Source: a virus. Taken from it: a DNA stretch of 64,000 nucleotides. Where the stretch lies: IMG/VR virus record IMGVR_UViG_3300047548_000772, positions 62,001 to 126,000 of that record. One strand, 5' to 3'. A program made the position numbers and the translations under genes. Of this stretch, positions 1 through 64,000 are shown in pieces. The notes below the pieces were generated by a model that was given only the letters and a program-made list of their open reading frames with translations, was not told the DNA's origin and ran no database searches. Position 1 is the stretch's first letter. Each line of letters opens with the position of its first letter.

Positions 1-471
1 GCATTTCTAAGAGCTAAGAATTTTTTCAATACCTTCGACATTGTTAAGTCACTAGAAAAAACTAGTTTTAAAATGCTCGTTGACAAAATCAAACAACAAG
101 GTAAAAATATTCACTACGTTGTTGGTCGAACTTATGTAGACACGTTCAAAGAAAATGTTAGCATACTGGATTCAAATTTTTGCCTTTTATCAAAAAAATG
201 GGTCGATATATTGGCCGAGCACACCAACAATCTGTATCCAACAAACGTGTATAACGTCACTCAGATCGGCATTGACACTTTGTTTGACTTTGATAATTTT
301 GTACATTCAACTGCGGACCTAAGATCAAGGACCGAACTAATCGAATCATCTTTATCTGCTATCCATTGGTTAGAATCGTGTTCGTTGACTCGTGGCGAAG
401 TGCCGTATCCCACAGAGCAAGGGCATCAACTGTGGGCCAATTATATACTTGAGAATATTAAACATGTCTAA
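1..471 (+). CDS. SGNH/GDSL-like hydrolase, 3' end only
   Basis: This reading frame is open from base 1 and its start lies outside the window, so about 156 C-terminal residues are visible. The end of the protein reads YPTEQGHQLWANYILE, which resembles the last block of SGNH/GDSL hydrolases, where a His in a PTxxGHxxxA context completes the active site. The middle of the fragment has no other motif I can name. The stop codon overlaps the epimerase start by 8 bases, so it belongs to the same sugar-related transcript. The hydrolase call rests on this short tail alone. It could equally be a phage protein of unknown function that shares the tail. Confidence 0.5.
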   Translation, partial: AFLRAKNFFNTFDIVKSLEKTSFKMLVDKIKQQGKNIHYVVGRTYVDTFKENVSILDSNFCLLSKKWVDILAEHTNNLYPTNVYNVTQIGIDTLFDFDNFVHSTADLRSRTELIESSLSAIHWLESCSLTRGEVPYPTEQGHQLWANYILENIKHV

Positions 472-1420
472 CATACTTGTTACCGGTGGTCTAGGATTTA
501 TTGGACACAATGTTGTCCAATTGCTCGAACAACAAGGACATAATGTGCTTGTTGTAGACAACGAAACTACCTATGGCGTTATTCCGCAAGACGAGTTATC
601 CAAACTTATACTAGAACGTAAACAAAAAATAAAAACCAACTCACTCTACTTCTGTGACATTGCTGACCCGCTTGCTGCAAAAATATTTGAACAGTTTAAT
701 CCAAATACAGTTATACATCTTGCTAGCTTTCCTCGACAAAAAGTAGTTAATAATGATCCTGTATTAGGAAGCGCAACAATGAGTACCGGATTGCTCAATT
801 TGTTGGAAGCAAGTGTAAGGTATAATGTTAAAAAGTTTGTGTACATTAGTTCAAGCATGGTGTATGGTGAATTCTCAGATGGGGTGCGCGAAGATGCTGT
901 GTGTAATCCACTGGGACAATATGGAATTTTAAAGTTAGCAGGCGAATGGTTAGTGCGCGACTATACACACCGCACAGGATTAACACATACCATCATTCGC
1001 CCGAGTGCAGTTTATGGTCCGCGTGATGTTGAGGATCGTGTGATTAGCAAGTTTTTTGCTGCGGCAATGCGCAACGAAACTATTCATGTCAAAGGTGCCG
1101 ATGAATGCTTAGACTTTACCTACGTAGAAGATATTGCACGTGGTATCGTCAAGGCTACACTCACAGATTCTACTAACAACAAAACATACAACGTCACACG
1201 TGGACGAGCGCACTCGCTATTAGACGCTGCCAAACTTGTACAAAAGATTGTAGGGCAAGGTACTATCGAAGTTGAAGAACGCGACACAAACTTTCCATCG
1301 CGTGGTGCATTAAATATAGAAGCGGCATGTAGAGATTTTCTTTACACGCCATTGGTTGATATCGAACAAGGTTTTAAATTGTATTATGACTGGCTTGACC
1401 ATACCTTTCACAGGTCTTAA
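464..1420 (+). CDS. NAD-dependent NDP-sugar epimerase/dehydratase (extended SDR)
   Basis: A protein of 318 residues. The N-terminal Rossmann loop is GGLGFIG (residues 8-14), the strand ending in SSS lies at 129-131, and the catalytic Tyr-x-x-x-Lys is Y153/K157. These are hallmarks of UDP-glucose 4-epimerase-like extended SDR enzymes, which oxidise and rearrange nucleotide sugars. The ATG at 464 was chosen because the Rossmann strand begins directly after it; an upstream GTG at 392 would overlap the previous gene by 80 bases. The next gene is a DegT aminotransferase that starts inside its end, a pairing typical of amino-sugar pathways. The exact substrate cannot be read from the sequence. Confidence 0.9.
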   Translation: MSNILVTGGLGFIGHNVVQLLEQQGHNVLVVDNETTYGVIPQDELSKLILERKQKIKTNSLYFCDIADPLAAKIFEQFNPNTVIHLASFPRQKVVNNDPVLGSATMSTGLLNLLEASVRYNVKKFVYISSSMVYGEFSDGVREDAVCNPLGQYGILKLAGEWLVRDYTHRTGLTHTIIRPSAVYGPRDVEDRVISKFFAAAMRNETIHVKGADECLDFTYVEDIARGIVKATLTDSTNNKTYNVTRGRAHSLLDAAKLVQKIVGQGTIEVEERDTNFPSRGALNIEAACRDFLYTPLVDIEQGFKLYYDWLDHTFHRS

Positions 1421-2492
1421 AAAGCAGTACAACAATCTACGTTCAGAAATCCTTGATGTTACAGACGAGGTTCTTCGCAGTGGCCAACTGATGAATGGCA
1501 ATTGGACTGCGGAGTTTGAAAACTGGCTGGCTAAAAAGAATCGCACAGCACATGCAGTTACTTGCCACTCTGGCACACAAGCACTAGAAATACTAGCAGC
1601 ATTTTACAAACATTTGTTGGCCATGGATAGTCCAACTGTTGTTATGCCTACGTTTACCTATGCGGCAACTGCCAATGCATTTATTCGCGCAGGATGGGAT
1701 GTGCACTTTGTTGACACAGATTATTACGGTGTACTAGATCCCAAACACATACCAAACATTGAGTACCAAGCAATTATCTTAGTAGGCTTATATGGTGCTG
1801 CTCTTTCACAACTAGAGCACACACATCACTGGTTGGATTGGTCATTAAACGACAAGTATCTTATTGAAGATGCAGCACAACATTGGTTAGCAGCGGCTAG
1901 TCGACGCATTGGACCTACTGCTATTAGTTTTGACCCAATGAAGAACTTACCTTGCTATGGCAATGGCGGTGCTATTGTCACCGATGCTGCGGATCTCGCA
2001 CATTTTGCACGTGAATGGAGAGACAACGGTAAACCTATACATCACTTAGTGGGCACTAACTCACGTATGAGCGAACTAGACTGTGCGCATATGATGGTTA
2101 AGACTCGTTATATCGACCAATGGCAGTCGCGACGTAGAGCAATTGCAACATACTGGCTCGAACGACTAAGCAAACACCCTCAGATTAAAACACTAGTTGA
2201 TTCAAAGAACTTGTCTACACACGCACTACACAAGTTTGTTATTCATGTAGACAATCGAGATCAACTTCGTAAGATGTTAGAAGTTCGTAAGATTGAAACT
2301 AAAGTTCACTACGAACGCCCGCTACACGAAATGGGGATGTTTACACAATATCCAGGGCCTAACATGTTAAGCACAGCATCTTCATTGGCTCGTCGTGTGC
2401 TGTCGTTACCTATATACCCTGAACTAACAGATCTTGAAGTAGAATATATTATCGATCAGGTAATAGATTGCGTTTCAGAAATGCATAACTAG
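1386..2492 (+). CDS. DegT/DnrJ/EryC1-family PLP aminotransferase
   Basis: A 368-residue sugar aminotransferase. The PLP lysine is K186 in SFDPMKNLPCYGNGGAIVT, and the EDAAQ motif that stacks against PLP is at 161-165. The segments VGTNSRMSELDCA and HYERPLHEM are also typical of the family. Members move an amino group onto keto-sugars or keto-cyclitols to give amino-sugars. The start at 1386 overlaps the epimerase by 35 bases; a farther in-frame start at 1356 would add residues unlike the family. Its 3' end overlaps the convergent gene on the other strand by 44 bases. With the epimerase and the downstream amidinotransferase it suggests formation of an amine-bearing sugar. Confidence 0.92.
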   Translation: MTGLTIPFTGLKKQYNNLRSEILDVTDEVLRSGQLMNGNWTAEFENWLAKKNRTAHAVTCHSGTQALEILAAFYKHLLAMDSPTVVMPTFTYAATANAFIRAGWDVHFVDTDYYGVLDPKHIPNIEYQAIILVGLYGAALSQLEHTHHWLDWSLNDKYLIEDAAQHWLAAASRRIGPTAISFDPMKNLPCYGNGGAIVTDAADLAHFAREWRDNGKPIHHLVGTNSRMSELDCAHMMVKTRYIDQWQSRRRAIATYWLERLSKHPQIKTLVDSKNLSTHALHKFVIHVDNRDQLRKMLEVRKIETKVHYERPLHEMGMFTQYPGPNMLSTASSLARRVLSLPIYPELTDLEVEYIIDQVIDCVSEMHN

Positions 2493-4065
2493 CAAGCCAG
2501 TCCCACTCGTAACTTTTCTTTAGTTCATCAAAGTCGCCGTTGACTGTATCGTAGTATTCTACTGCATCAAGGGCGCCATAACGGCTCCAATCTTCGTTGA
2601 CCACTGCTGACAAGGTGTTAGTTTCCTTGGTCCATTGCTTAATACGATACGCACTTTCCATATCGGGCAAGTTTGCTTTGAGTTTTAGTACTTCGCGGAA
2701 AGCAGTACGCCAGGCAATCCAAGGTGTGTAGTTATAACGTGCAACACCAGACAAGATAGGTACAACTTCGTGAGCATCATCTAATGTAAAGTCTAGTCCC
2801 TTACCAGGATTGTTTAATACTAGTTGTTTGTTATAGGCAATCATTGCTTGATGCCCATACTCTAATCCGTTAACAGGATTCTTAGCATGGAAGATATAAT
2901 GCTTGGCTGCTTGTAGTCTATCGGGTTGCCAATCCCATGGAAAATCGATGTCAACTTCTAACTTGGCAAACACGGCAAAGAACCAATCAGTTTCGCTGGC
3001 AGCGGCAGCGGCTTTGTACGCGGCAGCACGACCATTAACTCCGTCGACTCGGTGTAATCGTAACGAACCATAGTAAGGTGCCACACGTGCTTGAAGCCAT
3101 TGCCAATGTTGTTCAGCACACGGTTCGCCGTTGCTGATAAACACAATGTCTAATAGACGTTCCGGCCAGTTAGCAATAGACTTGTCGATTACAGGATAAT
3201 CGTAGAGTTGTGTTTTTAAAAAGTTCTTTGCTTCCCGTGGAACAACAACGTTAGATGCACCCGGAGTAAGCGGCACAATCGCTTTGGTTTCTTGGCGCCA
3301 TAGATTAATCACAGGATCATAACCAATAGGATCATAACGTGCAAATTGTACTACAGGATCTCGAAAATCGTATTCCCATACTGCTGGTACTTGACTGTCG
3401 TGCTCGTGATGATACACAGGAATGGGTCGACGTTTTACTGAAATATCTTCTACAAAGTGAATAGTGTCAAACCACTCAAGCAACGCTAGGTTTTCTACTT
3501 TCTTTAAGAAACTCGGAACATGTACAAAAAACGTATCGCCAAACCTTTGATCTTGGCTTGGAAATACGTGTAACATATCTAACTGCCATTCACTAGGGTG
3601 CCATGTAAAGTCAAAATCTGTGTAATCACAAACGCTAGATACTACCCAAACATATTCTTCATTGACTTTGCTTAGTGCACGTTTTAGTGTGCCTAAGTAG
3701 TCGCTAATATAACGTGTAGAGTATTCGCAGTCAATGTTTAGTCCGTTGCCGTGATCAATACCAACTCGAGATATCTGACCCTTTCTAAGAACTATATCGT
3801 GATTACGATTAATATCGTTTACACCCGATTTAGGAATTAAGTAAGTGCCGCCGTTTTCTTGCCACTGACTAGGCCATACATGTGTTTGATCGGATTCCCA
3901 GGGCACAGGTTCCCAAAGCCAATCGAACCGAGAATAGTCATTCAGGCCATCAACGACCCATAAGTATCGAGTACGACTGAGTTCGCAGGCATGCTCTAAA
4001 CTATTAGCACGCTGTTCATGCGGAAATAGTCCAGTTGCATTATTTAGATAAAAAACGTCAAACAT
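2449..4065 (-). CDS. Glycosyltransferase-like protein with three internal repeats
   Basis: A 538-residue protein with no signal peptide. Three stretches share a pattern of a hydrophobic strand, then DxxDF.W.P..W, then H(V/I)(F/W): about residues 32-78, 137-185 and 359-412. The third follows DGVNGRAAAYKAAAAASET, nearly the same as the segment before the DGDN motif in the gene at 20155-21081, so this is a relative of that GT-A-like family. In the third repeat the acidic DxD-type site is replaced by AKLEVD, and the first two repeats also lack a clear DxD, so catalysis is uncertain. Its ATG overlaps the ATG of the divergent gene in a shared CATG. It may be a degenerate or multi-domain transferase, or a glycan-binding protein. 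Confidence 0.6.
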   Translation of the reverse strand: MFDVFYLNNATGLFPHEQRANSLEHACELSRTRYLWVVDGLNDYSRFDWLWEPVPWESDQTHVWPSQWQENGGTYLIPKSGVNDINRNHDIVLRKGQISRVGIDHGNGLNIDCEYSTRYISDYLGTLKRALSKVNEEYVWVVSSVCDYTDFDFTWHPSEWQLDMLHVFPSQDQRFGDTFFVHVPSFLKKVENLALLEWFDTIHFVEDISVKRRPIPVYHHEHDSQVPAVWEYDFRDPVVQFARYDPIGYDPVINLWRQETKAIVPLTPGASNVVVPREAKNFLKTQLYDYPVIDKSIANWPERLLDIVFISNGEPCAEQHWQWLQARVAPYYGSLRLHRVDGVNGRAAAYKAAAAASETDWFFAVFAKLEVDIDFPWDWQPDRLQAAKHYIFHAKNPVNGLEYGHQAMIAYNKQLVLNNPGKGLDFTLDDAHEVVPILSGVARYNYTPWIAWRTAFREVLKLKANLPDMESAYRIKQWTKETNTLSAVVNEDWSRYGALDAVEYYDTVNGDFDELKKSYEWDWLASYAFLKRNLLPDR

Positions 4066-5176
4066 GATTCGTATTGATGAAATATATAATAACGTATTTC
4101 TAGCAGCATTGCAAGATCAACGGAGAACCTCTATACATTGGTTTGATCCTTTTGGGTCAACTAGTTTTGACGATATCAAAAGCGAACCCAAAATTCAAAG
4201 TATTCCTTATACAGGCCCGAACAACACAACACTATATTGGGAAGTTGATCATCGAATACTATTCTGGGATCAAGAACCATTACACAGAGATCGTGCTGCA
4301 CAATGCCTTGATTCATTTTGTGCTGTTTACAACTCACACAATAAGTATCGAACATTAGTAACTTCAGAATATTGCAGCGAAGATGTTCAATGGGCACAAG
4401 ATACTTATGGGCTAAGACCTGCGTATTATTTCTTTCATGCCTGGGCATCATTAGATTGGTACCGCGGGTACAATCACAGTTATCTAATAGAACCATTTAA
4501 ATACCGTCAGCCTACATACACATTTTTGTGCCCGAATAATATTATCGGCGGTCGTCGCCGACATAGATTAGAATTGTTATCGGAATTAATTGATCGTGAA
4601 CTTGTGTACAACAACTTGGTTAGCTTTCCAGATCGTTGTCCTTATGAAAACAAATCGGTTACTGAACTATGTCAGGAATACGACATAGACATGGCCGCCG
4701 TCGACTTACCGTTAAAGATCGATCACGGTGCTAATTATCATTCAGGTAGCCATCAAATTGACATGTGGTCGTTGGCCAGTCAAAGTCTGTTGCACGTTGT
4801 CACTGAAACTGTGTATAATGGACGTAAGCAACATCTAACAGAAAAAACATTTAAACCTATTGTTATGCAACAGCCGTTTGTTTTAGTCAGTTGTCGAGGC
4901 AGTTTAGAATACTTACGCAGGTATGGATTTAAAACGTTCAATGATGTGTGGGACGAAAGCTATGACGACGCAAGCGACGAGTCGCGTATTTTAAAAATAG
5001 GTAAATTGTTGTCGGACATTCACAACTTGTCTTTAAAAGAAAAACAACAGTTACAAAAGCATCTAACACCAATTGTCGAACATAACTACAATTGGTTTTA
5101 CTCCAATGACTATCAAAGTTTATTGTGGGACGAATTAACAACTATGGTGAATCAATGGTTTTATCGTTTTGTGTAG
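4064..5176 (+). CDS. GT-B-like glycosyltransferase, TEKTFKPI family (copy 1)
   Basis: A 370-residue protein whose C-terminal half has the block LTEKTFKPI...PFVLVSCRGSLEYLRRYGFKTFNDVWDESYD. The layout (E, then TEK, then K-P, then a loop with a glycine, then LR..GF) resembles the nucleotide-sugar end of GT-B enzymes such as GT10 fucosyltransferases. Three more copies lie in this window (5155, 15876 and 53888). The N-terminal part contains FWDQEPLHRDRAA. The gene begins in the same CATG as the opposite-strand gene and is followed by copy 2, overlapping it by 22 bases. Its donor and acceptor are unknown; enzyme activity is inferred from the motif only. Confidence 0.6.
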   Translation: MIRIDEIYNNVFLAALQDQRRTSIHWFDPFGSTSFDDIKSEPKIQSIPYTGPNNTTLYWEVDHRILFWDQEPLHRDRAAQCLDSFCAVYNSHNKYRTLVTSEYCSEDVQWAQDTYGLRPAYYFFHAWASLDWYRGYNHSYLIEPFKYRQPTYTFLCPNNIIGGRRRHRLELLSELIDRELVYNNLVSFPDRCPYENKSVTELCQEYDIDMAAVDLPLKIDHGANYHSGSHQIDMWSLASQSLLHVVTETVYNGRKQHLTEKTFKPIVMQQPFVLVSCRGSLEYLRRYGFKTFNDVWDESYDDASDESRILKIGKLLSDIHNLSLKEKQQLQKHLTPIVEHNYNWFYSNDYQSLLWDELTTMVNQWFYRFV

Positions 5177-6345
5177 ACAAACTTGTCGACGGCAAGCCTT
5201 ATCCAAATGCTGCTGTTTGGCAAGCACAACCTTATACACCCGAATGGCGTAAATTTAGTGTTAACTGGCCGTATTCAGAACCTGTGCACTTTTTTGAATA
5301 TTTAGATCGTTGTAGGATTCCTTATAAGATCGTACAGTGGACACAAGCCGACCGCAACACATTTTATCCTATAAGTTTAAGCTTCTTTGATTTTGGTATC
5401 GATTGGTTCGCAACCATACGCCCAGAGATCAAGGAAAAGCTACGTGCCGACGGCCTAACACTTTGGTTCTTTTACAGCGAGGGCGACAACCCCAAACGCA
5501 TATACGAACATTTGTTAAAGCAAGCAGAACAACACACAATCAAACCTGAACGCATACGTTTTACCAGTGCAAACTCAATGGCAGATTCACTGGAAAACTT
5601 TAGTTACTTTGTTGACGATGAATGTCTATACCAATTGCGCAACACAGACGCTCCGGTGGACTTTCATACACAACCGCGCGATAAGAAATTTACTATGTTG
5701 GTTCGTACACACAAGTGGTGGCGTGCTACAACCATGGCTAGATTTTGGTCGCAAGGCTTGCATAAACAAGGTTACTTTTCATATAACAACGCACTAGGCG
5801 TAGATGACCAAGAAAATGATAATCCAATTGAAATTGATAGCTTTGAAAATCTACGCAACAATACCTATGAATTCTTAAATCAATGCCCGTTTGTTGCAGA
5901 TAGCCTTAGTCCGGACCAGCACAACTTGTATGCTACCACGGTTGAAGAACACTTCGGTAACAGTTATCTTAACGTTATATTAGAAACACACTTGGACGTG
6001 GATCAAAGTAATGGCGTATTTTTAACAGAAAAAACTTTTAAACCAATCAAGCATTCGCAACCATTTATTATATTTGGCGCAGCAGGTAGCATTGCACAAC
6101 TTCGTGCAATGGGTTACCGAACATTCGACCACGTAATTAACCACAATTACGATAGTATTGCTGATAACACACAACGTTGGGATGCAGCATGCCGCGAATT
6201 TGAACACTTAATGACCTGCGACTTACATCAATTATATCTTGCTTGCGAAGGTGATCTTCGACACAACCAACAATTATTCTTAGCAAGCAAAGAAGCCCGC
6301 GTAAATAGTCTACTAGAGAGAATAACACATGCAACCATTAGTTAA
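5155..6345 (+). CDS. GT-B-like glycosyltransferase, TEKTFKPI family (copy 2)
   Basis: A 396-residue paralogue of the preceding gene. The C-terminal block is FLTEKTFKPIKHSQPFIIFG, followed by LRAMGYRTFDHVINHNYDS, which deviates from the WDESYD ending of copies 1 and 4. An acidic segment near the middle (VDDQENDNPIEIDSFENLR) is not present in the other copies. The ATG at 5155 was preferred because it gives a small overlap with copy 1; another in-frame start at 5125 is possible. The amidinotransferase follows with a 17-base overlap, so these genes are probably co-translated. A transferase in the same glycan route is likely but not shown. Confidence 0.6.
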   Translation: MVLSFCVDKLVDGKPYPNAAVWQAQPYTPEWRKFSVNWPYSEPVHFFEYLDRCRIPYKIVQWTQADRNTFYPISLSFFDFGIDWFATIRPEIKEKLRADGLTLWFFYSEGDNPKRIYEHLLKQAEQHTIKPERIRFTSANSMADSLENFSYFVDDECLYQLRNTDAPVDFHTQPRDKKFTMLVRTHKWWRATTMARFWSQGLHKQGYFSYNNALGVDDQENDNPIEIDSFENLRNNTYEFLNQCPFVADSLSPDQHNLYATTVEEHFGNSYLNVILETHLDVDQSNGVFLTEKTFKPIKHSQPFIIFGAAGSIAQLRAMGYRTFDHVINHNYDSIADNTQRWDAACREFEHLMTCDLHQLYLACEGDLRHNQQLFLASKEARVNSLLERITHATIS

Positions 6346-7357
6346 TAGTTACACCAGCTGGCAACCACTTGAAGAAGTTATCGTAGGGCGAGCATACACG
6401 CCTGACTATTTTGATTTTATCGAAAATGCGCAAGTGCGTAACCAACTACAACAAATTCTAGCCGAAACTGATGAAGATTTAAACAATCTACAACGTATTA
6501 TTGAACAATACGGTGCTGTTGTTCGTCGTCCAGATTTACCAAACAAAGACTGGTTTATTGATTCGCAAATTAATTCAGACGGTGCACCGTTGCCTCCGCT
6601 TACTCCACGCGACTGGCAAATTAGTCTTGGACAAAAACTCCTGCGTGTGTTACCAATGACAGAGTTAAATGATATATGTAAACTCTACGGAGATCAAGTT
6701 ATTAACCCACACGGTGAAACATGGGATCCTAACTGTATCCTAAACGGTGCATCAGCAAGTTGTATCGTGCGTGTAGGACGTGACGTATTCTTTGATAACT
6801 CGGATCATTTAAAGCCAGAACAAACTCAATGGATAATCGAAAACTGCTTAGGACCGGAATATCGTGTGCATGAAGCAATCACCGATGGTCACGGCGATGC
6901 TGTATTTGCTATTCTAAAGCCAGGAGTTATTTTGAGCAGCAAGCACGATGTTAACTTAGATCTAGCCGGGGACTTTCCAGGGTGGGATGTATGTAAGATT
7001 TGGGATTCTAGCATTTGGGCTGCTATGGAAGTTGGTAAGTTCAAAGAAGAAAACTTCAACGGTTCCTGGTATGTACAGGGACAAACACCCACAGCAGAAT
7101 TTACAAACTTTGTAGATACTTACTTAAAGAACTGGGTAGGATTTGTATCAGAAACTGTGTTTGATGTTAATTGTTTAGTACTCGATGAAGAAAATGTAAT
7201 CTTCAGTGCTTACAACAAACAAGTATTTGATTTTTGCGCCAAGCACAAGATCAATCCTATTATTGCAGAACTGCGTCACAGTTACTTTTGGGATGGCGGC
7301 GTTAGTTGCTGTACCCAAGACATCCGACGCCGCGGCGGACTAGAGTCTTATCTCTAA
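6329..7357 (+). CDS. Amidinotransferase-like enzyme (guanidino-modifying superfamily), paralogue 1
   Basis: A 342-residue pentein-fold protein. The N-terminal signature WQPLEEVIVGR and the C-terminal WDGGVSCCTQD match the glycine/inosamine amidinotransferase family; the likely nucleophile is C327 and the likely catalytic His is H188 in DGHGDA. Such enzymes move the amidino group of arginine onto an amine, as in creatine and streptomycin synthesis. An agent/ADI-type hydrolase in the same superfamily is the main alternative. It sits last in a plus-strand run after a DegT aminotransferase, which could supply an amine acceptor. Two paralogues lie at 55805 and 62027; this one is shorter and has an SCC rather than an HCV active-site segment. 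Confidence 0.8.
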   Translation: MQPLVNSYTSWQPLEEVIVGRAYTPDYFDFIENAQVRNQLQQILAETDEDLNNLQRIIEQYGAVVRRPDLPNKDWFIDSQINSDGAPLPPLTPRDWQISLGQKLLRVLPMTELNDICKLYGDQVINPHGETWDPNCILNGASASCIVRVGRDVFFDNSDHLKPEQTQWIIENCLGPEYRVHEAITDGHGDAVFAILKPGVILSSKHDVNLDLAGDFPGWDVCKIWDSSIWAAMEVGKFKEENFNGSWYVQGQTPTAEFTNFVDTYLKNWVGFVSETVFDVNCLVLDEENVIFSAYNKQVFDFCAKHKINPIIAELRHSYFWDGGVSCCTQDIRRRGGLESYL

Positions 7358-8160
7358 CTGTTACTACGTTGTAGTAACTTTTCCCAGGTATCGTCAGGAC
7401 CCAACACTGGCAATGGCCAAGCATTTGGGGAATTTGGCGGGAAAGCAACAATACTAAAAATAGCGTCATTGCCAAATTGATTATCTGGGTTATTGTTAAA
7501 GTTTTGTGGGTTGTAATTGCGCACCACACACCAGCCCATTTGATAACCTAGTGCGTCGAGCATATTATACAGCTCAGGAATATTTTCGCTTTCTTGTGCT
7601 TCAAAGTAAATTACAGGCAAATACTTTTTAATAGTTTCTGCTGCACCTTGAAATACGCCCGGTTCGTGTCCTTCAACGTCAATTTTTATTAACCCTGGTG
7701 GCAAAATTTTACCCGCGGTGACCAACGAATCTATAGAATCCATTGCTACTTCAACACCCGTCTTGGTACCAACACGGGCCATACCATAGTTGCCAATTTG
7801 TGTTACATCAATTTCTTCTACTAAGATTTTTCCTGCAGCATTGCTTACTGCTAGATTAAACAATGTACAACGCGGCTCTTCTTGTAGGTTCATACGCAAC
7901 ATTTTATAGTGCTGCGGATTTGCTTCAAAACAATAAACATGCTTGCTACGACTTGCAAATGCACTAGCGTGATAACCTATGTTACTGCCAATGTCATAGA
8001 CCACAGTATCTTCACCAACTAACTGTAGTAGCATGTCTAATTCAACTTGTTGATATTCACCATACAAGCGCAAACTTGCACTGATAATATCGTCCCAACG
8101 ATAAACAATGAATCTATCTCGGTACCTTGTTCGTATTACATCTGTATAATCTAACTGCAT
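7354..8160 (-). CDS. FkbM-family SAM-dependent methyltransferase
   Basis: A 268-residue protein. The SAM-binding core is VVYDIGSNIGYHASAFA, followed by the acidic FEANP at the end of strand 2; later comes LIKIDVEGHEPGVFQGA, the hallmark of FkbM enzymes. Known FkbM members O-methylate sugars and related natural products. Its stop codon overlaps that of the convergent amidinotransferase gene, and its start overlaps the carbamoyltransferase end by 10 bases, so the two are probably translated together. The acceptor is unknown; a sugar hydroxyl would fit the neighbours. Confidence 0.93.
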   Translation of the reverse strand: MQLDYTDVIRTRYRDRFIVYRWDDIISASLRLYGEYQQVELDMLLQLVGEDTVVYDIGSNIGYHASAFASRSKHVYCFEANPQHYKMLRMNLQEEPRCTLFNLAVSNAAGKILVEEIDVTQIGNYGMARVGTKTGVEVAMDSIDSLVTAGKILPPGLIKIDVEGHEPGVFQGAAETIKKYLPVIYFEAQESENIPELYNMLDALGYQMGWCVVRNYNPQNFNNNPDNQFGNDAIFSIVAFPPNSPNAWPLPVLGPDDTWEKLLQRSNS

Positions 8161-9635
8161 ACTCGCACACCATATTTTTCTTCAAAGCGATCGGCATCGG
8201 CACGATCATCAACCATTGGTTCACCGCGGATATTTAGCGATGTGTTTAGTAACATCGGGCAACCTGTTTCTGCATACCACGCTTCTAAGAGTTGTCGGAT
8301 GCCTGATCCACAATCCTTTGGCACAGTTTGTACACGACTACTCCCGTCAACATGAACAATAGCAGGATATACGTCAGGATTCCTACAACGAGCGACTGTT
8401 TGCATATACCTGCTGTGATGCCAGCCATAAGGCATACTGAAGTAATCACTAACATACTCTTCCAGAATAACTGGCGCAAAGGGTCTAAACTTTTGTCTAC
8501 GTTTGATCTCATTTACTTGATCCTTGATTTCTGTACCACGAGGGTCTGCTAACAAACTACGATTGCCCAAAGCACGTGGACCGAATTCGGCGCGGCCGCT
8601 GGCAACACCTACAATCTTATTGATCTTTAATTCTTTAACTAGTTCGCCTACGGGATAAGGGCCTGTGATATCTGTGCCCAAGTAAGGATGTTCCCAATTT
8701 AACTTGCCACCGTGAGCTAAAGCTGCTGCGCCAAGACTTGACCCACAATCGCCTGGGTTAGGCATAATCCAGAAATTACTAAAGAACTTGCCCATGTGCG
8801 AGTTAGCCACACAATTAAGAGCAACGCCTCCCATATACACTACATTCATGCTACGAGTCATGTGCGATGCTCTAAGCATTACGCTATCGACCATTTGCTC
8901 AACAATCTTTTGTGCAGCATAAGCAAGTTCAACATCGCTAAACTGATCTAACCAATTATCAGGTACGCCAATATGGAAGTTCTCTTTAAATCGGCACTCG
9001 GTTATGCTGTCTACTACTAAGTCGTACATTGCACGATAAGCCTTATTGTCACCCCAAGCAGCCATGCCCATAGTAATGTATTCTTCGTCCATTGGACGCA
9101 ATCCTACACGCTTGGTTACTGCAGAGAAGAACATACCTATGCTGTGCGGGTACTTTTGACGCCATAGTAAATGATACTGTGCCCGACCCTTAGGATCATA
9201 ATAAGCATCGTAAATGCTGATTGTGTCGGATTCACCGATAGCATCAATAACAACTACCGCTGCTTCCGCAAATGGCGACGTTTGAAATCCTGCGGCTGCA
9301 TGGCTCTTGTGGTGGTCGCTTGATGAAATTTGTCGCGGGTTAAGAAAATAGTTGCCCAGTTGATCACGTAGGGCTCGCTTAGTCGTCCAGACGTCACTAA
9401 ATCCTTCACCAGATCTAAGCGATCGTAATTGTCTTCGCCACGGTGTTTCATAGTATGCTAAATGTCCTGTATAATAAGGTTCTACTGCATCTAAAATGCC
9501 TGCACACAAATTCGGATCGTTTTTCTTTTTACTAAAACGTTCCGAGTGCCCTGCAAATAGTATGTCGCCCTGCTGGTTAACAACGCTGATACCAGCGTCA
9601 TGAAATCCAGCCGAAATTCCGATTATGTTGCTCAT
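8151..9635 (-). CDS. Carbamoyltransferase, NodU/CmcH/TobZ family
   Basis: A 494-residue enzyme, somewhat shorter than the usual members. The N-terminal Kae1-like half begins NIIGISAGFHDAGIS with His 12, and contains SSDHHKSHAAAG (H108, H109, H112) and the later GVALNCVAN. The C-terminal YrdC-like half has GPRALGNRSLLADPR and RRQKFRPFAPVI. The family uses carbamoyl phosphate and ATP to carbamoylate hydroxyls of sugars, Nod factors and aminoglycosides. The ATG overlaps the stop of the 33-residue gene upstream as ATGA. With the neighbouring methyltransferase it points to late decoration of a glycan or small molecule. Confidence 0.95.
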   Translation of the reverse strand: MSNIIGISAGFHDAGISVVNQQGDILFAGHSERFSKKKNDPNLCAGILDAVEPYYTGHLAYYETPWRRQLRSLRSGEGFSDVWTTKRALRDQLGNYFLNPRQISSSDHHKSHAAAGFQTSPFAEAAVVVIDAIGESDTISIYDAYYDPKGRAQYHLLWRQKYPHSIGMFFSAVTKRVGLRPMDEEYITMGMAAWGDNKAYRAMYDLVVDSITECRFKENFHIGVPDNWLDQFSDVELAYAAQKIVEQMVDSVMLRASHMTRSMNVVYMGGVALNCVANSHMGKFFSNFWIMPNPGDCGSSLGAAALAHGGKLNWEHPYLGTDITGPYPVGELVKELKINKIVGVASGRAEFGPRALGNRSLLADPRGTEIKDQVNEIKRRQKFRPFAPVILEEYVSDYFSMPYGWHHSRYMQTVARCRNPDVYPAIVHVDGSSRVQTVPKDCGSGIRQLLEAWYAETGCPMLLNTSLNIRGEPMVDDRADADRFEEKYGVRVCS

Positions 9636-9733
9636 TTGTAGATAAATGGATCGCGCTTGCGAAGTTCCTTTAGTTTACGACGATAGTTAATTTCTAACTT
9701 AATTTTGTAATATAAATTACGAATCCAACCCAT
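9632..9733 (-). CDS. 33-residue basic microprotein upstream of the carbamoyltransferase
   Basis: A very short gene. The ATG at 9733 is preceded by AAGGAGAG (9739-9746), the best Shine-Dalgarno seen in this block, placed across the end of the upstream gene. The product starts MGWIRNLYYKIKLEI and ends with RDPFIYK; it has 11 Lys/Arg against 3 Glu/Asp, and aromatic residues spread along a likely amphipathic helix. It stops in the ATGA of the carbamoyltransferase gene, so translation is probably coupled. From memory, similar short proteins ending in RDPFIYK occur in related marine phages, but I cannot check this. Function unknown. Confidence 0.8.
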   Translation of the reverse strand: MGWIRNLYYKIKLEINYRRKLKELRKRDPFIYK

Positions 9734-9734
9734 T

Positions 9735-10820
9735 TTACTCTCCTTGAATTATGCTTACTTGACGTGCAATAAAATCTGCATCATTCCAATGATAATTGTA
9801 TGTTGCTGACGCTTGACTAGTCTTTACTGAATATACATCTAAATATCTACTTAGCGTATTCCAAATGACCCGGAAATCATTGGTACCAAATGTTCTAATC
9901 AAATCTACTTGCCCGATTTGTGGATGGCCGATTGTTAAACTCTTATCCTCTGGATCGAATCCATTGGCTGTTAACCAATTGCGAAAATCTTCTAACTTTT
10001 GTTGCTGCCACGCAAACTCTCCAGGATTGCGTCCCCATTCTATGTCAAAGTCGCCAGCGGCTTCTGTTTGACTGCGCAGCGTAGAGCTGACTAACTCACC
10101 CAATCGGCTGTCGCGACCTTCATCATTAAACACTTCCCAGTGGTGTTTGCCTACTGCTTTGTTAACTCCAACAAATACACCACCGAGATCGCGATTAATT
10201 GTGTTAATACCAAACAATTCGTAGTCCTCGGGTTCTAGTACAAACCTAGGAGCACGTAACCAACACATTAGTTGACTAGGGCGTACCCATTCTGGTGCTT
10301 CAATTTCTTTGCGATAACTTAGTGCCCAAGACTCAAACTCGTGACATAGCAAGTTTAATTGACGTATGTGCCAGCGTGTTTGCGGATCTGCTTGTGTATA
10401 ATAAGGACTAATGGCGCCGCTGACGCCTTGTAAATCTTCAAAGTAACGATGCAACCAATTAAACTTATCGTGTACTAAATTTCTACCAACAGTTCTATTA
10501 CCCACTGGATCGTCGGTAATGGTGTTGTCCATTGAAAAGTAGTCGTCGATTGTGTATCCCAAATTGGCTGAATTAATTGCAGCAATACTACGGTTAATTT
10601 GATCTAATATATAAGGACCATTGCGCCCGGACTCTACAAATCCAAAAAAGCAATAATTCTTTTCTAAATGATAATTGTTGACTAATAGATTATCTAGCGC
10701 AGCAAGCCATTTACGACTTAATGAATTATCCCAAATGTCTAAATGTACAGTAAAGAACTCGTTGTTTACAGAATCACGTAATTGGATTTCAACTTTATCT
10801 AAGATTTTGCCACCACTCAT
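9735..10820 (-). CDS. Phage protein of unknown function, linked to the radical SAM block
   Basis: A 361-residue soluble protein that I do not recognise. It has no membrane segment, signal peptide or nucleotide-binding loop. It is rich in Asn, Asp and Trp, and its C-terminal half carries LGGVFVGVNKAVGKHHWEVFNDE and LTIGHPQIGQVDLIRTFGTNDFRVIW. It starts inside the end of the first radical SAM gene (26-base overlap), and its own last codons hold the ribosome binding site of the 33-residue gene. The tight coupling suggests it works with the modification enzymes, for example as a substrate-binding or scaffold protein, but nothing in the sequence shows that directly. Confidence 0.75.
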   Translation of the reverse strand: MSGGKILDKVEIQLRDSVNNEFFTVHLDIWDNSLSRKWLAALDNLLVNNYHLEKNYCFFGFVESGRNGPYILDQINRSIAAINSANLGYTIDDYFSMDNTITDDPVGNRTVGRNLVHDKFNWLHRYFEDLQGVSGAISPYYTQADPQTRWHIRQLNLLCHEFESWALSYRKEIEAPEWVRPSQLMCWLRAPRFVLEPEDYELFGINTINRDLGGVFVGVNKAVGKHHWEVFNDEGRDSRLGELVSSTLRSQTEAAGDFDIEWGRNPGEFAWQQQKLEDFRNWLTANGFDPEDKSLTIGHPQIGQVDLIRTFGTNDFRVIWNTLSRYLDVYSVKTSQASATYNYHWNDADFIARQVSIIQGE

Positions 10821-12087
10821 AAACTTCTGCGTCTTCCTTTAAGATGTCACTCATAGTATAATTATCTTCGCGGATACGCTCGATGTTAGAATTGCGTTCT
10901 TTGGCTGCTAGCAAAATAGGCTTATAAGTGTCAGGCCATTGTTCTTCAAACGTAGGACGGCTTTTTAATTGTACCAACACATCACGCATAGGACCACTGG
11001 TACAGTCTGTGATTAGCTTGTCTAAGATTCTATTTAATATTGGACGCGGTAAAGCCAATGGGCTCATAATAACTTCTGGACTAAAACTAAACACAACTTT
11101 GGGCAGAATATCAACATTTAATTCTTCAGCTAATTTTTGTATATTGTTGACTTCAAACAAGCCAGGTAACGTTAGCGTAAAATCAAGTCGCATTTGGCGG
11201 CGGTGACGCTGGTGTGCTACACCTTGCTTAAAGTTTTCCAACCATTCAGCATAGTTTAATCCTGTGCGTATGTATTCGCCGATGCGCCCGGTGCCGTCAA
11301 TTGACGCACATATTTGCCAATCGCGTAAATGATCTAATACATCGCGGAATAAATTAATACCACGATAATCAACGCGACTTAAATTGGTATTGTAACGAGC
11401 ATATACACGATATCCATCGCCTAATTCAACAATGCGCTGCATATAACGCCAGTGTTGTTCAAACATCAATGGTTCGCCGCCGACCCAATATACTTCTTCT
11501 ACTCGATGTTCTTCTACTGCTTGAGCAAACTCTGCTTCAATTTGTGTGTCTTGAAATGCAGTAATTTGTTGTTTGATTTCAGGACGCATCCAGTTGTTTT
11601 TAGGGTCAGACCAGTCAACAGAATTGTGCTGGCGTTCTTCGGATTCCCACGAACTAGATAGCATATCGCCGCACATGCGACATTTAAAGTTACATAAGTT
11701 AGAGAAGCGATAATCCCACGACACAGGTTTAGCTGACGTATATCCTGTGTTATCTGTGGCAGCCATTAAATCATCATATTTGTGTTTAAACAAATGCCAA
11801 AAGTAACTACGGTAAACGTCAGTGTTTAACAACTTACTATTACATACATCACATTCGGGCAAGGTTTCGCCAGCCATCATACGGCGGCGCACTGACTTCA
11901 TGTGCTCAGAATTCCAATGTTCATCTAGTGTTATAGGTATGTATTTGCCTGTGCCCGCGGATGTGTCAATATACTGACGAAAGTTTTGTGCTGGTTCTCG
12001 TGATGCACAGCACATTCTGCGCTCTGTTTGCGGCGACAAATATGTGTGAGTCCACGGTGCTAGACAAAGCGTATCAGGTTTTGACAT
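10795..12087 (-). CDS. Twitch/SPASM-type radical SAM protein 1
   Basis: A 430-residue radical SAM enzyme. The [4Fe-4S]-SAM cluster ligands are C132, C136 and C139 (LCNFKCRMCG), and the SAM-contact motif is VGGEPLM. Before the barrel there is a cysteine-rich region, CLAPW (C8), CC (26-27) and CDVC (79/82), which may bind an auxiliary cluster as in twitch or SPASM proteins. It shares this plan with the next two genes, so the three look like tandem duplicates. It overlaps its upstream neighbour by 14 bases. Radical SAM enzymes of this kind modify peptides, sugars or cofactors; the substrate here is unknown. Confidence 0.92.
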   Translation of the reverse strand: MSKPDTLCLAPWTHTYLSPQTERRMCCASREPAQNFRQYIDTSAGTGKYIPITLDEHWNSEHMKSVRRRMMAGETLPECDVCNSKLLNTDVYRSYFWHLFKHKYDDLMAATDNTGYTSAKPVSWDYRFSNLCNFKCRMCGDMLSSSWESEERQHNSVDWSDPKNNWMRPEIKQQITAFQDTQIEAEFAQAVEEHRVEEVYWVGGEPLMFEQHWRYMQRIVELGDGYRVYARYNTNLSRVDYRGINLFRDVLDHLRDWQICASIDGTGRIGEYIRTGLNYAEWLENFKQGVAHQRHRRQMRLDFTLTLPGLFEVNNIQKLAEELNVDILPKVVFSFSPEVIMSPLALPRPILNRILDKLITDCTSGPMRDVLVQLKSRPTFEEQWPDTYKPILLAAKERNSNIERIREDNYTMSDILKEDAEVYEWWQNLR

Positions 12088-13288
12088 AGTTAATAGCTCG
12101 GGCTAGATCGGGCATTACTTCGGCTAAGTTTTGGTTGCGTTTAAAGTCTAAATCATTGGCATGCATACGCAATAATTGACCGTCTAAACTATTGCCATTG
12201 TTCATAAAATCAATAATGCGGTCGATTTCGCGTTGATATTCATCGGGGAACACACACATACGCAAATAATCGGCAATAATTTCCTTAGCATGCACAGGCA
12301 ACGTAGCAATGCTAAAATAATATGCATCGTGTAACATATTCCAATAGACAAAATCAAAACCTGTGTGCTTGATCCACCAGGCAACATCTTGCAAATACAT
12401 GACGTTAAACACATTAACAGTACAACACACTTGCAATGATATATTTGAATTTCGGCTGCGCATTTCTTTGAACTTTTGCACGTTAGCAGTTACTTCAAGC
12501 CAATTAGCATTGGTGCGTTGATATTCGAATCGTGCCCCGATATCATCAATGCTAAATGCAATTTCTACATGCTTAAACGCACGCCAAATGTCTTCGGCAA
12601 ATTCAGGAAACTGTGTGCCGTTGGTATTATAATGAATTTCAATTTGTTCTGCATAACCACGCTGTACTAGTCGTGCTAGTAGTTCAAAGTGTTCTTGAAT
12701 CATAAATGGCTCGCCGCCGGTGAATTCAATATAACGAATTTCGCTCATTGATTCATCTAATTGATCCCAAAACTGCTGGCTGTTGCGTGGCCAAGCACCG
12801 TCTTGCAGCATTTGATAATGAAATGAGTTTTTCTTTTCTTCTTTGTTTATAATAAAGTTTAATTCTTCTGTGGCAAATTGACTGCTAGACCACGATCCGC
12901 ATATACGACACTTTAAATTACAAATATTACCTAGCTTTAAATCCAAGAACATCAAAGGTTTGGCGTCAGCAGTCCATGGTTCGTCGTCGATCATGTGCTT
13001 TAAACGATCTAGTGTGTGCATACGCTTTGATGTCCGGCCCGAACGCTCTTCATTCCAGCAGCGACGGCATGTCTGCGGTTGCTTACCAGCTAAAAAGTCT
13101 TCACGTAGTTGACGCATGTGTGCAGAGTTTTGTATTTGGTCAAAACCTGCAGTATGCAATTTAAACTTTTCGCCTGTTTCATCGACTACTTCGTCGATAG
13201 CCAAGCAACATGGGCGCACAGTACCTATAGGACTGGCTTCTAAGCTAACCCAAGGTAGTACGCAGAATTTTTCGTGTGGTATTTTCAT
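12074..13288 (-). CDS. Twitch/SPASM-type radical SAM protein 2
   Basis: A 404-residue paralogue of the neighbouring genes. Cluster ligands are C123, C127 and C130 (NICNLKCRICG); the SAM motif is FTGGEPFM. The N-terminal cysteines C9 (FCVLPW), C27/C28 and C74/C77 (CRRC) repeat the layout of protein 1. The central barrel includes YNTNGTQFPE, a strand-loop typical of the family. The ATG shares an ATGA with the stop of the upstream gene. The differences between this protein and its two relatives are spread over the whole length, so these are old duplicates rather than a recent amplification. Confidence 0.92.
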   Translation of the reverse strand: MKIPHEKFCVLPWVSLEASPIGTVRPCCLAIDEVVDETGEKFKLHTAGFDQIQNSAHMRQLREDFLAGKQPQTCRRCWNEERSGRTSKRMHTLDRLKHMIDDEPWTADAKPLMFLDLKLGNICNLKCRICGSWSSSQFATEELNFIINKEEKKNSFHYQMLQDGAWPRNSQQFWDQLDESMSEIRYIEFTGGEPFMIQEHFELLARLVQRGYAEQIEIHYNTNGTQFPEFAEDIWRAFKHVEIAFSIDDIGARFEYQRTNANWLEVTANVQKFKEMRSRNSNISLQVCCTVNVFNVMYLQDVAWWIKHTGFDFVYWNMLHDAYYFSIATLPVHAKEIIADYLRMCVFPDEYQREIDRIIDFMNNGNSLDGQLLRMHANDLDFKRNQNLAEVMPDLARAINYVKT

Positions 13289-14547
13289 TTTAATCGAATT
13301 AACTCCGGGAGTGCGTGTAATACATTTTCGTTACGCAATGCATCTAGCGTTTGTGTACGTGACCAAAACTCAGGCAACAAATGACTGTTGTCTGTGCTAT
13401 CCATAAACTTAATTGCTGATTCAAAGCCTACTGTAGCACGTTGTAGCGGATCCTGTGGGCGCAACCATTCTAAGTGTTTTAAATATTTTTCTCGCAGTTG
13501 ATCTTTGAATTCTGGTGTGGCAATGTCAATGCGATAATATGCAGGATCTTGTAATATGTTTACGTTTAAATCCTTGGGTTCAATTAATCCCAAAGATGCC
13601 CACATACGATGAAAGTCTGGCAAGTGCCAAGCATTCATTATGCTTAGTGTAGGACTAATATAAAAGTCAACATTAGGGCACACATCTATCATTTCTATGC
13701 GATTTGCTTCAACCTTGGCCCATTCCGACCCCTTGCGAATATATTCAGCACGTGGGCCGTCGGCATCTAAACTTGCGCCCACTGCTACAGAATTAAATAG
13801 TTTCCAATATTCAAATACACTACGATCTTTTAATTGCGTGTGCGTGAAATTGGTATTATAAATTAGGCGTACATCAAAGCGTTCGCGGCGCACCAATTCT
13901 TCTAGAATATTGTAGTGTTCTTCCATTAATAATGGCTCACCGCCAGCAAAGTATATTTGCTCTACGTAGTCTAAGTGTGGTTCTAGTTGTTCCCACATGT
14001 CTGTTTCCCAACGTCCTGCGTAGTTCAATGGCTTATTCTTTGATTTCCAATCGCCACCAGCTAGTGCTGCTTGATCCTGGTACCAAGAACTAGAGAAGAT
14101 ATGTCCACAACTACGGCAGCTTAGATTACACAGGTTAGAGAAACGTATGTCCCAGTAGGTTAATTCAAATGGGTTTGCTTCGAGTTTTTTGATATGGTGT
14201 CCGTGATGTTTATTAGCACTACGGCGACCCGAAAAGAATCCAGCGGCTTCTTGTTCATAGCAACGTGCGCAAGCAGGGTTAGGAGTTTCTGTGAGCATGG
14301 CTTGGCGCAGTTGTGCCAATGGCTGATCGGTCCATATTTGTTCAAGTGTTTTTTCGCGGCAGTTTCCTACTTGTCCTACGCCCATTTCGGCATGGCAACA
14401 AGGATACGCTTCGCCGGTGGGATATGCATGAATGTGTATCCAAGGATAAATGCAAAACGTCTTAGAATCTTTTAATAAGAATTCTTCACGTTCTGTAAGT
14501 TCTATGGGCTTGACTAAGTCTGCGGAATTATACTTGTATTGACTCAT
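13285..14547 (-). CDS. Twitch/SPASM-type radical SAM protein 3
   Basis: A 420-residue radical SAM protein with ligands C140, C144 and C147 (LCNLSCRSCG) and the SAM motif FAGGEPLLM. A 30-residue N-terminal extension precedes the cysteine pattern C32 (FCIYPW), C50/C51 and C93/C96 (CARC). Near residues 109-119 a His-rich stretch (SANKHHGHHIK) could bind a metal; its paralogues lack it. It overlaps the upstream gene by 20 bases. It belongs to the same subfamily as proteins 1 and 2. Confidence 0.92.
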   Translation of the reverse strand: MSQYKYNSADLVKPIELTEREEFLLKDSKTFCIYPWIHIHAYPTGEAYPCCHAEMGVGQVGNCREKTLEQIWTDQPLAQLRQAMLTETPNPACARCYEQEAAGFFSGRRSANKHHGHHIKKLEANPFELTYWDIRFSNLCNLSCRSCGHIFSSSWYQDQAALAGGDWKSKNKPLNYAGRWETDMWEQLEPHLDYVEQIYFAGGEPLLMEEHYNILEELVRRERFDVRLIYNTNFTHTQLKDRSVFEYWKLFNSVAVGASLDADGPRAEYIRKGSEWAKVEANRIEMIDVCPNVDFYISPTLSIMNAWHLPDFHRMWASLGLIEPKDLNVNILQDPAYYRIDIATPEFKDQLREKYLKHLEWLRPQDPLQRATVGFESAIKFMDSTDNSHLLPEFWSRTQTLDALRNENVLHALPELIRLK

Positions 14548-15883
14548 AGAAATCTTTTAATCCTGGGAATGTTGCTGTAAAATCTTTATTACGGCGTTGA
14601 TCATATTGTTGATAAAAATGCTTAAAATCATTGTGTAATTTAGGCATTTCAAATGTGTCTGCATGTGGTGTTTTTACTACGTCTAAGTAATCAATTAGTC
14701 GTTGTACTTGATTTAATTCCATTTCATGTAGCAAAGGATTGTTGCAATTAGCATCGTACCAACGCTGTAGGTTTTGTCCACGTTCTGCACGAATTTCGTC
14801 AGGCAGGACCAATGGGCTTTGGAAACTTGGAAAACGTAGTATGTTTAGTGTAAATGTAGGGAAGTCGCGTCCATATTCGGCTTTGAAGTCTAAACACCAA
14901 TTTAAAAAGTCTGTCAATGATTCTAAGCATAGTGCATTAATAGTGCACATAACATGCAAGCCGCGTAGTTTGTTTGACTTGGCTAGTTTGTGCATATTAG
15001 ATTCCCAAGAATCCCAGTGCAATCCGTCGCGAATATATTCAGCGTGATTGAACATGCTTTCATTGCTAGTATATAAATCTACTGTTAGTCCTGTAATGCT
15101 GTCTAAAAAGCGATCAACCTCGACATCTGTGCCCAAGTTACTGTTAATTGCTAGTCGTGTATTAGTGCGTCCTTGATTATCTCTGAACCAATCTAGTAAT
15201 TTCCAAGTGTGCCCAGACATCAGCGGCTCGCCACCGGTAATTCTGAGTTCTTGGAGTGTTCTGTGTAGGTCTGATTCCCACCAGGCAAAGAACGCTTCGA
15301 CATAGGGATTGGTTTCACCATAAGCATATAGCTGCGAGGAATCGTGAGGATGTGTAAAATGGTTACGCCCGTCGCTAATAAGATTAGCATAAGGCCCGTT
15401 ACGATTAATATCTTTGACCCAAGTACTAGAGAAAGCAGGATTACAATAGCTGCAAGCGAATTGACAAGTGCGATCAAACGCAATCTCAAGGGTTTGTAAG
15501 TTAACATCCTGTTCTGCAGGTGTATTAAATGCTGTATCAAGATCTTTGTCCGAATAAATTACTGTTTTGTAAACGCGATCCGAAATGTTGTCGCGGCCAA
15601 TATCTTCAATTTTCCAACAATAACTGCAACCCGCAGGACGTTCTCCACGTTGCATCATTGCCCGTTCTGATTTCTTTTGATCAGTATTGTGCAGTTCCTT
15701 AGGGTTAGCTCTAACTTTATCAATGTTCACTAAGTGAGGAAGCGGATGGTGGCAACTTGTAGTCATGCCAGATCCCAACCAAATAGTAGCATTGTACCAT
15801 TTGGCTGCACAAAATGATTCCGACTTTATGTCGATAACACGGCGTTTGTATTCTAAGTCTGATTCGTTGTTGAGTCTAGGCAT
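14528..15883 (-). CDS. Twitch/SPASM-type radical SAM protein 4 (second subfamily)
   Basis: A 451-residue radical SAM protein. Ligands are C140, C144 and C147 (TCQFACSYCNPAFSSTW), and the SAM motif is ITGGEPLM. The N-terminal cysteines are C25 (FCAAKW), C44 and C86/C89 (CSYCW). The segment LHNTDQKKSERAMMQRGERP is nearly matched in the protein at 16852-18285, so these two form a separate pair within the five. Its last residues, ATFPGLKDFYES, also match the end of that partner. It starts just inside the neighbouring glycosyltransferase gene (8-base overlap). Confidence 0.92.
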   Translation of the reverse strand: MPRLNNESDLEYKRRVIDIKSESFCAAKWYNATIWLGSGMTTSCHHPLPHLVNIDKVRANPKELHNTDQKKSERAMMQRGERPAGCSYCWKIEDIGRDNISDRVYKTVIYSDKDLDTAFNTPAEQDVNLQTLEIAFDRTCQFACSYCNPAFSSTWVKDINRNGPYANLISDGRNHFTHPHDSSQLYAYGETNPYVEAFFAWWESDLHRTLQELRITGGEPLMSGHTWKLLDWFRDNQGRTNTRLAINSNLGTDVEVDRFLDSITGLTVDLYTSNESMFNHAEYIRDGLHWDSWESNMHKLAKSNKLRGLHVMCTINALCLESLTDFLNWCLDFKAEYGRDFPTFTLNILRFPSFQSPLVLPDEIRAERGQNLQRWYDANCNNPLLHEMELNQVQRLIDYLDVVKTPHADTFEMPKLHNDFKHFYQQYDQRRNKDFTATFPGLKDFYESIQV

Positions 15884-16883
15884 AAATGAATTTTAAGAAA
15901 TCGTTGTTAAACTGTGTTTGTCTATTACTATGTAGTTCAAATAAGTGCTGCTGGTTATATAAACGTGTTTCGGTTACTTCTTGCCAGAATTTAACTAAGT
16001 TTTGTTGGCACAACCACGTGACTTCGGCAATAATTCGATTTAATCTAGTTTGGTTGTCTTCAATTAAATCAAAAGATTCGTCAATTACGCTATTATACGA
16101 CATAAACCCCAGGTTGCGCAAGTCCCGATAAAATCCATAATTGGCTGCTACAATAAAAGGATGCGCTGCTAGTATAGGTTTATAAATCTTTTCTGTGCGA
16201 AAGCTATATGGGTATTCAACTACGGTTTCAGATACCAAGCTAAACCAAGTGTCTTGATATTGTTTAGGATAAACCATTCCGTCTATCCAAGCGGGTTCTA
16301 CGTCAGGATCGTAACCCTGCGGCAACAAATGTGGCTCAAAGCCTTGACGTGTGTATTCGCAATTAAACGCAGGATGCCCCCAGGTTGTTTGGCTTTCTCG
16401 TGCTGACCATAATGCACGATCTAATAGGCCTTGATGTTTTAATTCGGTAATTAAATATCTACGATGCGGGCGTATTTTTCTATTAGTAAAAAGAAATGTA
16501 AATGGTCTATTATTTGTATAGTCAATATCAGGGCATTGATTACCATTGGAATTCACAGTCATTGTTAAAAAATGCTCTGAATTAAGATTAACTACACTAG
16601 CATCGCCGCCGGTGATAAATCTCAGCAGCCCAGCATCAATCCATTGCTGATACTCTAAACGCTGTACTGTGTGCCATATGGTAGCGCAACTTTCGTCAAC
16701 CTTTTCTACACAAACAACACTGCCCGACTGTAAGCTACGCTCAACTATAGCCCAATATGAGTTTAGTGTGTTGACACTAATAACATAATGCCCTGGGTGT
16801 GCTGCAATAGTATCAACGCGACTGTCGGGATATGTTAGTGCTAGCCCAGGCTCAACTGTTATTGGCATAGTACTTGCACTCAT
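15876..16883 (-). CDS. GT-B-like glycosyltransferase, TEK..KPI family (copy 3)
   Basis: A 335-residue protein with the C-terminal block FRTEKIYKPILAAHPFIVAANYGFYRDLRNLGF and then VIDESFD, clearly related to the three other TEKTFKPI proteins here. It lies between radical SAM proteins 4 and 5, overlapping both, so it should be made in step with them. Two ATG codons are possible (16883 and 16868); the first is given. A basic patch TNRKIRPHRRYLI near the middle corresponds to similar Arg-rich segments in copies 1 and 2. Its placement suggests the radical SAM pair and a glycosyl transfer act in the same pathway. Confidence 0.6.
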   Translation of the reverse strand: MSASTMPITVEPGLALTYPDSRVDTIAAHPGHYVISVNTLNSYWAIVERSLQSGSVVCVEKVDESCATIWHTVQRLEYQQWIDAGLLRFITGGDASVVNLNSEHFLTMTVNSNGNQCPDIDYTNNRPFTFLFTNRKIRPHRRYLITELKHQGLLDRALWSARESQTTWGHPAFNCEYTRQGFEPHLLPQGYDPDVEPAWIDGMVYPKQYQDTWFSLVSETVVEYPYSFRTEKIYKPILAAHPFIVAANYGFYRDLRNLGFMSYNSVIDESFDLIEDNQTRLNRIIAEVTWLCQQNLVKFWQEVTETRLYNQQHLFELHSNRQTQFNNDFLKFIYA

Positions 16884-18285
16884 CCCACCAGGCTTTCATT
16901 TCTGGGAATGTTGCTAAAAAGTCTGTGCCGCGGCGGCGATCATGTTCAGCGAAGAAACGATAAAAATCTGCTTTGTTGCGCTGTACATACGCAGGATCTA
17001 ACTTGGCACCATCGCGCATCCAAGCAATGTCACGATCTAGCCTAGCAATTTCATAGTCCTTAAACCCTTTAAAGCGAGTTTGTTCGGTTTCTGCATTTTT
17101 AAGCATATACACCCAAACTTCTTCTAAATGATCTGCATAGGATTCTGGCAGTAATTGCATACTTTGCCAAGCGGGTGTGCGTAGTACAGGCGTGTCAAAC
17201 CACACACGTTGATAATGATTAGAATAAATCTGACGCAAGCCTAGTATAGCTGTCATTAGATATTCAAGTGTGCTTACGCTTAAATTATTCATTGTAATAA
17301 TAAACGTAATCGAACTGCGTCCGGGAATTTCTGTTAAAAATTGATTAACACGATCCCATAATAGCGCAAAGTCTAATCCATTACGAATATATTCCGCACG
17401 TTCAAACATAGCATCTAAACTAACATATTGCATAAAGTGTTCAACGTGTGGGTCATTGTCGTCGCACAAGCGTTTAACATAGGACTTGTACTTTTGCCAC
17501 AGGCTTTCTTCTACTGAAAAATTACTGGTTACATTTAAATGTAACTTGGGATTGTGATTGGCCAGCACATAATCAAACACACGATATGTATTTTTATCCA
17601 TTAATGGCTCACCACCAGTCATGCGGAAATGTTCTAACTGTGGATAAAGCTCGGGCCACCACTGCCAAAATGCTTCTACATAAGGATTATGTTCTCTATT
17701 AGGTATTGGGCGGCGCTGCCCAGTAAAATAACCGGGATCATTATGAGGAGTGGAAGTAGGAAACGCTCCTTCACGCTGAGCCTCATCCATCCACGAACTC
17801 GAGAACTGAGGGCTACAGTAACTACAACGTAGGTTGCAAGCATAGTTAAAATTAACTTCAACATAACTGGGGATAGCATCTTCGTCTCCTGTGCTGTGTG
17901 CTATTTGATCAAAACTAGGTGCAGCCCAAGGTTCGCCCGAACGATAATGACGGTCCGATAATTTGCCATTATCTTCCATAGCCCAACAGTAACTACATTC
18001 TGCAGGCCGGGTTCCTTGTAACATTAACTTACGTTGCGACTTTTTATATTCAGTATTGTGTAATGCGCTGGGTTTACGCTGTATTTCTTCTACGGGTATA
18101 ACATGCAGTGGAGGATGATAGCACGAGTTATTCATGCCCGTGGTTAAATGTAAACTAACTTGCTTCCATTTGGCCAAGCACAAACTCGGACTAACTGCGT
18201 CTAGTTTTTCCTTGATTATTTCTGCATCACTTAAAAACTTTGATTTAAAGTCCTGTGTAACTTCATCGCCCTTGTTATTATTCAT
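16852..18285 (-). CDS. Twitch/SPASM-type radical SAM protein 5 (second subfamily)
   Basis: A 477-residue radical SAM protein. Ligands are C150, C154 and C157 (ACNLRCSYCSPQFSSSW) and the SAM motif is MTGGEPLM. N-terminal cysteines are C36 (LCLAKW), C55 and C97/C100 (CSYCW), as in protein 4. The ATG at 18285 was chosen; it overlaps the upstream stop by 8 bases, whereas an in-frame TTG at 18315 gives a longer overlap and a weaker start. It differs from its partner mainly by an N-terminal extension of about 10 residues and by an insertion before the barrel. Confidence 0.9.
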   Translation of the reverse strand: MNNNKGDEVTQDFKSKFLSDAEIIKEKLDAVSPSLCLAKWKQVSLHLTTGMNNSCYHPPLHVIPVEEIQRKPSALHNTEYKKSQRKLMLQGTRPAECSYCWAMEDNGKLSDRHYRSGEPWAAPSFDQIAHSTGDEDAIPSYVEVNFNYACNLRCSYCSPQFSSSWMDEAQREGAFPTSTPHNDPGYFTGQRRPIPNREHNPYVEAFWQWWPELYPQLEHFRMTGGEPLMDKNTYRVFDYVLANHNPKLHLNVTSNFSVEESLWQKYKSYVKRLCDDNDPHVEHFMQYVSLDAMFERAEYIRNGLDFALLWDRVNQFLTEIPGRSSITFIITMNNLSVSTLEYLMTAILGLRQIYSNHYQRVWFDTPVLRTPAWQSMQLLPESYADHLEEVWVYMLKNAETEQTRFKGFKDYEIARLDRDIAWMRDGAKLDPAYVQRNKADFYRFFAEHDRRRGTDFLATFPEMKAWWDECKYYANNS

Positions 18286-18736
18286 GTGAGTTTGTTCCGA
18301 GACGGTTAAGGTCAAATTGACTTTGATTCTTTAACATATAGCGCATTGGATTGTTTTCTGTTAAACACATTTCAATCGTACCGTTAAATCCCCAATAATT
18401 TTCGTGTGTGATTTCACTGTGATTATCACGGCGGCAACTAAAGACCTGATCTATTAGATCAATGTGTAAAGGAAAATTGTTTATTTTGATTCCTGTAATT
18501 TCAATCGCTTTGTCTTTGGTAATTGTGCCAGTGGCGTCAATTTCCATGTCGTTTTTATTTTTATTACTGACTGTAATTTTTAGTGTAGTCGGCCAATTTA
18601 CATCAAATGTAACAGTTGATGGTCCTTCGGGAAAATTATTGTTGCTGTAAATTTCTTGGTCGTCGCTACAGATTAACAAATGCATTGATCCGTTGCAATT
18701 TGTAGAATTAACATCAAAAGTAATTGTGGTTTTCAT
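18278..18736 (-). CDS. Small beta-rich protein of unknown function
   Basis: A 152-residue soluble protein placed between two radical SAM genes, sharing an ATGA with the upstream B12-type gene and overlapping the downstream one by 8 bases. The first half alternates hydrophobic and Thr/Ser/Asn residues (TVTFDVNWPTTLKITVSN), as in beta-sandwich or carbohydrate-binding domains. The second half has HENYWGFNGTIEMCL. No catalytic motif is seen. It may be a binding partner or a substrate of the radical SAM enzymes; that idea rests on position only. Confidence 0.75.
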   Translation of the reverse strand: MKTTITFDVNSTNCNGSMHLLICSDDQEIYSNNNFPEGPSTVTFDVNWPTTLKITVSNKNKNDMEIDATGTITKDKAIEITGIKINNFPLHIDLIDQVFSCRRDNHSEITHENYWGFNGTIEMCLTENNPMRYMLKNQSQFDLNRLGTNSHE

Positions 18737-20145
18737 GATGACAATTCTTTATGTGCTATACCTAGTGTGTCGTTGTTGCCCGACGTCGTCGGAATATTTA
18801 GATCCTTTAAAAGGTCCTTGAGTTCTTGTGCATATTTTATACGATCTTGAGTTGTTACGCAAGTAGTTGGTGTTATCCAAATAGTGGGTATTGATCCCAC
18901 TGAAATACCATATTCCTTTTGCTTTTTATCAAGTTGCGTATTTGGTAATATTGCTGCCAAAGAAAAAACTACTTGCGATACAGTATTGCGGGCGTATTGT
19001 TTTCGGTCCTTGAACCATTGTTTAGTGAATTCAAAGTCTTCTTTAGTCTCGGTTGGGTATCCAACAATTAACAATAACAGCAGTGGCACCGAATACTTTT
19101 GCGCCATTGCTAAATGATAATCAATTGCAGCATTGGTAAAGTTTTTACCTAGTGCTACGCGAACTTTTTCAATTACGCTTTCTATGCCAAGTTGTAAAAA
19201 CCCATTGGACTTTTTAAGTTTTTTCCAAAATTCTTCTGGGTGCTGCTGTTGGTTTCTAACAATAAAATATCCATCCCACGATATTTGCTGGTCAGGGTGT
19301 TGATCGTTGTACTCACAGATAAAATCCAATAATAGTCGAAACTCTTTCATGTTACCATTGGTCAAACTATTGTAAAAAAAGAATTTACGGATATTGTAGC
19401 GTTTAATTTGTTCGACCATTTCTGCAATAATGTTATCTGCAGTACGATATTGATATTTTTTCCAATGCTCAATTACATCGCAGAATTCACATGTGCGCAC
19501 ACACCCGCGGCTATCACATATTGGAATTCCTTGTTCTTTGTAATTGTCAAAATTGTAATCGTCAAAATCCGGATAAGGCAGTTGGTTAAGATCGCGTATA
19601 GGTTGCCACGCTGCTGAGTTAATTCCAATGTAGTTTAAGTTGTCTTTAAGGTACTCAATAATACTGTATTCACCGTCGCCGTTGATGTAATCGCTGATAT
19701 ACCCGTGACTCTTTAACATTTCGGCATAACTCATTGATGAATCTGCAATAAAGTTTTTAATACCGCTGCCGCCGATTACTATCTTAAGTGTAGGATTAGT
19801 ATATGATAAGTGATAGCATAGCCACAATCCAAAATATTGTGTGTCTTGAGTTAGAAAACTTAACCCTAGCACATGTGGGTTTACTTGTGTAATTCTATCT
19901 ACACAATAGTCTAACAAATCACCTATTTCTTGTTCAATGCCCGGGGAAAACTCTTGCTCCTTAAGGAACTTTTCAAGATCTTCGCGACGCGGACTTTGCT
20001 CGATTTTATTCATTACTTCGATGTTCAGATCAATGGCTTGAGCGTCGAAGCCGCTGGCTTTTGCGCAGGCTTTTAATAGCGCAGGAGCCAAAATAGGTCT
20101 TTGCGTTATAGTTCCTGGAACAGAAGCAAATAAAATATCAATCAT
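18733..20145 (-). CDS. B12-binding-type radical SAM protein
   Basis: A 470-residue protein with two parts. Residues 1 to about 170 look like a cobalamin-binding Rossmann domain: PxLAPALLKACAKASGF, then IVIGGSGIKNF and NGDGEYSIIEYL. The classic DxHxxG cobalamin-binding motif is not evident. The radical SAM core follows with C215, C219 and C222 in SRGCVRTCEFCD; later segments GIESVIEKVR and LLIVGYPTETKEDFEF are typical of this class (as in BchE, MiaB-like and other B12 radical SAM enzymes). Such enzymes often methylate unactivated carbons or rearrange rings. It follows the glycosyltransferase gene at 20155 after a 9-base gap. Confidence 0.9.
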   Translation of the reverse strand: MIDILFASVPGTITQRPILAPALLKACAKASGFDAQAIDLNIEVMNKIEQSPRREDLEKFLKEQEFSPGIEQEIGDLLDYCVDRITQVNPHVLGLSFLTQDTQYFGLWLCYHLSYTNPTLKIVIGGSGIKNFIADSSMSYAEMLKSHGYISDYINGDGEYSIIEYLKDNLNYIGINSAAWQPIRDLNQLPYPDFDDYNFDNYKEQGIPICDSRGCVRTCEFCDVIEHWKKYQYRTADNIIAEMVEQIKRYNIRKFFFYNSLTNGNMKEFRLLLDFICEYNDQHPDQQISWDGYFIVRNQQQHPEEFWKKLKKSNGFLQLGIESVIEKVRVALGKNFTNAAIDYHLAMAQKYSVPLLLLLIVGYPTETKEDFEFTKQWFKDRKQYARNTVSQVVFSLAAILPNTQLDKKQKEYGISVGSIPTIWITPTTCVTTQDRIKYAQELKDLLKDLNIPTTSGNNDTLGIAHKELSS

Positions 20146-20154
20146 TTATTAAAC

Positions 20155-21081
20155 TTACCAACCTTCGATACTTCTAATAACGTCTATTTCGCGTGTCATA
20201 ACACCACGATTGTGCCAGTTGCTCCGATAATGATGCTTAAAGAAAGCACTTTGTTCTGCTAGTAGCATAGACATAGGCAAGTCAAGTTGAATATGTAACT
20301 CGTCGGCTACTGTGTTTGCTACTAATTCTGGTTGCGAGTCTTTGACAGTTAACCATAGTTCTTGTAACTTATCAAAGTTTTGTACCTCGGTATAATCCCA
20401 GTTTGTAAGCATAGTCATGTATGTGCCTTGGCGTGCGCCAGCAATTGCCCACATACCAAAATCCACATCTGCGCCTACGTTGTGCCAAATTGTTAAATGA
20501 TCTAGATTGCGCTTATGTACTAAGTCTTTGAACTCTGTTTGATTAGGTTTACGACCTCGATCTAAGCACATCTTGACGCCTTCGCGGAATCCTGCACGCC
20601 AAGCCTGGAACGCTGATCCATTAGGATATGTAGTTGAATAACAATCATGCATGGGCCAGTATAACGGATCGAAACAAAACTCCACTACAGTTTCGCTGCG
20701 TCCATCGGTATTTTCATGTGTGCGCATGTTATTGACAAACTCACGTGTCCAAGAACTTATACCACCGTTGCCGTACATTAGACCATTGATGTGATTACGA
20801 GCACGCCAACGTAGTGTTGCCTTTTCCCAGGATTCATCTGGAAACTCTAAGGTCAAGTTAAAGAAACTTTCGTCGGGTATGTTATCACCATCAATTAAGA
20901 TAAAACGTTCTGTGTCGGACGCTGCGGCTGCTGCTTTGTGTGCTGCATCGGATCCTTTGACACCATCTACACGTTTGGCCCAAGGTACCATATTACGAAT
21001 ACGCACCCAAAATTCTTCCTTTTGTGGTTCATCGTAGCTTAGGTAAATGCAATCTAAATCTGCTATATCAACTTGCTTCAT
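20155..21081 (-). CDS. GT-A-like glycosyltransferase with DGDN motif
   Basis: A 308-residue protein. Residues 39-67 read VDGVKGSDAAHKAAAAAS and then ILIDGDN, a DxD-type metal/nucleotide-sugar site (64-67) as in GT-A enzymes. The following WRARNHINGLMYGNGGISSW is the relative of the HAKNPVNGLEYG segment in the protein at 2449-4065. It is therefore the likely active member of a pair whose other member has lost DxD. It overlaps the next gene by 14 bases. Donor and acceptor cannot be predicted. Confidence 0.7.
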   Translation of the reverse strand: MKQVDIADLDCIYLSYDEPQKEEFWVRIRNMVPWAKRVDGVKGSDAAHKAAAAASDTERFILIDGDNIPDESFFNLTLEFPDESWEKATLRWRARNHINGLMYGNGGISSWTREFVNNMRTHENTDGRSETVVEFCFDPLYWPMHDCYSTTYPNGSAFQAWRAGFREGVKMCLDRGRKPNQTEFKDLVHKRNLDHLTIWHNVGADVDFGMWAIAGARQGTYMTMLTNWDYTEVQNFDKLQELWLTVKDSQPELVANTVADELHIQLDLPMSMLLAEQSAFFKHHYRSNWHNRGVMTREIDVIRSIEGW

Positions 21082-21415
21082 AAGTTATCTCTGCTTTCCA
21101 GTAAGTTTTGTTAGGATAGTCTTTGCTGACAATAATAGTAATATCATCGGCGTAGCATGCATAGTCACCCGACTCAGCGGGCTTTAATTTCCAACTTTGC
21201 GGTACGCTTGTGTATATAATGCGACCATCGCGCACCACAGCGTCATATCGCATTTCAGCAAATGTTTGCCGATCAACAACAATAAAGTTGCCAGGAAGGT
21301 CGTCCATTGTGTAACATATAATTGTACCATCGTCATTGTAGTACAATCTATATTCTAGTCGTTGTTCCGGTTGCGACCAATCAAACTCTGCTAGTGCTTG
21401 TAAGAAGGGATCCAT
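21068..21415 (-). CDS. Small protein of unknown function
   Basis: A 115-residue protein beginning MDPFLQALAEFDWSQPE. The ATG at 21415 gives a 35-base overlap with the upstream gene; a start at 21466 would overlap by 86 bases and seems less likely. The body is beta-rich with many Tyr and Asp residues (RLYYNDDGTIICYTMDDLPG) and ends with TYWKAEITYEAS. I recognise no domain. It sits between two transferase genes, and the close spacing means it is co-expressed with them. Confidence 0.7.
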   Translation of the reverse strand: MDPFLQALAEFDWSQPEQRLEYRLYYNDDGTIICYTMDDLPGNFIVVDRQTFAEMRYDAVVRDGRIIYTSVPQSWKLKPAESGDYACYADDITIIVSKDYPNKTYWKAEITYEAS

Positions 21416-22205
21416 AATGTTTTTCCAATATATGTGCAAGAGCTTTTTCTTGATAATGCCATGCACCTTGTTGTTCTACTGTGTTAATGCGCACACGACC
21501 CTGATCCAATTCCCATACGTATTCTGATGTCCAAGGACGTATGTCTGACTTTAAATAATTGACCTGTGGTTTCATATGTATGATACTAGGCCAAGCATCG
21601 GGTAGTGTTACACGTTCTACGCCCATGTATTTGGCAACCATGGCATAAATCATGTCCGTGTTAGCAGGCACGTTGTCACAGAACTTTAGTGTTTTACGAA
21701 CTTCGGTCCATTGCTCAAAGAAGGTCTGCACTAGGTTGAAGAACTCCGCTGCTGTGCGACTAAGTCGCCAATATGTAATTGCATTGTACACATCGGGCAG
21801 ATCATTATCATCAAACATGCGTCGATATGCTCGACACTCACTAACATCATTTAAGTAGTTACGCATACCCCGGCTAATAACTACGTCGCGGTGCTCAAAC
21901 CATGACCACCAATGAGCAATGGATTCTGTAATTACCATGTCGGCTTCTAGTTTAATAGTTTCGCGGAACGGGCTGGCAGCAAACACTTGCCAGTCGTTGT
22001 GCCATCCGCCGACATCGCCGTATGGTAATGGCTTAACTAAATCAAATACTGGGTCAGTTTCTGTGTCGTTGGTTACTAGACAAATTTTGCAATCAGGCAT
22101 CCAATAACGTAGGCTTTTAGCCAGTGCTCTGGCACAAGCAAGATAGTCATCTTGGCCGTTGTTGCTGGCTAGGATTAAGTATCCACGTTCAAATTCTACT
22201 GCCAC
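21381..22205 (-). CDS. GT8-like glycosyltransferase A
   Basis: About 274 residues. The N-terminal part, GYLILASNN followed by DYLACARALAKSLRYWMPDCKICLVTND, is the sugar-nucleotide-binding layout of GT8-like GT-A enzymes; KLEADMVI (about 87-89 for EAD) takes the place of DxD. No ATG exists near the expected start. GTG at 22205 is given, TTG at 22217 is also possible, and both overlap the upstream gene. Its neighbour at 22189 is a relative with a true DTD motif. Together they could build a short sugar chain. Confidence 0.7.
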   Translation of the reverse strand: MAVEFERGYLILASNNGQDDYLACARALAKSLRYWMPDCKICLVTNDTETDPVFDLVKPLPYGDVGGWHNDWQVFAASPFRETIKLEADMVITESIAHWWSWFEHRDVVISRGMRNYLNDVSECRAYRRMFDDNDLPDVYNAITYWRLSRTAAEFFNLVQTFFEQWTEVRKTLKFCDNVPANTDMIYAMVAKYMGVERVTLPDAWPSIIHMKPQVNYLKSDIRPWTSEYVWELDQGRVRINTVEQQGAWHYQEKALAHILEKHYGSLLTSTSRV

Positions 22206-23010
22206 AGATTTTTCCAAAGTCAGGTTTATTCATTACATGTAAGTCTGTATTAGACAATATCATGCGTTGATGACGTTCTTTAAACTCTACCATGCGTACA
22301 TAGTTAAGTTGAAACTGATCATCGTCTAGTTGATTTAGATATACATCATAAAAACTTGTTAACAAAGGCCAAGGAATACTAGGCACAGCGTTAGGTAAAT
22401 GTCCGTATAATGTGCTTAGTGCAATACTAATGGCGTAGTCATTGCGGTAAGGTTCTTCTTTGAATTTGTACAATCTGCTATAATGATAATAGTTGTTCTC
22501 TATCATATTCATCATAGCAAATGTATCTTCTGCTAGTCGGCTGCGCTTGAAATAAAGCACCGTTGCCCACCACATGGGAAATTCCACAAAGCCAAATCGT
22601 GTATCGATGGCAAAGTTTTCTCGATCTGTTACGTCTAGTACATAACGATGGCACAGTAAATCTTGTCCAACGTCAAACAATACTTTTAAACGATCGCTAG
22701 CAACAATGTAATCTGTATCTAAAACAAGCGTTTCATCGTATGGACTAAATGCATAAGCATTATGGCGCCCACAGTTGTACCAATGTGCGCTAGAATCGGC
22801 ATTCATATGATCGTATTTGCGTGTTCCGCCAGACTTTGATTCAGTGACAACAACGTTATCAAACATAGAGGTATCCTCGGGAGGATCATTTGTTACTAAC
22901 GTTGTTGGCAACCCTAAATGACGTTCAATGCGAGGTGCTGACCACTGTGCTTGACTAACATAGTCAACCTTGTCATTGTTAAATGCAAAAAGTACTGCGC
23001 CCTTGGTCAT
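22189..23010 (-). CDS. GT8-like glycosyltransferase B
   Basis: A 273-residue GT-A-like protein. It begins MTKGAVLFAFNNDKVDYV, followed by VTND (39-42) and the metal-site motif LVLDTDYIV (DTD 98-100). The ATG at 23010 shares an ATGA with the stop of the upstream 106-residue gene; this short overlap decides the start over a longer frame that opens at 23067. The C-terminal part lacks any extra domain. It is the better candidate for an active transferase of the pair. Confidence 0.75.
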   Translation of the reverse strand: MTKGAVLFAFNNDKVDYVSQAQWSAPRIERHLGLPTTLVTNDPPEDTSMFDNVVVTESKSGGTRKYDHMNADSSAHWYNCGRHNAYAFSPYDETLVLDTDYIVASDRLKVLFDVGQDLLCHRYVLDVTDRENFAIDTRFGFVEFPMWWATVLYFKRSRLAEDTFAMMNMIENNYYHYSRLYKFKEEPYRNDYAISIALSTLYGHLPNAVPSIPWPLLTSFYDVYLNQLDDDQFQLNYVRMVEFKERHQRMILSNTDLHVMNKPDFGKICGSRI

Positions 23011-23327
23011 CGTTGACGTGCTAATTCTTCGTGTTCGACTAACCAGGCATTCATTTGCTCTTGCCATATTTGCGATGCTTTGTCAAACAACTCTCGAGGC
23101 ACTACTTTTACAGGTGTGTCGTACAAATCTAAAAGCACAATGGCGGGTAGCCATTCGTCGCAAAGGTGTAAGGTAGCCATTAATTCTGGGCCTGCTCGCC
23201 ACATTCCACCAGCATGGGCAAATACCATTTTGCTGGCATACTTTTCTTTGAGTAGTTTCTTTTGCGTAGCGTGGTCAAAACGGCTACGTATTTCTTTAAC
23301 TAGAGTATCTGGATTAGACATATTCAT
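23007..23327 (-). CDS. Small conserved-type phage protein of unknown function
   Basis: A 106-residue protein and the first gene of the modification block after the terminator. It contains RSRFDHATQKKLLKEKY and FAHAGGMWRAGPELMATL, then VVPRELFDKASQIWQEQMNAW. Proteins of this pattern are, from memory, common next to tail-fibre genes in T4-like cyanophages, where their role is not known. ATG 23327 has a second ATG two codons later; either could be used. An imperfect GGA precedes the start. No catalytic motif is visible. Confidence 0.75.
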   Translation of the reverse strand: MNMSNPDTLVKEIRSRFDHATQKKLLKEKYASKMVFAHAGGMWRAGPELMATLHLCDEWLPAIVLLDLYDTPVKVVPRELFDKASQIWQEQMNAWLVEHEELARQR

Positions 23328-23359
23328 TCCGTAATTTTACTACAATATGTAGCAAAAGT

Positions 23360-23382
23360 AAAGGGCCCGAAGGCCCTTTTTT
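23360..23382 (-). terminator. Hairpin terminator with UUCG loop
   Basis: An 8-bp stem AAAGGGCC/GGCCCTTT encloses CGAA on the plus strand, which reads as a UUCG tetraloop in minus-strand RNA, followed by UUUACUUUU. It lies 20 bases past the stop of the last structural gene, so it should end the virion transcript. The plus-strand copy has an even longer T run and may act in both directions. A small inverted repeat CTACA-ATA-TGTAG follows at 23340-23352, ahead of the modification block. Confidence 0.85.
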
Positions 23383-23401
23383 GTCCAGATACTGTAACCT
23401 A

Positions 23402-24331
23402 TTAGGCTACTGCTGATGTATAAGAAGCAGTGATTGAACCCCAGGTGTTGCTGATGTTTGTTGTTTCACTAGCAACTGCGGTAAATGTCGGTGTCCATGT
23501 ACCGTCAACTGTACCGCCCGAAACTGTACCAGTACGGTTGATAGCAGCAGTAATGATAATCGATGGTGCTGGAGCAGCAGTACTACCGCGAATATTGATA
23601 GTTAGGTTGTCGCCTTCGTAACCATAATAACTTGTTGTAGTTTGTTGGAATACTTGTTGGTTAACGTTGGTTAATTGATAATATCCAGTACCAGTTGAGA
23701 TAGTTGGGGAACCCGAACCACCAGTTTTAGTTGTGCCTGTGTAGCTCGATCCAGCAATTGTTTGTGTTACGCCACCACATGTCCAGTTTAATGTACCACA
23801 TGCTGTTAATAAAGAACCTAGTGCTGTACCAGCTGGTGATGCTGTGCCACCAGAACGAGCAATAGCACATGTTAGACGGCCGCCTGTGTTAAAGAAATAA
23901 CGTGCTTGTGCAGCAGAACCAAATGTAAATGTAGCAGTAAATGTTAGTGAGTTAGTCCAAGCCGATGTGTATGCTGAACCGGTTGCAGTAGTTGTAGTAC
24001 CAACCGCCGAGCAGTTATAACGAGCGTTAGTGATTGCAGTAATATTGGTCGATAGTGCAGCATAAGCACTAATTGTGTTACCAGCCACTGGGCTAGTAAT
24101 ACCAGTAATTGTTGTTCCTTGGTGAGCAGCAGCTGACGAAATTCTGCTTAATAATGTTGACCATTGTGTAGCTGTTACTGTGTTTGTAGCTGCAACTGAA
24201 CTAATTGCTGTTTGTCCGTAACCATAGTTATCGTTTGCACTAGGACTTTTGTCATTCCAAATGTTATTTACGCTAGTGGCAAACGAGTTATAGTCGCTGG
24301 CTAAAATTACTGATCCTGTTGAATATGTCAT
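23402..24331 (-). CDS. Thr/Ser/Ala-rich virion structural protein
   Basis: A 309-residue protein of low complexity, very rich in Thr, Ser, Ala and Gly. The N-terminus MTYSTGSVILASDYNSFATSVNNIWND is typical of fibre-associated or virion proteins of T4-like marine phages. A middle part with several Cys residues (LTCAIARSGG, LTACGTLNWTCGG) is unusual for the type. The C-terminal part, AINRTGTVSGGTVDGTWTPTF, looks beta-structured. It is the last gene before the terminator and follows the tail-fibre-like gene with a 113-base gap. Exact position in the particle unknown. Confidence 0.8.
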   Translation of the reverse strand: MTYSTGSVILASDYNSFATSVNNIWNDKSPSANDNYGYGQTAISSVAATNTVTATQWSTLLSRISSAAAHQGTTITGITSPVAGNTISAYAALSTNITAITNARYNCSAVGTTTTATGSAYTSAWTNSLTFTATFTFGSAAQARYFFNTGGRLTCAIARSGGTASPAGTALGSLLTACGTLNWTCGGVTQTIAGSSYTGTTKTGGSGSPTISTGTGYYQLTNVNQQVFQQTTTSYYGYEGDNLTINIRGSTAAPAPSIIITAAINRTGTVSGGTVDGTWTPTFTAVASETTNISNTWGSITASYTSAVA

Positions 24332-24353
24332 TACTTATTTTCCCTTTGTATTA

Positions 24354-24369
24354 GTTGATTATGATCAAC
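24354..24369. repeat. Perfect inverted repeat in the 113-base gap between fibre genes
   Basis: GTTGAT-TATG-ATCAAC is a perfect 6-bp inverted repeat in the gap 24332-24444. It lies about 25 bases upstream of the start of the 309-residue gene and could be an operator or a small RNA hairpin. The gap has no NATAAATA box and no convincing sigma70 promoter; GGGA ahead of the 24331 ATG serves as ribosome binding site. Confidence 0.45.
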
Positions 24370-24444
24370 GCTATAAACCAACGGCGCTTGCACGTCATTG
24401 TACTACTTTGTCTATAGCTGGGTATAATCCAATACTTGCCTTTC

Positions 24445-25986
24445 TTAGTTCTTAATACTAACAATGGCTTCTACTGTACCTTCGCCATCAGTTAATTTAT
24501 CTGTTAGTGCGCGGCCAATTACGTTAAACGGTGTTAACTCTTCTTTGGCTGCGCTACGAGCAATACCCCATCCTGCGCAAACTAAACGATCGCCTTTGCG
24601 TACAATACCTGTACATAATACAGGAACTCGTCCAGTCATTGCAATAGCAGGGTGAGTTAAATCGTCACCAGCGCCGCCATTCATTGTAAACGCAGGGCGT
24701 GTACTTACAACGCCAAATACGTTTTCGCTTAATTCATCAATAGCACGTGTGATTTCGGCAGCACCGCCAATTTCAACAATGGTGCCGGGTGTGTATGTTT
24801 CATCTGCTGCAAAACGTTCTGCAACGTCAGCGTACAATGCAGTGGTCGCTGTGGCAAAAATCTTATTGAAATATCCAGTTGAACTACCAATATTACCAAC
24901 ACCGTTGGCGTTGTTGTTTATTATATTACCCAACGAAACAGTTGATGTACCAAAGTTTGCACCACCCGAATATGTGATGTTGCCTGCATTTAATGTTCCG
25001 CAAGTTACAGCACCTACAACAGAAATATTACCAACTTGGGCGTTTCCTGCAATATTTAATGCACCCGAAACTGAAGAAATTGCACCGTTAACTGATAAGT
25101 TTGAGTTAACAACTACGTTGCTTGTTGAACCAACCACAGTAATAGCGTTTGTAGGTGTGCCACCATCGTTTACACGAATGTAAACGTTACCGTTTTCTGT
25201 TTGGTTGTAGATATAACCGTCATTGCCGTTAACGTAGACATTAACGTCTTGGTTAACACCAACGTATAAACCATTGTCATTTAAAACACTTAGGTTGCCA
25301 ACTGTAGATGTGTTTACATCTGAGCGCATAAACTGGCTAGCAGTAAAGCCACCGAATGTTTCTGCGCTGGTTGCGGTACCAACAAACATTGCTTCGCCAG
25401 AAGCAACAGTGGTACTCATATTTAAACCAGGGTTAATTGTAGCAAACCCTGAAATAGCAACTGCTGGAGTAAAAGTAGCTGAGTTAGAGAAGATCGAAAC
25501 AACTTGGTTGTTAACGTACATCTTAACAATAACGTGATCAGCACCAGGCGAAGTATCTGTTACTGTATCAACAATAGCACCCGAAGTACCTGTGCCCGAA
25601 GTGTACGAAGGACCAACAAGAATATAACTAGTGCCGTTATAAATTTTTAACTGTTGGTTAACTGTGTCAAACCACAAATCGCCAGTGACGCTACCGGTCG
25701 GTGCGCTAGCTTGCGAAGTTGCAGCTGATAAGACTTTAAATGATGAGCCGTTATAAACCTTTAACAGACTAGTACTAGTATCGTACCATAGTTGACCTGT
25801 CAGTGGCGCTGTAGGTGGCGTTGAATTTGCACCATTTTCTAGTAGATGAATAAAGTTATCATCTAAAAATTGACCATATCCAGCATAATTTTTACCCACT
25901 AGGGTCATGCTAGAATCGGTATTAATGGTACCATCTGCGATTGTCGCAAAAATTGTACCATTTGTTAGGTTAATTGTATAAGCCAT
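24445..25986 (-). CDS. Tail-fibre-like virion protein
   Basis: A 513-residue protein. Near the N-terminus two copies of an LW(Y/F)DT......LK(V/I)YNG(S/T)S unit occur, as in many phage fibre proteins. A long beta-rich shaft with many Gly, Asn and Val follows. The C-terminal part, ADVAERFAADETYTPGTIVEIGG and then NVFGVVSTRP, GRVPVLCTG and VIGRALTDK, resembles the conserved tip or chaperone-like domain of fibre-type proteins in T4-like cyanophages. It has its own late promoter directly upstream. It may be a short fibre or adhesin; the receptor is not known. Confidence 0.85.
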   Translation of the reverse strand: MAYTINLTNGTIFATIADGTINTDSSMTLVGKNYAGYGQFLDDNFIHLLENGANSTPPTAPLTGQLWYDTSTSLLKVYNGSSFKVLSAATSQASAPTGSVTGDLWFDTVNQQLKIYNGTSYILVGPSYTSGTGTSGAIVDTVTDTSPGADHVIVKMYVNNQVVSIFSNSATFTPAVAISGFATINPGLNMSTTVASGEAMFVGTATSAETFGGFTASQFMRSDVNTSTVGNLSVLNDNGLYVGVNQDVNVYVNGNDGYIYNQTENGNVYIRVNDGGTPTNAITVVGSTSNVVVNSNLSVNGAISSVSGALNIAGNAQVGNISVVGAVTCGTLNAGNITYSGGANFGTSTVSLGNIINNNANGVGNIGSSTGYFNKIFATATTALYADVAERFAADETYTPGTIVEIGGAAEITRAIDELSENVFGVVSTRPAFTMNGGAGDDLTHPAIAMTGRVPVLCTGIVRKGDRLVCAGWGIARSAAKEELTPFNVIGRALTDKLTDGEGTVEAIVSIKN

Positions 25987-26029
25987 CTTCTACTTTACTC
26001 CGCTATTAGAATTATTTAGCATTTCTTTA

Positions 26030-26049
26030 TCTGCATATATTTATGCAGA
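26030..26049 (-). promoter_or_regulatory. Late promoter inside a perfect palindrome
   Basis: On the minus strand 26045-26038 reads CATAAATA, a match to the NATAAATA late promoter of T4-like marine phages. It serves the fibre gene that starts at 25986, leaving a leader of about 45 bases. The box overlaps the last codon of the upstream gene and is enclosed by an 8-bp inverted repeat, TCTGCATA/TATGCAGA. Confidence 0.7.
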
Positions 26050-26646
26050 ACTTAAATTAGTTAAGGTCTGGATACGAATTGTGTAATCAATTTGAATCTG
26101 ACGATTTAAGCTCTTTTGAACTGGGTGAAAAATCACGTGGGTTACTAAACGTAAATCCTCGGCAGATCCGTTCCAAGTCTTAACACCTAGTTCGTCAAAT
26201 ACGTATTCACCGTTAAAGTTAGTCGAGTTATCAAATGCTTGTTGCCCGGCAGGTTCGCCGTAGTCAAGCAAACATGTGATCAAAATGTCTGTGTAAACTG
26301 TGCCTGTTGTGTGCAATACTGTGATCTTATTACGAGCAGGGTCTGTGTTAGTTGATGAGTTATCGTCAACTACTTTGCTGTATGTTTGGTTGTACAAGTC
26401 GGCGTTTTCGCCGGTGGTATTTGGTGGCAAATAAGTGATGACTCCAGTTGGGTCAACACTGGCGCCGCCGTTGCCAAATGCCATAGCATAAATTTGGCCA
26501 ATAGGCTTATTAGAAATAGCATTAGCTAAACTAACGGACATGTTTTCGTAATGGATAGCATTATGCTTATCTACAAAAACTTCGCCGCTATTTGGGTCGT
26601 GAATCTTTAAAAATCCATCAATTTTTACTGGTCCGTTAATAATCAT
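26041..26646 (-). CDS. Virion structural protein, fibre-associated
   Basis: A 201-residue protein starting MIINGPVKIDGFLKIHDPN, then VDKHNAIHYENMSVSLANAI. The body describes a beta-rich fold with FGNGGASVDPTGVITYLPPN, a pattern I associate with structural genes next to the fibre genes of cyanophages. The first 30 residues closely resemble the end of the 52-residue protein encoded just upstream. Its ATG overlaps that gene's stop (ATGA). Function in the particle unknown; a baseplate-fibre connector would fit the position. Confidence 0.8.
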   Translation of the reverse strand: MIINGPVKIDGFLKIHDPNSGEVFVDKHNAIHYENMSVSLANAISNKPIGQIYAMAFGNGGASVDPTGVITYLPPNTTGENADLYNQTYSKVVDDNSSTNTDPARNKITVLHTTGTVYTDILITCLLDYGEPAGQQAFDNSTNFNGEYVFDELGVKTWNGSAEDLRLVTHVIFHPVQKSLNRQIQIDYTIRIQTLTNLSSA

Positions 26647-26801
26647 GCTCTAACCTCTACAAAAGTTTCGTTGGTATTTGGATCATAAATCTTTACAAAC
26701 CCAGAAATGTCAAGTCCGCCTAATTCGTTGGGCTTGCGCACAGGCTTTGTTTGTTGCTGAGCCTGTGCTTGCTGTTCAGTTGGTTGTGTGTTATTGTCCA
26801 T
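26643..26801 (-). CDS. 52-residue protein related to the N-terminus of the next gene product
   Basis: A short gene with ATG at 26801 and TGA overlapping the next ATG. The first 22 residues are Gln/Thr-rich (EQQAQAQQQTKPVRKP). The rest, LGGLDISGFVKIYDPNTNETF, matches the pattern I-x-GF-x-KI-x-DPN-x-x-x-x-(F/V)V at the start of the 201-residue protein downstream. It therefore looks like a stand-alone copy of that N-terminal module, possibly a peptide tag or connector used to attach to the same partner. Confidence 0.8.
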   Translation of the reverse strand: MDNNTQPTEQQAQAQQQTKPVRKPNELGGLDISGFVKIYDPNTNETFVEVRA

Positions 26802-26806
26802 GATAC

Positions 26807-26814
26807 TATTTATC
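26807..26814 (-). promoter_or_regulatory. NATAAATA-like box directly upstream of the 52-residue gene
   Basis: GATAAATA is read on the minus strand with only 5 bases between it and the ATG at 26801. If it is a working late promoter the message would begin at or next to the start codon. An AGGA overlapping the box could instead be a distant ribosome binding site for read-through RNA. Confidence 0.4.
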
Positions 26815-26821
26815 CTAAAAA

Positions 26822-29800
26822 TTACGCCTGTCCGCGAATAAACTTAGCAGCCTTTGTTGTTTGCTCCTGTAAGGCAATACCATTGCTAGCAGTACCTACT
26901 CCTTGTGCATACATCACATGTGCTTCAACAATATAAACATTTACTTCAACCCCTTCAGCAGGTGGTGTTGTAATTTGTACTGCTACTGTTGGGCTTATTG
27001 ACGAAACAACATAGGCCCCTGTGCCAGGTAGTAATTCAGTACCTCCAACTCGAACACGCACCGCACCTTCCATTGCTGCTGTCATATCAGCATAGAACGG
27101 TAAATCTGTAGCAAAAGTATCAGTTACCCCGTCACCGTAGAATGTATTGTTGTGTACCTGTTGTTGGTAGTAAGCAGGAAGTGCTTCTCCTCGACCGATG
27201 TCGTAAACGGCTGCGCCAACATAGTGATGGTCAGCAGCAGTACCAGCAACACCTCGTCGTAACCCAGAAACAGTATTAGATTCTACATCTCGATTACGGT
27301 ATGTGATGCGTTCGCCGTTGATTGTAATTACACCAAAAATACCAATTGCTAAGTTTGGTTCCGATAAATGGCTTGCGTCTGCGACATAAATCACATCAGC
27401 GTCTGCAGTTAAATCTGCAACTAATTCTGTTGTTGTATTTGGAGTCATACGATAGAGGACCTGATTTCCTCTCATGTCTTGGAAAATACGGAACTCCATA
27501 GCGTCTGGTACCACTGATTGAGTAAAGCTAGTAATTACAACTACGTCACCAAGACTGATGATAGGGCCAGTTAATTGAACAACTGTGCCGCTAACAGTAT
27601 AACCTTCACCAAATGCCAAACGTTTACCATTTTTAGTTACCCACAAACGTTCTGGATTTAGAATAGCTCTGCCTGTATCAAAGTTATTGCTATAAATTAC
27701 AACGCCAGCAGCATAGTCATATGTGCCCGGGCCACCAGTGACTAAACCAGAATCGAAATCAGTTTCGTCGTAACCTTCTGATTCTAGTGCACCAGTTGTT
27801 GTTGGACCCACAAATACTTGTGTTAACAAATCTTGTTGGCGTGTGTCACCCCAAGTTGTAACTGCAATAGGCGCACCAGGAATAGCACTTACATAAAGTG
27901 TTAAAAGATTGTTTCCTGGATTGATTGTATAATCTGCATCGGTTGTTACAGCAATGTAGATGTGTGCGCCAGCAGCAGGTGCTGTGAAGAATGAAATGTA
28001 ACGATTATTGGTACCAGTCCAAGGAGATAACGAAAAATCAAGACTTGGGTACTTGCGCACATTGTCAACAAACACAATTACTTCGTTGCTAGCAATGTAT
28101 TGCTGGTTTGTGCCGGCGCGGGTTGGAAGTGCGTATTCAACAGTTAAGTTATCACCATAATACTCAATACCTTCCGCAGGACGTAAGCGTAACCCGCTAC
28201 GCTCAACTACTGCATTGATCATGTTAGTGTAGACTAAGCTGTTGGTTAGATTGTAGGTCGATGAACCAGTATATGGAATATACTGAGTAACCGGATAACT
28301 GTAGTCGTACTGTACCGGAGTTTGCACGCCAAAGGCAGCAACAAACACACGATCTAAATCAGTATATGTGTTATCAAAAGTAATTTCTGTAAAGAATGTT
28401 GCAAATGAATTATAAGTGTAATTGGTTATACGTTCGCCGTTGACAATTACTAATAGATCGTATATTTCGTTGAAGTTAACAGAAATAACTAGATTGTTAC
28501 CTACGTCACCACCAAGATAAGATTTGTAATAAAGTTGGTTGCCACCGCCCAATCCATAGACGTCAACTTCGATGTTGTTGCCATCAAACACACTAGCAGT
28601 TGTAGGTAAGATCTCAACTGTATATGTTGGCCAATCAATCATGTAATCAACGTTCGGAATTAATGACGCACCAGTAGTTAAATTAACTACTCTAACAGCA
28701 GTAACTTCGTCTGACATGCCGCCGAAATAAAAGCTAGAATGAATTATAGGTTCATAAACAAATGCTCGGCTGTACATTGGGAATCCATGACCGTTACCTG
28801 TCCAGTCTGCACCCGGGCGTGTGTAAACACGAAAATCTAATGTGTCGAATGTAGCGCCTGGTACTAACTCTTCAGGCGCATGACTCGAGTAAGTGTCTAC
28901 AAACTCACCGCCAGAAACAACTATTGGATTTGGTCCCAGGTTTGGTGGTGCGCCGTCGTATGCAGGTGCTGGTAAAATACCCAAATACGGATCCAAGAAT
29001 TCGCTTGTGTAAGTGGCATCTAAAATAGACGGATCATAAGTTGGGGCACCGTCGGGTAGATACGAAATGTTATCAAAAGGATTAATATCAAAGTTACCTA
29101 CGTCAAATCCAGTGTTTTGATCAAAGTTGACACCGTAAACTTGTACTCCTGGATAGTCAATACCATTGATTACTAATGCAAGTTCAAGACCAGGTTCGTT
29201 TATACCTGGATTATAGTAACCCATTACACGATTAGATGCGGTTAGATCTGCTGGGTCAACTTCGGTATAATACGCAGGATCAAACTGTGTGCCGCTGTTA
29301 ATATTTTCATTAACTTCGTATGCAGCATTATTGAAACGCACTAGTTGACCAGCATCGTAGTTAGTATTTTCTGTCCAGTCAATAACCGAGCTAGTGTAGT
29401 CAATACGGTCAAACTTGATAGTAGTCAAGAACGAACGCACTAGTTCGTTGTTCATTACTGGAACTGCCCATGCACCTGTACTATCTTCTCCTTCGATATA
29501 AATCGATGGAGTAAGTGTGTAGCCGGTACCTGGTGTTAGCACTTCAATATATCTAATTGTGCCATCAGTATAAAGTTGTACCGATAGTGTTGCTTCAACG
29601 ATGTTGTTAATGTTCGGATCCAACGGATTTGGAACTACTGTTGCCTTTGGTGGTAGTGTATAAGCACCACCAGCATCGATAATAGTTACGCTGTCAACAT
29701 ATAGTGTATAATTTTGGAACCATTGACTATAAGGAATTTGTTGCCAACCTGTCCACGAACCTGTGCGAGAACTAATTGGATCTAAAGGATATTCTGAATC

Positions 29801-32800
29801 ATCTAGTATTGGGCTTACGAATTGGCTAGCAGATTCATCAAAGTATGCCGGAACATCAAAATCAGTCAATGTGCCCTTGTAAGTATCAAATCCTTCGTAG
29901 CGTAGATTAAACTCACGAATTTGTACGTGATATGGTTTGACTTCTTTAATGTAATCAAGAACGAAATCTTGATTATCGCGACGATAAATTTGGTATGGTA
30001 ACAAGTCGCGAATCTTGTGGTTAACGTCGATTAGCGAGGTCTTGAACAACCAATCCGGTGACCCTTGCTCGGTCATAATAAATTCAAACGCAAGCATTAG
30101 TAGTTGGTTACGGTAGATTGCTAAATCGTCAATGAAGATTTCTTCATTGAGTGCTTTGAGTATTTGTCGAGTTTCAGCAATTGGTGCTTCGTCGAAGCGT
30201 TGAGAATCAAACACTTCAACATCGAAACCAAATGCTCCTTCGCCATAACTCCAAAGAACAGAACTAATAGCAATTGTACCATCCTCTAGTACTACACGAA
30301 CCCATTCGTACACCGGATCAACATCTGTTCCTGTGTTCTGATATTGATATACTTCGTATTTGCCAGAACTGTTCTTAAGAACTTTAACAGTTAAGTCAAC
30401 AACCGGAGTAATGCGTAGCAAGTCAGCATAGGTTGGAACTTCTAACAACGGTTTAACATTGTTATTATATCCTTGCTTAATCCAGTTGACATAGCTCCAA
30501 TATTGACGAGTGTCATAAGTTTGTACACGTGATAAATGTAACTCTCGTTCAACGCCTGTGCTGTTCATTTGCACAGTATAGATAGTCCATAAGCCTTCAA
30601 CGGTTTCGTCGCTGGCAACTAGATAGTTATAACCTAACGGTACTGCCCATAAATCTTGATAAGTTAGAATTTCATATGTAGCAACTCTCTTGTTCCACAG
30701 TCCAGATGAAGCACTCGGTTCTGGCTCTGCGCTATCAAGTAACGCAAAACTACGCATGTCAACAATTGGGTATAGTGACAAGATGTTGTTTGCGCGAGTT
30801 AGATAATTTTGTAGGGCTGCGAATCGATCAACAAACATCGATTGGCGTGGTCTAAACTGCACACCATAGCGGTTAGCAGGGCTTAGTGTTGGATCCGGAA
30901 CTAGTCCGCCAAGTGTATTTTCACCGCAGAAACTATCTAGCAACTTACGATATAGTCCTGCTTGGATAAATGCATCAGGATTGCCATCAGCAACTAAATC
31001 GTATTCGCTGTGGATATTGTCATCATTCTTGATACGATCAAAATTAACTGTTAAGATAGTATCTTGTGCAGAGATATATGGAGCACCGTTATACAATGCA
31101 ATTGCACTTGGCGCCACCGCAGCAGCATAAGGAATACCGGCACTCTTTGGATTTTCAATGTATTGTTTGATTGCCGCTGTGCTTAGATTTTTCTTAGCAA
31201 ATGTAGCAACTTCTGGAATGTCTTTGACCCAGAAGAAATAACGAGTTTCAAACACGCCAGTATTAGAGTTTAACTTAGTATTAACTGTGTAACTTGTTGT
31301 ACTGTAAGGAGTACCAACACCAACAGTATCTACATAGTCTGCTGGCGGAACTGAACTACCAATCCACTGATAAACATCAACACTTGACCCAGGGAATACT
31401 TGTCCCCAACGGCGCGAAGCATATTGTAGTGTACTTTGATGATAATCAACAAAACGTACTGTGCTTAGATCCCACCAAATTTCTCCAAGATGTTCTTCAC
31501 CCCAGGTAATTCCATTGTTGTTTTCTGTACCAACGTTATACATTGCCGGATCTCTTGCGCCAAGGAAGTCAATGTTCTGACGAGCAGCACCAAGAATCTT
31601 TCCTTGTAACGGATCGATAAAGTCAAAGTATTGTGTAACACCCGATGTTAAGCGGTCGTATGTGTAAATAGAATCTAATAGGTACACATCAACTACAGGT
31701 TGTTGAGTATAAATTGCTTGCCATGCAGGAGTGCGTGTTGGGTTTTCAAATTGCACTAAGCCGCCGACTACAGTTGAATCGCCGTCGGTTCGATCGCTTG
31801 GTGCGCCAACTAATAAATTAGCGCCAACATAACTTACACTCTGTCCAAACTTCTCCATTGATTTTAGCGACGGATCGTATAGTTGCTGCCCAAACACGAA
31901 TTTAGTGATATCGTTGATTGATCCAGCTGGACTTGTTCCAATATAATCAAATGTATAAGCAACACCGCTTTGATCAGCAGCTGAGTAGAAGTTTGTAGTA
32001 TTGAAATCAAAGGTTGTTTCGCCACCGTCGAAAGTTACAGGTTCTTGAGCTTCACCGTCGGGGGCACCAACTGTTAATGTTAAGTTATTTTTGCCTGCGT
32101 TAACGCTGGTACCAAAGTGTGCGTAAGCAGTTTCGTTTGGTGAGCGAAGTGTTTGAGACCAAATAAATGTGCTGATACCTAGATCAGTAAACAAGTTATT
32201 TGTTCCAGGACCTGGCAAAACTTCTAGTTTGTTAAATGCTGTTGCTGCTGCGTCATCAACAATACTAATTGTTAAATAGCCGTTTGAACTAAATGCAGTA
32301 ACATTAGGTACATTGGCATCAATAATATTTTGTGCAAAATTATCAACCCAGGTTGATACAGTCCAATAATTAGTGTCTGATATAGCAATGCCAATAGGTA
32401 CATTCTGTGATGCTCGGTAAATGTCAGAACCATTGATAACAAATGTGCCGGCGGCCCATGTTACTAGACTATTCCACGAAGTTGGTTCAACAACGCTAAC
32501 CGAATAATTGTTAATATATAAAATATCCCCTGGTGTTAGCGTTGGATCTTGGTTCGCTGTGGTTACTACACCAAATTGACGAATTTGATTGATCCAACGA
32601 TCTGTGCTACCAGCTTCAGGTAAGTTAATTGAGTCGTTAGGTACGCCAATGTAGGTAGTGCAATTTGTAGGGCATACGTCAATAGCAGCACCAAACAATT
32701 GTTTTTCATGAGGATTATTAGAGATAATTGTTTGTACGTTGAAGAAATTATTTGTAGCAATTTCAACTGCGTCGCCTACGGATAATACACCGTTGTTAAT

Positions 32801-35800
32801 TGTAACAATTGTTGACCCTGCACTATACTCAACGGTATATTGTCCGTTGTTGTTATAACCGTTATCAATTGTCAAGAACGAACCTTGTACACTTACCCAG
32901 ACCGGTTCGGGGATTTCAAAATCAAAAGTAAATTGATTGTTAGATACGTCTGCAACTGTAAACTCTTGCACGGTGCGGTGGATATAGTGTGCAGATCCAG
33001 CACGAACAAATGTGCTCACAGTATTATCAGGTGCACCAACAATAATATCACTGCCATCATTGCCAACGGTCACAGAATGACCAAATCTAGCAAGCCCAGT
33101 TAAACCACCAACTGTAAACTGATCAACATATCTAAAGTATGTTCCTGATGAAATTAACAAGTTACCGTTGTTAATAGGATTTAACAAGGTTAATGTAGCA
33201 ACTGTCGACCCATCGTCAATAGGATCAAACGTGTAATCGATTCCTGGGCGCAAAATAGTTTCGTTGTTATAAACTGTAATTGATTCTGCGCTAGTCGCAG
33301 TATAAATGCTAGTTAAATCAAAATCATTAGTAGGCGCCCAATATAAAGTGTCAGGAATATTAACGCCTACTGGAACATCATCAATAGCAACATAAATGTC
33401 ATGATTGATGTCAATTACATACTGACCTTCGGTCCAAGTTTGAGTGTTTAGCCACACATCAATTGGGAACGATTTACTTTGATTGCGAATTACTCTTATC
33501 TCATCGCCTGGGTTTGGTGCTACGTTAAACACAACTCCAGTGCCATTGTATGAATAGTCACGATCGGTTCCTGAAACATTTGGATACTTAGGAATGTTAT
33601 TTACAGTAACGCCTAGCTGTAGTGCGCCAACTGAAAGATCTGTACCATTGACAATAACAGTATCGTTTGTAGCGAATGTAACAGTTGACCCGTCACCGAT
33701 AAATTCTTTAACTTGGAATTCAACATCTACACGAGAGTAAGCCATTGCTGAATCGTTAGACGGAGAGCCAACATAGATCCAACGCTCGTCGGGACTAATA
33801 GCAACACTATATCCAAATTCGTCTGTGCCTACCGATGTTGGCGGAACTAGTAGTTGTGTTGGAATGTAATCGCCGGTATTAGGGTTTCTATAAACTACGC
33901 CGGCATGACCGCGGTCACCAGTTAACGATGGTGCACCAATAACAGCCCAGGTGTTACTACCAGCATCAATAGACCAACCATAGTTTTCCATGTCAGTTGT
34001 TGTACTTGCTGTTAAAACAGCAGTTTCAACATACTTGCCATTGTTGTCTAAAGCAAATCCATGAACTGCACCTTTGTTGTTGCCGTAACCTGGAGCACCG
34101 ACTAATGCGCCCGGAATGACAAAGCCTTGTGCAACCGACCAACCAAATTTTTCGCCAGCCTGTGCTCCGCCTTCGACATCTTGAACGACTGTAAACGGTT
34201 GTGTCTTACGATAAACTGCCCATGTGTCATCTCCGATGTTATCGATCCATACTTGTGCACCTGGCAATAGGCTGTTAACATATGGCAATGATGCAACTTG
34301 GTTAGGTGTTGCAACACGCATAGTTCCAAGATAGAAACAACGACCGTCGCCCGATAATGAGGTGGTGGTTCCAAGCAACGACAACGCAATAGTAATTGTG
34401 TATAGACTTGGAACAGTCAAGACATCATACACGCCATCAACGTCTGCGCTAAACTGTTTTATAATAATCTTTTGATTTGGTGTTAGTCCATGTTGGTTGT
34501 TGAATGTAACAGTTGATGTACCGTTTAAATTATCTTTGACTAAGATAACAGAACCATTAGACAAATTAGTTCTATAGATGCCCCAATTGTAGTCGTTAAC
34601 TTTGGCTACCCAAATTGGTGTTCCAACGATTAAGTTAGCTTCGCCAACTGTGTTAGTGTAGTCTGCGATAGCTTGAGGTAAACTTGCCCAGTCAAATGCT
34701 TTAACTGGCACATCATCATAGTTTACATAACCAGCACTTGGTAAACTTATGTCTGTGCTTACCAAGGTTGTTGTTGGTAAAATATCTGGACCGGTAATCT
34801 TATAACTTTCTTTCCAAAGTGTGTTATAAGTTACTGTTTGATCTGCAGTACTTTCCTGCCCAGGAGATATAATTTGAATAGTTGAAGGATTTGATTCTAA
34901 CAATGCTTGATTCAAACGAATCTCAAAATATGCGCGGCTAGCAGTTGCGCCGTAACTTGCACGTTGGATTGCCCAGTTTTCAAAAATTTCGTACTCAGCA
35001 ACTTCTTTGTTTAGATTAGCGCGAGTGAAGATATCTGTAGCACGTTTAGTACCTTTGGTGCCAAGGAATTGTTGATACAAGTTAACCTGACTAATGTCGT
35101 CAAGATTTAATGCTTGCATGTATTCGCGAGGACGGAACCCGATTAAGCCAAATGACAACAAATCTGCATCTCGTTCAAGGTTGGCAGAGTAAGTGTTATA
35201 AAAGTTACGAATTAATTCATCCTTGGTTGCTAAGTTAGGTAGCAAGCCCTTTTGAATTTGATTGTAATCGCTCTTGATCCACACAGAAAAATCAAATGCT
35301 TCTGCAGGTGGAATTACCTTGGCAGCAGACCAATAGGTACCCTTATAAAGAACAATTTGTCCTTTACTATAAGTTGTATTTGGACGCCACTCAGTGATGT
35401 TATCCTGGTTAAGGATAAAGCCTTGAGCATCAAGTTGTCCGTTCCAGTCATAGGTGGTGTAACCATTGAATAGCAATCTGCTTTGGCGTGCACCAGTGAT
35501 TGGCTTGTAGATCAAATCATTGAAAACGCTAGTATTGTCAAAAACAATAATATTTTCATAGGCTGTAAACTTAGCATACAAGTAGTTAAATGTCTGGTTG
35601 TTAATTCCAGTTAACTTTAATGTGTTGTCGATTCGATCAACCACATAGTCTTGATTTGCTAAAGGTTGTTTGTTCTGATTTAAAATAATATCGTCAATGG
35701 TAATAACATTGAGAGGTTCGACAATTTGACCTTCTCGTGTAATCTCTAAAACATTAGCTGCTGGATTGAGATTGATTAGGCTACCTGGACCCCATCCTTG

Positions 35801-38800
35801 CTGAGTCCAGTATAAGAATTCTTTGCCCATCTGATCCCAGTCAAGAACTTTTGTATTTTCAACATTTGTAAATGTCATGCCCTGACGTTCTAACAGTTTT
35901 CCGTAACTTACTAAAAAGTCAACAACTGCAGATTCACTTACGAATTCGTAACCATATGGCACTTGAACTACATTTTCAGAATAAGCAGTATTCACACGAA
36001 CATCTTGCTCGCCGACACGAATTGTACGATATACGCCATTAGGTACGCTTACTAAAATTTCAAAGTATGGACGATTTGTGCTGTAACCATAAACAGCATA
36101 ACCGTTTTCGGTTCTTTGAACAATCACGGAACTCCAAGTTAATGTATCAAACGTTGGGTTTCTATACAATAAGACTTGGAAACTTTCGTCCGGTAATAAT
36201 AAACTTGTGTTGGTACTGTCTGGGCTAGATTTTTCTGTGTAAATCTTGAGATATTGTTTGTCAGAGAAACTTGCCATGCGATAGCAAAGTCTTACATCGA
36301 TGTTGTGCAAAGTTGCATGCAAATTAGCAGTACTGTCTAAACCGCTAACACGATTATAGTCAACGATCCAGTCAATATAACTGGCTTTGCTTGTTCCGTC
36401 ACCGTAGATTTCAATGTTAACAGGGTTTACACGGAAACGACCTTGGTACAAATATTGGTCATATTCGGCATTATACTGATACAAATCTCGATCAATGTTA
36501 AGTGCAAAGAACTTAGCTGGCTTAGTTACTGACAATAGTTTCATAACCGCAAATGGCCAAGCACTTGAACGGCGCCACGATGCTTCAACAGGGCCGTCGT
36601 CGCCTGCTACCCAGGATTTACGGAAGCTAAGGGCATTATAATCACCAACAACTGTGCTAATTGGTGGTAATAAATTGCCTTGTGAATCAACTGGAATAAC
36701 ATTTGTCAAACCAGGACGAACATACAATGGATTAATATACGGACCAGCAGGATCTTTAACCAAACCTGCTTCAAGGTCTTCCCATAAAACCATATTGCCT
36801 GATGTATATGGCGCTGAGCCATATTCTAGTTGCCACCATGCTGGTTCCTCAGAGAAGCCAAGCATTTCCCACGGACGAGTGTGCGGATAATTTGTGTCGT
36901 AGAAGTATTGATAGATTCCACGCCAATTGCCTAGTAAAGGATCTTGGTTAAGTTTGTCCGACGAACTTGAATAGTTCCAAGTAAATGCATTATCGGCATC
37001 ATAATCTTGTGCGCGATAGTCTAGTTTGTTTGTACCGACCCAAGTTAAGAAACTTAGATTTAATATTTGAGTTATTTCACCTTGTGAGTATTCGGTTGTA
37101 CGGAACTGACCTGGTGCAACATCTTCGTAAGATAAGGTAGCAAGTTGATGTTCACCTTTGAGATTGTCATAAACTCGACGTTCAAACTCTAATAAAACTT
37201 CGTCGCGGAAGTCACTGAATGCAACAGTAATAGATCCATCGTGTCCTTGAATAACCCATGTTGGATTAACATAGGTGTCATCTAAGAACATCTCCGGCAT
37301 GTATGCTGGGTACATTCTTAGTTTGGTTGGTGTGTTTGGAACAAAACTTCCGGTGGTATTTTGAAATTCTCGAATAGTTACAACATCACCAACTTGCAAA
37401 TCAACAAGCAATGTTACTTTGCGAGTGCCGTTGGTGTACGAATATTGGTGATCATCACCAACTAGCAAAATGTCGTTTAGATATACCAAGAATCCAGTAT
37501 AACCTGCCACTTCAAAATCGTAACTATAAAGCAAATCAAACGTTTGTGTTGATACAGGTGTAATGTTGTAAACAGTTTGTTCGTAAGCATCACCCGAAGG
37601 TATCATGTCGCTCCAGTAGAATGGCGACATTTGTGTCTTACCTATATTAATATAGGCCAACGCTTCATCGAGTACCTGCGCGGCTGTTTTGTTTTCGACA
37701 TTAAGTTTAGCAACAGTATCTAGCAATAAGTTTTTAAACTGCTGGTATGACCCTGCATTAAAGTCTGCGGCGCGAGCAAACTCGTAGGCTCCTGTGCGCA
37801 TAAACACGCCAGCAAAACTCAAAGGCGAACTTTGTTGTAAAATAACTTGACCATAAGGAACAATGTTTCCAAGGTCTCGAGTATTGTTGCGTCCGTTAAT
37901 TGTACCAGAAAAGTCTTTAAGATTTTGACAAATAGTTCCGTAGTGTGTTCTAATAGTGCCTAATGTTAATTCTGTTGCATTTTCGTTGATTGGGTTATTT
38001 TCAAGATTCAACGGAACGCTGTAAAAACCTACATTGCTGGCTACATCGCTAACAACTGATACTTCGATAACTGTTCCTTCGACTACGATATCTTGATCGA
38101 GTACCCATTGATTAAATGTAATTGTAGTCGATCCGTTGCTGTTAATTGCGTAGGTGTAACCAGAAGGTTCTAAAAAGTTTGAGTCAACAAATACTTTAAC
38201 TGGAATTTCGTCAAGGTTAGTAGTAACTGGAACATCGACAATTAGTGGTTGGTTAGCATAGATGAACTTAAACTCTTGTCGGCTAACTGTTTGGGTAAAC
38301 CCGGTTTGCCAACCTAAAAGTTGTTGGTATGTAGTGCGAGTAGAGTATTGACGAACTACCCCAGCCTGAATCGGCTCTGTAATACCAACGGTGTTTTCTA
38401 CATACACAAAACTATCAGTGTATAAATTGTTGTCGAACACAATGTCGCCAACATTGTTAATTGTTAGATAACGTAGTGGTTGACCAATTACCAAATCTTC
38501 TGCGCCGGTACCAACAGCATAACTGAATAACTTTGTGCCAGAGAATGTTGAACTAGGGTAAACGGCAATGTCAGAAAAACTATAGCCATTCTGGTCAAAC
38601 ACATCAAATAGCGGCGGTTGGTTAATTGATGTTTTTTGTTGTGCTGGTACCCAAGTTATTCCATTAAACCAGTAGCTCTTACCTTGTTGGCTTACACCAC
38701 TTAAACAAACAACATTTTGATCAACTAAAATATCCGGTGTGCGTAAATCTGCAGGTTGTAGATCAATTATAGGAGTGCCAGTGTTACCTGGGTCAACAAA

Positions 38801-40612
38801 TCTTACAACATATACTTTGTTTCTAACTTCTGGATCTCTATCGTTGGCAAAAATTACACGGCTGCCGGTGATAAATGCGTACCCATCAACAGAATAACCA
38901 ATGGTACCATTGATATTAGACATTGCATCTGTTTCTTGGAAATCAATGATGTTAACTGGTTCGATTGCTTCAGTACCGAAGTTGAATAACTTAATATCCG
39001 GGCGGAACTCAATAATTGGACGGCGTGCTCTAAATGCATTGTCAACATACGGAACTGTGTTGTTGTATTCGGCACTTGCATAGATTACATCAATGTGGAA
39101 CCAACGGTTGCTGCGGCTCCATGCATTTTTATCAAAACTTGCGCGGTTAATAGTCATGTAATCTGGATACAACGGTGCATTTTGAGTTGCATCGAAACTG
39201 CCAACATCGTACGGCGTTGAGTCGTAAGGAACCGATGAGCTTTCTGTGTAAGTTTCAGGAGTAATGAATTCTAGTACAGGCAATAACTTAATTGCTTGAC
39301 CGACACCCTCGACATAATATTCGTTGCCAACATATGATGAAGGAACAACTGCGCCCTGGAATTGTACTTTTAACCCATTGGTGAAAACCACACCATTAGG
39401 GCTAGTATAATTTTTACGTCCTAAAATTTCTGTATCAACATTAATTGTTTGTGCAGTAGTGTCGTTGATAACTTTAATTGCGCCAAAGAATGTAGGATCG
39501 GTTGCATCTTGATAATACAACAAATCTAAATCTGCTGTAATTAACGGAATACGTTGAAACTCTAGGTTTTCGTCTTTGTAAAAACTAATATTAGCGTATG
39601 TGTTTCCATAAAGAATTGTAGTGCGAGTATTGATAGCAAGACTTTGATCCAACTGAAGCTGAATTACACCGTTGACTACAGTAATACGCCAAATGTTATA
39701 AACATCAACATCAAAACCCGGAGTAACAAAAATTAACGTGCGATTGACAATATCTGCAAAGCCGTCGATGCCACCGTGTGTGGTCATAAATGTCACATAG
39801 TCTTGTCCGTTAATGTCGTCGAACGCTAACGTTGTTGCAAAATCTGTGCCACCGATATTTGTAAAATCAAAATAAAAGTTCTGAGCGTTAATTGCCGGAA
39901 CTGAAAAATCAATTGCACCAAGGTCCTCGCCATTGTTAGTAACACCTAAGACTTCTCGACTACTTTGATTTGGTGTAGCCGGAAGTACACCGTTAACTCC
40001 TGGGACGCTTTGAATATACAAACGATTACCGGTTTGATTAACGTTAAAAGTATATGTGCCATTACGTACAATCGAAATTGTAGGATTGAGTCCTGTGTAT
40101 CCCTCAACAGTATAGCCACGATCGGTGCGTGTGATATTAAAGTCATTGGTTGTTGGTACAACGGTTGGGCTGACTGTTACCGAATTTGGACCACCAGGAA
40201 TCCAAAAGTACTGACTAAAGTTAACAAACTTGTCGTAGTCAACAAAAGGATCGAATGAGTAATACTCGCTTGACCATAGGCGATCTTGTCTAGTAGTGAT
40301 ACCACCTTGTACACCTACAGCATCAACTAAACCAGGGTAAGTGATTGCATCAACAACAGTATTGGTATTGTCTTTTAAGAATACAACTCCAGGCTCAAGT
40401 TGATAATCAGATCGAGTCTTTGTTGGTTCTAGTACATAACTATCTGTAGGATTAACGCCAGGACCAACACGACGTCCAATGTAACCTTGAGTAGGTTTTA
40501 ATTTTGGATTTTGTGTTAGCTGATCTAGTGTTGCACTTAAAAACTGTTTGTTAGTTTCTGTGCGAAAGATCTCAGGTAGAAAATCAACTGTACGAATTCT
40601 TGACATTGCCAT
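26822..40612 (-). CDS. Giant virion/baseplate protein with FG-GAP beta-propeller
   Basis: A 4596-residue protein directly downstream of gp6, in the place where T4 encodes gp7. Residues 1-80, MAMSRIRTVDFLPEIFRTET and on, match the giant structural proteins of T4-like cyanophages in style. At about residues 2150-2950 a series of FG-GAP units occurs (FGWSV..ALVGAPGYG, YGWSI..AVIGAPS, FGYSV..IYVGSPS, FGHSV..IIVGAPD, FGTSV..LTVGAPD, FGQSV..LLVGAPSD), suggesting an integrin-like beta-propeller. Around 4390-4480 a domain with TINGERITYRN and GLRRGVAGT is seen. The rest is beta-rich with many Tyr/Asn. Probably a peripheral baseplate component that contacts the cell surface. Confidence 0.85.
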   Translation of the reverse strand: MAMSRIRTVDFLPEIFRTETNKQFLSATLDQLTQNPKLKPTQGYIGRRVGPGVNPTDSYVLEPTKTRSDYQLEPGVVFLKDNTNTVVDAITYPGLVDAVGVQGGITTRQDRLWSSEYYSFDPFVDYDKFVNFSQYFWIPGGPNSVTVSPTVVPTTNDFNITRTDRGYTVEGYTGLNPTISIVRNGTYTFNVNQTGNRLYIQSVPGVNGVLPATPNQSSREVLGVTNNGEDLGAIDFSVPAINAQNFYFDFTNIGGTDFATTLAFDDINGQDYVTFMTTHGGIDGFADIVNRTLIFVTPGFDVDVYNIWRITVVNGVIQLQLDQSLAINTRTTILYGNTYANISFYKDENLEFQRIPLITADLDLLYYQDATDPTFFGAIKVINDTTAQTINVDTEILGRKNYTSPNGVVFTNGLKVQFQGAVVPSSYVGNEYYVEGVGQAIKLLPVLEFITPETYTESSSVPYDSTPYDVGSFDATQNAPLYPDYMTINRASFDKNAWSRSNRWFHIDVIYASAEYNNTVPYVDNAFRARRPIIEFRPDIKLFNFGTEAIEPVNIIDFQETDAMSNINGTIGYSVDGYAFITGSRVIFANDRDPEVRNKVYVVRFVDPGNTGTPIIDLQPADLRTPDILVDQNVVCLSGVSQQGKSYWFNGITWVPAQQKTSINQPPLFDVFDQNGYSFSDIAVYPSSTFSGTKLFSYAVGTGAEDLVIGQPLRYLTINNVGDIVFDNNLYTDSFVYVENTVGITEPIQAGVVRQYSTRTTYQQLLGWQTGFTQTVSRQEFKFIYANQPLIVDVPVTTNLDEIPVKVFVDSNFLEPSGYTYAINSNGSTTITFNQWVLDQDIVVEGTVIEVSVVSDVASNVGFYSVPLNLENNPINENATELTLGTIRTHYGTICQNLKDFSGTINGRNNTRDLGNIVPYGQVILQQSSPLSFAGVFMRTGAYEFARAADFNAGSYQQFKNLLLDTVAKLNVENKTAAQVLDEALAYINIGKTQMSPFYWSDMIPSGDAYEQTVYNITPVSTQTFDLLYSYDFEVAGYTGFLVYLNDILLVGDDHQYSYTNGTRKVTLLVDLQVGDVVTIREFQNTTGSFVPNTPTKLRMYPAYMPEMFLDDTYVNPTWVIQGHDGSITVAFSDFRDEVLLEFERRVYDNLKGEHQLATLSYEDVAPGQFRTTEYSQGEITQILNLSFLTWVGTNKLDYRAQDYDADNAFTWNYSSSSDKLNQDPLLGNWRGIYQYFYDTNYPHTRPWEMLGFSEEPAWWQLEYGSAPYTSGNMVLWEDLEAGLVKDPAGPYINPLYVRPGLTNVIPVDSQGNLLPPISTVVGDYNALSFRKSWVAGDDGPVEASWRRSSAWPFAVMKLLSVTKPAKFFALNIDRDLYQYNAEYDQYLYQGRFRVNPVNIEIYGDGTSKASYIDWIVDYNRVSGLDSTANLHATLHNIDVRLCYRMASFSDKQYLKIYTEKSSPDSTNTSLLLPDESFQVLLYRNPTFDTLTWSSVIVQRTENGYAVYGYSTNRPYFEILVSVPNGVYRTIRVGEQDVRVNTAYSENVVQVPYGYEFVSESAVVDFLVSYGKLLERQGMTFTNVENTKVLDWDQMGKEFLYWTQQGWGPGSLINLNPAANVLEITREGQIVEPLNVITIDDIILNQNKQPLANQDYVVDRIDNTLKLTGINNQTFNYLYAKFTAYENIIVFDNTSVFNDLIYKPITGARQSRLLFNGYTTYDWNGQLDAQGFILNQDNITEWRPNTTYSKGQIVLYKGTYWSAAKVIPPAEAFDFSVWIKSDYNQIQKGLLPNLATKDELIRNFYNTYSANLERDADLLSFGLIGFRPREYMQALNLDDISQVNLYQQFLGTKGTKRATDIFTRANLNKEVAEYEIFENWAIQRASYGATASRAYFEIRLNQALLESNPSTIQIISPGQESTADQTVTYNTLWKESYKITGPDILPTTTLVSTDISLPSAGYVNYDDVPVKAFDWASLPQAIADYTNTVGEANLIVGTPIWVAKVNDYNWGIYRTNLSNGSVILVKDNLNGTSTVTFNNQHGLTPNQKIIIKQFSADVDGVYDVLTVPSLYTITIALSLLGTTTSLSGDGRCFYLGTMRVATPNQVASLPYVNSLLPGAQVWIDNIGDDTWAVYRKTQPFTVVQDVEGGAQAGEKFGWSVAQGFVIPGALVGAPGYGNNKGAVHGFALDNNGKYVETAVLTASTTTDMENYGWSIDAGSNTWAVIGAPSLTGDRGHAGVVYRNPNTGDYIPTQLLVPPTSVGTDEFGYSVAISPDERWIYVGSPSNDSAMAYSRVDVEFQVKEFIGDGSTVTFATNDTVIVNGTDLSVGALQLGVTVNNIPKYPNVSGTDRDYSYNGTGVVFNVAPNPGDEIRVIRNQSKSFPIDVWLNTQTWTEGQYVIDINHDIYVAIDDVPVGVNIPDTLYWAPTNDFDLTSIYTATSAESITVYNNETILRPGIDYTFDPIDDGSTVATLTLLNPINNGNLLISSGTYFRYVDQFTVGGLTGLARFGHSVTVGNDGSDIIVGAPDNTVSTFVRAGSAHYIHRTVQEFTVADVSNNQFTFDFEIPEPVWVSVQGSFLTIDNGYNNNGQYTVEYSAGSTIVTINNGVLSVGDAVEIATNNFFNVQTIISNNPHEKQLFGAAIDVCPTNCTTYIGVPNDSINLPEAGSTDRWINQIRQFGVVTTANQDPTLTPGDILYINNYSVSVVEPTSWNSLVTWAAGTFVINGSDIYRASQNVPIGIAISDTNYWTVSTWVDNFAQNIIDANVPNVTAFSSNGYLTISIVDDAAATAFNKLEVLPGPGTNNLFTDLGISTFIWSQTLRSPNETAYAHFGTSVNAGKNNLTLTVGAPDGEAQEPVTFDGGETTFDFNTTNFYSAADQSGVAYTFDYIGTSPAGSINDITKFVFGQQLYDPSLKSMEKFGQSVSYVGANLLVGAPSDRTDGDSTVVGGLVQFENPTRTPAWQAIYTQQPVVDVYLLDSIYTYDRLTSGVTQYFDFIDPLQGKILGAARQNIDFLGARDPAMYNVGTENNNGITWGEEHLGEIWWDLSTVRFVDYHQSTLQYASRRWGQVFPGSSVDVYQWIGSSVPPADYVDTVGVGTPYSTTSYTVNTKLNSNTGVFETRYFFWVKDIPEVATFAKKNLSTAAIKQYIENPKSAGIPYAAAVAPSAIALYNGAPYISAQDTILTVNFDRIKNDDNIHSEYDLVADGNPDAFIQAGLYRKLLDSFCGENTLGGLVPDPTLSPANRYGVQFRPRQSMFVDRFAALQNYLTRANNILSLYPIVDMRSFALLDSAEPEPSASSGLWNKRVATYEILTYQDLWAVPLGYNYLVASDETVEGLWTIYTVQMNSTGVERELHLSRVQTYDTRQYWSYVNWIKQGYNNNVKPLLEVPTYADLLRITPVVDLTVKVLKNSSGKYEVYQYQNTGTDVDPVYEWVRVVLEDGTIAISSVLWSYGEGAFGFDVEVFDSQRFDEAPIAETRQILKALNEEIFIDDLAIYRNQLLMLAFEFIMTEQGSPDWLFKTSLIDVNHKIRDLLPYQIYRRDNQDFVLDYIKEVKPYHVQIREFNLRYEGFDTYKGTLTDFDVPAYFDESASQFVSPILDDSEYPLDPISSRTGSWTGWQQIPYSQWFQNYTLYVDSVTIIDAGGAYTLPPKATVVPNPLDPNINNIVEATLSVQLYTDGTIRYIEVLTPGTGYTLTPSIYIEGEDSTGAWAVPVMNNELVRSFLTTIKFDRIDYTSSVIDWTENTNYDAGQLVRFNNAAYEVNENINSGTQFDPAYYTEVDPADLTASNRVMGYYNPGINEPGLELALVINGIDYPGVQVYGVNFDQNTGFDVGNFDINPFDNISYLPDGAPTYDPSILDATYTSEFLDPYLGILPAPAYDGAPPNLGPNPIVVSGGEFVDTYSSHAPEELVPGATFDTLDFRVYTRPGADWTGNGHGFPMYSRAFVYEPIIHSSFYFGGMSDEVTAVRVVNLTTGASLIPNVDYMIDWPTYTVEILPTTASVFDGNNIEVDVYGLGGGNQLYYKSYLGGDVGNNLVISVNFNEIYDLLVIVNGERITNYTYNSFATFFTEITFDNTYTDLDRVFVAAFGVQTPVQYDYSYPVTQYIPYTGSSTYNLTNSLVYTNMINAVVERSGLRLRPAEGIEYYGDNLTVEYALPTRAGTNQQYIASNEVIVFVDNVRKYPSLDFSLSPWTGTNNRYISFFTAPAAGAHIYIAVTTDADYTINPGNNLLTLYVSAIPGAPIAVTTWGDTRQQDLLTQVFVGPTTTGALESEGYDETDFDSGLVTGGPGTYDYAAGVVIYSNNFDTGRAILNPERLWVTKNGKRLAFGEGYTVSGTVVQLTGPIISLGDVVVITSFTQSVVPDAMEFRIFQDMRGNQVLYRMTPNTTTELVADLTADADVIYVADASHLSEPNLAIGIFGVITINGERITYRNRDVESNTVSGLRRGVAGTAADHHYVGAAVYDIGRGEALPAYYQQQVHNNTFYGDGVTDTFATDLPFYADMTAAMEGAVRVRVGGTELLPGTGAYVVSSISPTVAVQITTPPAEGVEVNVYIVEAHVMYAQGVGTASNGIALQEQTTKAAKFIRGQA

Positions 40613-40613
40613 A

Positions 40614-43600
40614 TTAGATTACACCACTGTTAGGAGCTGTTTTAAGTTCACTGCTGGTTAGAGCAGTAATTACAAGTATATCGTTAACGCTTGCAGCGTT
40701 AACAAAAATTTCATTTGGAGCACAACGTATTTCGTATAAGTCACCAAAGTTCTTAGTTGCATTTACCGGCACAAGTACTGCGGTGCTAATAATGTCACCA
40801 AGTTCTTTGTGCAGATAAGCTGCAAGTTCAGAGAAGTAAAACGTCTGGCCAAAATCCCACTTATCTAAAGTAAAGTACTCGTTGATCTTAGCAACTACGC
40901 GACTCTTAATTTCTGTATCACTAACTGCAACCTTAGGATAACGAATAACCTTAATGGTTGCACGAAGCTCGCTAGCGGCTTTAGATCCGAATAATGGTTT
41001 GAAGCTTACGCTGTTTAAGATAATATTGTCAGAGATCATCTTAAATTGGTTGAGTGAGCTGTACGCTGCTGTTAATTCATCTGTAGTGGGCACAGATGGT
41101 TTAGGTACTGTTCCGGTACTATCCTTGATATAATTTTGATAAGCATTGTAGTATGCTTGTGTTACCAAATACATATCAATAATATTTGTTGAACCAGGAT
41201 CAATGCGGCGGTTCAACGGAGCATTATGTCGATACTGGAAGTACAAATCTTGACGTCCAACACGAGCAAAAAATTCGTCACTAACAACAATTAAATTTCT
41301 TGCACCTAAGTAGTCAATGGTTAACTGATAAAAGATTCCTGTGTCATAAGCATAGAAATACTGTCCATTAGCATAGTCGCCTTTGACTTGTTCAATGGCA
41401 AGTTGGTTTGGATAGCTAGAGTTGATTGTGTTTGGAGGAACTAACACAAAACGCTCTAAGTTATCAAAGTCAACAGTACGTTGCAAGAACACATACTTTT
41501 GCGTTGGATTAACTGTTGGTGCAACAATTGTTGTAAAATAATCTGGGTTATCTGCAATACCATCGTTGTCTGCGTCAACAAAGCTAACTCGAACACGAAA
41601 ATCATTTACATAACCATCATCTTCAACCGGCTGACCAATAATATCTAAAATCTCATCGTTGTTTAAAGGAGTACTTGCATCCGGTGCGCTATTTGTTTTT
41701 AGAACATTAATAAAGTCGTTGACAACAAAACCTGTGCGAGGATCATAAACTTGCTGTGAACCGTCATAGAAGAAACGTGTTTGTAGCACACTACCAAAGT
41801 AACGATCCAACGAACGCGAAGTGATTGTGTAACTAGATCCGTCGGTAATAAATGCAACTAGCCACGAATTATCTAAGCCGAGACCGTCGGTATTACCAGC
41901 ATAGGTTAAGCTAAAGGTTGTAGCTGAATTTAAATTAGTTTGTGTAATTAGATACCACGAACCAACGCTGCCTGTAACAGTACCTGTGCTGTCGTAGCCG
42001 ATGCCAAAGTCTCGATATAACTCCATTTGATCCATGATTTGTTGTTCAAATGTAGTTGGCAAGTCTGTAACAAACTTTGGAATTACTTGTACAGGAATCG
42101 CGCCCGAAGGAATATAATTGTTAAGAACAACTGGACCAGTGCCATCAACGAAATTACCTTGTCCAAAGTTAGTACCGTCAAGGTAACAGCCAGAAATTGT
42201 AGCCCATAAAACTGTTTTGTCGTTTGGTCCAGTTGCAGTACCTACCTTTAGTCGATTATTAGAATCAAAATAGTAACCCGAAGGTGGTACAAACTTAACC
42301 AAGGCATCCTGAACAATGTACTTGGCATTGTTACTAACAGTAGGGCCAATTGGTGCTGGATTATTTTTAGCAGCACCTGCGGTGTAGTAAAAATAACCAG
42401 TGGTTTCATTGGCTAGGGTCGTGCTTTCTTGCCAAGCAAAATTTAACACGCCTAGGCTAGGGCGAGGGAAATCTTGGTAGTAAAATTCTAACATACCTCG
42501 ATTGCTTAACAATGGCTCAAGATCATTGACAATCATGTTAGCAATATCGTTGGTATCTAAGAATGTAAAATTAAAACTCGGAGTGGTAACTTCTTCCCAT
42601 AGACCACCGTCGCTGGCAAAAATATTTGTTGATGAATATTTTCCAGTGATGTCAACTAGGTCTAGGTAACGACTTGTGCCAATTGAGCTGCGATTGACGG
42701 CCTTTGACTTGATAATGCTGCTGTATAAGGTATATGGAAAATTATTGTAATCTTCGCCGTTAACCATACGATCTTGTGTGTAATAGCGAGCCGGTGCACG
42801 TTGCTTAATGTCGCCAATGGTTTCACGTGTAGCTGCATTACTTACAGGCTGACTTAAATTACATGTGAATGTAATTGTTTCTTGACGACCAGTGCGGCTA
42901 ATGTACCCGATGTTAATTGCAATGGCTTGCATTTCGTCAGGAGTGATTACATATTGCAAACCATTGGATGCACGTACATAGGTACGGAACAAGCCGACTG
43001 GGATTTCAGTAAACACACCGTCGCCAAAGTTTAGATTAATTTGGTCATTGGTGCGTGAAGTTACAGTAAAGAACTTACGGGCTTCTGGATTAACTTGCTC
43101 AATTGCTGCACCGTATAAGTTTTGTACTTCAGTCCATTCATACTGAATCTGACCATTGTCGTTTAATTGATATACCCAAACGTCTGTGTTGTTAATTCCG
43201 TCGACGTTGACATTAACTACACGATTACTAATTCGTTCGCCTAGACTAAAATCTAAATTTTGCAAGTTACCTTGTTTAAAGAAGAAAAAGAATCCTGTGT
43301 TAGGACTTGCATAACCCATGTAATCGTTACGATACAAAATGTTAAACAATCCGTTAGGACGAGGCGCAGGTTCATAGACATAATCACGATCTTGTGTTGT
43401 AGCACTAACGGCTTCGAAGACCATAGCATTGTTGTCAACTGTAGCATTAAAAGGAATTACAGGAAGGTATCCCGGAACAAGGTTTAGTGAATATTCTTGT
43501 GTTAAAATACCAACAATATCTTTAACTGCACCCGGTTTTCCTATACGTTGACTGTCAACTAACGCGGCGTTGATGATAACAGTCATTTGTTCTAACCATG

Positions 43601-44051
43601 TTGGGTTAGTAGTATCATTCCAGTTTATAGTTACATTGCTTAAATTAGTGCCATTGTAATCTACAATATTTTCAGTAGTACTAACGCTCGCAACTTTTAA
43701 AAAGCCATTGGCTTCTTCGTTGCGCTTTGGAGTGTAGCTAACAAGATTAGCAAGTTTAACCACTGAATCACGACGTTCAGCAGTATCAATAAAGTTTTCA
43801 CGAATGTTTAAATCGTTGCGGAACGATAATGCTTGGCCCATAAAAGCCATAACATCCATCATTGCGATAAATTCAGAACTTTCAACGTAGTCGTTAAAGT
43901 TCTCCGGGTAGTACAAACGAATGTAATCAATGAAACTTTTGCGTAAAGTTTCAAAGTCGTAGCTTTGGAAGTCTGCTTCGCGATAAGTGCGATAGATACG
44001 CTTCCAATCTTCTACCCCAAATAATGCTGTTTGTCGTGTGGTTTTTGCCAT
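40614..44051 (-). CDS. 6: Baseplate wedge protein gp6
   Basis: A 1145-residue protein, larger than T4 gp6 (about 660). The N-terminus contains FQSYDFETLRKSFIDYIRLY, then SSEFIAMMDVMAFMGQALSFRND and RENFIDTAERRDSVVKLANL, which are typical of gp6/baseplate J-like wedge proteins of this phage group. The C-terminal part includes IKVIRYPKVAVSDTEIKSRVV and YFTLDKWDFGQTFYFSEL. It forms the inner ring of the baseplate in T4. The gene has its own late promoter (44070-44077) and a GGAAAG ribosome binding site, and it is directly followed by the giant gene. Confidence 0.93.
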   Translation of the reverse strand: MAKTTRQTALFGVEDWKRIYRTYREADFQSYDFETLRKSFIDYIRLYYPENFNDYVESSEFIAMMDVMAFMGQALSFRNDLNIRENFIDTAERRDSVVKLANLVSYTPKRNEEANGFLKVASVSTTENIVDYNGTNLSNVTINWNDTTNPTWLEQMTVIINAALVDSQRIGKPGAVKDIVGILTQEYSLNLVPGYLPVIPFNATVDNNAMVFEAVSATTQDRDYVYEPAPRPNGLFNILYRNDYMGYASPNTGFFFFFKQGNLQNLDFSLGERISNRVVNVNVDGINNTDVWVYQLNDNGQIQYEWTEVQNLYGAAIEQVNPEARKFFTVTSRTNDQINLNFGDGVFTEIPVGLFRTYVRASNGLQYVITPDEMQAIAINIGYISRTGRQETITFTCNLSQPVSNAATRETIGDIKQRAPARYYTQDRMVNGEDYNNFPYTLYSSIIKSKAVNRSSIGTSRYLDLVDITGKYSSTNIFASDGGLWEEVTTPSFNFTFLDTNDIANMIVNDLEPLLSNRGMLEFYYQDFPRPSLGVLNFAWQESTTLANETTGYFYYTAGAAKNNPAPIGPTVSNNAKYIVQDALVKFVPPSGYYFDSNNRLKVGTATGPNDKTVLWATISGCYLDGTNFGQGNFVDGTGPVVLNNYIPSGAIPVQVIPKFVTDLPTTFEQQIMDQMELYRDFGIGYDSTGTVTGSVGSWYLITQTNLNSATTFSLTYAGNTDGLGLDNSWLVAFITDGSSYTITSRSLDRYFGSVLQTRFFYDGSQQVYDPRTGFVVNDFINVLKTNSAPDASTPLNNDEILDIIGQPVEDDGYVNDFRVRVSFVDADNDGIADNPDYFTTIVAPTVNPTQKYVFLQRTVDFDNLERFVLVPPNTINSSYPNQLAIEQVKGDYANGQYFYAYDTGIFYQLTIDYLGARNLIVVSDEFFARVGRQDLYFQYRHNAPLNRRIDPGSTNIIDMYLVTQAYYNAYQNYIKDSTGTVPKPSVPTTDELTAAYSSLNQFKMISDNIILNSVSFKPLFGSKAASELRATIKVIRYPKVAVSDTEIKSRVVAKINEYFTLDKWDFGQTFYFSELAAYLHKELGDIISTAVLVPVNATKNFGDLYEIRCAPNEIFVNAASVNDILVITALTSSELKTAPNSGVI

Positions 44052-44069
44052 AGTACTTTCCGTTTCAAG

Positions 44070-44077
44070 TATTTATG
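44070..44077 (-). promoter_or_regulatory. Late promoter of gp6
   Basis: CATAAATA on the minus strand matches the NATAAATA late box. It sits about 19 bases ahead of the gp6 ATG with GGAAAG in between, in the 46-base gap after gp25. It should let gp6 and the giant protein be made in extra amounts late in infection. Confidence 0.8.
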
Positions 44078-44097
44078 GCAATTATAAACTGGGTAGT

Positions 44098-44472
44098 TTA
44101 TACGTAGGATGCTCTGCGTGTTTGTTGATTAAAAAATACCGATAACACTTCTGCATTACTGCCGGCAACTGTTTGTACTTCTATCTCAATTAAAATACCG
44201 TTAAGTTGTGGGTAAACATTCATACTGGTAACAACAACTCGTGGATCTTGTGCTACAACTCGCTGAACTTCCGCTTCGATAGCACTTACTGTTTCTGCTG
44301 CTTGTGGTTCAAAAATTAGGTTCCACATAACTGTGCCAACTGCAGGTTTTCCAACAATTTCGCCTTGACGAATATTGAATGCATTTAATAAGTCGCGTTT
44401 GATCAGCGGAAAATCTACAAGTGTAAACTTCTTGTATTGATCAATAGTGTTATATCCGATAAATGTTGGCAT
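44098..44472 (-). CDS. 25: Baseplate wedge protein gp25
   Basis: A 124-residue protein of the gp25/GpW family, close to the 132 residues of T4 gp25. Typical segments are TLVDFPLIKRDLLNAFNIRQGE, then VGTVMWNLIFEPQ and RVVAQDPRVVVTSMNVYPQ, as in the EPR-type motif of contractile injection system wedges. It forms the (gp6)2-gp7 type wedge core together with gp6 in T4 and links the baseplate to the sheath. It lies 15 bases after the gp5-like gene and 46 bases before gp6, the usual order. Confidence 0.95.
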   Translation of the reverse strand: MPTFIGYNTIDQYKKFTLVDFPLIKRDLLNAFNIRQGEIVGKPAVGTVMWNLIFEPQAAETVSAIEAEVQRVVAQDPRVVVTSMNVYPQLNGILIEIEVQTVAGSNAEVLSVFFNQQTRRASYV

Positions 44473-44487
44473 ACTTGTATTTACCCA

Positions 44488-46761
44488 TTACTCTGTGGTG
44501 TAGCTTGTTGGCGTTGATTCAAGTTTCTGAATTTGATCTGGTGTTAAACCTGATGCACTATAATTCCACTGATTGACTTTATCGTTATCAATGACATCGC
44601 TGACTGCTTTATCTACGACTGCTCGACTAGTAGTGTTAGAAGATCCAAATGTTGATGGATTGAGTCCTTGCTCTGCCGGAGTTAGTTTTTGTTCAACTAA
44701 GTCCACAGCGAATTGTGCGTTTCTTGCAACAATGTTCATTTCAGTGACTAATCCGCTTGATATGTCAATGTTGTCCAACCACGATTTAGTTCTATCTAAG
44801 CCGTATTTGGTAGCTACTTGCACTATTGGTGCCATTACATTAGCGGCTTCAGAACCTAACAATAATCCTGCAGCTTTAGTTTCCTCGTAAGCAGCTTGAT
44901 ACAATGAATATTGAATTGTATCTTGTAGTGCAGAATCGTTGAGAACTTGCGCCAAAGCTGTTACTCCGGCCTTGCCTGTCCAAACCACTGGAGAACTTAT
45001 AATGTCTAAGTAATCTGGATTGCCTTCGATATAAATCTCGACTGTACCGGGTTTGAGATAGCCACCAGCTTCGAGCTGTTGCGGACTAAAGCCGTACTTA
45101 CCCACACCCTTTTCGAGACTAACTTCGTCAAACGGTTGATCAGTTTCTTTGATCATTTGTGCTGCCATGCCTGTTACTTGTTGAGGATTGATTGTTGCAG
45201 TACCTAAGCTAAACTCTGCTTGTGGTTGCTTTGCGTAATCACCTGCGTCGATTGTAGCAGTTGGTGTTTCTGTCTTAATTTCTTCTGTCTTTGCTGCAAC
45301 CTTAGGTGTTGGCTCGGTCGCTTCAGCAGGACTTAGGCTCGTAGTTGCAGTTGTACCTTTGTTATGATACGGATAAGGTTCGTGTGTTGGAGCACGAGTT
45401 GCAATAGTTTCAATCTTACCTTGTTCAACCACCCAACCAGTTTTATCTTTAAAAACTGTGTTAGGAAGTTTATTCACTGTAATAGCCTTAGGCTTATTAA
45501 CGCTTGGTGCCTTGCCGCCATTTAGTGCAATACATCCTGCACTTAATGTCATGTTAGAACCACCATTAAATGTGCCGCTCTTAGAACCGTCTAGGCAAAG
45601 TGCTCCGTCGCTTTTAAGACCAATATACTTGTCGCTACCAGCAATTAGCGCATTTTTACCTGTTAGGTTTAGCATTTCGCTTTCGATGTTAAACTGCTTC
45701 TTGCCATACATATTAAGCATGCCATTGGCATTAATGTTAATATTTTTATCAGCATGGATGTTAATGTCACCTTGGCTGCGCATGTTAATAGAGTTTGAGC
45801 TGTAAACATCAATGGTGCCTTCCTGGCCAAACTCTAACCATGTTTGTCCGTTAGCATGAATAATGTAAAAACAATCACCAGAGTCACTCATTAAAATTTG
45901 ATGGCCTTTGGCTGTGCGAATACGAACTTGGGCATCTTGTCCCTTTAGGTCGCCGTCGTCCATAACAAAACTGTGTCCACCTTTACGTCCTAATATCTTT
46001 GCTTGCTCAGGAGTAACTTCATTCTTTTCAAGTTTTGTTTGAATGTCTTTGTCAGGAAGTCCGCCAGCGTAGATTGGACGGCCAGGTGTTGAAAATCCAA
46101 ATACTGTACTTGGCGATTCACGTTGACTATTTGAATTAATTGTTCCACGAATTGGGTCAGTCACTAAGCCCTGTTGTAGCAATGTACCCGCTACCACTGA
46201 GTGCACTGGCTTTTTCTGATCAAAGAATCTTGGGTTTTCATCAATGCCTTGATTGCCAGCATTAATTTCTGTTACTGGTAATCGACTTGCACCTTTAAAA
46301 TAGGTGTCTTGATTTTTGTTATCAAGGTTGTAGTTTGCGGTTGCTCCAATTGCTGGCAACATATGATTCAAGCCAGGCTGTATAACACTTCCGATATAGT
46401 AACCTTGGTTTGGGTCGCCAGAAGCAAAAAAGCAAACAACTTGTGCTCCGATGTCGGGAGTGGTCATCCACATGCCGTAGCTTTGTGGGTTACCAACATA
46501 ATTACCTGTACCTTGTGTTGTGCCTGTTTGTCCAACGCCACCATAAAATGGGCTAACATAACTTACAGTACGCCATAAACTTTGATCTTGTTTATTCGAT
46601 CCTGCAAAATCTTCAATCCACACTTGTACACGACCCGACCGTGTTGGGTCAACATTATTCATTACCTCGCCTAGGTACGGACCTGATTCAGCTGGTGCGC
46701 CACCGCGATCAAGTTTATACCCTGCTGGGCGGCCTTTACTTCTTTGTACGTTTTCTGCCAT
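44488..46761 (-). CDS. 5: Baseplate hub/spike protein gp5 (no lysozyme domain seen)
   Basis: A 757-residue protein. Residues about 25-130 form the OB-fold domain (ESGPYLGEVMNNVDPTRSGRV and then SYGMWMTTPDIGAQVVCFF). After that comes GHSFVMDDGD and a repetitive beta-helix, with IDVYSSNSINMRSQGDINIHADKN in repeats of about 8 residues, as in T4 gp5 C-terminal or VgrG spikes. The T4 lysozyme domain between the two is missing; the C-terminal 250 residues are a Thr/Ala/Glu-rich linker and a helical region without a recognised domain. A hub/spike role is well supported, cell-wall cleavage is not. Confidence 0.9.
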   Translation of the reverse strand: MAENVQRSKGRPAGYKLDRGGAPAESGPYLGEVMNNVDPTRSGRVQVWIEDFAGSNKQDQSLWRTVSYVSPFYGGVGQTGTTQGTGNYVGNPQSYGMWMTTPDIGAQVVCFFASGDPNQGYYIGSVIQPGLNHMLPAIGATANYNLDNKNQDTYFKGASRLPVTEINAGNQGIDENPRFFDQKKPVHSVVAGTLLQQGLVTDPIRGTINSNSQRESPSTVFGFSTPGRPIYAGGLPDKDIQTKLEKNEVTPEQAKILGRKGGHSFVMDDGDLKGQDAQVRIRTAKGHQILMSDSGDCFYIIHANGQTWLEFGQEGTIDVYSSNSINMRSQGDINIHADKNININANGMLNMYGKKQFNIESEMLNLTGKNALIAGSDKYIGLKSDGALCLDGSKSGTFNGGSNMTLSAGCIALNGGKAPSVNKPKAITVNKLPNTVFKDKTGWVVEQGKIETIATRAPTHEPYPYHNKGTTATTSLSPAEATEPTPKVAAKTEEIKTETPTATIDAGDYAKQPQAEFSLGTATINPQQVTGMAAQMIKETDQPFDEVSLEKGVGKYGFSPQQLEAGGYLKPGTVEIYIEGNPDYLDIISSPVVWTGKAGVTALAQVLNDSALQDTIQYSLYQAAYEETKAAGLLLGSEAANVMAPIVQVATKYGLDRTKSWLDNIDISSGLVTEMNIVARNAQFAVDLVEQKLTPAEQGLNPSTFGSSNTTSRAVVDKAVSDVIDNDKVNQWNYSASGLTPDQIQKLESTPTSYTTE

Positions 46762-46776
46762 ATCTTACTCGCTTAA

Positions 46777-49700
46777 TCAAGGATCATATCCTGCATCATC
46801 GTCGGGTGCCATACCAAAATCGGTTGTTGACGGTAAGCTCGGAGACACCTCATTGTTATTTGCATCTTCTTGTATTGGGTTGCTACTTTCTGCTAATACT
46901 GTTCCGGTACCAGTTTGATTTACGGTACCACCGATGCCACCAGCATCGTCAATAGTATCAGCAACTGCGTTATATGCTGCATAATCAAGAACTTGTTGCT
47001 GTTCCTGTGTAGTCATTTCGGCGCCGCCTGCATCGTCGATTGTGTTTGCAATTGCATTGTAAGCACTAGTATCAAACGTTTGTGCATTTTCAATCGAAGC
47101 ACCGCTTTGCCCAATTGTTTGACTACCGACTCTTGTCTGGCTTGATAATGCTGTATATGCATTATTAATTATTGCGGCGCCACCTGTGCCTACACCTTTA
47201 TCAAAGTTCTTAATTGTACCAGACAATTTTTGTGTAAACTTGCCGCCCTTAAAATATGACTTTACTACGTTGGCTGAATATACAATACTTTCAGATGGTA
47301 AATTAGTTTCGCCTGTAGCAGCACTAAACGCTGTGTTATTTTGAAATACCGGAGTCAATCCAGTACCCAGATTAAAGTCAGTCGGTGCGTTAAATCGTAC
47401 TTCGTACAGTACTTCGCTGGCTGCTGCATTAACTGAACCATCTGGCATAAACGAATCAAAAGAAGGGTTTGTGTAAAATACTTCGCTTTGTATTAACCAG
47501 TCTGGATCGCCCAGGATTGTAAGTTCACATTTCATTACATCTTCAGCTGAGTATAAACGATCCGCTAAACTAGCAGCAGGCATTGTTGATGTGCCTTTGG
47601 CGCCTTGGCTGGACTCCCCTGGACGGGTTTGGAACGCACGTTTTTCTGCCCAGCGACCACTAAATGATGCATCAACTGCAACGTCAACACCAACTACCTG
47701 TGCATAGTTATAATTAACATCAATTACAAAATCTAGTACTTCAGAATTTTGTCCAGTGAACCAATAATTGTAAATTTTATGTACGCCACGATATTTGGCA
47801 TTGTTAAAATAAGGGCTTCGTGGCTCATTGATTTGATAAGGAGTGATCACATACTTAAATTTGTAAGCAGAATTTCTACGTTTGCGATCGTAGCCAATGC
47901 GTTGAGCAGTACCTTGAATTCTAAACCACATTGTGGTTGCCACTGGTTGTTGTTTTTTAGCTTGTTGTGTGTTTTGATCGTAAACGATTGTTTGTTGGTT
48001 AGTAATAAAACTACTGTTTCTTAGAGCTAAATCAATTAACTGAACAACTTGTGTGCCAGCAGTAATATTGTAATTCTTGGTGTTCTTATCGTAACTATTC
48101 TTACTCATAAGAAGTCGCTGACTAGCATTAGTTGATTTTTGCATTGGTGCATTGGTTTTATCTTGCGTGCCTTGCTTAATCAACGTTGCATCAATTAACC
48201 CTGGTAAGTTGTATAATTGAATTTCGTATTGATCTGCAATTTCTTGCTGACCTTTTTTAACAAGATCTTGTTGGTGTTGATTTAGTGCTGCGGCTAAACC
48301 TTGTGTTACTGTTTGTGTTGCTCCAGCAGCGGTGGCTTTCTGCGGTGCCGTGGTTGTGGTATTAGTTGTAGGGGCAGCTCCTGTAACCGGAGCTGCGCTG
48401 GCCGCAGCAGCAGCTGGTGCTGAACCTGTGGGTGTAGTTGTGGTATTAGCCTGTGTTTGTTGATCGGTCGAATACGCTACTGGTCCATTGAACAGAGTTT
48501 TTAAATCAGGAGCAACCAACTCAAAGTTAAACGGAATAGTACCACCAAAGGTGCTACTAAACATAGTGTTAGATTGGGTAACTACTGCAGTCACATCGTA
48601 TTCAACACCCTTGCTGCTAATCTGATATTGCAAATCACCAATGGTAAAAGGGATCCACTTTTCTGAAATGGCATTCTTGTCAGATCCAAAGAACGATGAG
48701 TTCAATCCTAACTGTTCACCGGTAACCAATTTTCCTTCTTGGTCGTATCCGTAAAATCTAATAATCATCACATAGTTTTGATTAATTGCAGTTGACGGAA
48801 CATTACCTAATTTTGAGTATTCACGAACAGCACGATCAAGTCGATTCAACAAAGTAATACCGTTTACTTCGCTAATACGAAATTTCATTTTTGTAACGTT
48901 GTGTGCAGCGCCAGTGCCTTGAGTTCCGACAAGGCTTTCTAATTCAATGTCGTCGATATAAAAGTCGACATCAAAGTATCGATTACGCTGGTTTGCAACT
49001 GTACTGCTATTGATGCCTCCGCTTTGAATAATCAGTGAATTTGGAGGGAACGCAATCTTTTGTCCATTAATGATTGCTTGGTTTTCTGCTTCGCTCAACA
49101 TATAGATTGAAATGCTATAAGTTTGCGATGATAAACTAGCCAACTTATTAGGTGTGGCAACAATTGGTGCTGTAAACCCAGGAGGAATCACCGGGCGGCC
49201 GCTGCCACCAATGCTAGTAGTTGTGCCGATTGATGTTTTAAATTGATTAATCCAGTCGTCGGGCGCAGCACAAACTCCGTTTTGAATTGCCGATGCTGGA
49301 ACTGGAACTCGTGCGCCACCAACATCTTGTGATGCGCCGCCGGTGCCGTTTGGTCCAAGGTCTGTGTTATTAGATAAGTCAGTACGTTCAGCATTTGAAT
49401 CATTGCTAGCACTTGATCTCGGTATTACATTATCTTCGTTGTCAATTACTAAAGGATTTGCAGGAGGGTTTTGTACGTCGGCACTTTCTGCGTTAACAGC
49501 CTGTTGTTCTTGAACAATAGCACCGGCAGAATCATCAGACAACGCTTGTGTTGATTGTACTGTTCTTGACGTAAACTCGCCTTCGGATGCTTGCAACATC
49601 AATGTAGTCGATGTATTGCGAAGATCATTAATACCCGAGGTTAACTTAAAATAAGTTTGTTCTAATGAAGTAACATCAGCCTGGCGTCCAGGTGTGTCGG

Positions 49701-49992
49701 CTTGTGGCTTCATTAGATTTGTGTATTCGTATCCAGCATCTGCACTAGATTGTGCGTAGCCTAAAAACGTATTAACTTGCGGATATATTGCTGTGGCGCG
49801 ATAAAAATTTAAATCTGTAATTGCTGCGCCCATGCTACCTGTTAAATTACGAGCTTGATTTAATTGTTGTTCTGACTGTTCGTATGCACTAACCGCTGAT
49901 GTTTTATTTTGATCAAATGTGCCAGATGCTGCTTGGCGCATTGCATAATTCCACGATGGAGATCCAGGACGACCGTAGGGAAGATTTGCCAT
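46777..49992 (-). CDS. Large virion structural protein between gp53 and gp5
   Basis: A 1071-residue protein of the tail module. Residues about 510-560 are a Thr/Ala/Pro-rich linker that splits it into two globular parts. The N-terminal part has coiled-coil-like stretches (YEQSEQQLNQARNLTGS), the central part IYMLSEAENQAIINGQKI and DFYIDDIELES. The second part has TMWFRIQGTAQRIGYDRKR and PDWLIQSEVFYTNPSF, which look beta-rich. I cannot assign a T4 gene number. Position between gp53 and gp5 supports a baseplate hub or wedge role. Confidence 0.85.
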   Translation of the reverse strand: MANLPYGRPGSPSWNYAMRQAASGTFDQNKTSAVSAYEQSEQQLNQARNLTGSMGAAITDLNFYRATAIYPQVNTFLGYAQSSADAGYEYTNLMKPQADTPGRQADVTSLEQTYFKLTSGINDLRNTSTTLMLQASEGEFTSRTVQSTQALSDDSAGAIVQEQQAVNAESADVQNPPANPLVIDNEDNVIPRSSASNDSNAERTDLSNNTDLGPNGTGGASQDVGGARVPVPASAIQNGVCAAPDDWINQFKTSIGTTTSIGGSGRPVIPPGFTAPIVATPNKLASLSSQTYSISIYMLSEAENQAIINGQKIAFPPNSLIIQSGGINSSTVANQRNRYFDVDFYIDDIELESLVGTQGTGAAHNVTKMKFRISEVNGITLLNRLDRAVREYSKLGNVPSTAINQNYVMIIRFYGYDQEGKLVTGEQLGLNSSFFGSDKNAISEKWIPFTIGDLQYQISSKGVEYDVTAVVTQSNTMFSSTFGGTIPFNFELVAPDLKTLFNGPVAYSTDQQTQANTTTTPTGSAPAAAAASAAPVTGAAPTTNTTTTAPQKATAAGATQTVTQGLAAALNQHQQDLVKKGQQEIADQYEIQLYNLPGLIDATLIKQGTQDKTNAPMQKSTNASQRLLMSKNSYDKNTKNYNITAGTQVVQLIDLALRNSSFITNQQTIVYDQNTQQAKKQQPVATTMWFRIQGTAQRIGYDRKRRNSAYKFKYVITPYQINEPRSPYFNNAKYRGVHKIYNYWFTGQNSEVLDFVIDVNYNYAQVVGVDVAVDASFSGRWAEKRAFQTRPGESSQGAKGTSTMPAASLADRLYSAEDVMKCELTILGDPDWLIQSEVFYTNPSFDSFMPDGSVNAAASEVLYEVRFNAPTDFNLGTGLTPVFQNNTAFSAATGETNLPSESIVYSANVVKSYFKGGKFTQKLSGTIKNFDKGVGTGGAAIINNAYTALSSQTRVGSQTIGQSGASIENAQTFDTSAYNAIANTIDDAGGAEMTTQEQQQVLDYAAYNAVADTIDDAGGIGGTVNQTGTGTVLAESSNPIQEDANNNEVSPSLPSTTDFGMAPDDDAGYDP

Positions 49993-49995
49993 TGA

Positions 49996-50295
49996 TTAGA
50001 ACCCTAGTACTGTTTGTAGTGTCGCAATCTTAGGCAAATAAATTCTTGTGCCTTTAACAAATGACCCAAGCGGATCAACTAAGGCATTTGGATTACGCTG
50101 TGCAAATACCCACCATAAACCTGCGTCACCGTATAAGTCAAAGGCTAATAGGTCTGGACGCAAATGATAAGTTTCATTGATGATAAAAGTAATATCGTCG
50201 GATTGCTTTGGAATAGGACGATTTACCCAGTTACTGAGATAGAAATTAACAACCGGTGTTGTAAAATAAGGACTGGTAGCATTATAATTTGCCAT
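49996..50295 (-). CDS. 53: Baseplate wedge protein gp53
   Basis: A 99-residue protein, about half of T4 gp53 (196). The typical parts are ITFIINETYHLRPDLLAFDLYGDAGLWWVF and RNPNALVDPLGSFVKGTRIYLP, with a LysM-like end. The start at 50295 overlaps the stop of the upstream gene as TAATG; a TTG two codons earlier is unlikely. In T4 gp53 joins neighbouring wedges. The shorter length is common in marine T4-like phages, as far as I recall. Confidence 0.8.
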   Translation of the reverse strand: MANYNATSPYFTTPVVNFYLSNWVNRPIPKQSDDITFIINETYHLRPDLLAFDLYGDAGLWWVFAQRNPNALVDPLGSFVKGTRIYLPKIATLQTVLGF

Positions 50296-51860
50296 TACCA
50301 ATAACCTCCCTTGAGCAAGTTGCCATTGGCAAATTTTTGTAAACTAAACTGTTTGCTAACTTGTTGGCGACTCATCATCGGCAACAATGTAAGTGTAATT
50401 GTCATCTTAGTAGGCACATAAGTTGACTCGTTTAATCCTAGATTTGGCGGCGATGGCGGAATGTTCATAGCACCATTTAACAATACTTGTGCATTGTTGC
50501 TGCCAAAGCCAATGCCAACCGATTGCGCTGAGCCAGTTAGTCGTGCCCATATAGCACTTAGGTCAAAACCTGATTGTGTGTAACTTAAACTACGGCGCCA
50601 CATCATTTGTCCACCTGTGGTTGTTTGTTTACCACGTGCACGAATGTAGTCAACATCATTAGGTAAGTTAAAAGCAAAGTTGCTAATAGCACAAGCATTT
50701 TCAGCGAACTGATATTGACCAAGCCCTGATAAGAAAACCAACGGCGGTGGTGATCCACGATACTTGTCCTGACCATAGAACATTTTTGTACAGGCTTTAA
50801 AGAATGTAATGACTGCTAGCAAATAATCTGCTTCAGCAGAATCTTGTGCCGTAAAATCAGCAGTTAGTGTCACTTCACCGACACGACTACCTTTGTAAAA
50901 GTAACCGCGATAGTTTGAATGTGTTAGGTCGTAAGGGCTGTAGTCTGCTGAATAGTTTGTAGCTATCGTTGGCATGTATGGAAATATTACGCCGTCGGTT
51001 GCACGAAGTGGAGAGAGGACGCCTGGGTCAACATCTTTATACAAATAATTTGCACTAGGCGCCAAACGTAATCGTACACGCCAGTCGCCAAGTTTAGATC
51101 CTGCACCTTGGTTACGCTGTTCAGCAACAGTTTGTTGCTGTTGCAACAACGAAGTTGCAATCGCTGCCTGATTAGCTTGTTCTTGTGCATAGGTAGCATT
51201 AGGCCCAAAGTTAGCTTGGTTAATTGTAGGCTCTACTGGATTCTGATAACTTGTTCCTGTGCCAGGGGGATTAGTATTATACTGCTCTGCTAATTGTCCT
51301 GCTTGATACGCTGACAGATCCATGGCCATAACATCGCTAGGATTGGCAGTATTGTAAACATACCAAGAACCGTTTTGCGGATCTTGAGCGATCGAATACG
51401 AACCGCCAACTGTAGCAGCATTATAATTTTGAACGGTGGGCTCTTCTACCAAAGGCGTTGTTTCAGCAATAATTACTTGCCCTTCAACCGATTGTATTCG
51501 TAGGTTAGTGCCTTCTTCTGATGTGGTCGCAGCGTTATATGACGATGCTGTTGCGCTATCTTCTCGTGGAGTAAAATTAACAGCAATAGCATCATCGTTA
51601 GCTGTTAGTGTAGGGACGCTGGCGCTGGTTTCCGTAGCGGGCTGAGAAACTGTTTGTACGCCGCCTTGTGCATTAATAGTTGCTTCGTTGGCTAGTGCAA
51701 TTATTTCTGAGTCAGTGCGGCCAGATTGAACAAAATTTCTAGCAACTGAATATACAGGCGTTTCGTAGATTTGTTTGCCACTGGCGTTATCAACAACTCC
51801 GTAGATAAACTGCCCATTAGCTGGATTCTTAGTAATCGTTAGTGACAAATTGCTGGCCAT
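50295..51860 (-). CDS. Virion structural protein, first gene of the baseplate operon
   Basis: A 521-residue protein. The N-terminal half is low-complexity and rich in Ala, Thr, Gln (residues about 70-250). The C-terminal half is globular: GSKLGDWRVRLRLAP, then VIFPYMPTIATNYSADYSPY, LTHSNYRGYFYKGSRVGEVT and YLLAVITFFKACTKMFYG. Such a domain is familiar from cyanophage tail or baseplate-hub proteins, but I cannot give it a T4 number. It has a good late promoter and an AAGGAA ribosome binding site. Confidence 0.85.
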   Translation of the reverse strand: MASNLSLTITKNPANGQFIYGVVDNASGKQIYETPVYSVARNFVQSGRTDSEIIALANEATINAQGGVQTVSQPATETSASVPTLTANDDAIAVNFTPREDSATASSYNAATTSEEGTNLRIQSVEGQVIIAETTPLVEEPTVQNYNAATVGGSYSIAQDPQNGSWYVYNTANPSDVMAMDLSAYQAGQLAEQYNTNPPGTGTSYQNPVEPTINQANFGPNATYAQEQANQAAIATSLLQQQQTVAEQRNQGAGSKLGDWRVRLRLAPSANYLYKDVDPGVLSPLRATDGVIFPYMPTIATNYSADYSPYDLTHSNYRGYFYKGSRVGEVTLTADFTAQDSAEADYLLAVITFFKACTKMFYGQDKYRGSPPPLVFLSGLGQYQFAENACAISNFAFNLPNDVDYIRARGKQTTTGGQMMWRRSLSYTQSGFDLSAIWARLTGSAQSVGIGFGSNNAQVLLNGAMNIPPSPPNLGLNESTYVPTKMTITLTLLPMMSRQQVSKQFSLQKFANGNLLKGGYW

Positions 51861-51880
51861 TGAAGTGTTCCTTTGTAGTA

Positions 51881-51888
51881 TATTTATT
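51881..51888 (-). promoter_or_regulatory. Late promoter of the baseplate operon
   Basis: AATAAATA on the minus strand, about 21 bases ahead of the ATG at 51860, with AAGGAA in between. It fits the NATAAATA late promoter that gp55 recognises. It points away from the gp55 gene, whose own promoter is 27 bases further on. Confidence 0.85.
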
Positions 51889-51914
51889 CGGGTTAAAAAC
51901 GGCTAACATAATGA

Positions 51915-51942
51915 TTGACAACAGGGATTTACATGCTATACT
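51915..51942 (+). promoter_or_regulatory. Sigma70-type promoter of the gp55 gene
   Basis: TTGACA at 51915-51920, a 16-base spacer and TATACT at 51937-51942. This is near consensus for host sigma70. The expected start of RNA is near 51949, giving a leader of about 23 bases that contains ACGGAGA as ribosome binding site. Confidence 0.88.
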
Positions 51943-51971
51943 AACTAGTATATCTACGGAGAACTCTAACC

Positions 51972-52862
51972 ATGGCGGTAGTAACAACAAAAAAAGTAAA
52001 TTACTTAAACAACAGAGACATATTAAAAGAGATTCACCTAAGCAAAAACACATTCTGTTCGTACCGAGATCCTAAATTGGACCATCAATACGACATTATT
52101 TTGCCTAGTCTGGACAAAATTAATCAGCGCACAATTGCAGAAGCACGTAGAAATCGTGCCGATCGGTTAAAACGAGAAACTGGCGAAGAACAAAACGAAA
52201 AGAAAATTCCGCACACAGACTTAGTTTTTCGCATTACATGTTGGGACCATATACCCATGGCGCCCAAAAAACTAACCAAAGCACAGCAAGCAAAGAAGAA
52301 AAAACTCGAAGATCTAATGGAGTTTGACGAAGAATTATCCGACGGTTTAGAAGACTTAATCGACGAACCTGTGTTAGATATGAACCATGTTCGACTAAAC
52401 TTTCCACCGTTTTACCACTATCGCTTAGACGAAGATAAGAACCCGTTTTTAGTAGGTAAGAGCCACTGGAAAGGTGATTTAGAAACTGGTGAATTCAGCC
52501 GTGATCACGGAAAAATGACTAACAAGTTAGCCACTATGTTTATTAAGTTATGTGAGCGTTATGCCACTCGTTCAAACTGGCGTGGTTATACTTACAACGA
52601 AGAAATGCGTGGGCAAGCACTACTACAATTAAGTCAAATTGGTTTACAGTTTGATGAGTCAAAATCACAAAACCCATTTGCTTACTATACAGCAGCAATT
52701 ACAAACTCATTTACTCGTGTGTTGAACATTGAAAAGAAGATGCAAAACATTCGAGATGATATTTTGGAAATCAACGGACTTAATCCGTCATGGACTCGTC
52801 AGAATAGCCAAATGCAGAACGGCGAATCTGGTGAGGTGGTTGTAATTAAATCAGACGAGTAG
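51972..52862 (+). CDS. 55: Late transcription sigma factor gp55 with long N-terminal extension
   Basis: A 296-residue protein; T4 gp55 has about 185. The C-terminal 130 residues match gp55: MTNKLATMFIKLCERYATRS, then MRGQALLQLSQIGLQFDESK and NPFAYYTAAITNSFTRVLNIEKK (about 233-255), the region 2-like sigma core. The N-terminal part has SYRDPKLDHQYDIILPSLDKI, TDLVFRITCWDHIPMAPKK and a Lys/Asp/Glu-rich stretch. The factor directs host RNA polymerase to NATAAATA promoters, which are present in this window. It is expressed early from its own sigma70-type promoter. Confidence 0.88.
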   Translation: MAVVTTKKVNYLNNRDILKEIHLSKNTFCSYRDPKLDHQYDIILPSLDKINQRTIAEARRNRADRLKRETGEEQNEKKIPHTDLVFRITCWDHIPMAPKKLTKAQQAKKKKLEDLMEFDEELSDGLEDLIDEPVLDMNHVRLNFPPFYHYRLDEDKNPFLVGKSHWKGDLETGEFSRDHGKMTNKLATMFIKLCERYATRSNWRGYTYNEEMRGQALLQLSQIGLQFDESKSQNPFAYYTAAITNSFTRVLNIEKKMQNIRDDILEINGLNPSWTRQNSQMQNGESGEVVVIKSDE

Positions 52863-52868
52863 TATAAT
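52840..52868 (+). promoter_or_regulatory. Sigma70-like promoter abutting the gp47 start
   Basis: TTGTAA (52840-52845), 17 bases, then a perfect TATAAT (52863-52868), only 6 bases before the ATG of gp47 at 52875. RNA made here would start at or just next to the ATG, so the message would be leaderless. No Shine-Dalgarno is seen in the gap. Confidence 0.6.
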
Positions 52869-52874
52869 ACCTAG

Positions 52875-53891
52875 ATGGCAAATCTATTTAAAAAAGCACT
52901 AGTATTCACTGACATCCATTTTGGACTCAAAAGCAATAGTCTTGTACACAACCAGGACTGTTCCCAATTTGTTGATTGGGCGATTCAAACTGCCAAAGAG
53001 CAGGGTTGCGAAACTGGATTCTTTCTTGGCGACTGGCATCACCATCGTGCAAGCATCAACTTACAAACTTTAGACTTTAGTTTACAAAGTTTAGAAAAAC
53101 TAAGTGCAGCGTTTTCTCAGTTCTTTTTTATTCCAGGCAATCACGATTTATACTATCGCGACAAACGTGATATTCATGGTGCTGCTTGGGCCAAGCACTT
53201 GCCCAATATCCATGTGTGCAACGATTGGTTCAACGAAAACGATGTAGTTATTGCTCCATGGTTATGTGGCGATGATCACAAACGTATTCACAAGATGAAG
53301 GGTCAGTATATCTTCGGCCACTTTGAGCTACCTCATTTTAAGATGAATGCTATGGTTGAAATGCCAGATCATGGCGAAATCCAAAGTGAGCACTTTTCAA
53401 ACTTTGCTGAAGTATATTCTGGTCACTTTCACATGCGTCAACACAAACGCAACATTAACTATATCGGCAATGCGTTTCCACATAACTTTGCTGATGCCGG
53501 CGATGACAACCGTGGCTGCATGATTTTGGAATGGGGCAAACCTCCTACATTCCATGCATGGCCAGGGCAACCTACATATCGTGTGTATGATCTAAGCCAG
53601 ATTATTGATAACGGTGCTGCCTTGCTCAAACCAAATATGCATGTGCGTGTAGGACTTGACATTGAGATTTCCTACGAAGAAGCAAACTTTATTAAAGAAA
53701 CATTTATTCGAGACTACAATCTTCGTGAAATGGCACTTATTCCTAACAAGAAAGGTGCACTCGAAGAAGATATGGCACCCGGAGAGGTTAAGTTCGAATC
53801 TGTTGATCAAATTGTAACTGACCAAATTACTAAAATCGAATCTGAGTTTTATGATTCTAAACTATTGCTACAAATTTACCAGGCACTATGA
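52875..53891 (+). CDS. 47: Recombination endonuclease subunit gp47 (Mre11/SbcD-like)
   Basis: A 338-residue metallophosphoesterase, the same length as T4 gp47 (339). Metal-binding motifs: DIHFG (13-17), GDW.H (52-56), GNHD (88-91), GHFE and SGHFH further on. Together with gp46 it forms a SbcCD/Rad50-Mre11-type nuclease that processes DNA ends for recombination-dependent replication and host DNA breakdown. The normal gp47-gp46 pair is here split by three modification genes of 3.1 kb. Confidence 0.95.
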   Translation: MANLFKKALVFTDIHFGLKSNSLVHNQDCSQFVDWAIQTAKEQGCETGFFLGDWHHHRASINLQTLDFSLQSLEKLSAAFSQFFFIPGNHDLYYRDKRDIHGAAWAKHLPNIHVCNDWFNENDVVIAPWLCGDDHKRIHKMKGQYIFGHFELPHFKMNAMVEMPDHGEIQSEHFSNFAEVYSGHFHMRQHKRNINYIGNAFPHNFADAGDDNRGCMILEWGKPPTFHAWPGQPTYRVYDLSQIIDNGAALLKPNMHVRVGLDIEISYEEANFIKETFIRDYNLREMALIPNKKGALEEDMAPGEVKFESVDQIVTDQITKIESEFYDSKLLLQIYQAL

Positions 53892-54973
53892 TTAGAAGTC
53901 TAGGATACTCAGAAGATCAAATCAATCAGTTTGTCAAAGACCAAGGGTACAATGTACTTGGTGAAATTATGATCGCAACAGTTGATACTAACTGGCACCG
54001 ACTGTTGGCTTCTTTAGGAAAAATAAAAAAATCTAGTTACAAAGCCAGCGAAAAATACATTGTTCATCATCAAGACACAGAATATTTCATCGGCAACGTT
54101 GCATTTACTATAGAAAACTTTAATCGAGTCATAAGAGCATTGAATATCGATCCGTGTCGTTTTGTAATCTTTACCAACCATTATGGCAGCACATACAAAT
54201 GGCTGGAGTACTGCAATCACGAAAAAAATCAATTCATTGTGGTCGAATCTCCGTGGACCAATTATGTTCGCTGCGAGCAACCAACTAAGCCCATTGCAAC
54301 AACTAACTGCAACTATCACTTTTCCTGCATTATGGGCAGAGCAAGAGCACACCGTGACAAGTTATCCCACTGGTTGTTAGAAAATCATCTTGATCAATTA
54401 AACCTAGTAGTTTACAATCGTTCCGACGATGCACCGACACCCGAAGAAACATTTTCTCAAACAACAGATTCTATCGGCATTAATCACTTTAGTTACTTGT
54501 CGCCAATTCCATTTACTAGAATCAACGAAGAATGGACTAACTATTCAAAACTTAAATCTAGTTTAATTCCTATAAAGAATTACGAGATTCCACCTTACCA
54601 GTTTAGTGATAAATTTGCTTCTCCGTGGTACGAATCTGTGCTGCTTGACTTAATTACAGAAACTGTGTTTAACTATCCGTATGCGTACATAAGCGAAAAG
54701 ACTATAAGACCAATTGCTGTTGGGCGTCCGTTTGTTATAGTCGGTGCGCCGCAAACACTAGACTGGTTACGCAACATGGGCTTCAATACATTTGATCGTT
54801 GGTGGGACGAATCCTACGACCAATGTCAAGATCCAGACTCGAGGTTACAAAAAGTTTTTGCAACCATTGAGCATATTTGCTCAATTCCATTAGAGCAATG
54901 CCAACAGATGTTAGAAGAAATGGCTCCTGTGTTACTGCACAACCAAAAACGCTACGAAGAACTTGCATTTTGA
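53888..54973 (+). CDS. GT-B-like glycosyltransferase, TEKTFKPI family (copy 4)
   Basis: A 361-residue protein that overlaps the gp47 end as ATGA. The C-terminal block is YISEKTIRPIAVGRPFVIVG, then LRNMGFNTFDRWWDESYDQ, as in copies 1-3. A first part of about 180 residues is less conserved, with HYGSTYKWLEYCNHEKNQF. It is followed by a radical SAM gene and an amidinotransferase, the same set of enzyme types that is seen in the left part of the window. Sugar transfer is inferred from the motif. Confidence 0.6.
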   Translation: MIRSLGYSEDQINQFVKDQGYNVLGEIMIATVDTNWHRLLASLGKIKKSSYKASEKYIVHHQDTEYFIGNVAFTIENFNRVIRALNIDPCRFVIFTNHYGSTYKWLEYCNHEKNQFIVVESPWTNYVRCEQPTKPIATTNCNYHFSCIMGRARAHRDKLSHWLLENHLDQLNLVVYNRSDDAPTPEETFSQTTDSIGINHFSYLSPIPFTRINEEWTNYSKLKSSLIPIKNYEIPPYQFSDKFASPWYESVLLDLITETVFNYPYAYISEKTIRPIAVGRPFVIVGAPQTLDWLRNMGFNTFDRWWDESYDQCQDPDSRLQKVFATIEHICSIPLEQCQQMLEEMAPVLLHNQKRYEELAF

Positions 54974-55803
54974 ATACACTAGAATATATCGAAAGTATGA
55001 TCATTAGACCTTGCAACCTTAGTTGCCAAGGTTGTACCACCTTTAGTGATCTTACATGGGCGGGCTACACCACATGGGAACAAGGTAAAGCTGAAATCGA
55101 ACCTTGGCTTGCAAGACTTAAATTTGAGAGCTGGGGAGTCATGGGCGGAGAGCCGCTAATGAATCCCGATTTAAAAAATTGGCTCAGAGGTATCAGAGAT
55201 TTAATGCCCGAAACTCAAATAAGAGTTGTAACCAATGGGTTGTTATTAAACAAGCATCGATGGATTGTCGATTTATTGCACGAACTAGGCAATAGCACAC
55301 TTAAAATTAGCTATCACTTGCCAGACAATCAACTTGATCAAGAAATTGAGTTTATACAAAAACGCTTTGCATGGAAACCTGTTACAGAGTACGGAATTAA
55401 TCGTTGGCTTACCGATAACGAGTACCGTTTTCAAATTGCTCGTCCTGAAAAGTTTTTAAGAACATTCCGCGGTTCATATGATAACATGATGCCGCACAAT
55501 AACGCACCCAACGAGGCATTTGAAATTTGTGTACAAAAACGTTGCCCGATGATGTTCAAAGGTCGCATATACAAATGTGGTACTGCAGGATTGACTCCAG
55601 ATTTGTTAGAAAGATTTAATTACCCAAACAAAGAAATGTGGGAGCCCTTTATTGACGCTGGTTTGGCGCCTGACTGCTCCGACGACGACCTTGCACGATT
55701 TGTACAGAACTTCGGAAAACCGCATAAAATATGTAGACAATGTCCAACTAACAAAGACATTGAATCATTGATTGACCACACCATTACAGTAAAAAGGAAA
55801 TAA
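54970..55803 (+). CDS. Radical SAM protein (compact type)
   Basis: About 277 residues if TTG at 54970 is used, where the upstream stop overlaps as TTGA; ATG at 54997 is the alternative. The SAM cluster motif is C15, C19, C22 (PCNLSCQGCTTFSD), and GGEP lies at 59-62; then VTNGLLLNKH. The C-terminal part carries extra cysteines (CVQKRCPMM, YKCGTAG, CRQCPTN), a SPASM-like region that could hold an auxiliary cluster. Unlike the five tandem genes it has no cysteine-rich part before the barrel. Confidence 0.9.
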   Translation: MNTLEYIESMIIRPCNLSCQGCTTFSDLTWAGYTTWEQGKAEIEPWLARLKFESWGVMGGEPLMNPDLKNWLRGIRDLMPETQIRVVTNGLLLNKHRWIVDLLHELGNSTLKISYHLPDNQLDQEIEFIQKRFAWKPVTEYGINRWLTDNEYRFQIARPEKFLRTFRGSYDNMMPHNNAPNEAFEICVQKRCPMMFKGRIYKCGTAGLTPDLLERFNYPNKEMWEPFIDAGLAPDCSDDDLARFVQNFGKPHKICRQCPTNKDIESLIDHTITVKRK

Positions 55804-55804
55804 C

Positions 55805-56980
55805 ATGTATTCAGTATATCAACACTGGGATCCGCTAAATGTTTGTCTAGTAGGACGAACTTACCCACCAGAGTTTTACTCATGGATTAAGGACCCAGAC
55901 ACCAGATCTAGATTTGAAAAACTTGCCGAGGAAACCGAAGAAGATTACCAAAATCTAATCGGCCTACTGCAAAACAAATTCAATGTAAAAATACATCGAC
56001 CAGAGTTTCCTGAAGATCTTTCTTCACTGTACATCGGTAACAAATGGGTGCAACCACCTACTGCTCCTAGAGATTATTTTCTCATGATTCAAGATAAGTT
56101 TTGGGTTCCGCATGTTCCCAATGCTAGTCATGCATGGTCAGTATTCTATCGCCAAAACAAACAAAGTTGGTGGGATGACTTTATTCGCCCACAAGACTTT
56201 TATGCAGCAATGCCCGAATTTAAAAATGAAATGGAAGAAAAATTCCAACAGTTTCAAATCAACGACCAAGCGCACCTAGATGCTAAGTTAAAATTCTACA
56301 CACATGTATTTGACGACATTCGCGCACAAAATAACGAGATTGTTTATACTGATTTAGACTTTATCAACGGATGCTTTGTAGGACGTTTAGGACAAGATTT
56401 ATATTTTGCTACACAAACTTACCACGATGACAAACAACTCATTTTGGATCAAGTTAACAAACTCTTCCCTGACACACGCAACCACGTAGTTAATTCAGGA
56501 GGACACGGAGATGCTGTGTATTGTCCAGTTACCCCAGGATTAATTATTAGTCTTAACGATGTACCAACCTACGCCGACACTTTCCCAGATTGGGAGGTTG
56601 TGTATTTGCCACCTAGTAACTATTCGCACATGCGAGAATTTGAAGTTTCAATGAAACGAAACAAGGGTCGCTGGTTCATGCCTGGGTTTGAACAAGATAA
56701 CAACCTTATTCACATGGTAGATCACTACTTCGATGAATGGGTTGGGCAAGTTAGTGAAACCGTTTTTGATGTTAACATTCTTATTGTTGATCCTAAAAAC
56801 ATTGTTGTTAGCACACACAACGACAAAGTCGAAGAAGCATGCGCACGACACGGAATCGAAGTTCACGTAAGTCCGTTTAGACACAAGTATTTCTGGGACT
56901 GCGGTATTCATTGTGTAACCAACGATCTTTCTCGCACCGGAACCAAAGAAAACTTTTTCCCAAATCGCCGTCTTGGTTGA
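55805..56980 (+). CDS. Amidinotransferase-like enzyme, paralogue 2
   Basis: A 391-residue guanidino-modifying-superfamily protein with AAGGAA ahead of its ATG. N-terminus HWDPLNVCLVGRTYPPEFYSW; catalytic His in GGHGDAVYCP; nucleophile C370 in FWDCGIHCVTND. It is much closer to the protein at 62027 than to the one at 6329, and the first two share VYQHWDPL and PPEFYSWI. A segment at about residues 90-200 is longer than in paralogue 1. It probably transfers an amidino group from arginine to an amine, but a hydrolase role cannot be ruled out. Confidence 0.8.
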   Translation: MYSVYQHWDPLNVCLVGRTYPPEFYSWIKDPDTRSRFEKLAEETEEDYQNLIGLLQNKFNVKIHRPEFPEDLSSLYIGNKWVQPPTAPRDYFLMIQDKFWVPHVPNASHAWSVFYRQNKQSWWDDFIRPQDFYAAMPEFKNEMEEKFQQFQINDQAHLDAKLKFYTHVFDDIRAQNNEIVYTDLDFINGCFVGRLGQDLYFATQTYHDDKQLILDQVNKLFPDTRNHVVNSGGHGDAVYCPVTPGLIISLNDVPTYADTFPDWEVVYLPPSNYSHMREFEVSMKRNKGRWFMPGFEQDNNLIHMVDHYFDEWVGQVSETVFDVNILIVDPKNIVVSTHNDKVEEACARHGIEVHVSPFRHKYFWDCGIHCVTNDLSRTGTKENFFPNRRLG

Positions 56981-57005
56981 TTCTGTTCAACGTTGACTGT
57001 ATAAT
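56977..57005 (+). promoter_or_regulatory. Sigma70-like promoter abutting the gp46 start
   Basis: TTGATT (56977-56982), 17 bases, then a perfect TATAAT (57000-57005), again exactly 6 bases before the ATG at 57012. The geometry is identical to the gp47 promoter, so a leaderless message is likely here also. Confidence 0.65.
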
Positions 57006-57011
57006 TTCTAT

Positions 57012-58775
57012 ATGATTCAGATTAAAGATCTTACTGTTAAAAACTTTATGAGTGTGGGTAATGCCACACAAGCCGTTAACTTCGATCGTCAAGATCTCAC
57101 GCTTGTTTTAGGTGAGAACTTAGACTTAGGCGGCGATGGTTCACGCAACGGAACTGGTAAAACTACTATTATCAATGCGCTGAGTTATGCGCTATATGGC
57201 CAGGCACTAACTAACATTAAGAAAGATAACTTAATCAACAAAACCAATGGCAAGAACATGTTGGTTAGTTTAGAGTTTAATGTAAACGGTCAAGATTATC
57301 GTGTCGAGCGTGGTCGCAAACCCAATCTTCTTAAGTTTTATGTTAACAATGAAGAACAAGCCTCGGAAGATAATGCGCAAGGCGACAGTCGAGAAACACA
57401 ACAAGCCATCGAAGACATTCTCGGTCTTAGCCATGACATGTTTAAGCATGTCTTGGCTCTTAACACTTATACAGAACCGTTCTTAAGTTTAAAGGCCAAC
57501 GATCAACGCACTATTATTGAACAGTTGCTAGGCATTACATTACTGTCCGAACGTGCTGAAAAGATCAAAGAACTAAACAAACAAACCAAAGATGCGATTA
57601 CTCAAGAGGAGTTTCGTATTCGTGCTATTCAAGAAGCCAACAAACGCATCGAAGAACAAATTGAATCACTAAAGAAACGACAAAAGATGTGGGAAGCCAA
57701 GCAAAAAGAAGATTGCGAAAAACTTGGTGCAGCTATTGTAAGCCTTGAACACATTGATATTGATGCAGAGATTCAAGCACACAGAAACTTAGCCGACTAC
57801 AGCGTTCGTAAGAAACAAATTCAAGACGAAGAAACTGCTATCAAACGATTAAAGTTAGATATTGATCGCGAACAAAAGACTATTGCTAAAATCGAAGCAG
57901 ATCTTCAAGCATTGCGCGAACACAAGTGCCATGCTTGCGGACAAGATCTTCACGACTCTAAGCACGAAGAAGTTCTTAAAGTTAAAGAAGCAGACTTAGT
58001 AAGTGCACAAGATAACATTCACTTGCATCAAACACAACTTGCAGAACACGAAAACGAACTAGATGACCTAGGAGAACTAGGGTCACAACCGCAGGTGTTT
58101 TATGATACCATTGAAGATGCACTAAATCATCGCAATAGCTTAGAAATGCTGCGCAAAGACTTAGACAGTCGCAGTCAGGAAGTCGATCCGTATACAGAAC
58201 AAATTGCCGATATGCAAGGACAAGCCTTGCAAGCGATTAGTTATGATACGCTAAACGAATTAACTAGAGTGCAGGATCATCAAGACTTCTTGCTAAAACT
58301 ACTAACCAACAAAGACTCATTTATTCGTAAGAAGATTATCGAACAAAATCTAAGTTACCTGAACTCAAGATTAACACATTACTTAGATCGCATCGGTTTA
58401 CCACACTCTGTAATATTCCAAAATGACTTGTCCGTGGAAATCACTGAACTCGGGCGCGACTTAGACTTTGACAACTTATCTCGTGGTGAACGTAACCGAT
58501 TAATCCTATCAATGTCGTGGGCTTTCCGTGACGTTTGGGAAAGTTTGTACAGCCCAATTAACTTGTTGTTCATTGACGAACTTGTTGATTCGGGTATGGA
58601 CACACAAGGTGTTGAAAACAGTCTAGCATTGCTCAAGAAGATGTCGCGTGAACGTCAAAAATCTATTTGGCTAGTAAGCCACCGCGATGAACTTGCAGGG
58701 CGTGTAGAAAATATTCTTAAAGTTGTTAAAGAAAACGGCTTTACTAGTTATAATACGGATGTTGAGATAGCATGA
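57012..58775 (+). CDS. 46: Recombination endonuclease subunit gp46 (Rad50/SbcC-like)
   Basis: A 587-residue SMC-like ATPase, near T4 gp46 (560). Walker A is GSRNGTGKTT (43-52); a long coiled coil occupies about 180-440 with a zinc-hook CHAC near residue 307-311; the signature motif is LSRGERNRL near 486 and Walker B is LLFIDELVDSGMD near 516. With gp47 it makes the end-processing complex. The ATG is certain because it starts the first strand of the ATPase. The last codons overlap the next gene (ATGA). Confidence 0.96.
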   Translation: MIQIKDLTVKNFMSVGNATQAVNFDRQDLTLVLGENLDLGGDGSRNGTGKTTIINALSYALYGQALTNIKKDNLINKTNGKNMLVSLEFNVNGQDYRVERGRKPNLLKFYVNNEEQASEDNAQGDSRETQQAIEDILGLSHDMFKHVLALNTYTEPFLSLKANDQRTIIEQLLGITLLSERAEKIKELNKQTKDAITQEEFRIRAIQEANKRIEEQIESLKKRQKMWEAKQKEDCEKLGAAIVSLEHIDIDAEIQAHRNLADYSVRKKQIQDEETAIKRLKLDIDREQKTIAKIEADLQALREHKCHACGQDLHDSKHEEVLKVKEADLVSAQDNIHLHQTQLAEHENELDDLGELGSQPQVFYDTIEDALNHRNSLEMLRKDLDSRSQEVDPYTEQIADMQGQALQAISYDTLNELTRVQDHQDFLLKLLTNKDSFIRKKIIEQNLSYLNSRLTHYLDRIGLPHSVIFQNDLSVEITELGRDLDFDNLSRGERNRLILSMSWAFRDVWESLYSPINLLFIDELVDSGMDTQGVENSLALLKKMSRERQKSIWLVSHRDELAGRVENILKVVKENGFTSYNTDVEIA

Positions 58776-59806
58776 ACTTAGCCTGGGACCACTGGCACAT
58801 TGAGCCATCTAGTATTTGCACCTTAAAATGCCCAAGGTGCCCTCGTGCTGAAGTTCCAGAAAGTTTGCTAAACAGACAATTGACCTTGGATTTTTTTGTA
58901 AATCAATTAGGTGCCGATGTTGTTCGTCAGATTCGTAAAATTACATTCTGCGGCAACGATGGAGACCCAATTTACTGCAAAGATTTTTTAGAAATATGCA
59001 GTTGGATCAAAGAAGTCAATCCATCAATTAACTTAGTACTCATTACCAACGGCAGTTATAAACCTGTTGAATGGTGGACACGTCTTGCAGAAATATTTAA
59101 TGAGCACGACGAAGTGCATTGGAGTTTAGATGGATGGGATCAACACAGCAACGAACAATACCGTGTAAATTCTGATTGGGCGTCAATAGCACAAGGCATA
59201 CGTACATTCCGTTGCTACAACGGATCAACATACACCGTTTGGGCCAGTATTGCTTTTAGATTTAATGAACATGCTATTAACTGGCAAAAGGGCTTAGCCA
59301 AAGAGTGGAGATTTGATCTTTATCAGCTAACAAAAAGCACTAAATTTGCGAGTAAATATCCCGAAGCATATGGCGGTGCACAAGATATGCTCGAACCCAC
59401 TGACCCTAATTTAGTGGCCAGCGGACATCGCTTTGAGCGTGTTTTAACACCTATAAGTGCTAAAATACGCCCCGGGGCAGAACTGAAGGCAATTTTTTTA
59501 CAACGGGCTCAAGACTTAGATAAACATACACAATACTCAGGCATTTGTTTAATAGGCAACAAAGGCGTGTTTTTAAACAGCCAAGGGGAGTTTTATCCTT
59601 GCTGTTGGACCGCTAATAGATACGAACATAATAATTTTTGGCACACACTGGCACAAAGCCGTTTTAATTTAAATCAAAAAACTTTTACAGAGATAATGTC
59701 TGACCCGTTTTGGACGTCAGATTTCTTAAAGTTTGATAGTCTCGAATGCCGCACTAAATGTACACGAGAGAAACTATCAGACTTATCGCACACAACTGAA
59801 TGGTAA
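58772..59806 (+). CDS. Radical SAM protein with SPASM-like C-terminus
   Basis: A 344-residue protein. The SAM cluster motif is C16, C20, C23 (CTLKCPRC) very near the N-terminus. The usual GGEP is replaced by CGNDGDP, followed by LITNGSYKP and WSLDGWDQHS. The C-terminal part, KGVFLNSQGEFYPCCW and CRTKCTRE, has cysteines suited to an auxiliary cluster. The gene overlaps the gp46 stop as ATGA and so is linked to the recombination genes. It is not closely related to the five tandem radical SAM proteins. Confidence 0.88.
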   Translation: MNLAWDHWHIEPSSICTLKCPRCPRAEVPESLLNRQLTLDFFVNQLGADVVRQIRKITFCGNDGDPIYCKDFLEICSWIKEVNPSINLVLITNGSYKPVEWWTRLAEIFNEHDEVHWSLDGWDQHSNEQYRVNSDWASIAQGIRTFRCYNGSTYTVWASIAFRFNEHAINWQKGLAKEWRFDLYQLTKSTKFASKYPEAYGGAQDMLEPTDPNLVASGHRFERVLTPISAKIRPGAELKAIFLQRAQDLDKHTQYSGICLIGNKGVFLNSQGEFYPCCWTANRYEHNNFWHTLAQSRFNLNQKTFTEIMSDPFWTSDFLKFDSLECRTKCTREKLSDLSHTTEW

Positions 59807-59810
59807 CAAA

Positions 59811-60326
59811 TTGACAAGCCCAAGTAAAGCCAAAGGAAACTCGTTTGAACGTCAAACTGCAGATTTTTTAACAAATCTCTATGGAGAGAAGTTTATTCGT
59901 GCACCCGGCTCAGGCGCTTATGTAGGCGGTAAAAATACTCATCGTAAACAACTGTTGCACGAAGGACAAATACGCAACTTTAAAGGGGACATTGTTCCAG
60001 GACAAAGTTTTCCTAAGATGAATGCTGAGTGCAAAAGTTACAAAGAATTTCCATTTCATCAATTATTCTCTGGCGAAGTAAAACTATTAGAATCATGGAT
60101 TGATCAATGTATGGACGTTGCTGACGAGGGCGACTTCAACATTATATTCATGAAATTCAATCGCAAAGGCACTTACGTAGCCATCCAGGCACAACCCAAT
60201 CAAACAGAACTATTTTTTACAAGACACTTTAACTACGCTTCTAAAAAACACGGGCATTGGTTCATTATGGACCATGATTTATTTTTTGAACTAAACGAAG
60301 ACACAGTACGAGAGTTATGTCAGTGA
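59811..60326 (+). CDS. PD-(D/E)XK nuclease, possible Holliday-junction resolvase type
   Basis: About 171 residues from a TTG at 59811, four bases after the previous stop; an ATG upstream at 59733 would overlap by 74 bases and is less likely. Nuclease motifs in order: E13 (KGNSFERQTADFL), D60 (FKGDIV) and E73-x-K75 (AECKSYK). The conserved GSGAYVGGKN between them is typical of the phage family. The fold and size resemble archaeal Hjc-type resolvases, which would suit its place after gp46. Activity as a resolvase is inference; a general DNA endonuclease is also possible. Confidence 0.75.
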   Translation: MTSPSKAKGNSFERQTADFLTNLYGEKFIRAPGSGAYVGGKNTHRKQLLHEGQIRNFKGDIVPGQSFPKMNAECKSYKEFPFHQLFSGEVKLLESWIDQCMDVADEGDFNIIFMKFNRKGTYVAIQAQPNQTELFFTRHFNYASKKHGHWFIMDHDLFFELNEDTVRELCQ

Positions 60327-61261
60327 TTGTCACTGTTGTAACCGACGGCGGATCTGGTGGAACATTCCTAACTTGGAGTTTGCATTTCTTATCCGGCGCA
60401 ACTGAATACTTCAGTACCGAAACTAAATCATGGACTAAGATTGTTGATAACCCGTTAACATCTAAAAACAGTCATGGCTTTATACCAAATCAACTAAACA
60501 GAATTAAAAATCACTCAATCGAAACATTAAACAACCAAATTAAATTATTACAAAACGAACAAACTAACACATTTCATACACTATACTTTCACGAAACCGA
60601 CGATCCAAACCTAGACAACAATGTCATTGACTTAACTAACAAACTAAACAACAAAACAATTTTATTAAGGTCTTATCATTATCCGCTGTATCACGACAAG
60701 TATGCATCAAGAGGTTATACTGCATTATCCCCTGATGATGCATTTGACGAATTTTGCAACAAGTACTTTAAAGATTCAGCAGAAACTTTTCAAAACTTAA
60801 ACTTAACTAATATCTGGGACAAACGAGAGTTCATTGCATTAAACTTTGACGCATTTAGACAACGTAACACTATTAAAGACCCTGACAATTATTACTACTT
60901 AGACGCACTAGAGCTTTGGACTAACTTTGACATTTCAGTCAAAACCCTATTTGACTACTTGAATCTAGGGTTAGATACCGAACGCTTTGAACATTGGAAA
61001 AACATATACAACAACTGGAAAAAATTACAATTCGACAGACTACAATTTCAAACTTACTTCGATAAAATTATTAACTCAATTATTAACAACACCGACTTAG
61101 ACTTAGAACGATTCAATTTAGACATTCAACAAGAAGCAACAATACAAAGAACGTTACTATACAAACACAACTTGGCTCTAAAAACTTGGCAACTTGAAAA
61201 ATTTATTAATACACAACAATTACATTCTCTATTAGAACCAAACACATACCACAATTTATAA
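60317..61261 (+). CDS. Asn-rich protein with P-loop-like GSGGTFL start, unknown function
   Basis: A 314-residue protein. The first 25 residues, VTDGGSGGTFLTWSLHFLSG, look like the start of a sulfotransferase or other P-loop protein, though not the strict Walker A. The rest is helix-rich, with many Asn, Leu and Lys residues and a long FDYLNLGLDTERFEHWKNIYNN segment. Base composition becomes even more A-rich here than in the neighbours. It overlaps the nuclease gene by 10 bases and is followed by the hairpin-rich non-coding stretch. Function unknown; a PAPS-dependent transferase is only a guess. Confidence 0.7.
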   Translation: MSVIVTVVTDGGSGGTFLTWSLHFLSGATEYFSTETKSWTKIVDNPLTSKNSHGFIPNQLNRIKNHSIETLNNQIKLLQNEQTNTFHTLYFHETDDPNLDNNVIDLTNKLNNKTILLRSYHYPLYHDKYASRGYTALSPDDAFDEFCNKYFKDSAETFQNLNLTNIWDKREFIALNFDAFRQRNTIKDPDNYYYLDALELWTNFDISVKTLFDYLNLGLDTERFEHWKNIYNNWKKLQFDRLQFQTYFDKIINSIINNTDLDLERFNLDIQQEATIQRTLLYKHNLALKTWQLEKFINTQQLHSLLEPNTYHNL

Positions 61262-61692
61262 GCACCAGCAGTAACAGCTAGCACAGGCTAATATCGTGTG
61301 CCCTATACCTGGATCACAGATCGCAGGGACGGAAGACTCTTCGCTGTAAAGAGCACTCAACTACTACCCGTGAGGATGAAGATCGCCAATGCCGCGATTT
61401 AGTTGTTTGAATAGGAATAAAAGGCTAAAAAGACGCTCAAGACGATTGAGCACGTTGTACAAGTATGATAGCGTATATTTGTATAACCGCCGTTGTAATA
61501 AGACGGGGATGGAGGTACCGGACAACCGCCTCTGCTAAACACCCTAACGCTGTGTGACTATGCTACTCAGATGAAGTCAATCTTTGCCCAGTGCGGGCAA
61601 AGTGTGACCAATTAATCTAGATGAAGCATAAACGCTTCGCTTTAAAAATAAATGTTGTGAGCGTAAGCGAAACAACAGATCACGTAGTGATC
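61262..61692 (+). ncRNA. Hairpin-rich non-coding stretch, possible structured RNA
   Basis: These 431 bases have no usable gene but a chain of hairpins: AGATCGC/GCGATTT (61380-61400), GCTCAA/TTGAGC (61435-61451), a 12-bp stem with two G-U pairs (61455-61466 with 61475-61486), CTTTGCCC/GGGCAAAG (61582-61602), GAAGC/GCTTC (61623-61638) and AGATCAC/GTGATCT (61677-61693). The part around 61500-61540 (GGGGATGGAGGTACCGGAC) is more G/C-rich than its surroundings. No tRNA, tmRNA or RNase P RNA signature was found. Plus-strand orientation is assumed because G-U pairs in the 12-bp stem form only in that RNA; no promoter is obvious. Confidence 0.55.
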
Positions 61693-61693
61693 T
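61677..61693. terminator. Hairpin between convergent genes
   Basis: AGATCAC-GTA-GTGATCT, a perfect 7-bp stem, followed by TATATATTAT on the plus strand and overlapping the last base of the minus-strand stop. It may stop both converging transcripts, although the T run is weak. Confidence 0.5.
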
Positions 61694-62025
61694 TATATAT
61701 TATCAGGCCAATCTCTAAATAATGCGTGTTGTATATCAGCAGCAACAAACTGATTAAATGATTTGTGTTTCTCTTCGAGTTCACCTTGCTGTGGTACTAC
61801 TCGTTGGAATGCTTGTTCCATTTGTGCCATGTTGTTAAATTCCATGAGTATCATCCACTCTGGCATATCAGCAATACTACGGAATCCCATTTTGCAACGA
61901 GTAATTCTGTACGATACCATTTTGCCTTCTGATACTAAGTGATCAAAAAACTTCTTCATGTTGTTGACCCAGTCTAGATCAGAAATGTCGCCTTCTTTGT
62001 TTGCCCAAATTGTATAAATGTCCAT
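61693..62025 (-). CDS. Small protein, ferredoxin-like/dimeric alpha-beta barrel type
   Basis: A 110-residue protein with AGAGGA ahead of the ATG at 62025. It begins MDIYTIWANKEGDISDLDW, then FFDHLVSEGKMVSYRITRCKMGF and MPEWMILMEFNNMAQMEQAF. The alternation of strand, helix and strand is that of small dimeric barrel proteins (NIPSNAP/ABM-like); I recall a similar DUF6616-type family but cannot verify the match. The gene starts one base after the amidinotransferase stop, so the two are probably expressed together. Function unknown. Confidence 0.75.
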   Translation of the reverse strand: MDIYTIWANKEGDISDLDWVNNMKKFFDHLVSEGKMVSYRITRCKMGFRSIADMPEWMILMEFNNMAQMEQAFQRVVPQQGELEEKHKSFNQFVAADIQHALFRDWPDNI

Positions 62026-62026
62026 G

Positions 62027-63154
62027 TTATCCTCTTTCTGGAAAATAGTCTTGCATTGTACCTTCTCGGTGTAAATCACTAGTTACGCAATGAATCCCGC
62101 CATCCCAAAAATAACGGTGCCTAAATGGAACGACGTGCGGAGTAACGCCAAATCTTTCAAGTGCATCAAATACCTGTTTGTTGTAGTTAAACACCATGAC
62201 ATTCTTTGGGTCGATGATCAACATGTTTACGTCAAAAACTGTTTCTTCAACATACCCTGTCCAGTGTGATAACCACGATTCAACTGTGTTAATTACGTCA
62301 TGATCGTTTTCGAATCCGGGTATCCACCACTTGCCACCGTTTTTTGCTTTTAGTTTTATAAATTCTTCAATGCCTAGCCAACTTTGCCCGGGTAGATATA
62401 CAACTTCCCAGCCTGGATAAGTGTCTGCATACGTTGGTACATCGTATAAACTTATAATCAAGCCGGGTGTAACTGGACAATATGTGCCATCACTGTGTCC
62501 GCCGGTGTTTACAACGTGATTTCTGTAGTCAGTGAATTCGTTGGTAACAATCGACAATCGTTTGTTTAAGTCTTGATTGTAGTTTTCAGTACCCCAATAT
62601 AGATCCTTGCCAATTCTTGCACACTTTGCGGTGTCGGCAAACAATCTGCCAGAGTGTACAGTATTGCCGTTGGCTTTGATGTAATCGAGAATATGATCGT
62701 ATTCGCTGCGATGAAGTTGTGTGTTGCCAAAATCGAATACTTCTTTACATTCTTTTTGTATTGCTGCTGGTAGTTGATTAAACTCTTCCCAACTGTTACA
62801 GTCTGGCCAGCTAGGATCTGCAATGTCAGTGTAAGATGTTCTTAAAAAGTTTGTAGAATAGTATTCGTAAAACGTTGTGCCAAACATTCCTGTGTAGTCA
62901 CGAGGAGTCATTGGTGGTCGAACATACTGTCCGTTGACAAAAGTCTGTTTGGGTAACTCTGGTCGTAGTACTTCTACACCAAACTCGTGTAGTTTTTTAA
63001 TAATGCCTTGAAAGTCTTCTTCGGTTTCAATGGCAATTTTTTCAAACAATGATCTAACGCTGGGTTTGTTAATCCATGAATAAAATTCAGGAGGGTAACT
63101 ACGTCCAACGACGCAAACTTTTAACGGATCCCAATGTTGATATACTGAAAACAT
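62027..63154 (-). CDS. Amidinotransferase-like enzyme, paralogue 3
   Basis: A 375-residue relative of the protein at 55805. It starts MFSVYQHWDPLKVCVVGRSY; the catalytic His lies in GGHSDGTYCP and the nucleophile is C356 in FWDGGIHCVTSD. The ATG at 63154 overlaps the stop of the upstream gene as TAATG, which decides it over a longer frame. The His motif has Ser-Asp in place of Gly-Asp of the other two copies, which may alter the substrate. It lies on the other strand from paralogues 1 and 2. Confidence 0.8.
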   Translation of the reverse strand: MFSVYQHWDPLKVCVVGRSYPPEFYSWINKPSVRSLFEKIAIETEEDFQGIIKKLHEFGVEVLRPELPKQTFVNGQYVRPPMTPRDYTGMFGTTFYEYYSTNFLRTSYTDIADPSWPDCNSWEEFNQLPAAIQKECKEVFDFGNTQLHRSEYDHILDYIKANGNTVHSGRLFADTAKCARIGKDLYWGTENYNQDLNKRLSIVTNEFTDYRNHVVNTGGHSDGTYCPVTPGLIISLYDVPTYADTYPGWEVVYLPGQSWLGIEEFIKLKAKNGGKWWIPGFENDHDVINTVESWLSHWTGYVEETVFDVNMLIIDPKNVMVFNYNKQVFDALERFGVTPHVVPFRHRYFWDGGIHCVTSDLHREGTMQDYFPERG

Positions 63155-63597
63155 TACGTCATAGGACCGAGTAGTTCGAATCCGTCCATGTCTTGTTTGT
63201 ATAGGTGTGCTTGTTCTAAATATAGATATTTGAATCCACGTTCTTTGTATATTGCACATTCAGCTTTCATAGTTTCAATGCCTAGTCGTAGTCTAGGACG
63301 ATGATAAGTCCAAGCAAACTGCGCACACTCGGCGTTGTGCTCGTCGTAACGTTTAATTAAACTAAAAGCTACTAATTGCTCCTTGTCGTAATACCCAATG
63401 ACGTCAGTCATTGGGTCTGTGTAGCGACTGTGAAACATGGGCATAACACTAGAAAAGTGTTTGTAGATACAATATGTGTGGTAAATGTTATCTAATTGAT
63501 TAAAAACAGTATCTGAAAATTCAGTGATATAACGCCAATCAACGTTTATCTCATAGTTTGTTTTACTTAAATCAATTCTAGCAAACTGGTAACTCAT
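63154..63597 (-). CDS. GNAT/ATE-like acyl- or aminoacyltransferase-fold protein
   Basis: A 147-residue protein. The pattern GYYDKEQLVAFSLIKRYD, then FAWTYHRPRLRLGIETMKAEC and ERGFKYLYL, is close to the GNAT-like half of arginyl/leucyl-tRNA-protein transferases (ATE C-terminal, Bpt), where the sequence is a YD strand, LG.y...E, and G..YlYLG. The ATG at 63597 shares an ATGA with the upstream stop. It is a small single-domain version, so its acceptor and donor are unknown. Next to an amidinotransferase, arginine-related chemistry is an attractive but unproved idea. Confidence 0.65.
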   Translation of the reverse strand: MSYQFARIDLSKTNYEINVDWRYITEFSDTVFNQLDNIYHTYCIYKHFSSVMPMFHSRYTDPMTDVIGYYDKEQLVAFSLIKRYDEHNAECAQFAWTYHRPRLRLGIETMKAECAIYKERGFKYLYLEQAHLYKQDMDGFELLGPMT

Positions 63598-63983
63598 TTG
63601 CGTGGATCCTTGCGATGTTGAAACAGCATTGTTAAGTAGTCTTCGGGCCATGCATCGTAAAATCCTTTGCGAGCCATAATTTCTGCCTTGGCATCTAAAT
63701 CACTTAGACATTGCACAAGTGCTAGAGCATAGGTACCTTGATTCATTGATACTCCGTTGACAATTTCTGGATCGTCGGGGTGGTCTTCTAAAACTAAAAT
63801 ATCCTTGCTTAACAAAAATTCACGGTTAGCAAAATCTAATGCGTTAGAAAATGTTTTGTAATCCCAAGTCTCAGGATCGTAGGCTATAGCGATAACTTCT
63901 CGGTTACCTAGCCCTGTGCGCCAAATGTCTAGCAAGTCACCGATTGGGTTTGTACCAATTCGAACTTCGTAGGTACCTTCCAT
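63594..63983 (-). CDS. Small protein of unknown function, possibly 5'-truncated
   Basis: A 129-residue frame from the ATG at 63983. It contains VRIGTNPIGDLLDIWRTGLG, then FANREFLLSKDILVLEDHPDDPE and ends with DYLTMLFQHRKDPRK. The frame stays open to the end of the window, so the true start may lie outside it. No known domain is seen. It is the most upstream visible gene of the minus-strand set that leads to the third amidinotransferase, with an ATGA overlap with the next gene. Confidence 0.65.
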   Translation of the reverse strand: MEGTYEVRIGTNPIGDLLDIWRTGLGNREVIAIAYDPETWDYKTFSNALDFANREFLLSKDILVLEDHPDDPEIVNGVSMNQGTYALALVQCLSDLDAKAEIMARKGFYDAWPEDYLTMLFQHRKDPRK

Positions 63984-64000
63984 TCGAGCTTTGCGAGCAT

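Follow-up and report, generated by a model that had tools for sequence, protein, structure and literature searches.

The minus strand of the window, the 64,000-nucleotide stretch of IMG/VR record IMGVR_UViG_3300047548_000772 analysed here, carries five adjacent overlapping open reading frames (ORFs) at 10795-18285, all belonging to NCBIfam NF033640 (N-terminal twitch radical SAM, N_Twi_rSAM), for which we know of no reaction or substrate. The curated cut-off of this family is 170 bits and all five are full-length members by whole-protein score:

10795 to 12087, minus strand: R1, N_Twi radical SAM (287 bits; clade support 100/100; 8/8 cluster cysteines invariant in 126 orthologues)
12074 to 13288, minus strand: R2, N_Twi radical SAM (336 bits; clade 100/96; cysteines invariant in 139 orthologues)
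13285 to 14547, minus strand: R3, N_Twi radical SAM (374 bits; clade 94/99; cysteines invariant in 165 orthologues)
14528 to 15883, minus strand: R4, N_Twi radical SAM (296 bits; clade 100/99; 7/7 cysteines invariant in 161 orthologues)
16852 to 18285, minus strand: R5, N_Twi radical SAM (306 bits; clade 93/90; cysteines invariant in 154 orthologues)

An earlier, sequence-only reading had placed ORFs at 10795, 12074, 13285, 14528 and 16852, and we found all of them there; R5 starts with an ATG at 18285, and the mechanical ORF extends to an upstream TTG at 18315. The motifs it described were also recovered: CxxPW, CC and CxxC ahead of CX3CX2C in R1–R3 (in R1, CLAPW..CC..CDVC..CNFKCRMC), and CxAKW, SCxHP, LHNT..KKS and CSYCW ahead of CX3CX2C in R4 and R5. 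Pairwise BLASTP similarity is far beyond chance in both groups, with E = 6e-65 for R4 and R5 and from 2e-25 to 6e-39 among R1–R3.

The cluster-ligand cysteines, both those of CX3CX2C and the auxiliary ones, are 100% conserved across 126–165 orthologues per gene; the N-terminal auxiliary-cluster cysteines C..C(C)..CxxC are invariant in R1–R5, and the GGE of the GGEP SAM-site motif is conserved across all five. Read from these invariant residues, each protein is predicted to hold a SAM-cleaving [4Fe-4S] cluster at CX3CX2C and an N-terminal auxiliary cluster. Loss of key SAM-site residues, which the sequence-only reading had said would count against it, was seen in no copy; with all sites intact, we rejected decayed or chance paralogues as a description of these genes. 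Pfam SPASM matched R2 and R3 above its cut-off and R1 just below it, and gave no match to R4 or R5. PDB profile matches of R1–R5 spanned no more than the core and a portion of the N-terminal domain, and single-protein PDB searches gave no matches.

In our tree R1–R5 are five separate, old orthologous groups, among which only R4 and R5 form a sister pair (100/98), and recent tandem duplication within this phage is rejected. Two subfamilies had been proposed from the motifs; the R4–R5 clade bears out one of them, while R1, R2 and R3 are three lineages rather than one, R3 grouping with bacterial proteins and lying closest to single-copy bacterial homologues. The collection was scanned with a profile of R1 and R3, because including the other three and distant members made the profile too diverse for this purpose. 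In the IMG/VR contigs examined, all five genes occur in 183 loci (141 distinct sets), carried by large uncultured aquatic phages in which the set lies beside tail genes. Conservation of order in other phages, on which the earlier reading had staked itself, is complete: R5-R4-R3-R2-R1 in 183 of 183. A few of these loci carry an extra radical SAM copy, and a gene is missing despite room in only two others, one with R4 divided between two ORFs (L036) and one with an unusually long R3 ORF and R2 not recognised apart (L310). Between R4 and R5 lies a further gene:

15876 to 16883, minus strand: variable glycosyltransferase-like gene in the R5–R4 slot, where about half of the 183 complete loci have a recognised homologue

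The sequence-only reading had put a glycosyltransferase inside this second pair; its position holds, and its name is one of motif resemblance only, because the ORF has no Pfam match above cut-off; PHROG and PDB sequence searches gave no match either. Mean pairwise identity is 66–74% for the radical SAM proteins versus 49% for this slot gene.

The phrase 'one phage operon' is too restrictive: phage-like contigs that are more divergent and were binned into metagenome-assembled genomes have the order R5-R4-R3-R1-R2, and N_Twi_rSAM genes are present on Bdellovibrionota chromosomes, one of which has all five groups in a single locus (L182). The old divergence and separate bacterial relatives seen in the tree, together with extra radical SAM genes that vary between slots, would suit five unrelated accessory metabolic genes stored together by chance, without a common substrate; we consider this very improbable, as the five-gene core stays in one order across 141 distinct sets while slot genes vary, and one bacterial locus holds all five groups. 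Five non-redundant enzymes kept together instead fit the earlier suggestion of successive steps or parallel sites, two modes of action that sequence cannot separate.

A conserved block, missed by the sequence-only reading, lies on both sides of the cassette, which is preceded by S and g23-g22-g21b-g21-g20 and followed by g10 and a carbamoyltransferase:

23402 to 24331, minus strand: S, Thr/Ser-rich virion-protein-like gene, candidate substrate
23007 to 23327, minus strand: g23, small conserved protein in conserved position, present in locus L395 too
22189 to 23067, minus strand: g22, distant g21b paralogue (BLASTP E 4e-4 to g21b), conserved position
21381 to 22217, minus strand: g21b, glycosyltransferase-like by motif, no Pfam family, conserved position
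21068 to 21466, minus strand: g21, small conserved protein, position kept in nearly all loci
20155 to 21081, minus strand: g20, divergent GT2-like (GT-A) glycosyltransferase, 74% mean column identity over 15 diverse orthologues
9735 to 10820, minus strand: g10, conserved protein (model pLDDT 87, pTM 0.86)
8151 to 9635, minus strand: O-carbamoyltransferase of NodU/CmcH type (Carbam_trans_C 168.9 bits, Carbam_trans_N 106.2 bits), after g10 in most loci

Within the block, g20 is one of the best-conserved genes. The window copy itself is without a Pfam match; a bacterial relative with a double g20 passes Pfam Glycos_transf_2 (29.8 bits versus a cut-off of 23.3). Fold searches with g20 gave weak GT-A/nucleotidyltransferase fold matches only, none significant, and one locus (L341) encodes a radical SAM/SPASM–g20 fusion protein. 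The g10 model found no PDB fold better than E 1; its 10 BFVD matches are all uncharacterised phage proteins. S adjoins g23 in 173 of 174 loci and has no match in Pfam or PHROG. Thr and Ser make up 33% of S and 30 ± 2.4% of its homologues, against 9–21% of other window proteins, although such a content may be ordinary for a beta-rich fibre protein.

Most bacterial N_Twi genes have unrelated neighbours, S and g20 being absent, and typical neighbourhoods showed no consistent partner family; we therefore repeated the partner search with g20 and g10 profiles, this time successfully. N_Twi is found in 63 of 129 genomes from the order of Bacteriovoracaceae UBA6144. Nine of the 129 have g20, all nine N_Twi-positive (hypergeometric P = 0.001), and 20 have g10, 19 of them N_Twi-positive (P = 3e-6), both values ignoring phylogeny and genome completeness. 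In several g20-bearing genomes 48–78 nt separate g20 from an N_Twi gene. The phage order S-g23-g22-g21b-g21-g20 is retained, together with N_Twi genes, in one bacterial locus next to pheT/trmD; loci with g20 and R5-like genes contain GT2 enzymes too, and one of them has DegT and an epimerase, as in the phage window. The bacterium with all five groups showed no detectable g10 or g20 in profile searches, so neither is an obligate partner. The multi-copy Bdellovibrionota loci resemble the phage set in the five groups of L182 and in having g20 and g10 within the same bacterial order, but differ in gene order and extra copies and are usually without the S-g23-g22-g21b block. The shared set suggests that these phages have exchanged genes with Bdellovibrionota, which are therefore a possible host.

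We tentatively favour, at somewhat less than an even chance, a reading in which R1–R5 are five non-redundant enzymes working as a set to tailor a single surface glycoconjugate, with S or its kin the likeliest phage acceptor. We infer the joint pathway, its glycoconjugate product and S as acceptor because R1–R5 share a family and have intact sites; because the five clades keep one order and the flanking block stays with them; because S, with homologues at 30% Thr+Ser, so consistently adjoins g23; because g20 and g10 are linked to N_Twi independently in bacteria, where g20/R5-like loci hold GT2 and, once, DegT and epimerase genes and the pheT/trmD-side locus retains the S-to-g20 order; and because of the L341 fusion and the reach of the g20 family to Glycos_transf_2. 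In such a pathway g20, the variable glycosyltransferases and the O-carbamoyltransferase would add or decorate sugars, and R1–R5 would make C–H modifications on peptide or sugar; were the product of S or its kin the acceptor, the pathway would complete the surface of the virion. Against this reading stand the limited PDB coverage of R1–R5, the unrelated surroundings of most bacterial N_Twi genes, the lack of detectable g10 and g20 in the bacterium with all five groups, and the non-significant fold matches of g20. More doubtful is the fuller proposal of a new protein-glycoconjugate maturation system common to large aquatic phages and Bdellovibrio-type bacteria: there R1–R5, the GT2-like transferase and g10 would equip a Thr/Ser-rich virion protein with a multiply modified group.

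Two sugar-related genes lie near the module, and a third gene has a g20-like domain:

392 to 1420, plus strand: NAD-dependent sugar epimerase/dehydratase (Epimerase 151.7 bits)
1356 to 2492, plus strand: DegT/DnrJ/EryC1 sugar aminotransferase (DegT 211.1 bits)
2449 to 4065, minus strand: protein whose C-terminal part is a g20-like domain (46 bits with the g20 profile)

The epimerase, DegT, the carbamoyltransferase and several glycosyltransferase-like genes could instead belong to a module that remodels host envelope polysaccharide (O-antigen-like) in infection, for example excluding rival phages, its radical SAM enzymes acting on sugars or nucleotide sugars and S being a mere neighbour. Bacterial g20/R5-like loci resemble polysaccharide clusters, and the same role has been proposed for glycosyltransferases of the pelagimyophage host recognition cluster, a region called hypervariable in which glycosyltransferases and radical SAM cassettes lie beside tail-fibre genes (PMC7029224). 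A host-surface modifier would, however, be expected to diversify with its host, whereas the radical SAM genes and g20 are strongly conserved across many phages and the block keeps its place next to a virion-type gene; unlike the pelagimyophage cluster, the R1–R5/g20 block is not hypervariable, only its slots varying. We regard host-envelope remodelling as fairly unlikely.

Three accessory genes also flank or interrupt the block:

18733 to 20145, minus strand: B12-binding radical SAM, inserted between g20 and R5 (Radical_SAM 51.8 bits)
18278 to 18736, minus strand: g18s, small protein seen elsewhere in locus L158 only
7354 to 8160, minus strand: FkbM-type methyltransferase (Methyltransf_21 61.3 bits), full-length homologue in 12 loci

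We rejected the B12-binding enzyme as a core member, its close orthologue occurring only in L158. Peptides are frequent substrates of SPASM/twitch enzymes, so R1–R5 might instead act in a RiPP-like pathway that matures g23, g21 or g18s as a small peptide or protein to be released or used in infection. Small conserved ORFs (g23, g21) do lie within the block, and the best family of the B12-binding enzyme, TIGR03975, is a RiPP C-methyltransferase subfamily (E 6e-20, below cut-off). Yet overlapping or abutting genes leave almost no space for a separate precursor, and searches matched neither a RiPP recognition element nor a precursor family; beside R1–R5 the small conserved proteins are g21, g23 and g18s only. 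We judge this pathway improbable, and the glycoconjugate reading remains the one we prefer.

That marine T4-like phages can carry multiple radical SAM genes had been reported before (PMC5332604, PMC7029224). The large myovirus genome TARA_ERS488813_N000010, a T4-like marine virus with 12 radical SAM genes in an Fe–S metabolism context, likewise has many such genes; the description with which we compared it gives a gene count, without groups, order or partners (PMC5332604). Among 50,697 phage records we found only distant relatives, in the two Vibrio phages K566/K567: several NF033640-type genes lie close together in a 255-kb phage record, but at about 20–24% identity and on long branches outside the R1–R5 groups, and g20 and g10 were not found there. 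A search of open-access literature, mostly titles and abstracts, found no functional study of N_Twi, jumbo phage or Bdellovibrio radical SAM enzymes among the papers listed; within this limited search the fixed five-member set, its partners and its bacterial counterpart appear new.

Radical SAM enzymes perform chemistry open to few other enzymes. That selection has kept five of them as a set, in a fixed order, in far more than a hundred distinct contigs of uncultured aquatic phages suggests that the product is important to these phages. The NF033640 model names no reaction, whereas in these phages the fixed orthologous groups R1–R5 are syntenic, as one set, with g20, g10 and S. These three partners and the bacterial counterparts offer handles for the substrate and a first NF033640 reaction. 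The window also contains radical SAM ORFs missed by the sequence-only reading, namely the B12-type gene and two at 54877-55803 and 58772-59806, and the whole 192-kb record has 10 radical SAM matches.

Five overlapping minus-strand ORFs (R1-R5; window 10795-18285), described in the sequence-only reading as tandem radical SAM (rSAM) paralogues in two motif subfamilies, are present where that reading placed them, and its motif list proved correct on re-examination. Pfam alone detects them weakly; against NCBIfam NF033640 (N_Twi_rSAM; cut-off 170) each scores 287-374 bits. Because adjacent ORF ends overlap, R1-R5 would fit a single transcript. The parent record, a 192-kb virus (the window is G000:62001-126000), has 10 radical SAM matches and encodes a late sigma factor as well as baseplate wedge, hub/lysozyme and virion structural proteins; the source is thus a large T4-like myovirus. 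Multiple rSAM genes in such phages are already reported as a general phenomenon: 12 in a T4-like marine genome (PMC5332604) and rSAM cassettes in pelagimyophages (PMC7029224). The fixed set of five orthologues, the genes that partner it and the counterpart found in bacteria are, as far as our open-access literature search shows, new.

IMG/VR scans that used R5, R3 or an R1/R3 alignment as query recovered 224 viral loci with core orthologues, 183 of them carrying all five genes (141 distinct sets; 137 once near-copies were merged). Because loci were picked by similarity to R1, R3 or R5, such completeness need not hold for every relative. Gene order is R5-R4-R3-R2-R1 in all 183, and a few have an additional copy. 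A gene is missing despite room in two loci only: L036 has R4 divided over two ORFs, and L310 has no separately recognised R2 but an unusually long R3 ORF (2.6 kb), which may be an R3-R2 fusion. The CX3CX2C and N-terminal C..C(C)..CxxC cysteines are 100% conserved across orthologue sets of 126-165 sequences. Three phage-like contigs in marine MAG bins (L176-178) read R5-R4-R3-R1(-R2), one ending after R1; a fourth (L252) pairs a single N_Twi gene with g23-g22-g21b-g20. Their bins (L176, L177, L178 and L252: Betaproteobacteria, Pelagibacter, Verrucomicrobia and Rickettsiales) hold contigs of phage-like gene content, a caution for host claims.

The genes lie in a conserved block, S - g23 - g22 - g21b - g21 - g20 - [slot] - R5 - [GT slot] - R4 - R3 - R2 - [slot] - R1 - g10 - carbamoyltransferase, which has a constant core and variable ends, as mean pairwise identities show:

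Mean pairwise identity of block proteins
R1-R5: 66-74%
g20: 72%
Glycosyltransferase-like gene between R5 and R4 (15876-16883): 49%
S (23402-24331): 47%

The neighbouring gene g20 looks GT2-like: a bacterial relative with two g20 domains exceeds the Pfam Glycos_transf_2 cut-off, and fold matches, none significant, are mostly GT-A or nucleotidyltransferase. The g10 model, predicted with good confidence (pLDDT 87), matched no solved fold, and in BFVD only uncharacterised phage proteins. Neither g20 nor g10 had a match among 50,697 phage records, where only Vibrio phages K566/K567 carry distant N_Twi arrays; K566 (L319), with several such genes close together, some annotated hypothetical, might serve as a cultivable model of this family.

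This gene company supports a glycan link, and our best reading is that R1-R5 and their partners form a glycoconjugate-tailoring pathway, to which the five would contribute distinct C-H-modifying steps or sites, the successive or parallel action suggested earlier. The main rival, that the module remodels host-envelope glycans, has a precedent in the role proposed for pelagimyophage glycosyltransferases (PMC7029224). For tailoring within the phage, position and composition point to S, or a related virion protein, as the most likely acceptor: S adjoins g23 in 173/174 loci, and its Thr+Ser content is 33% (homologues 30 +/- 2.4%; other tested window proteins 9-21%).

In a 62-row tree, with which a 138-row tree agrees, each gene forms one group, and R4 and R5 are sisters (100/98):

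Group support in the 62-row tree (bootstrap/SH-aLRT)
R1: 100/100
R2: 100/96
R3: 94/99
R4: 100/99
R5: 93/90

Closest to R3 are single-copy proteins from Bacteroidota, Elusimicrobiota and others. Relatives of all five groups share one locus in Bacteriovoracaceae bacterium UBA6144 (L182), which is chromosomal, since rsfS, obg and rplU adjoin it; its R3-like copy is sister to the phage R3 group and outside it. The trees and this locus indicate that the five groups predate this phage lineage and that phages and Bdellovibrionota have exchanged these genes.

Among 129 genomes of UBA6144's order, 63 encode N_Twi_rSAM (up to 12 copies), as against 0/14 controls. N_Twi-positive genomes include 9/9 with g20 (P 0.001) and 19/20 with g10 (P 3e-6), both P values assuming an independence that these genomes lack; in several, 48-78 nt separate g20 from an N_Twi gene. 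A Bdellovibrionota chromosome segment beside pheT and trmD (G061; L395:9389-13797) keeps the phage order S-g23-g22-g21b-g21-like-g20 with N_Twi genes, and may be a phage remnant or domesticated phage piece, or a donor locus. Further g20/R5-like bacterial loci carry GT2 and flavin amine-oxidase-type enzymes, one also DegT and an epimerase, the enzyme kinds of the phage window. An Oligoflexia genome fuses an rSAM/SPASM-like protein to a g20-like domain (L341:11390-13294); its gene group holds more radical SAM proteins. In an uncultured Elusimicrobia MAG contig (L189:586-13725), tandem large ORFs seemingly join TPR-like repeats to N_Twi domains.

Between g20 and R5 in this phage, a B12-binding radical SAM gene (18733-20145; RiPP C-methyltransferase type, score below cut-off) and its neighbour g18s are accessory, with close orthologues in just one other locus. 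The record holds a second B12 radical SAM copy, 29% identical (G000:37087-39210, equal to L169:17087-19210), and a second copy of g10 (9735-10820), 21% identical (L175:1263-2108). In the replication region, two further radical SAM genes (54877-55803 and 58772-59806, the latter with a C-terminal SPASM-like domain) are interspersed with SbcCD-like genes, and in other phages the g20-R5 slot contains relatives of the former.
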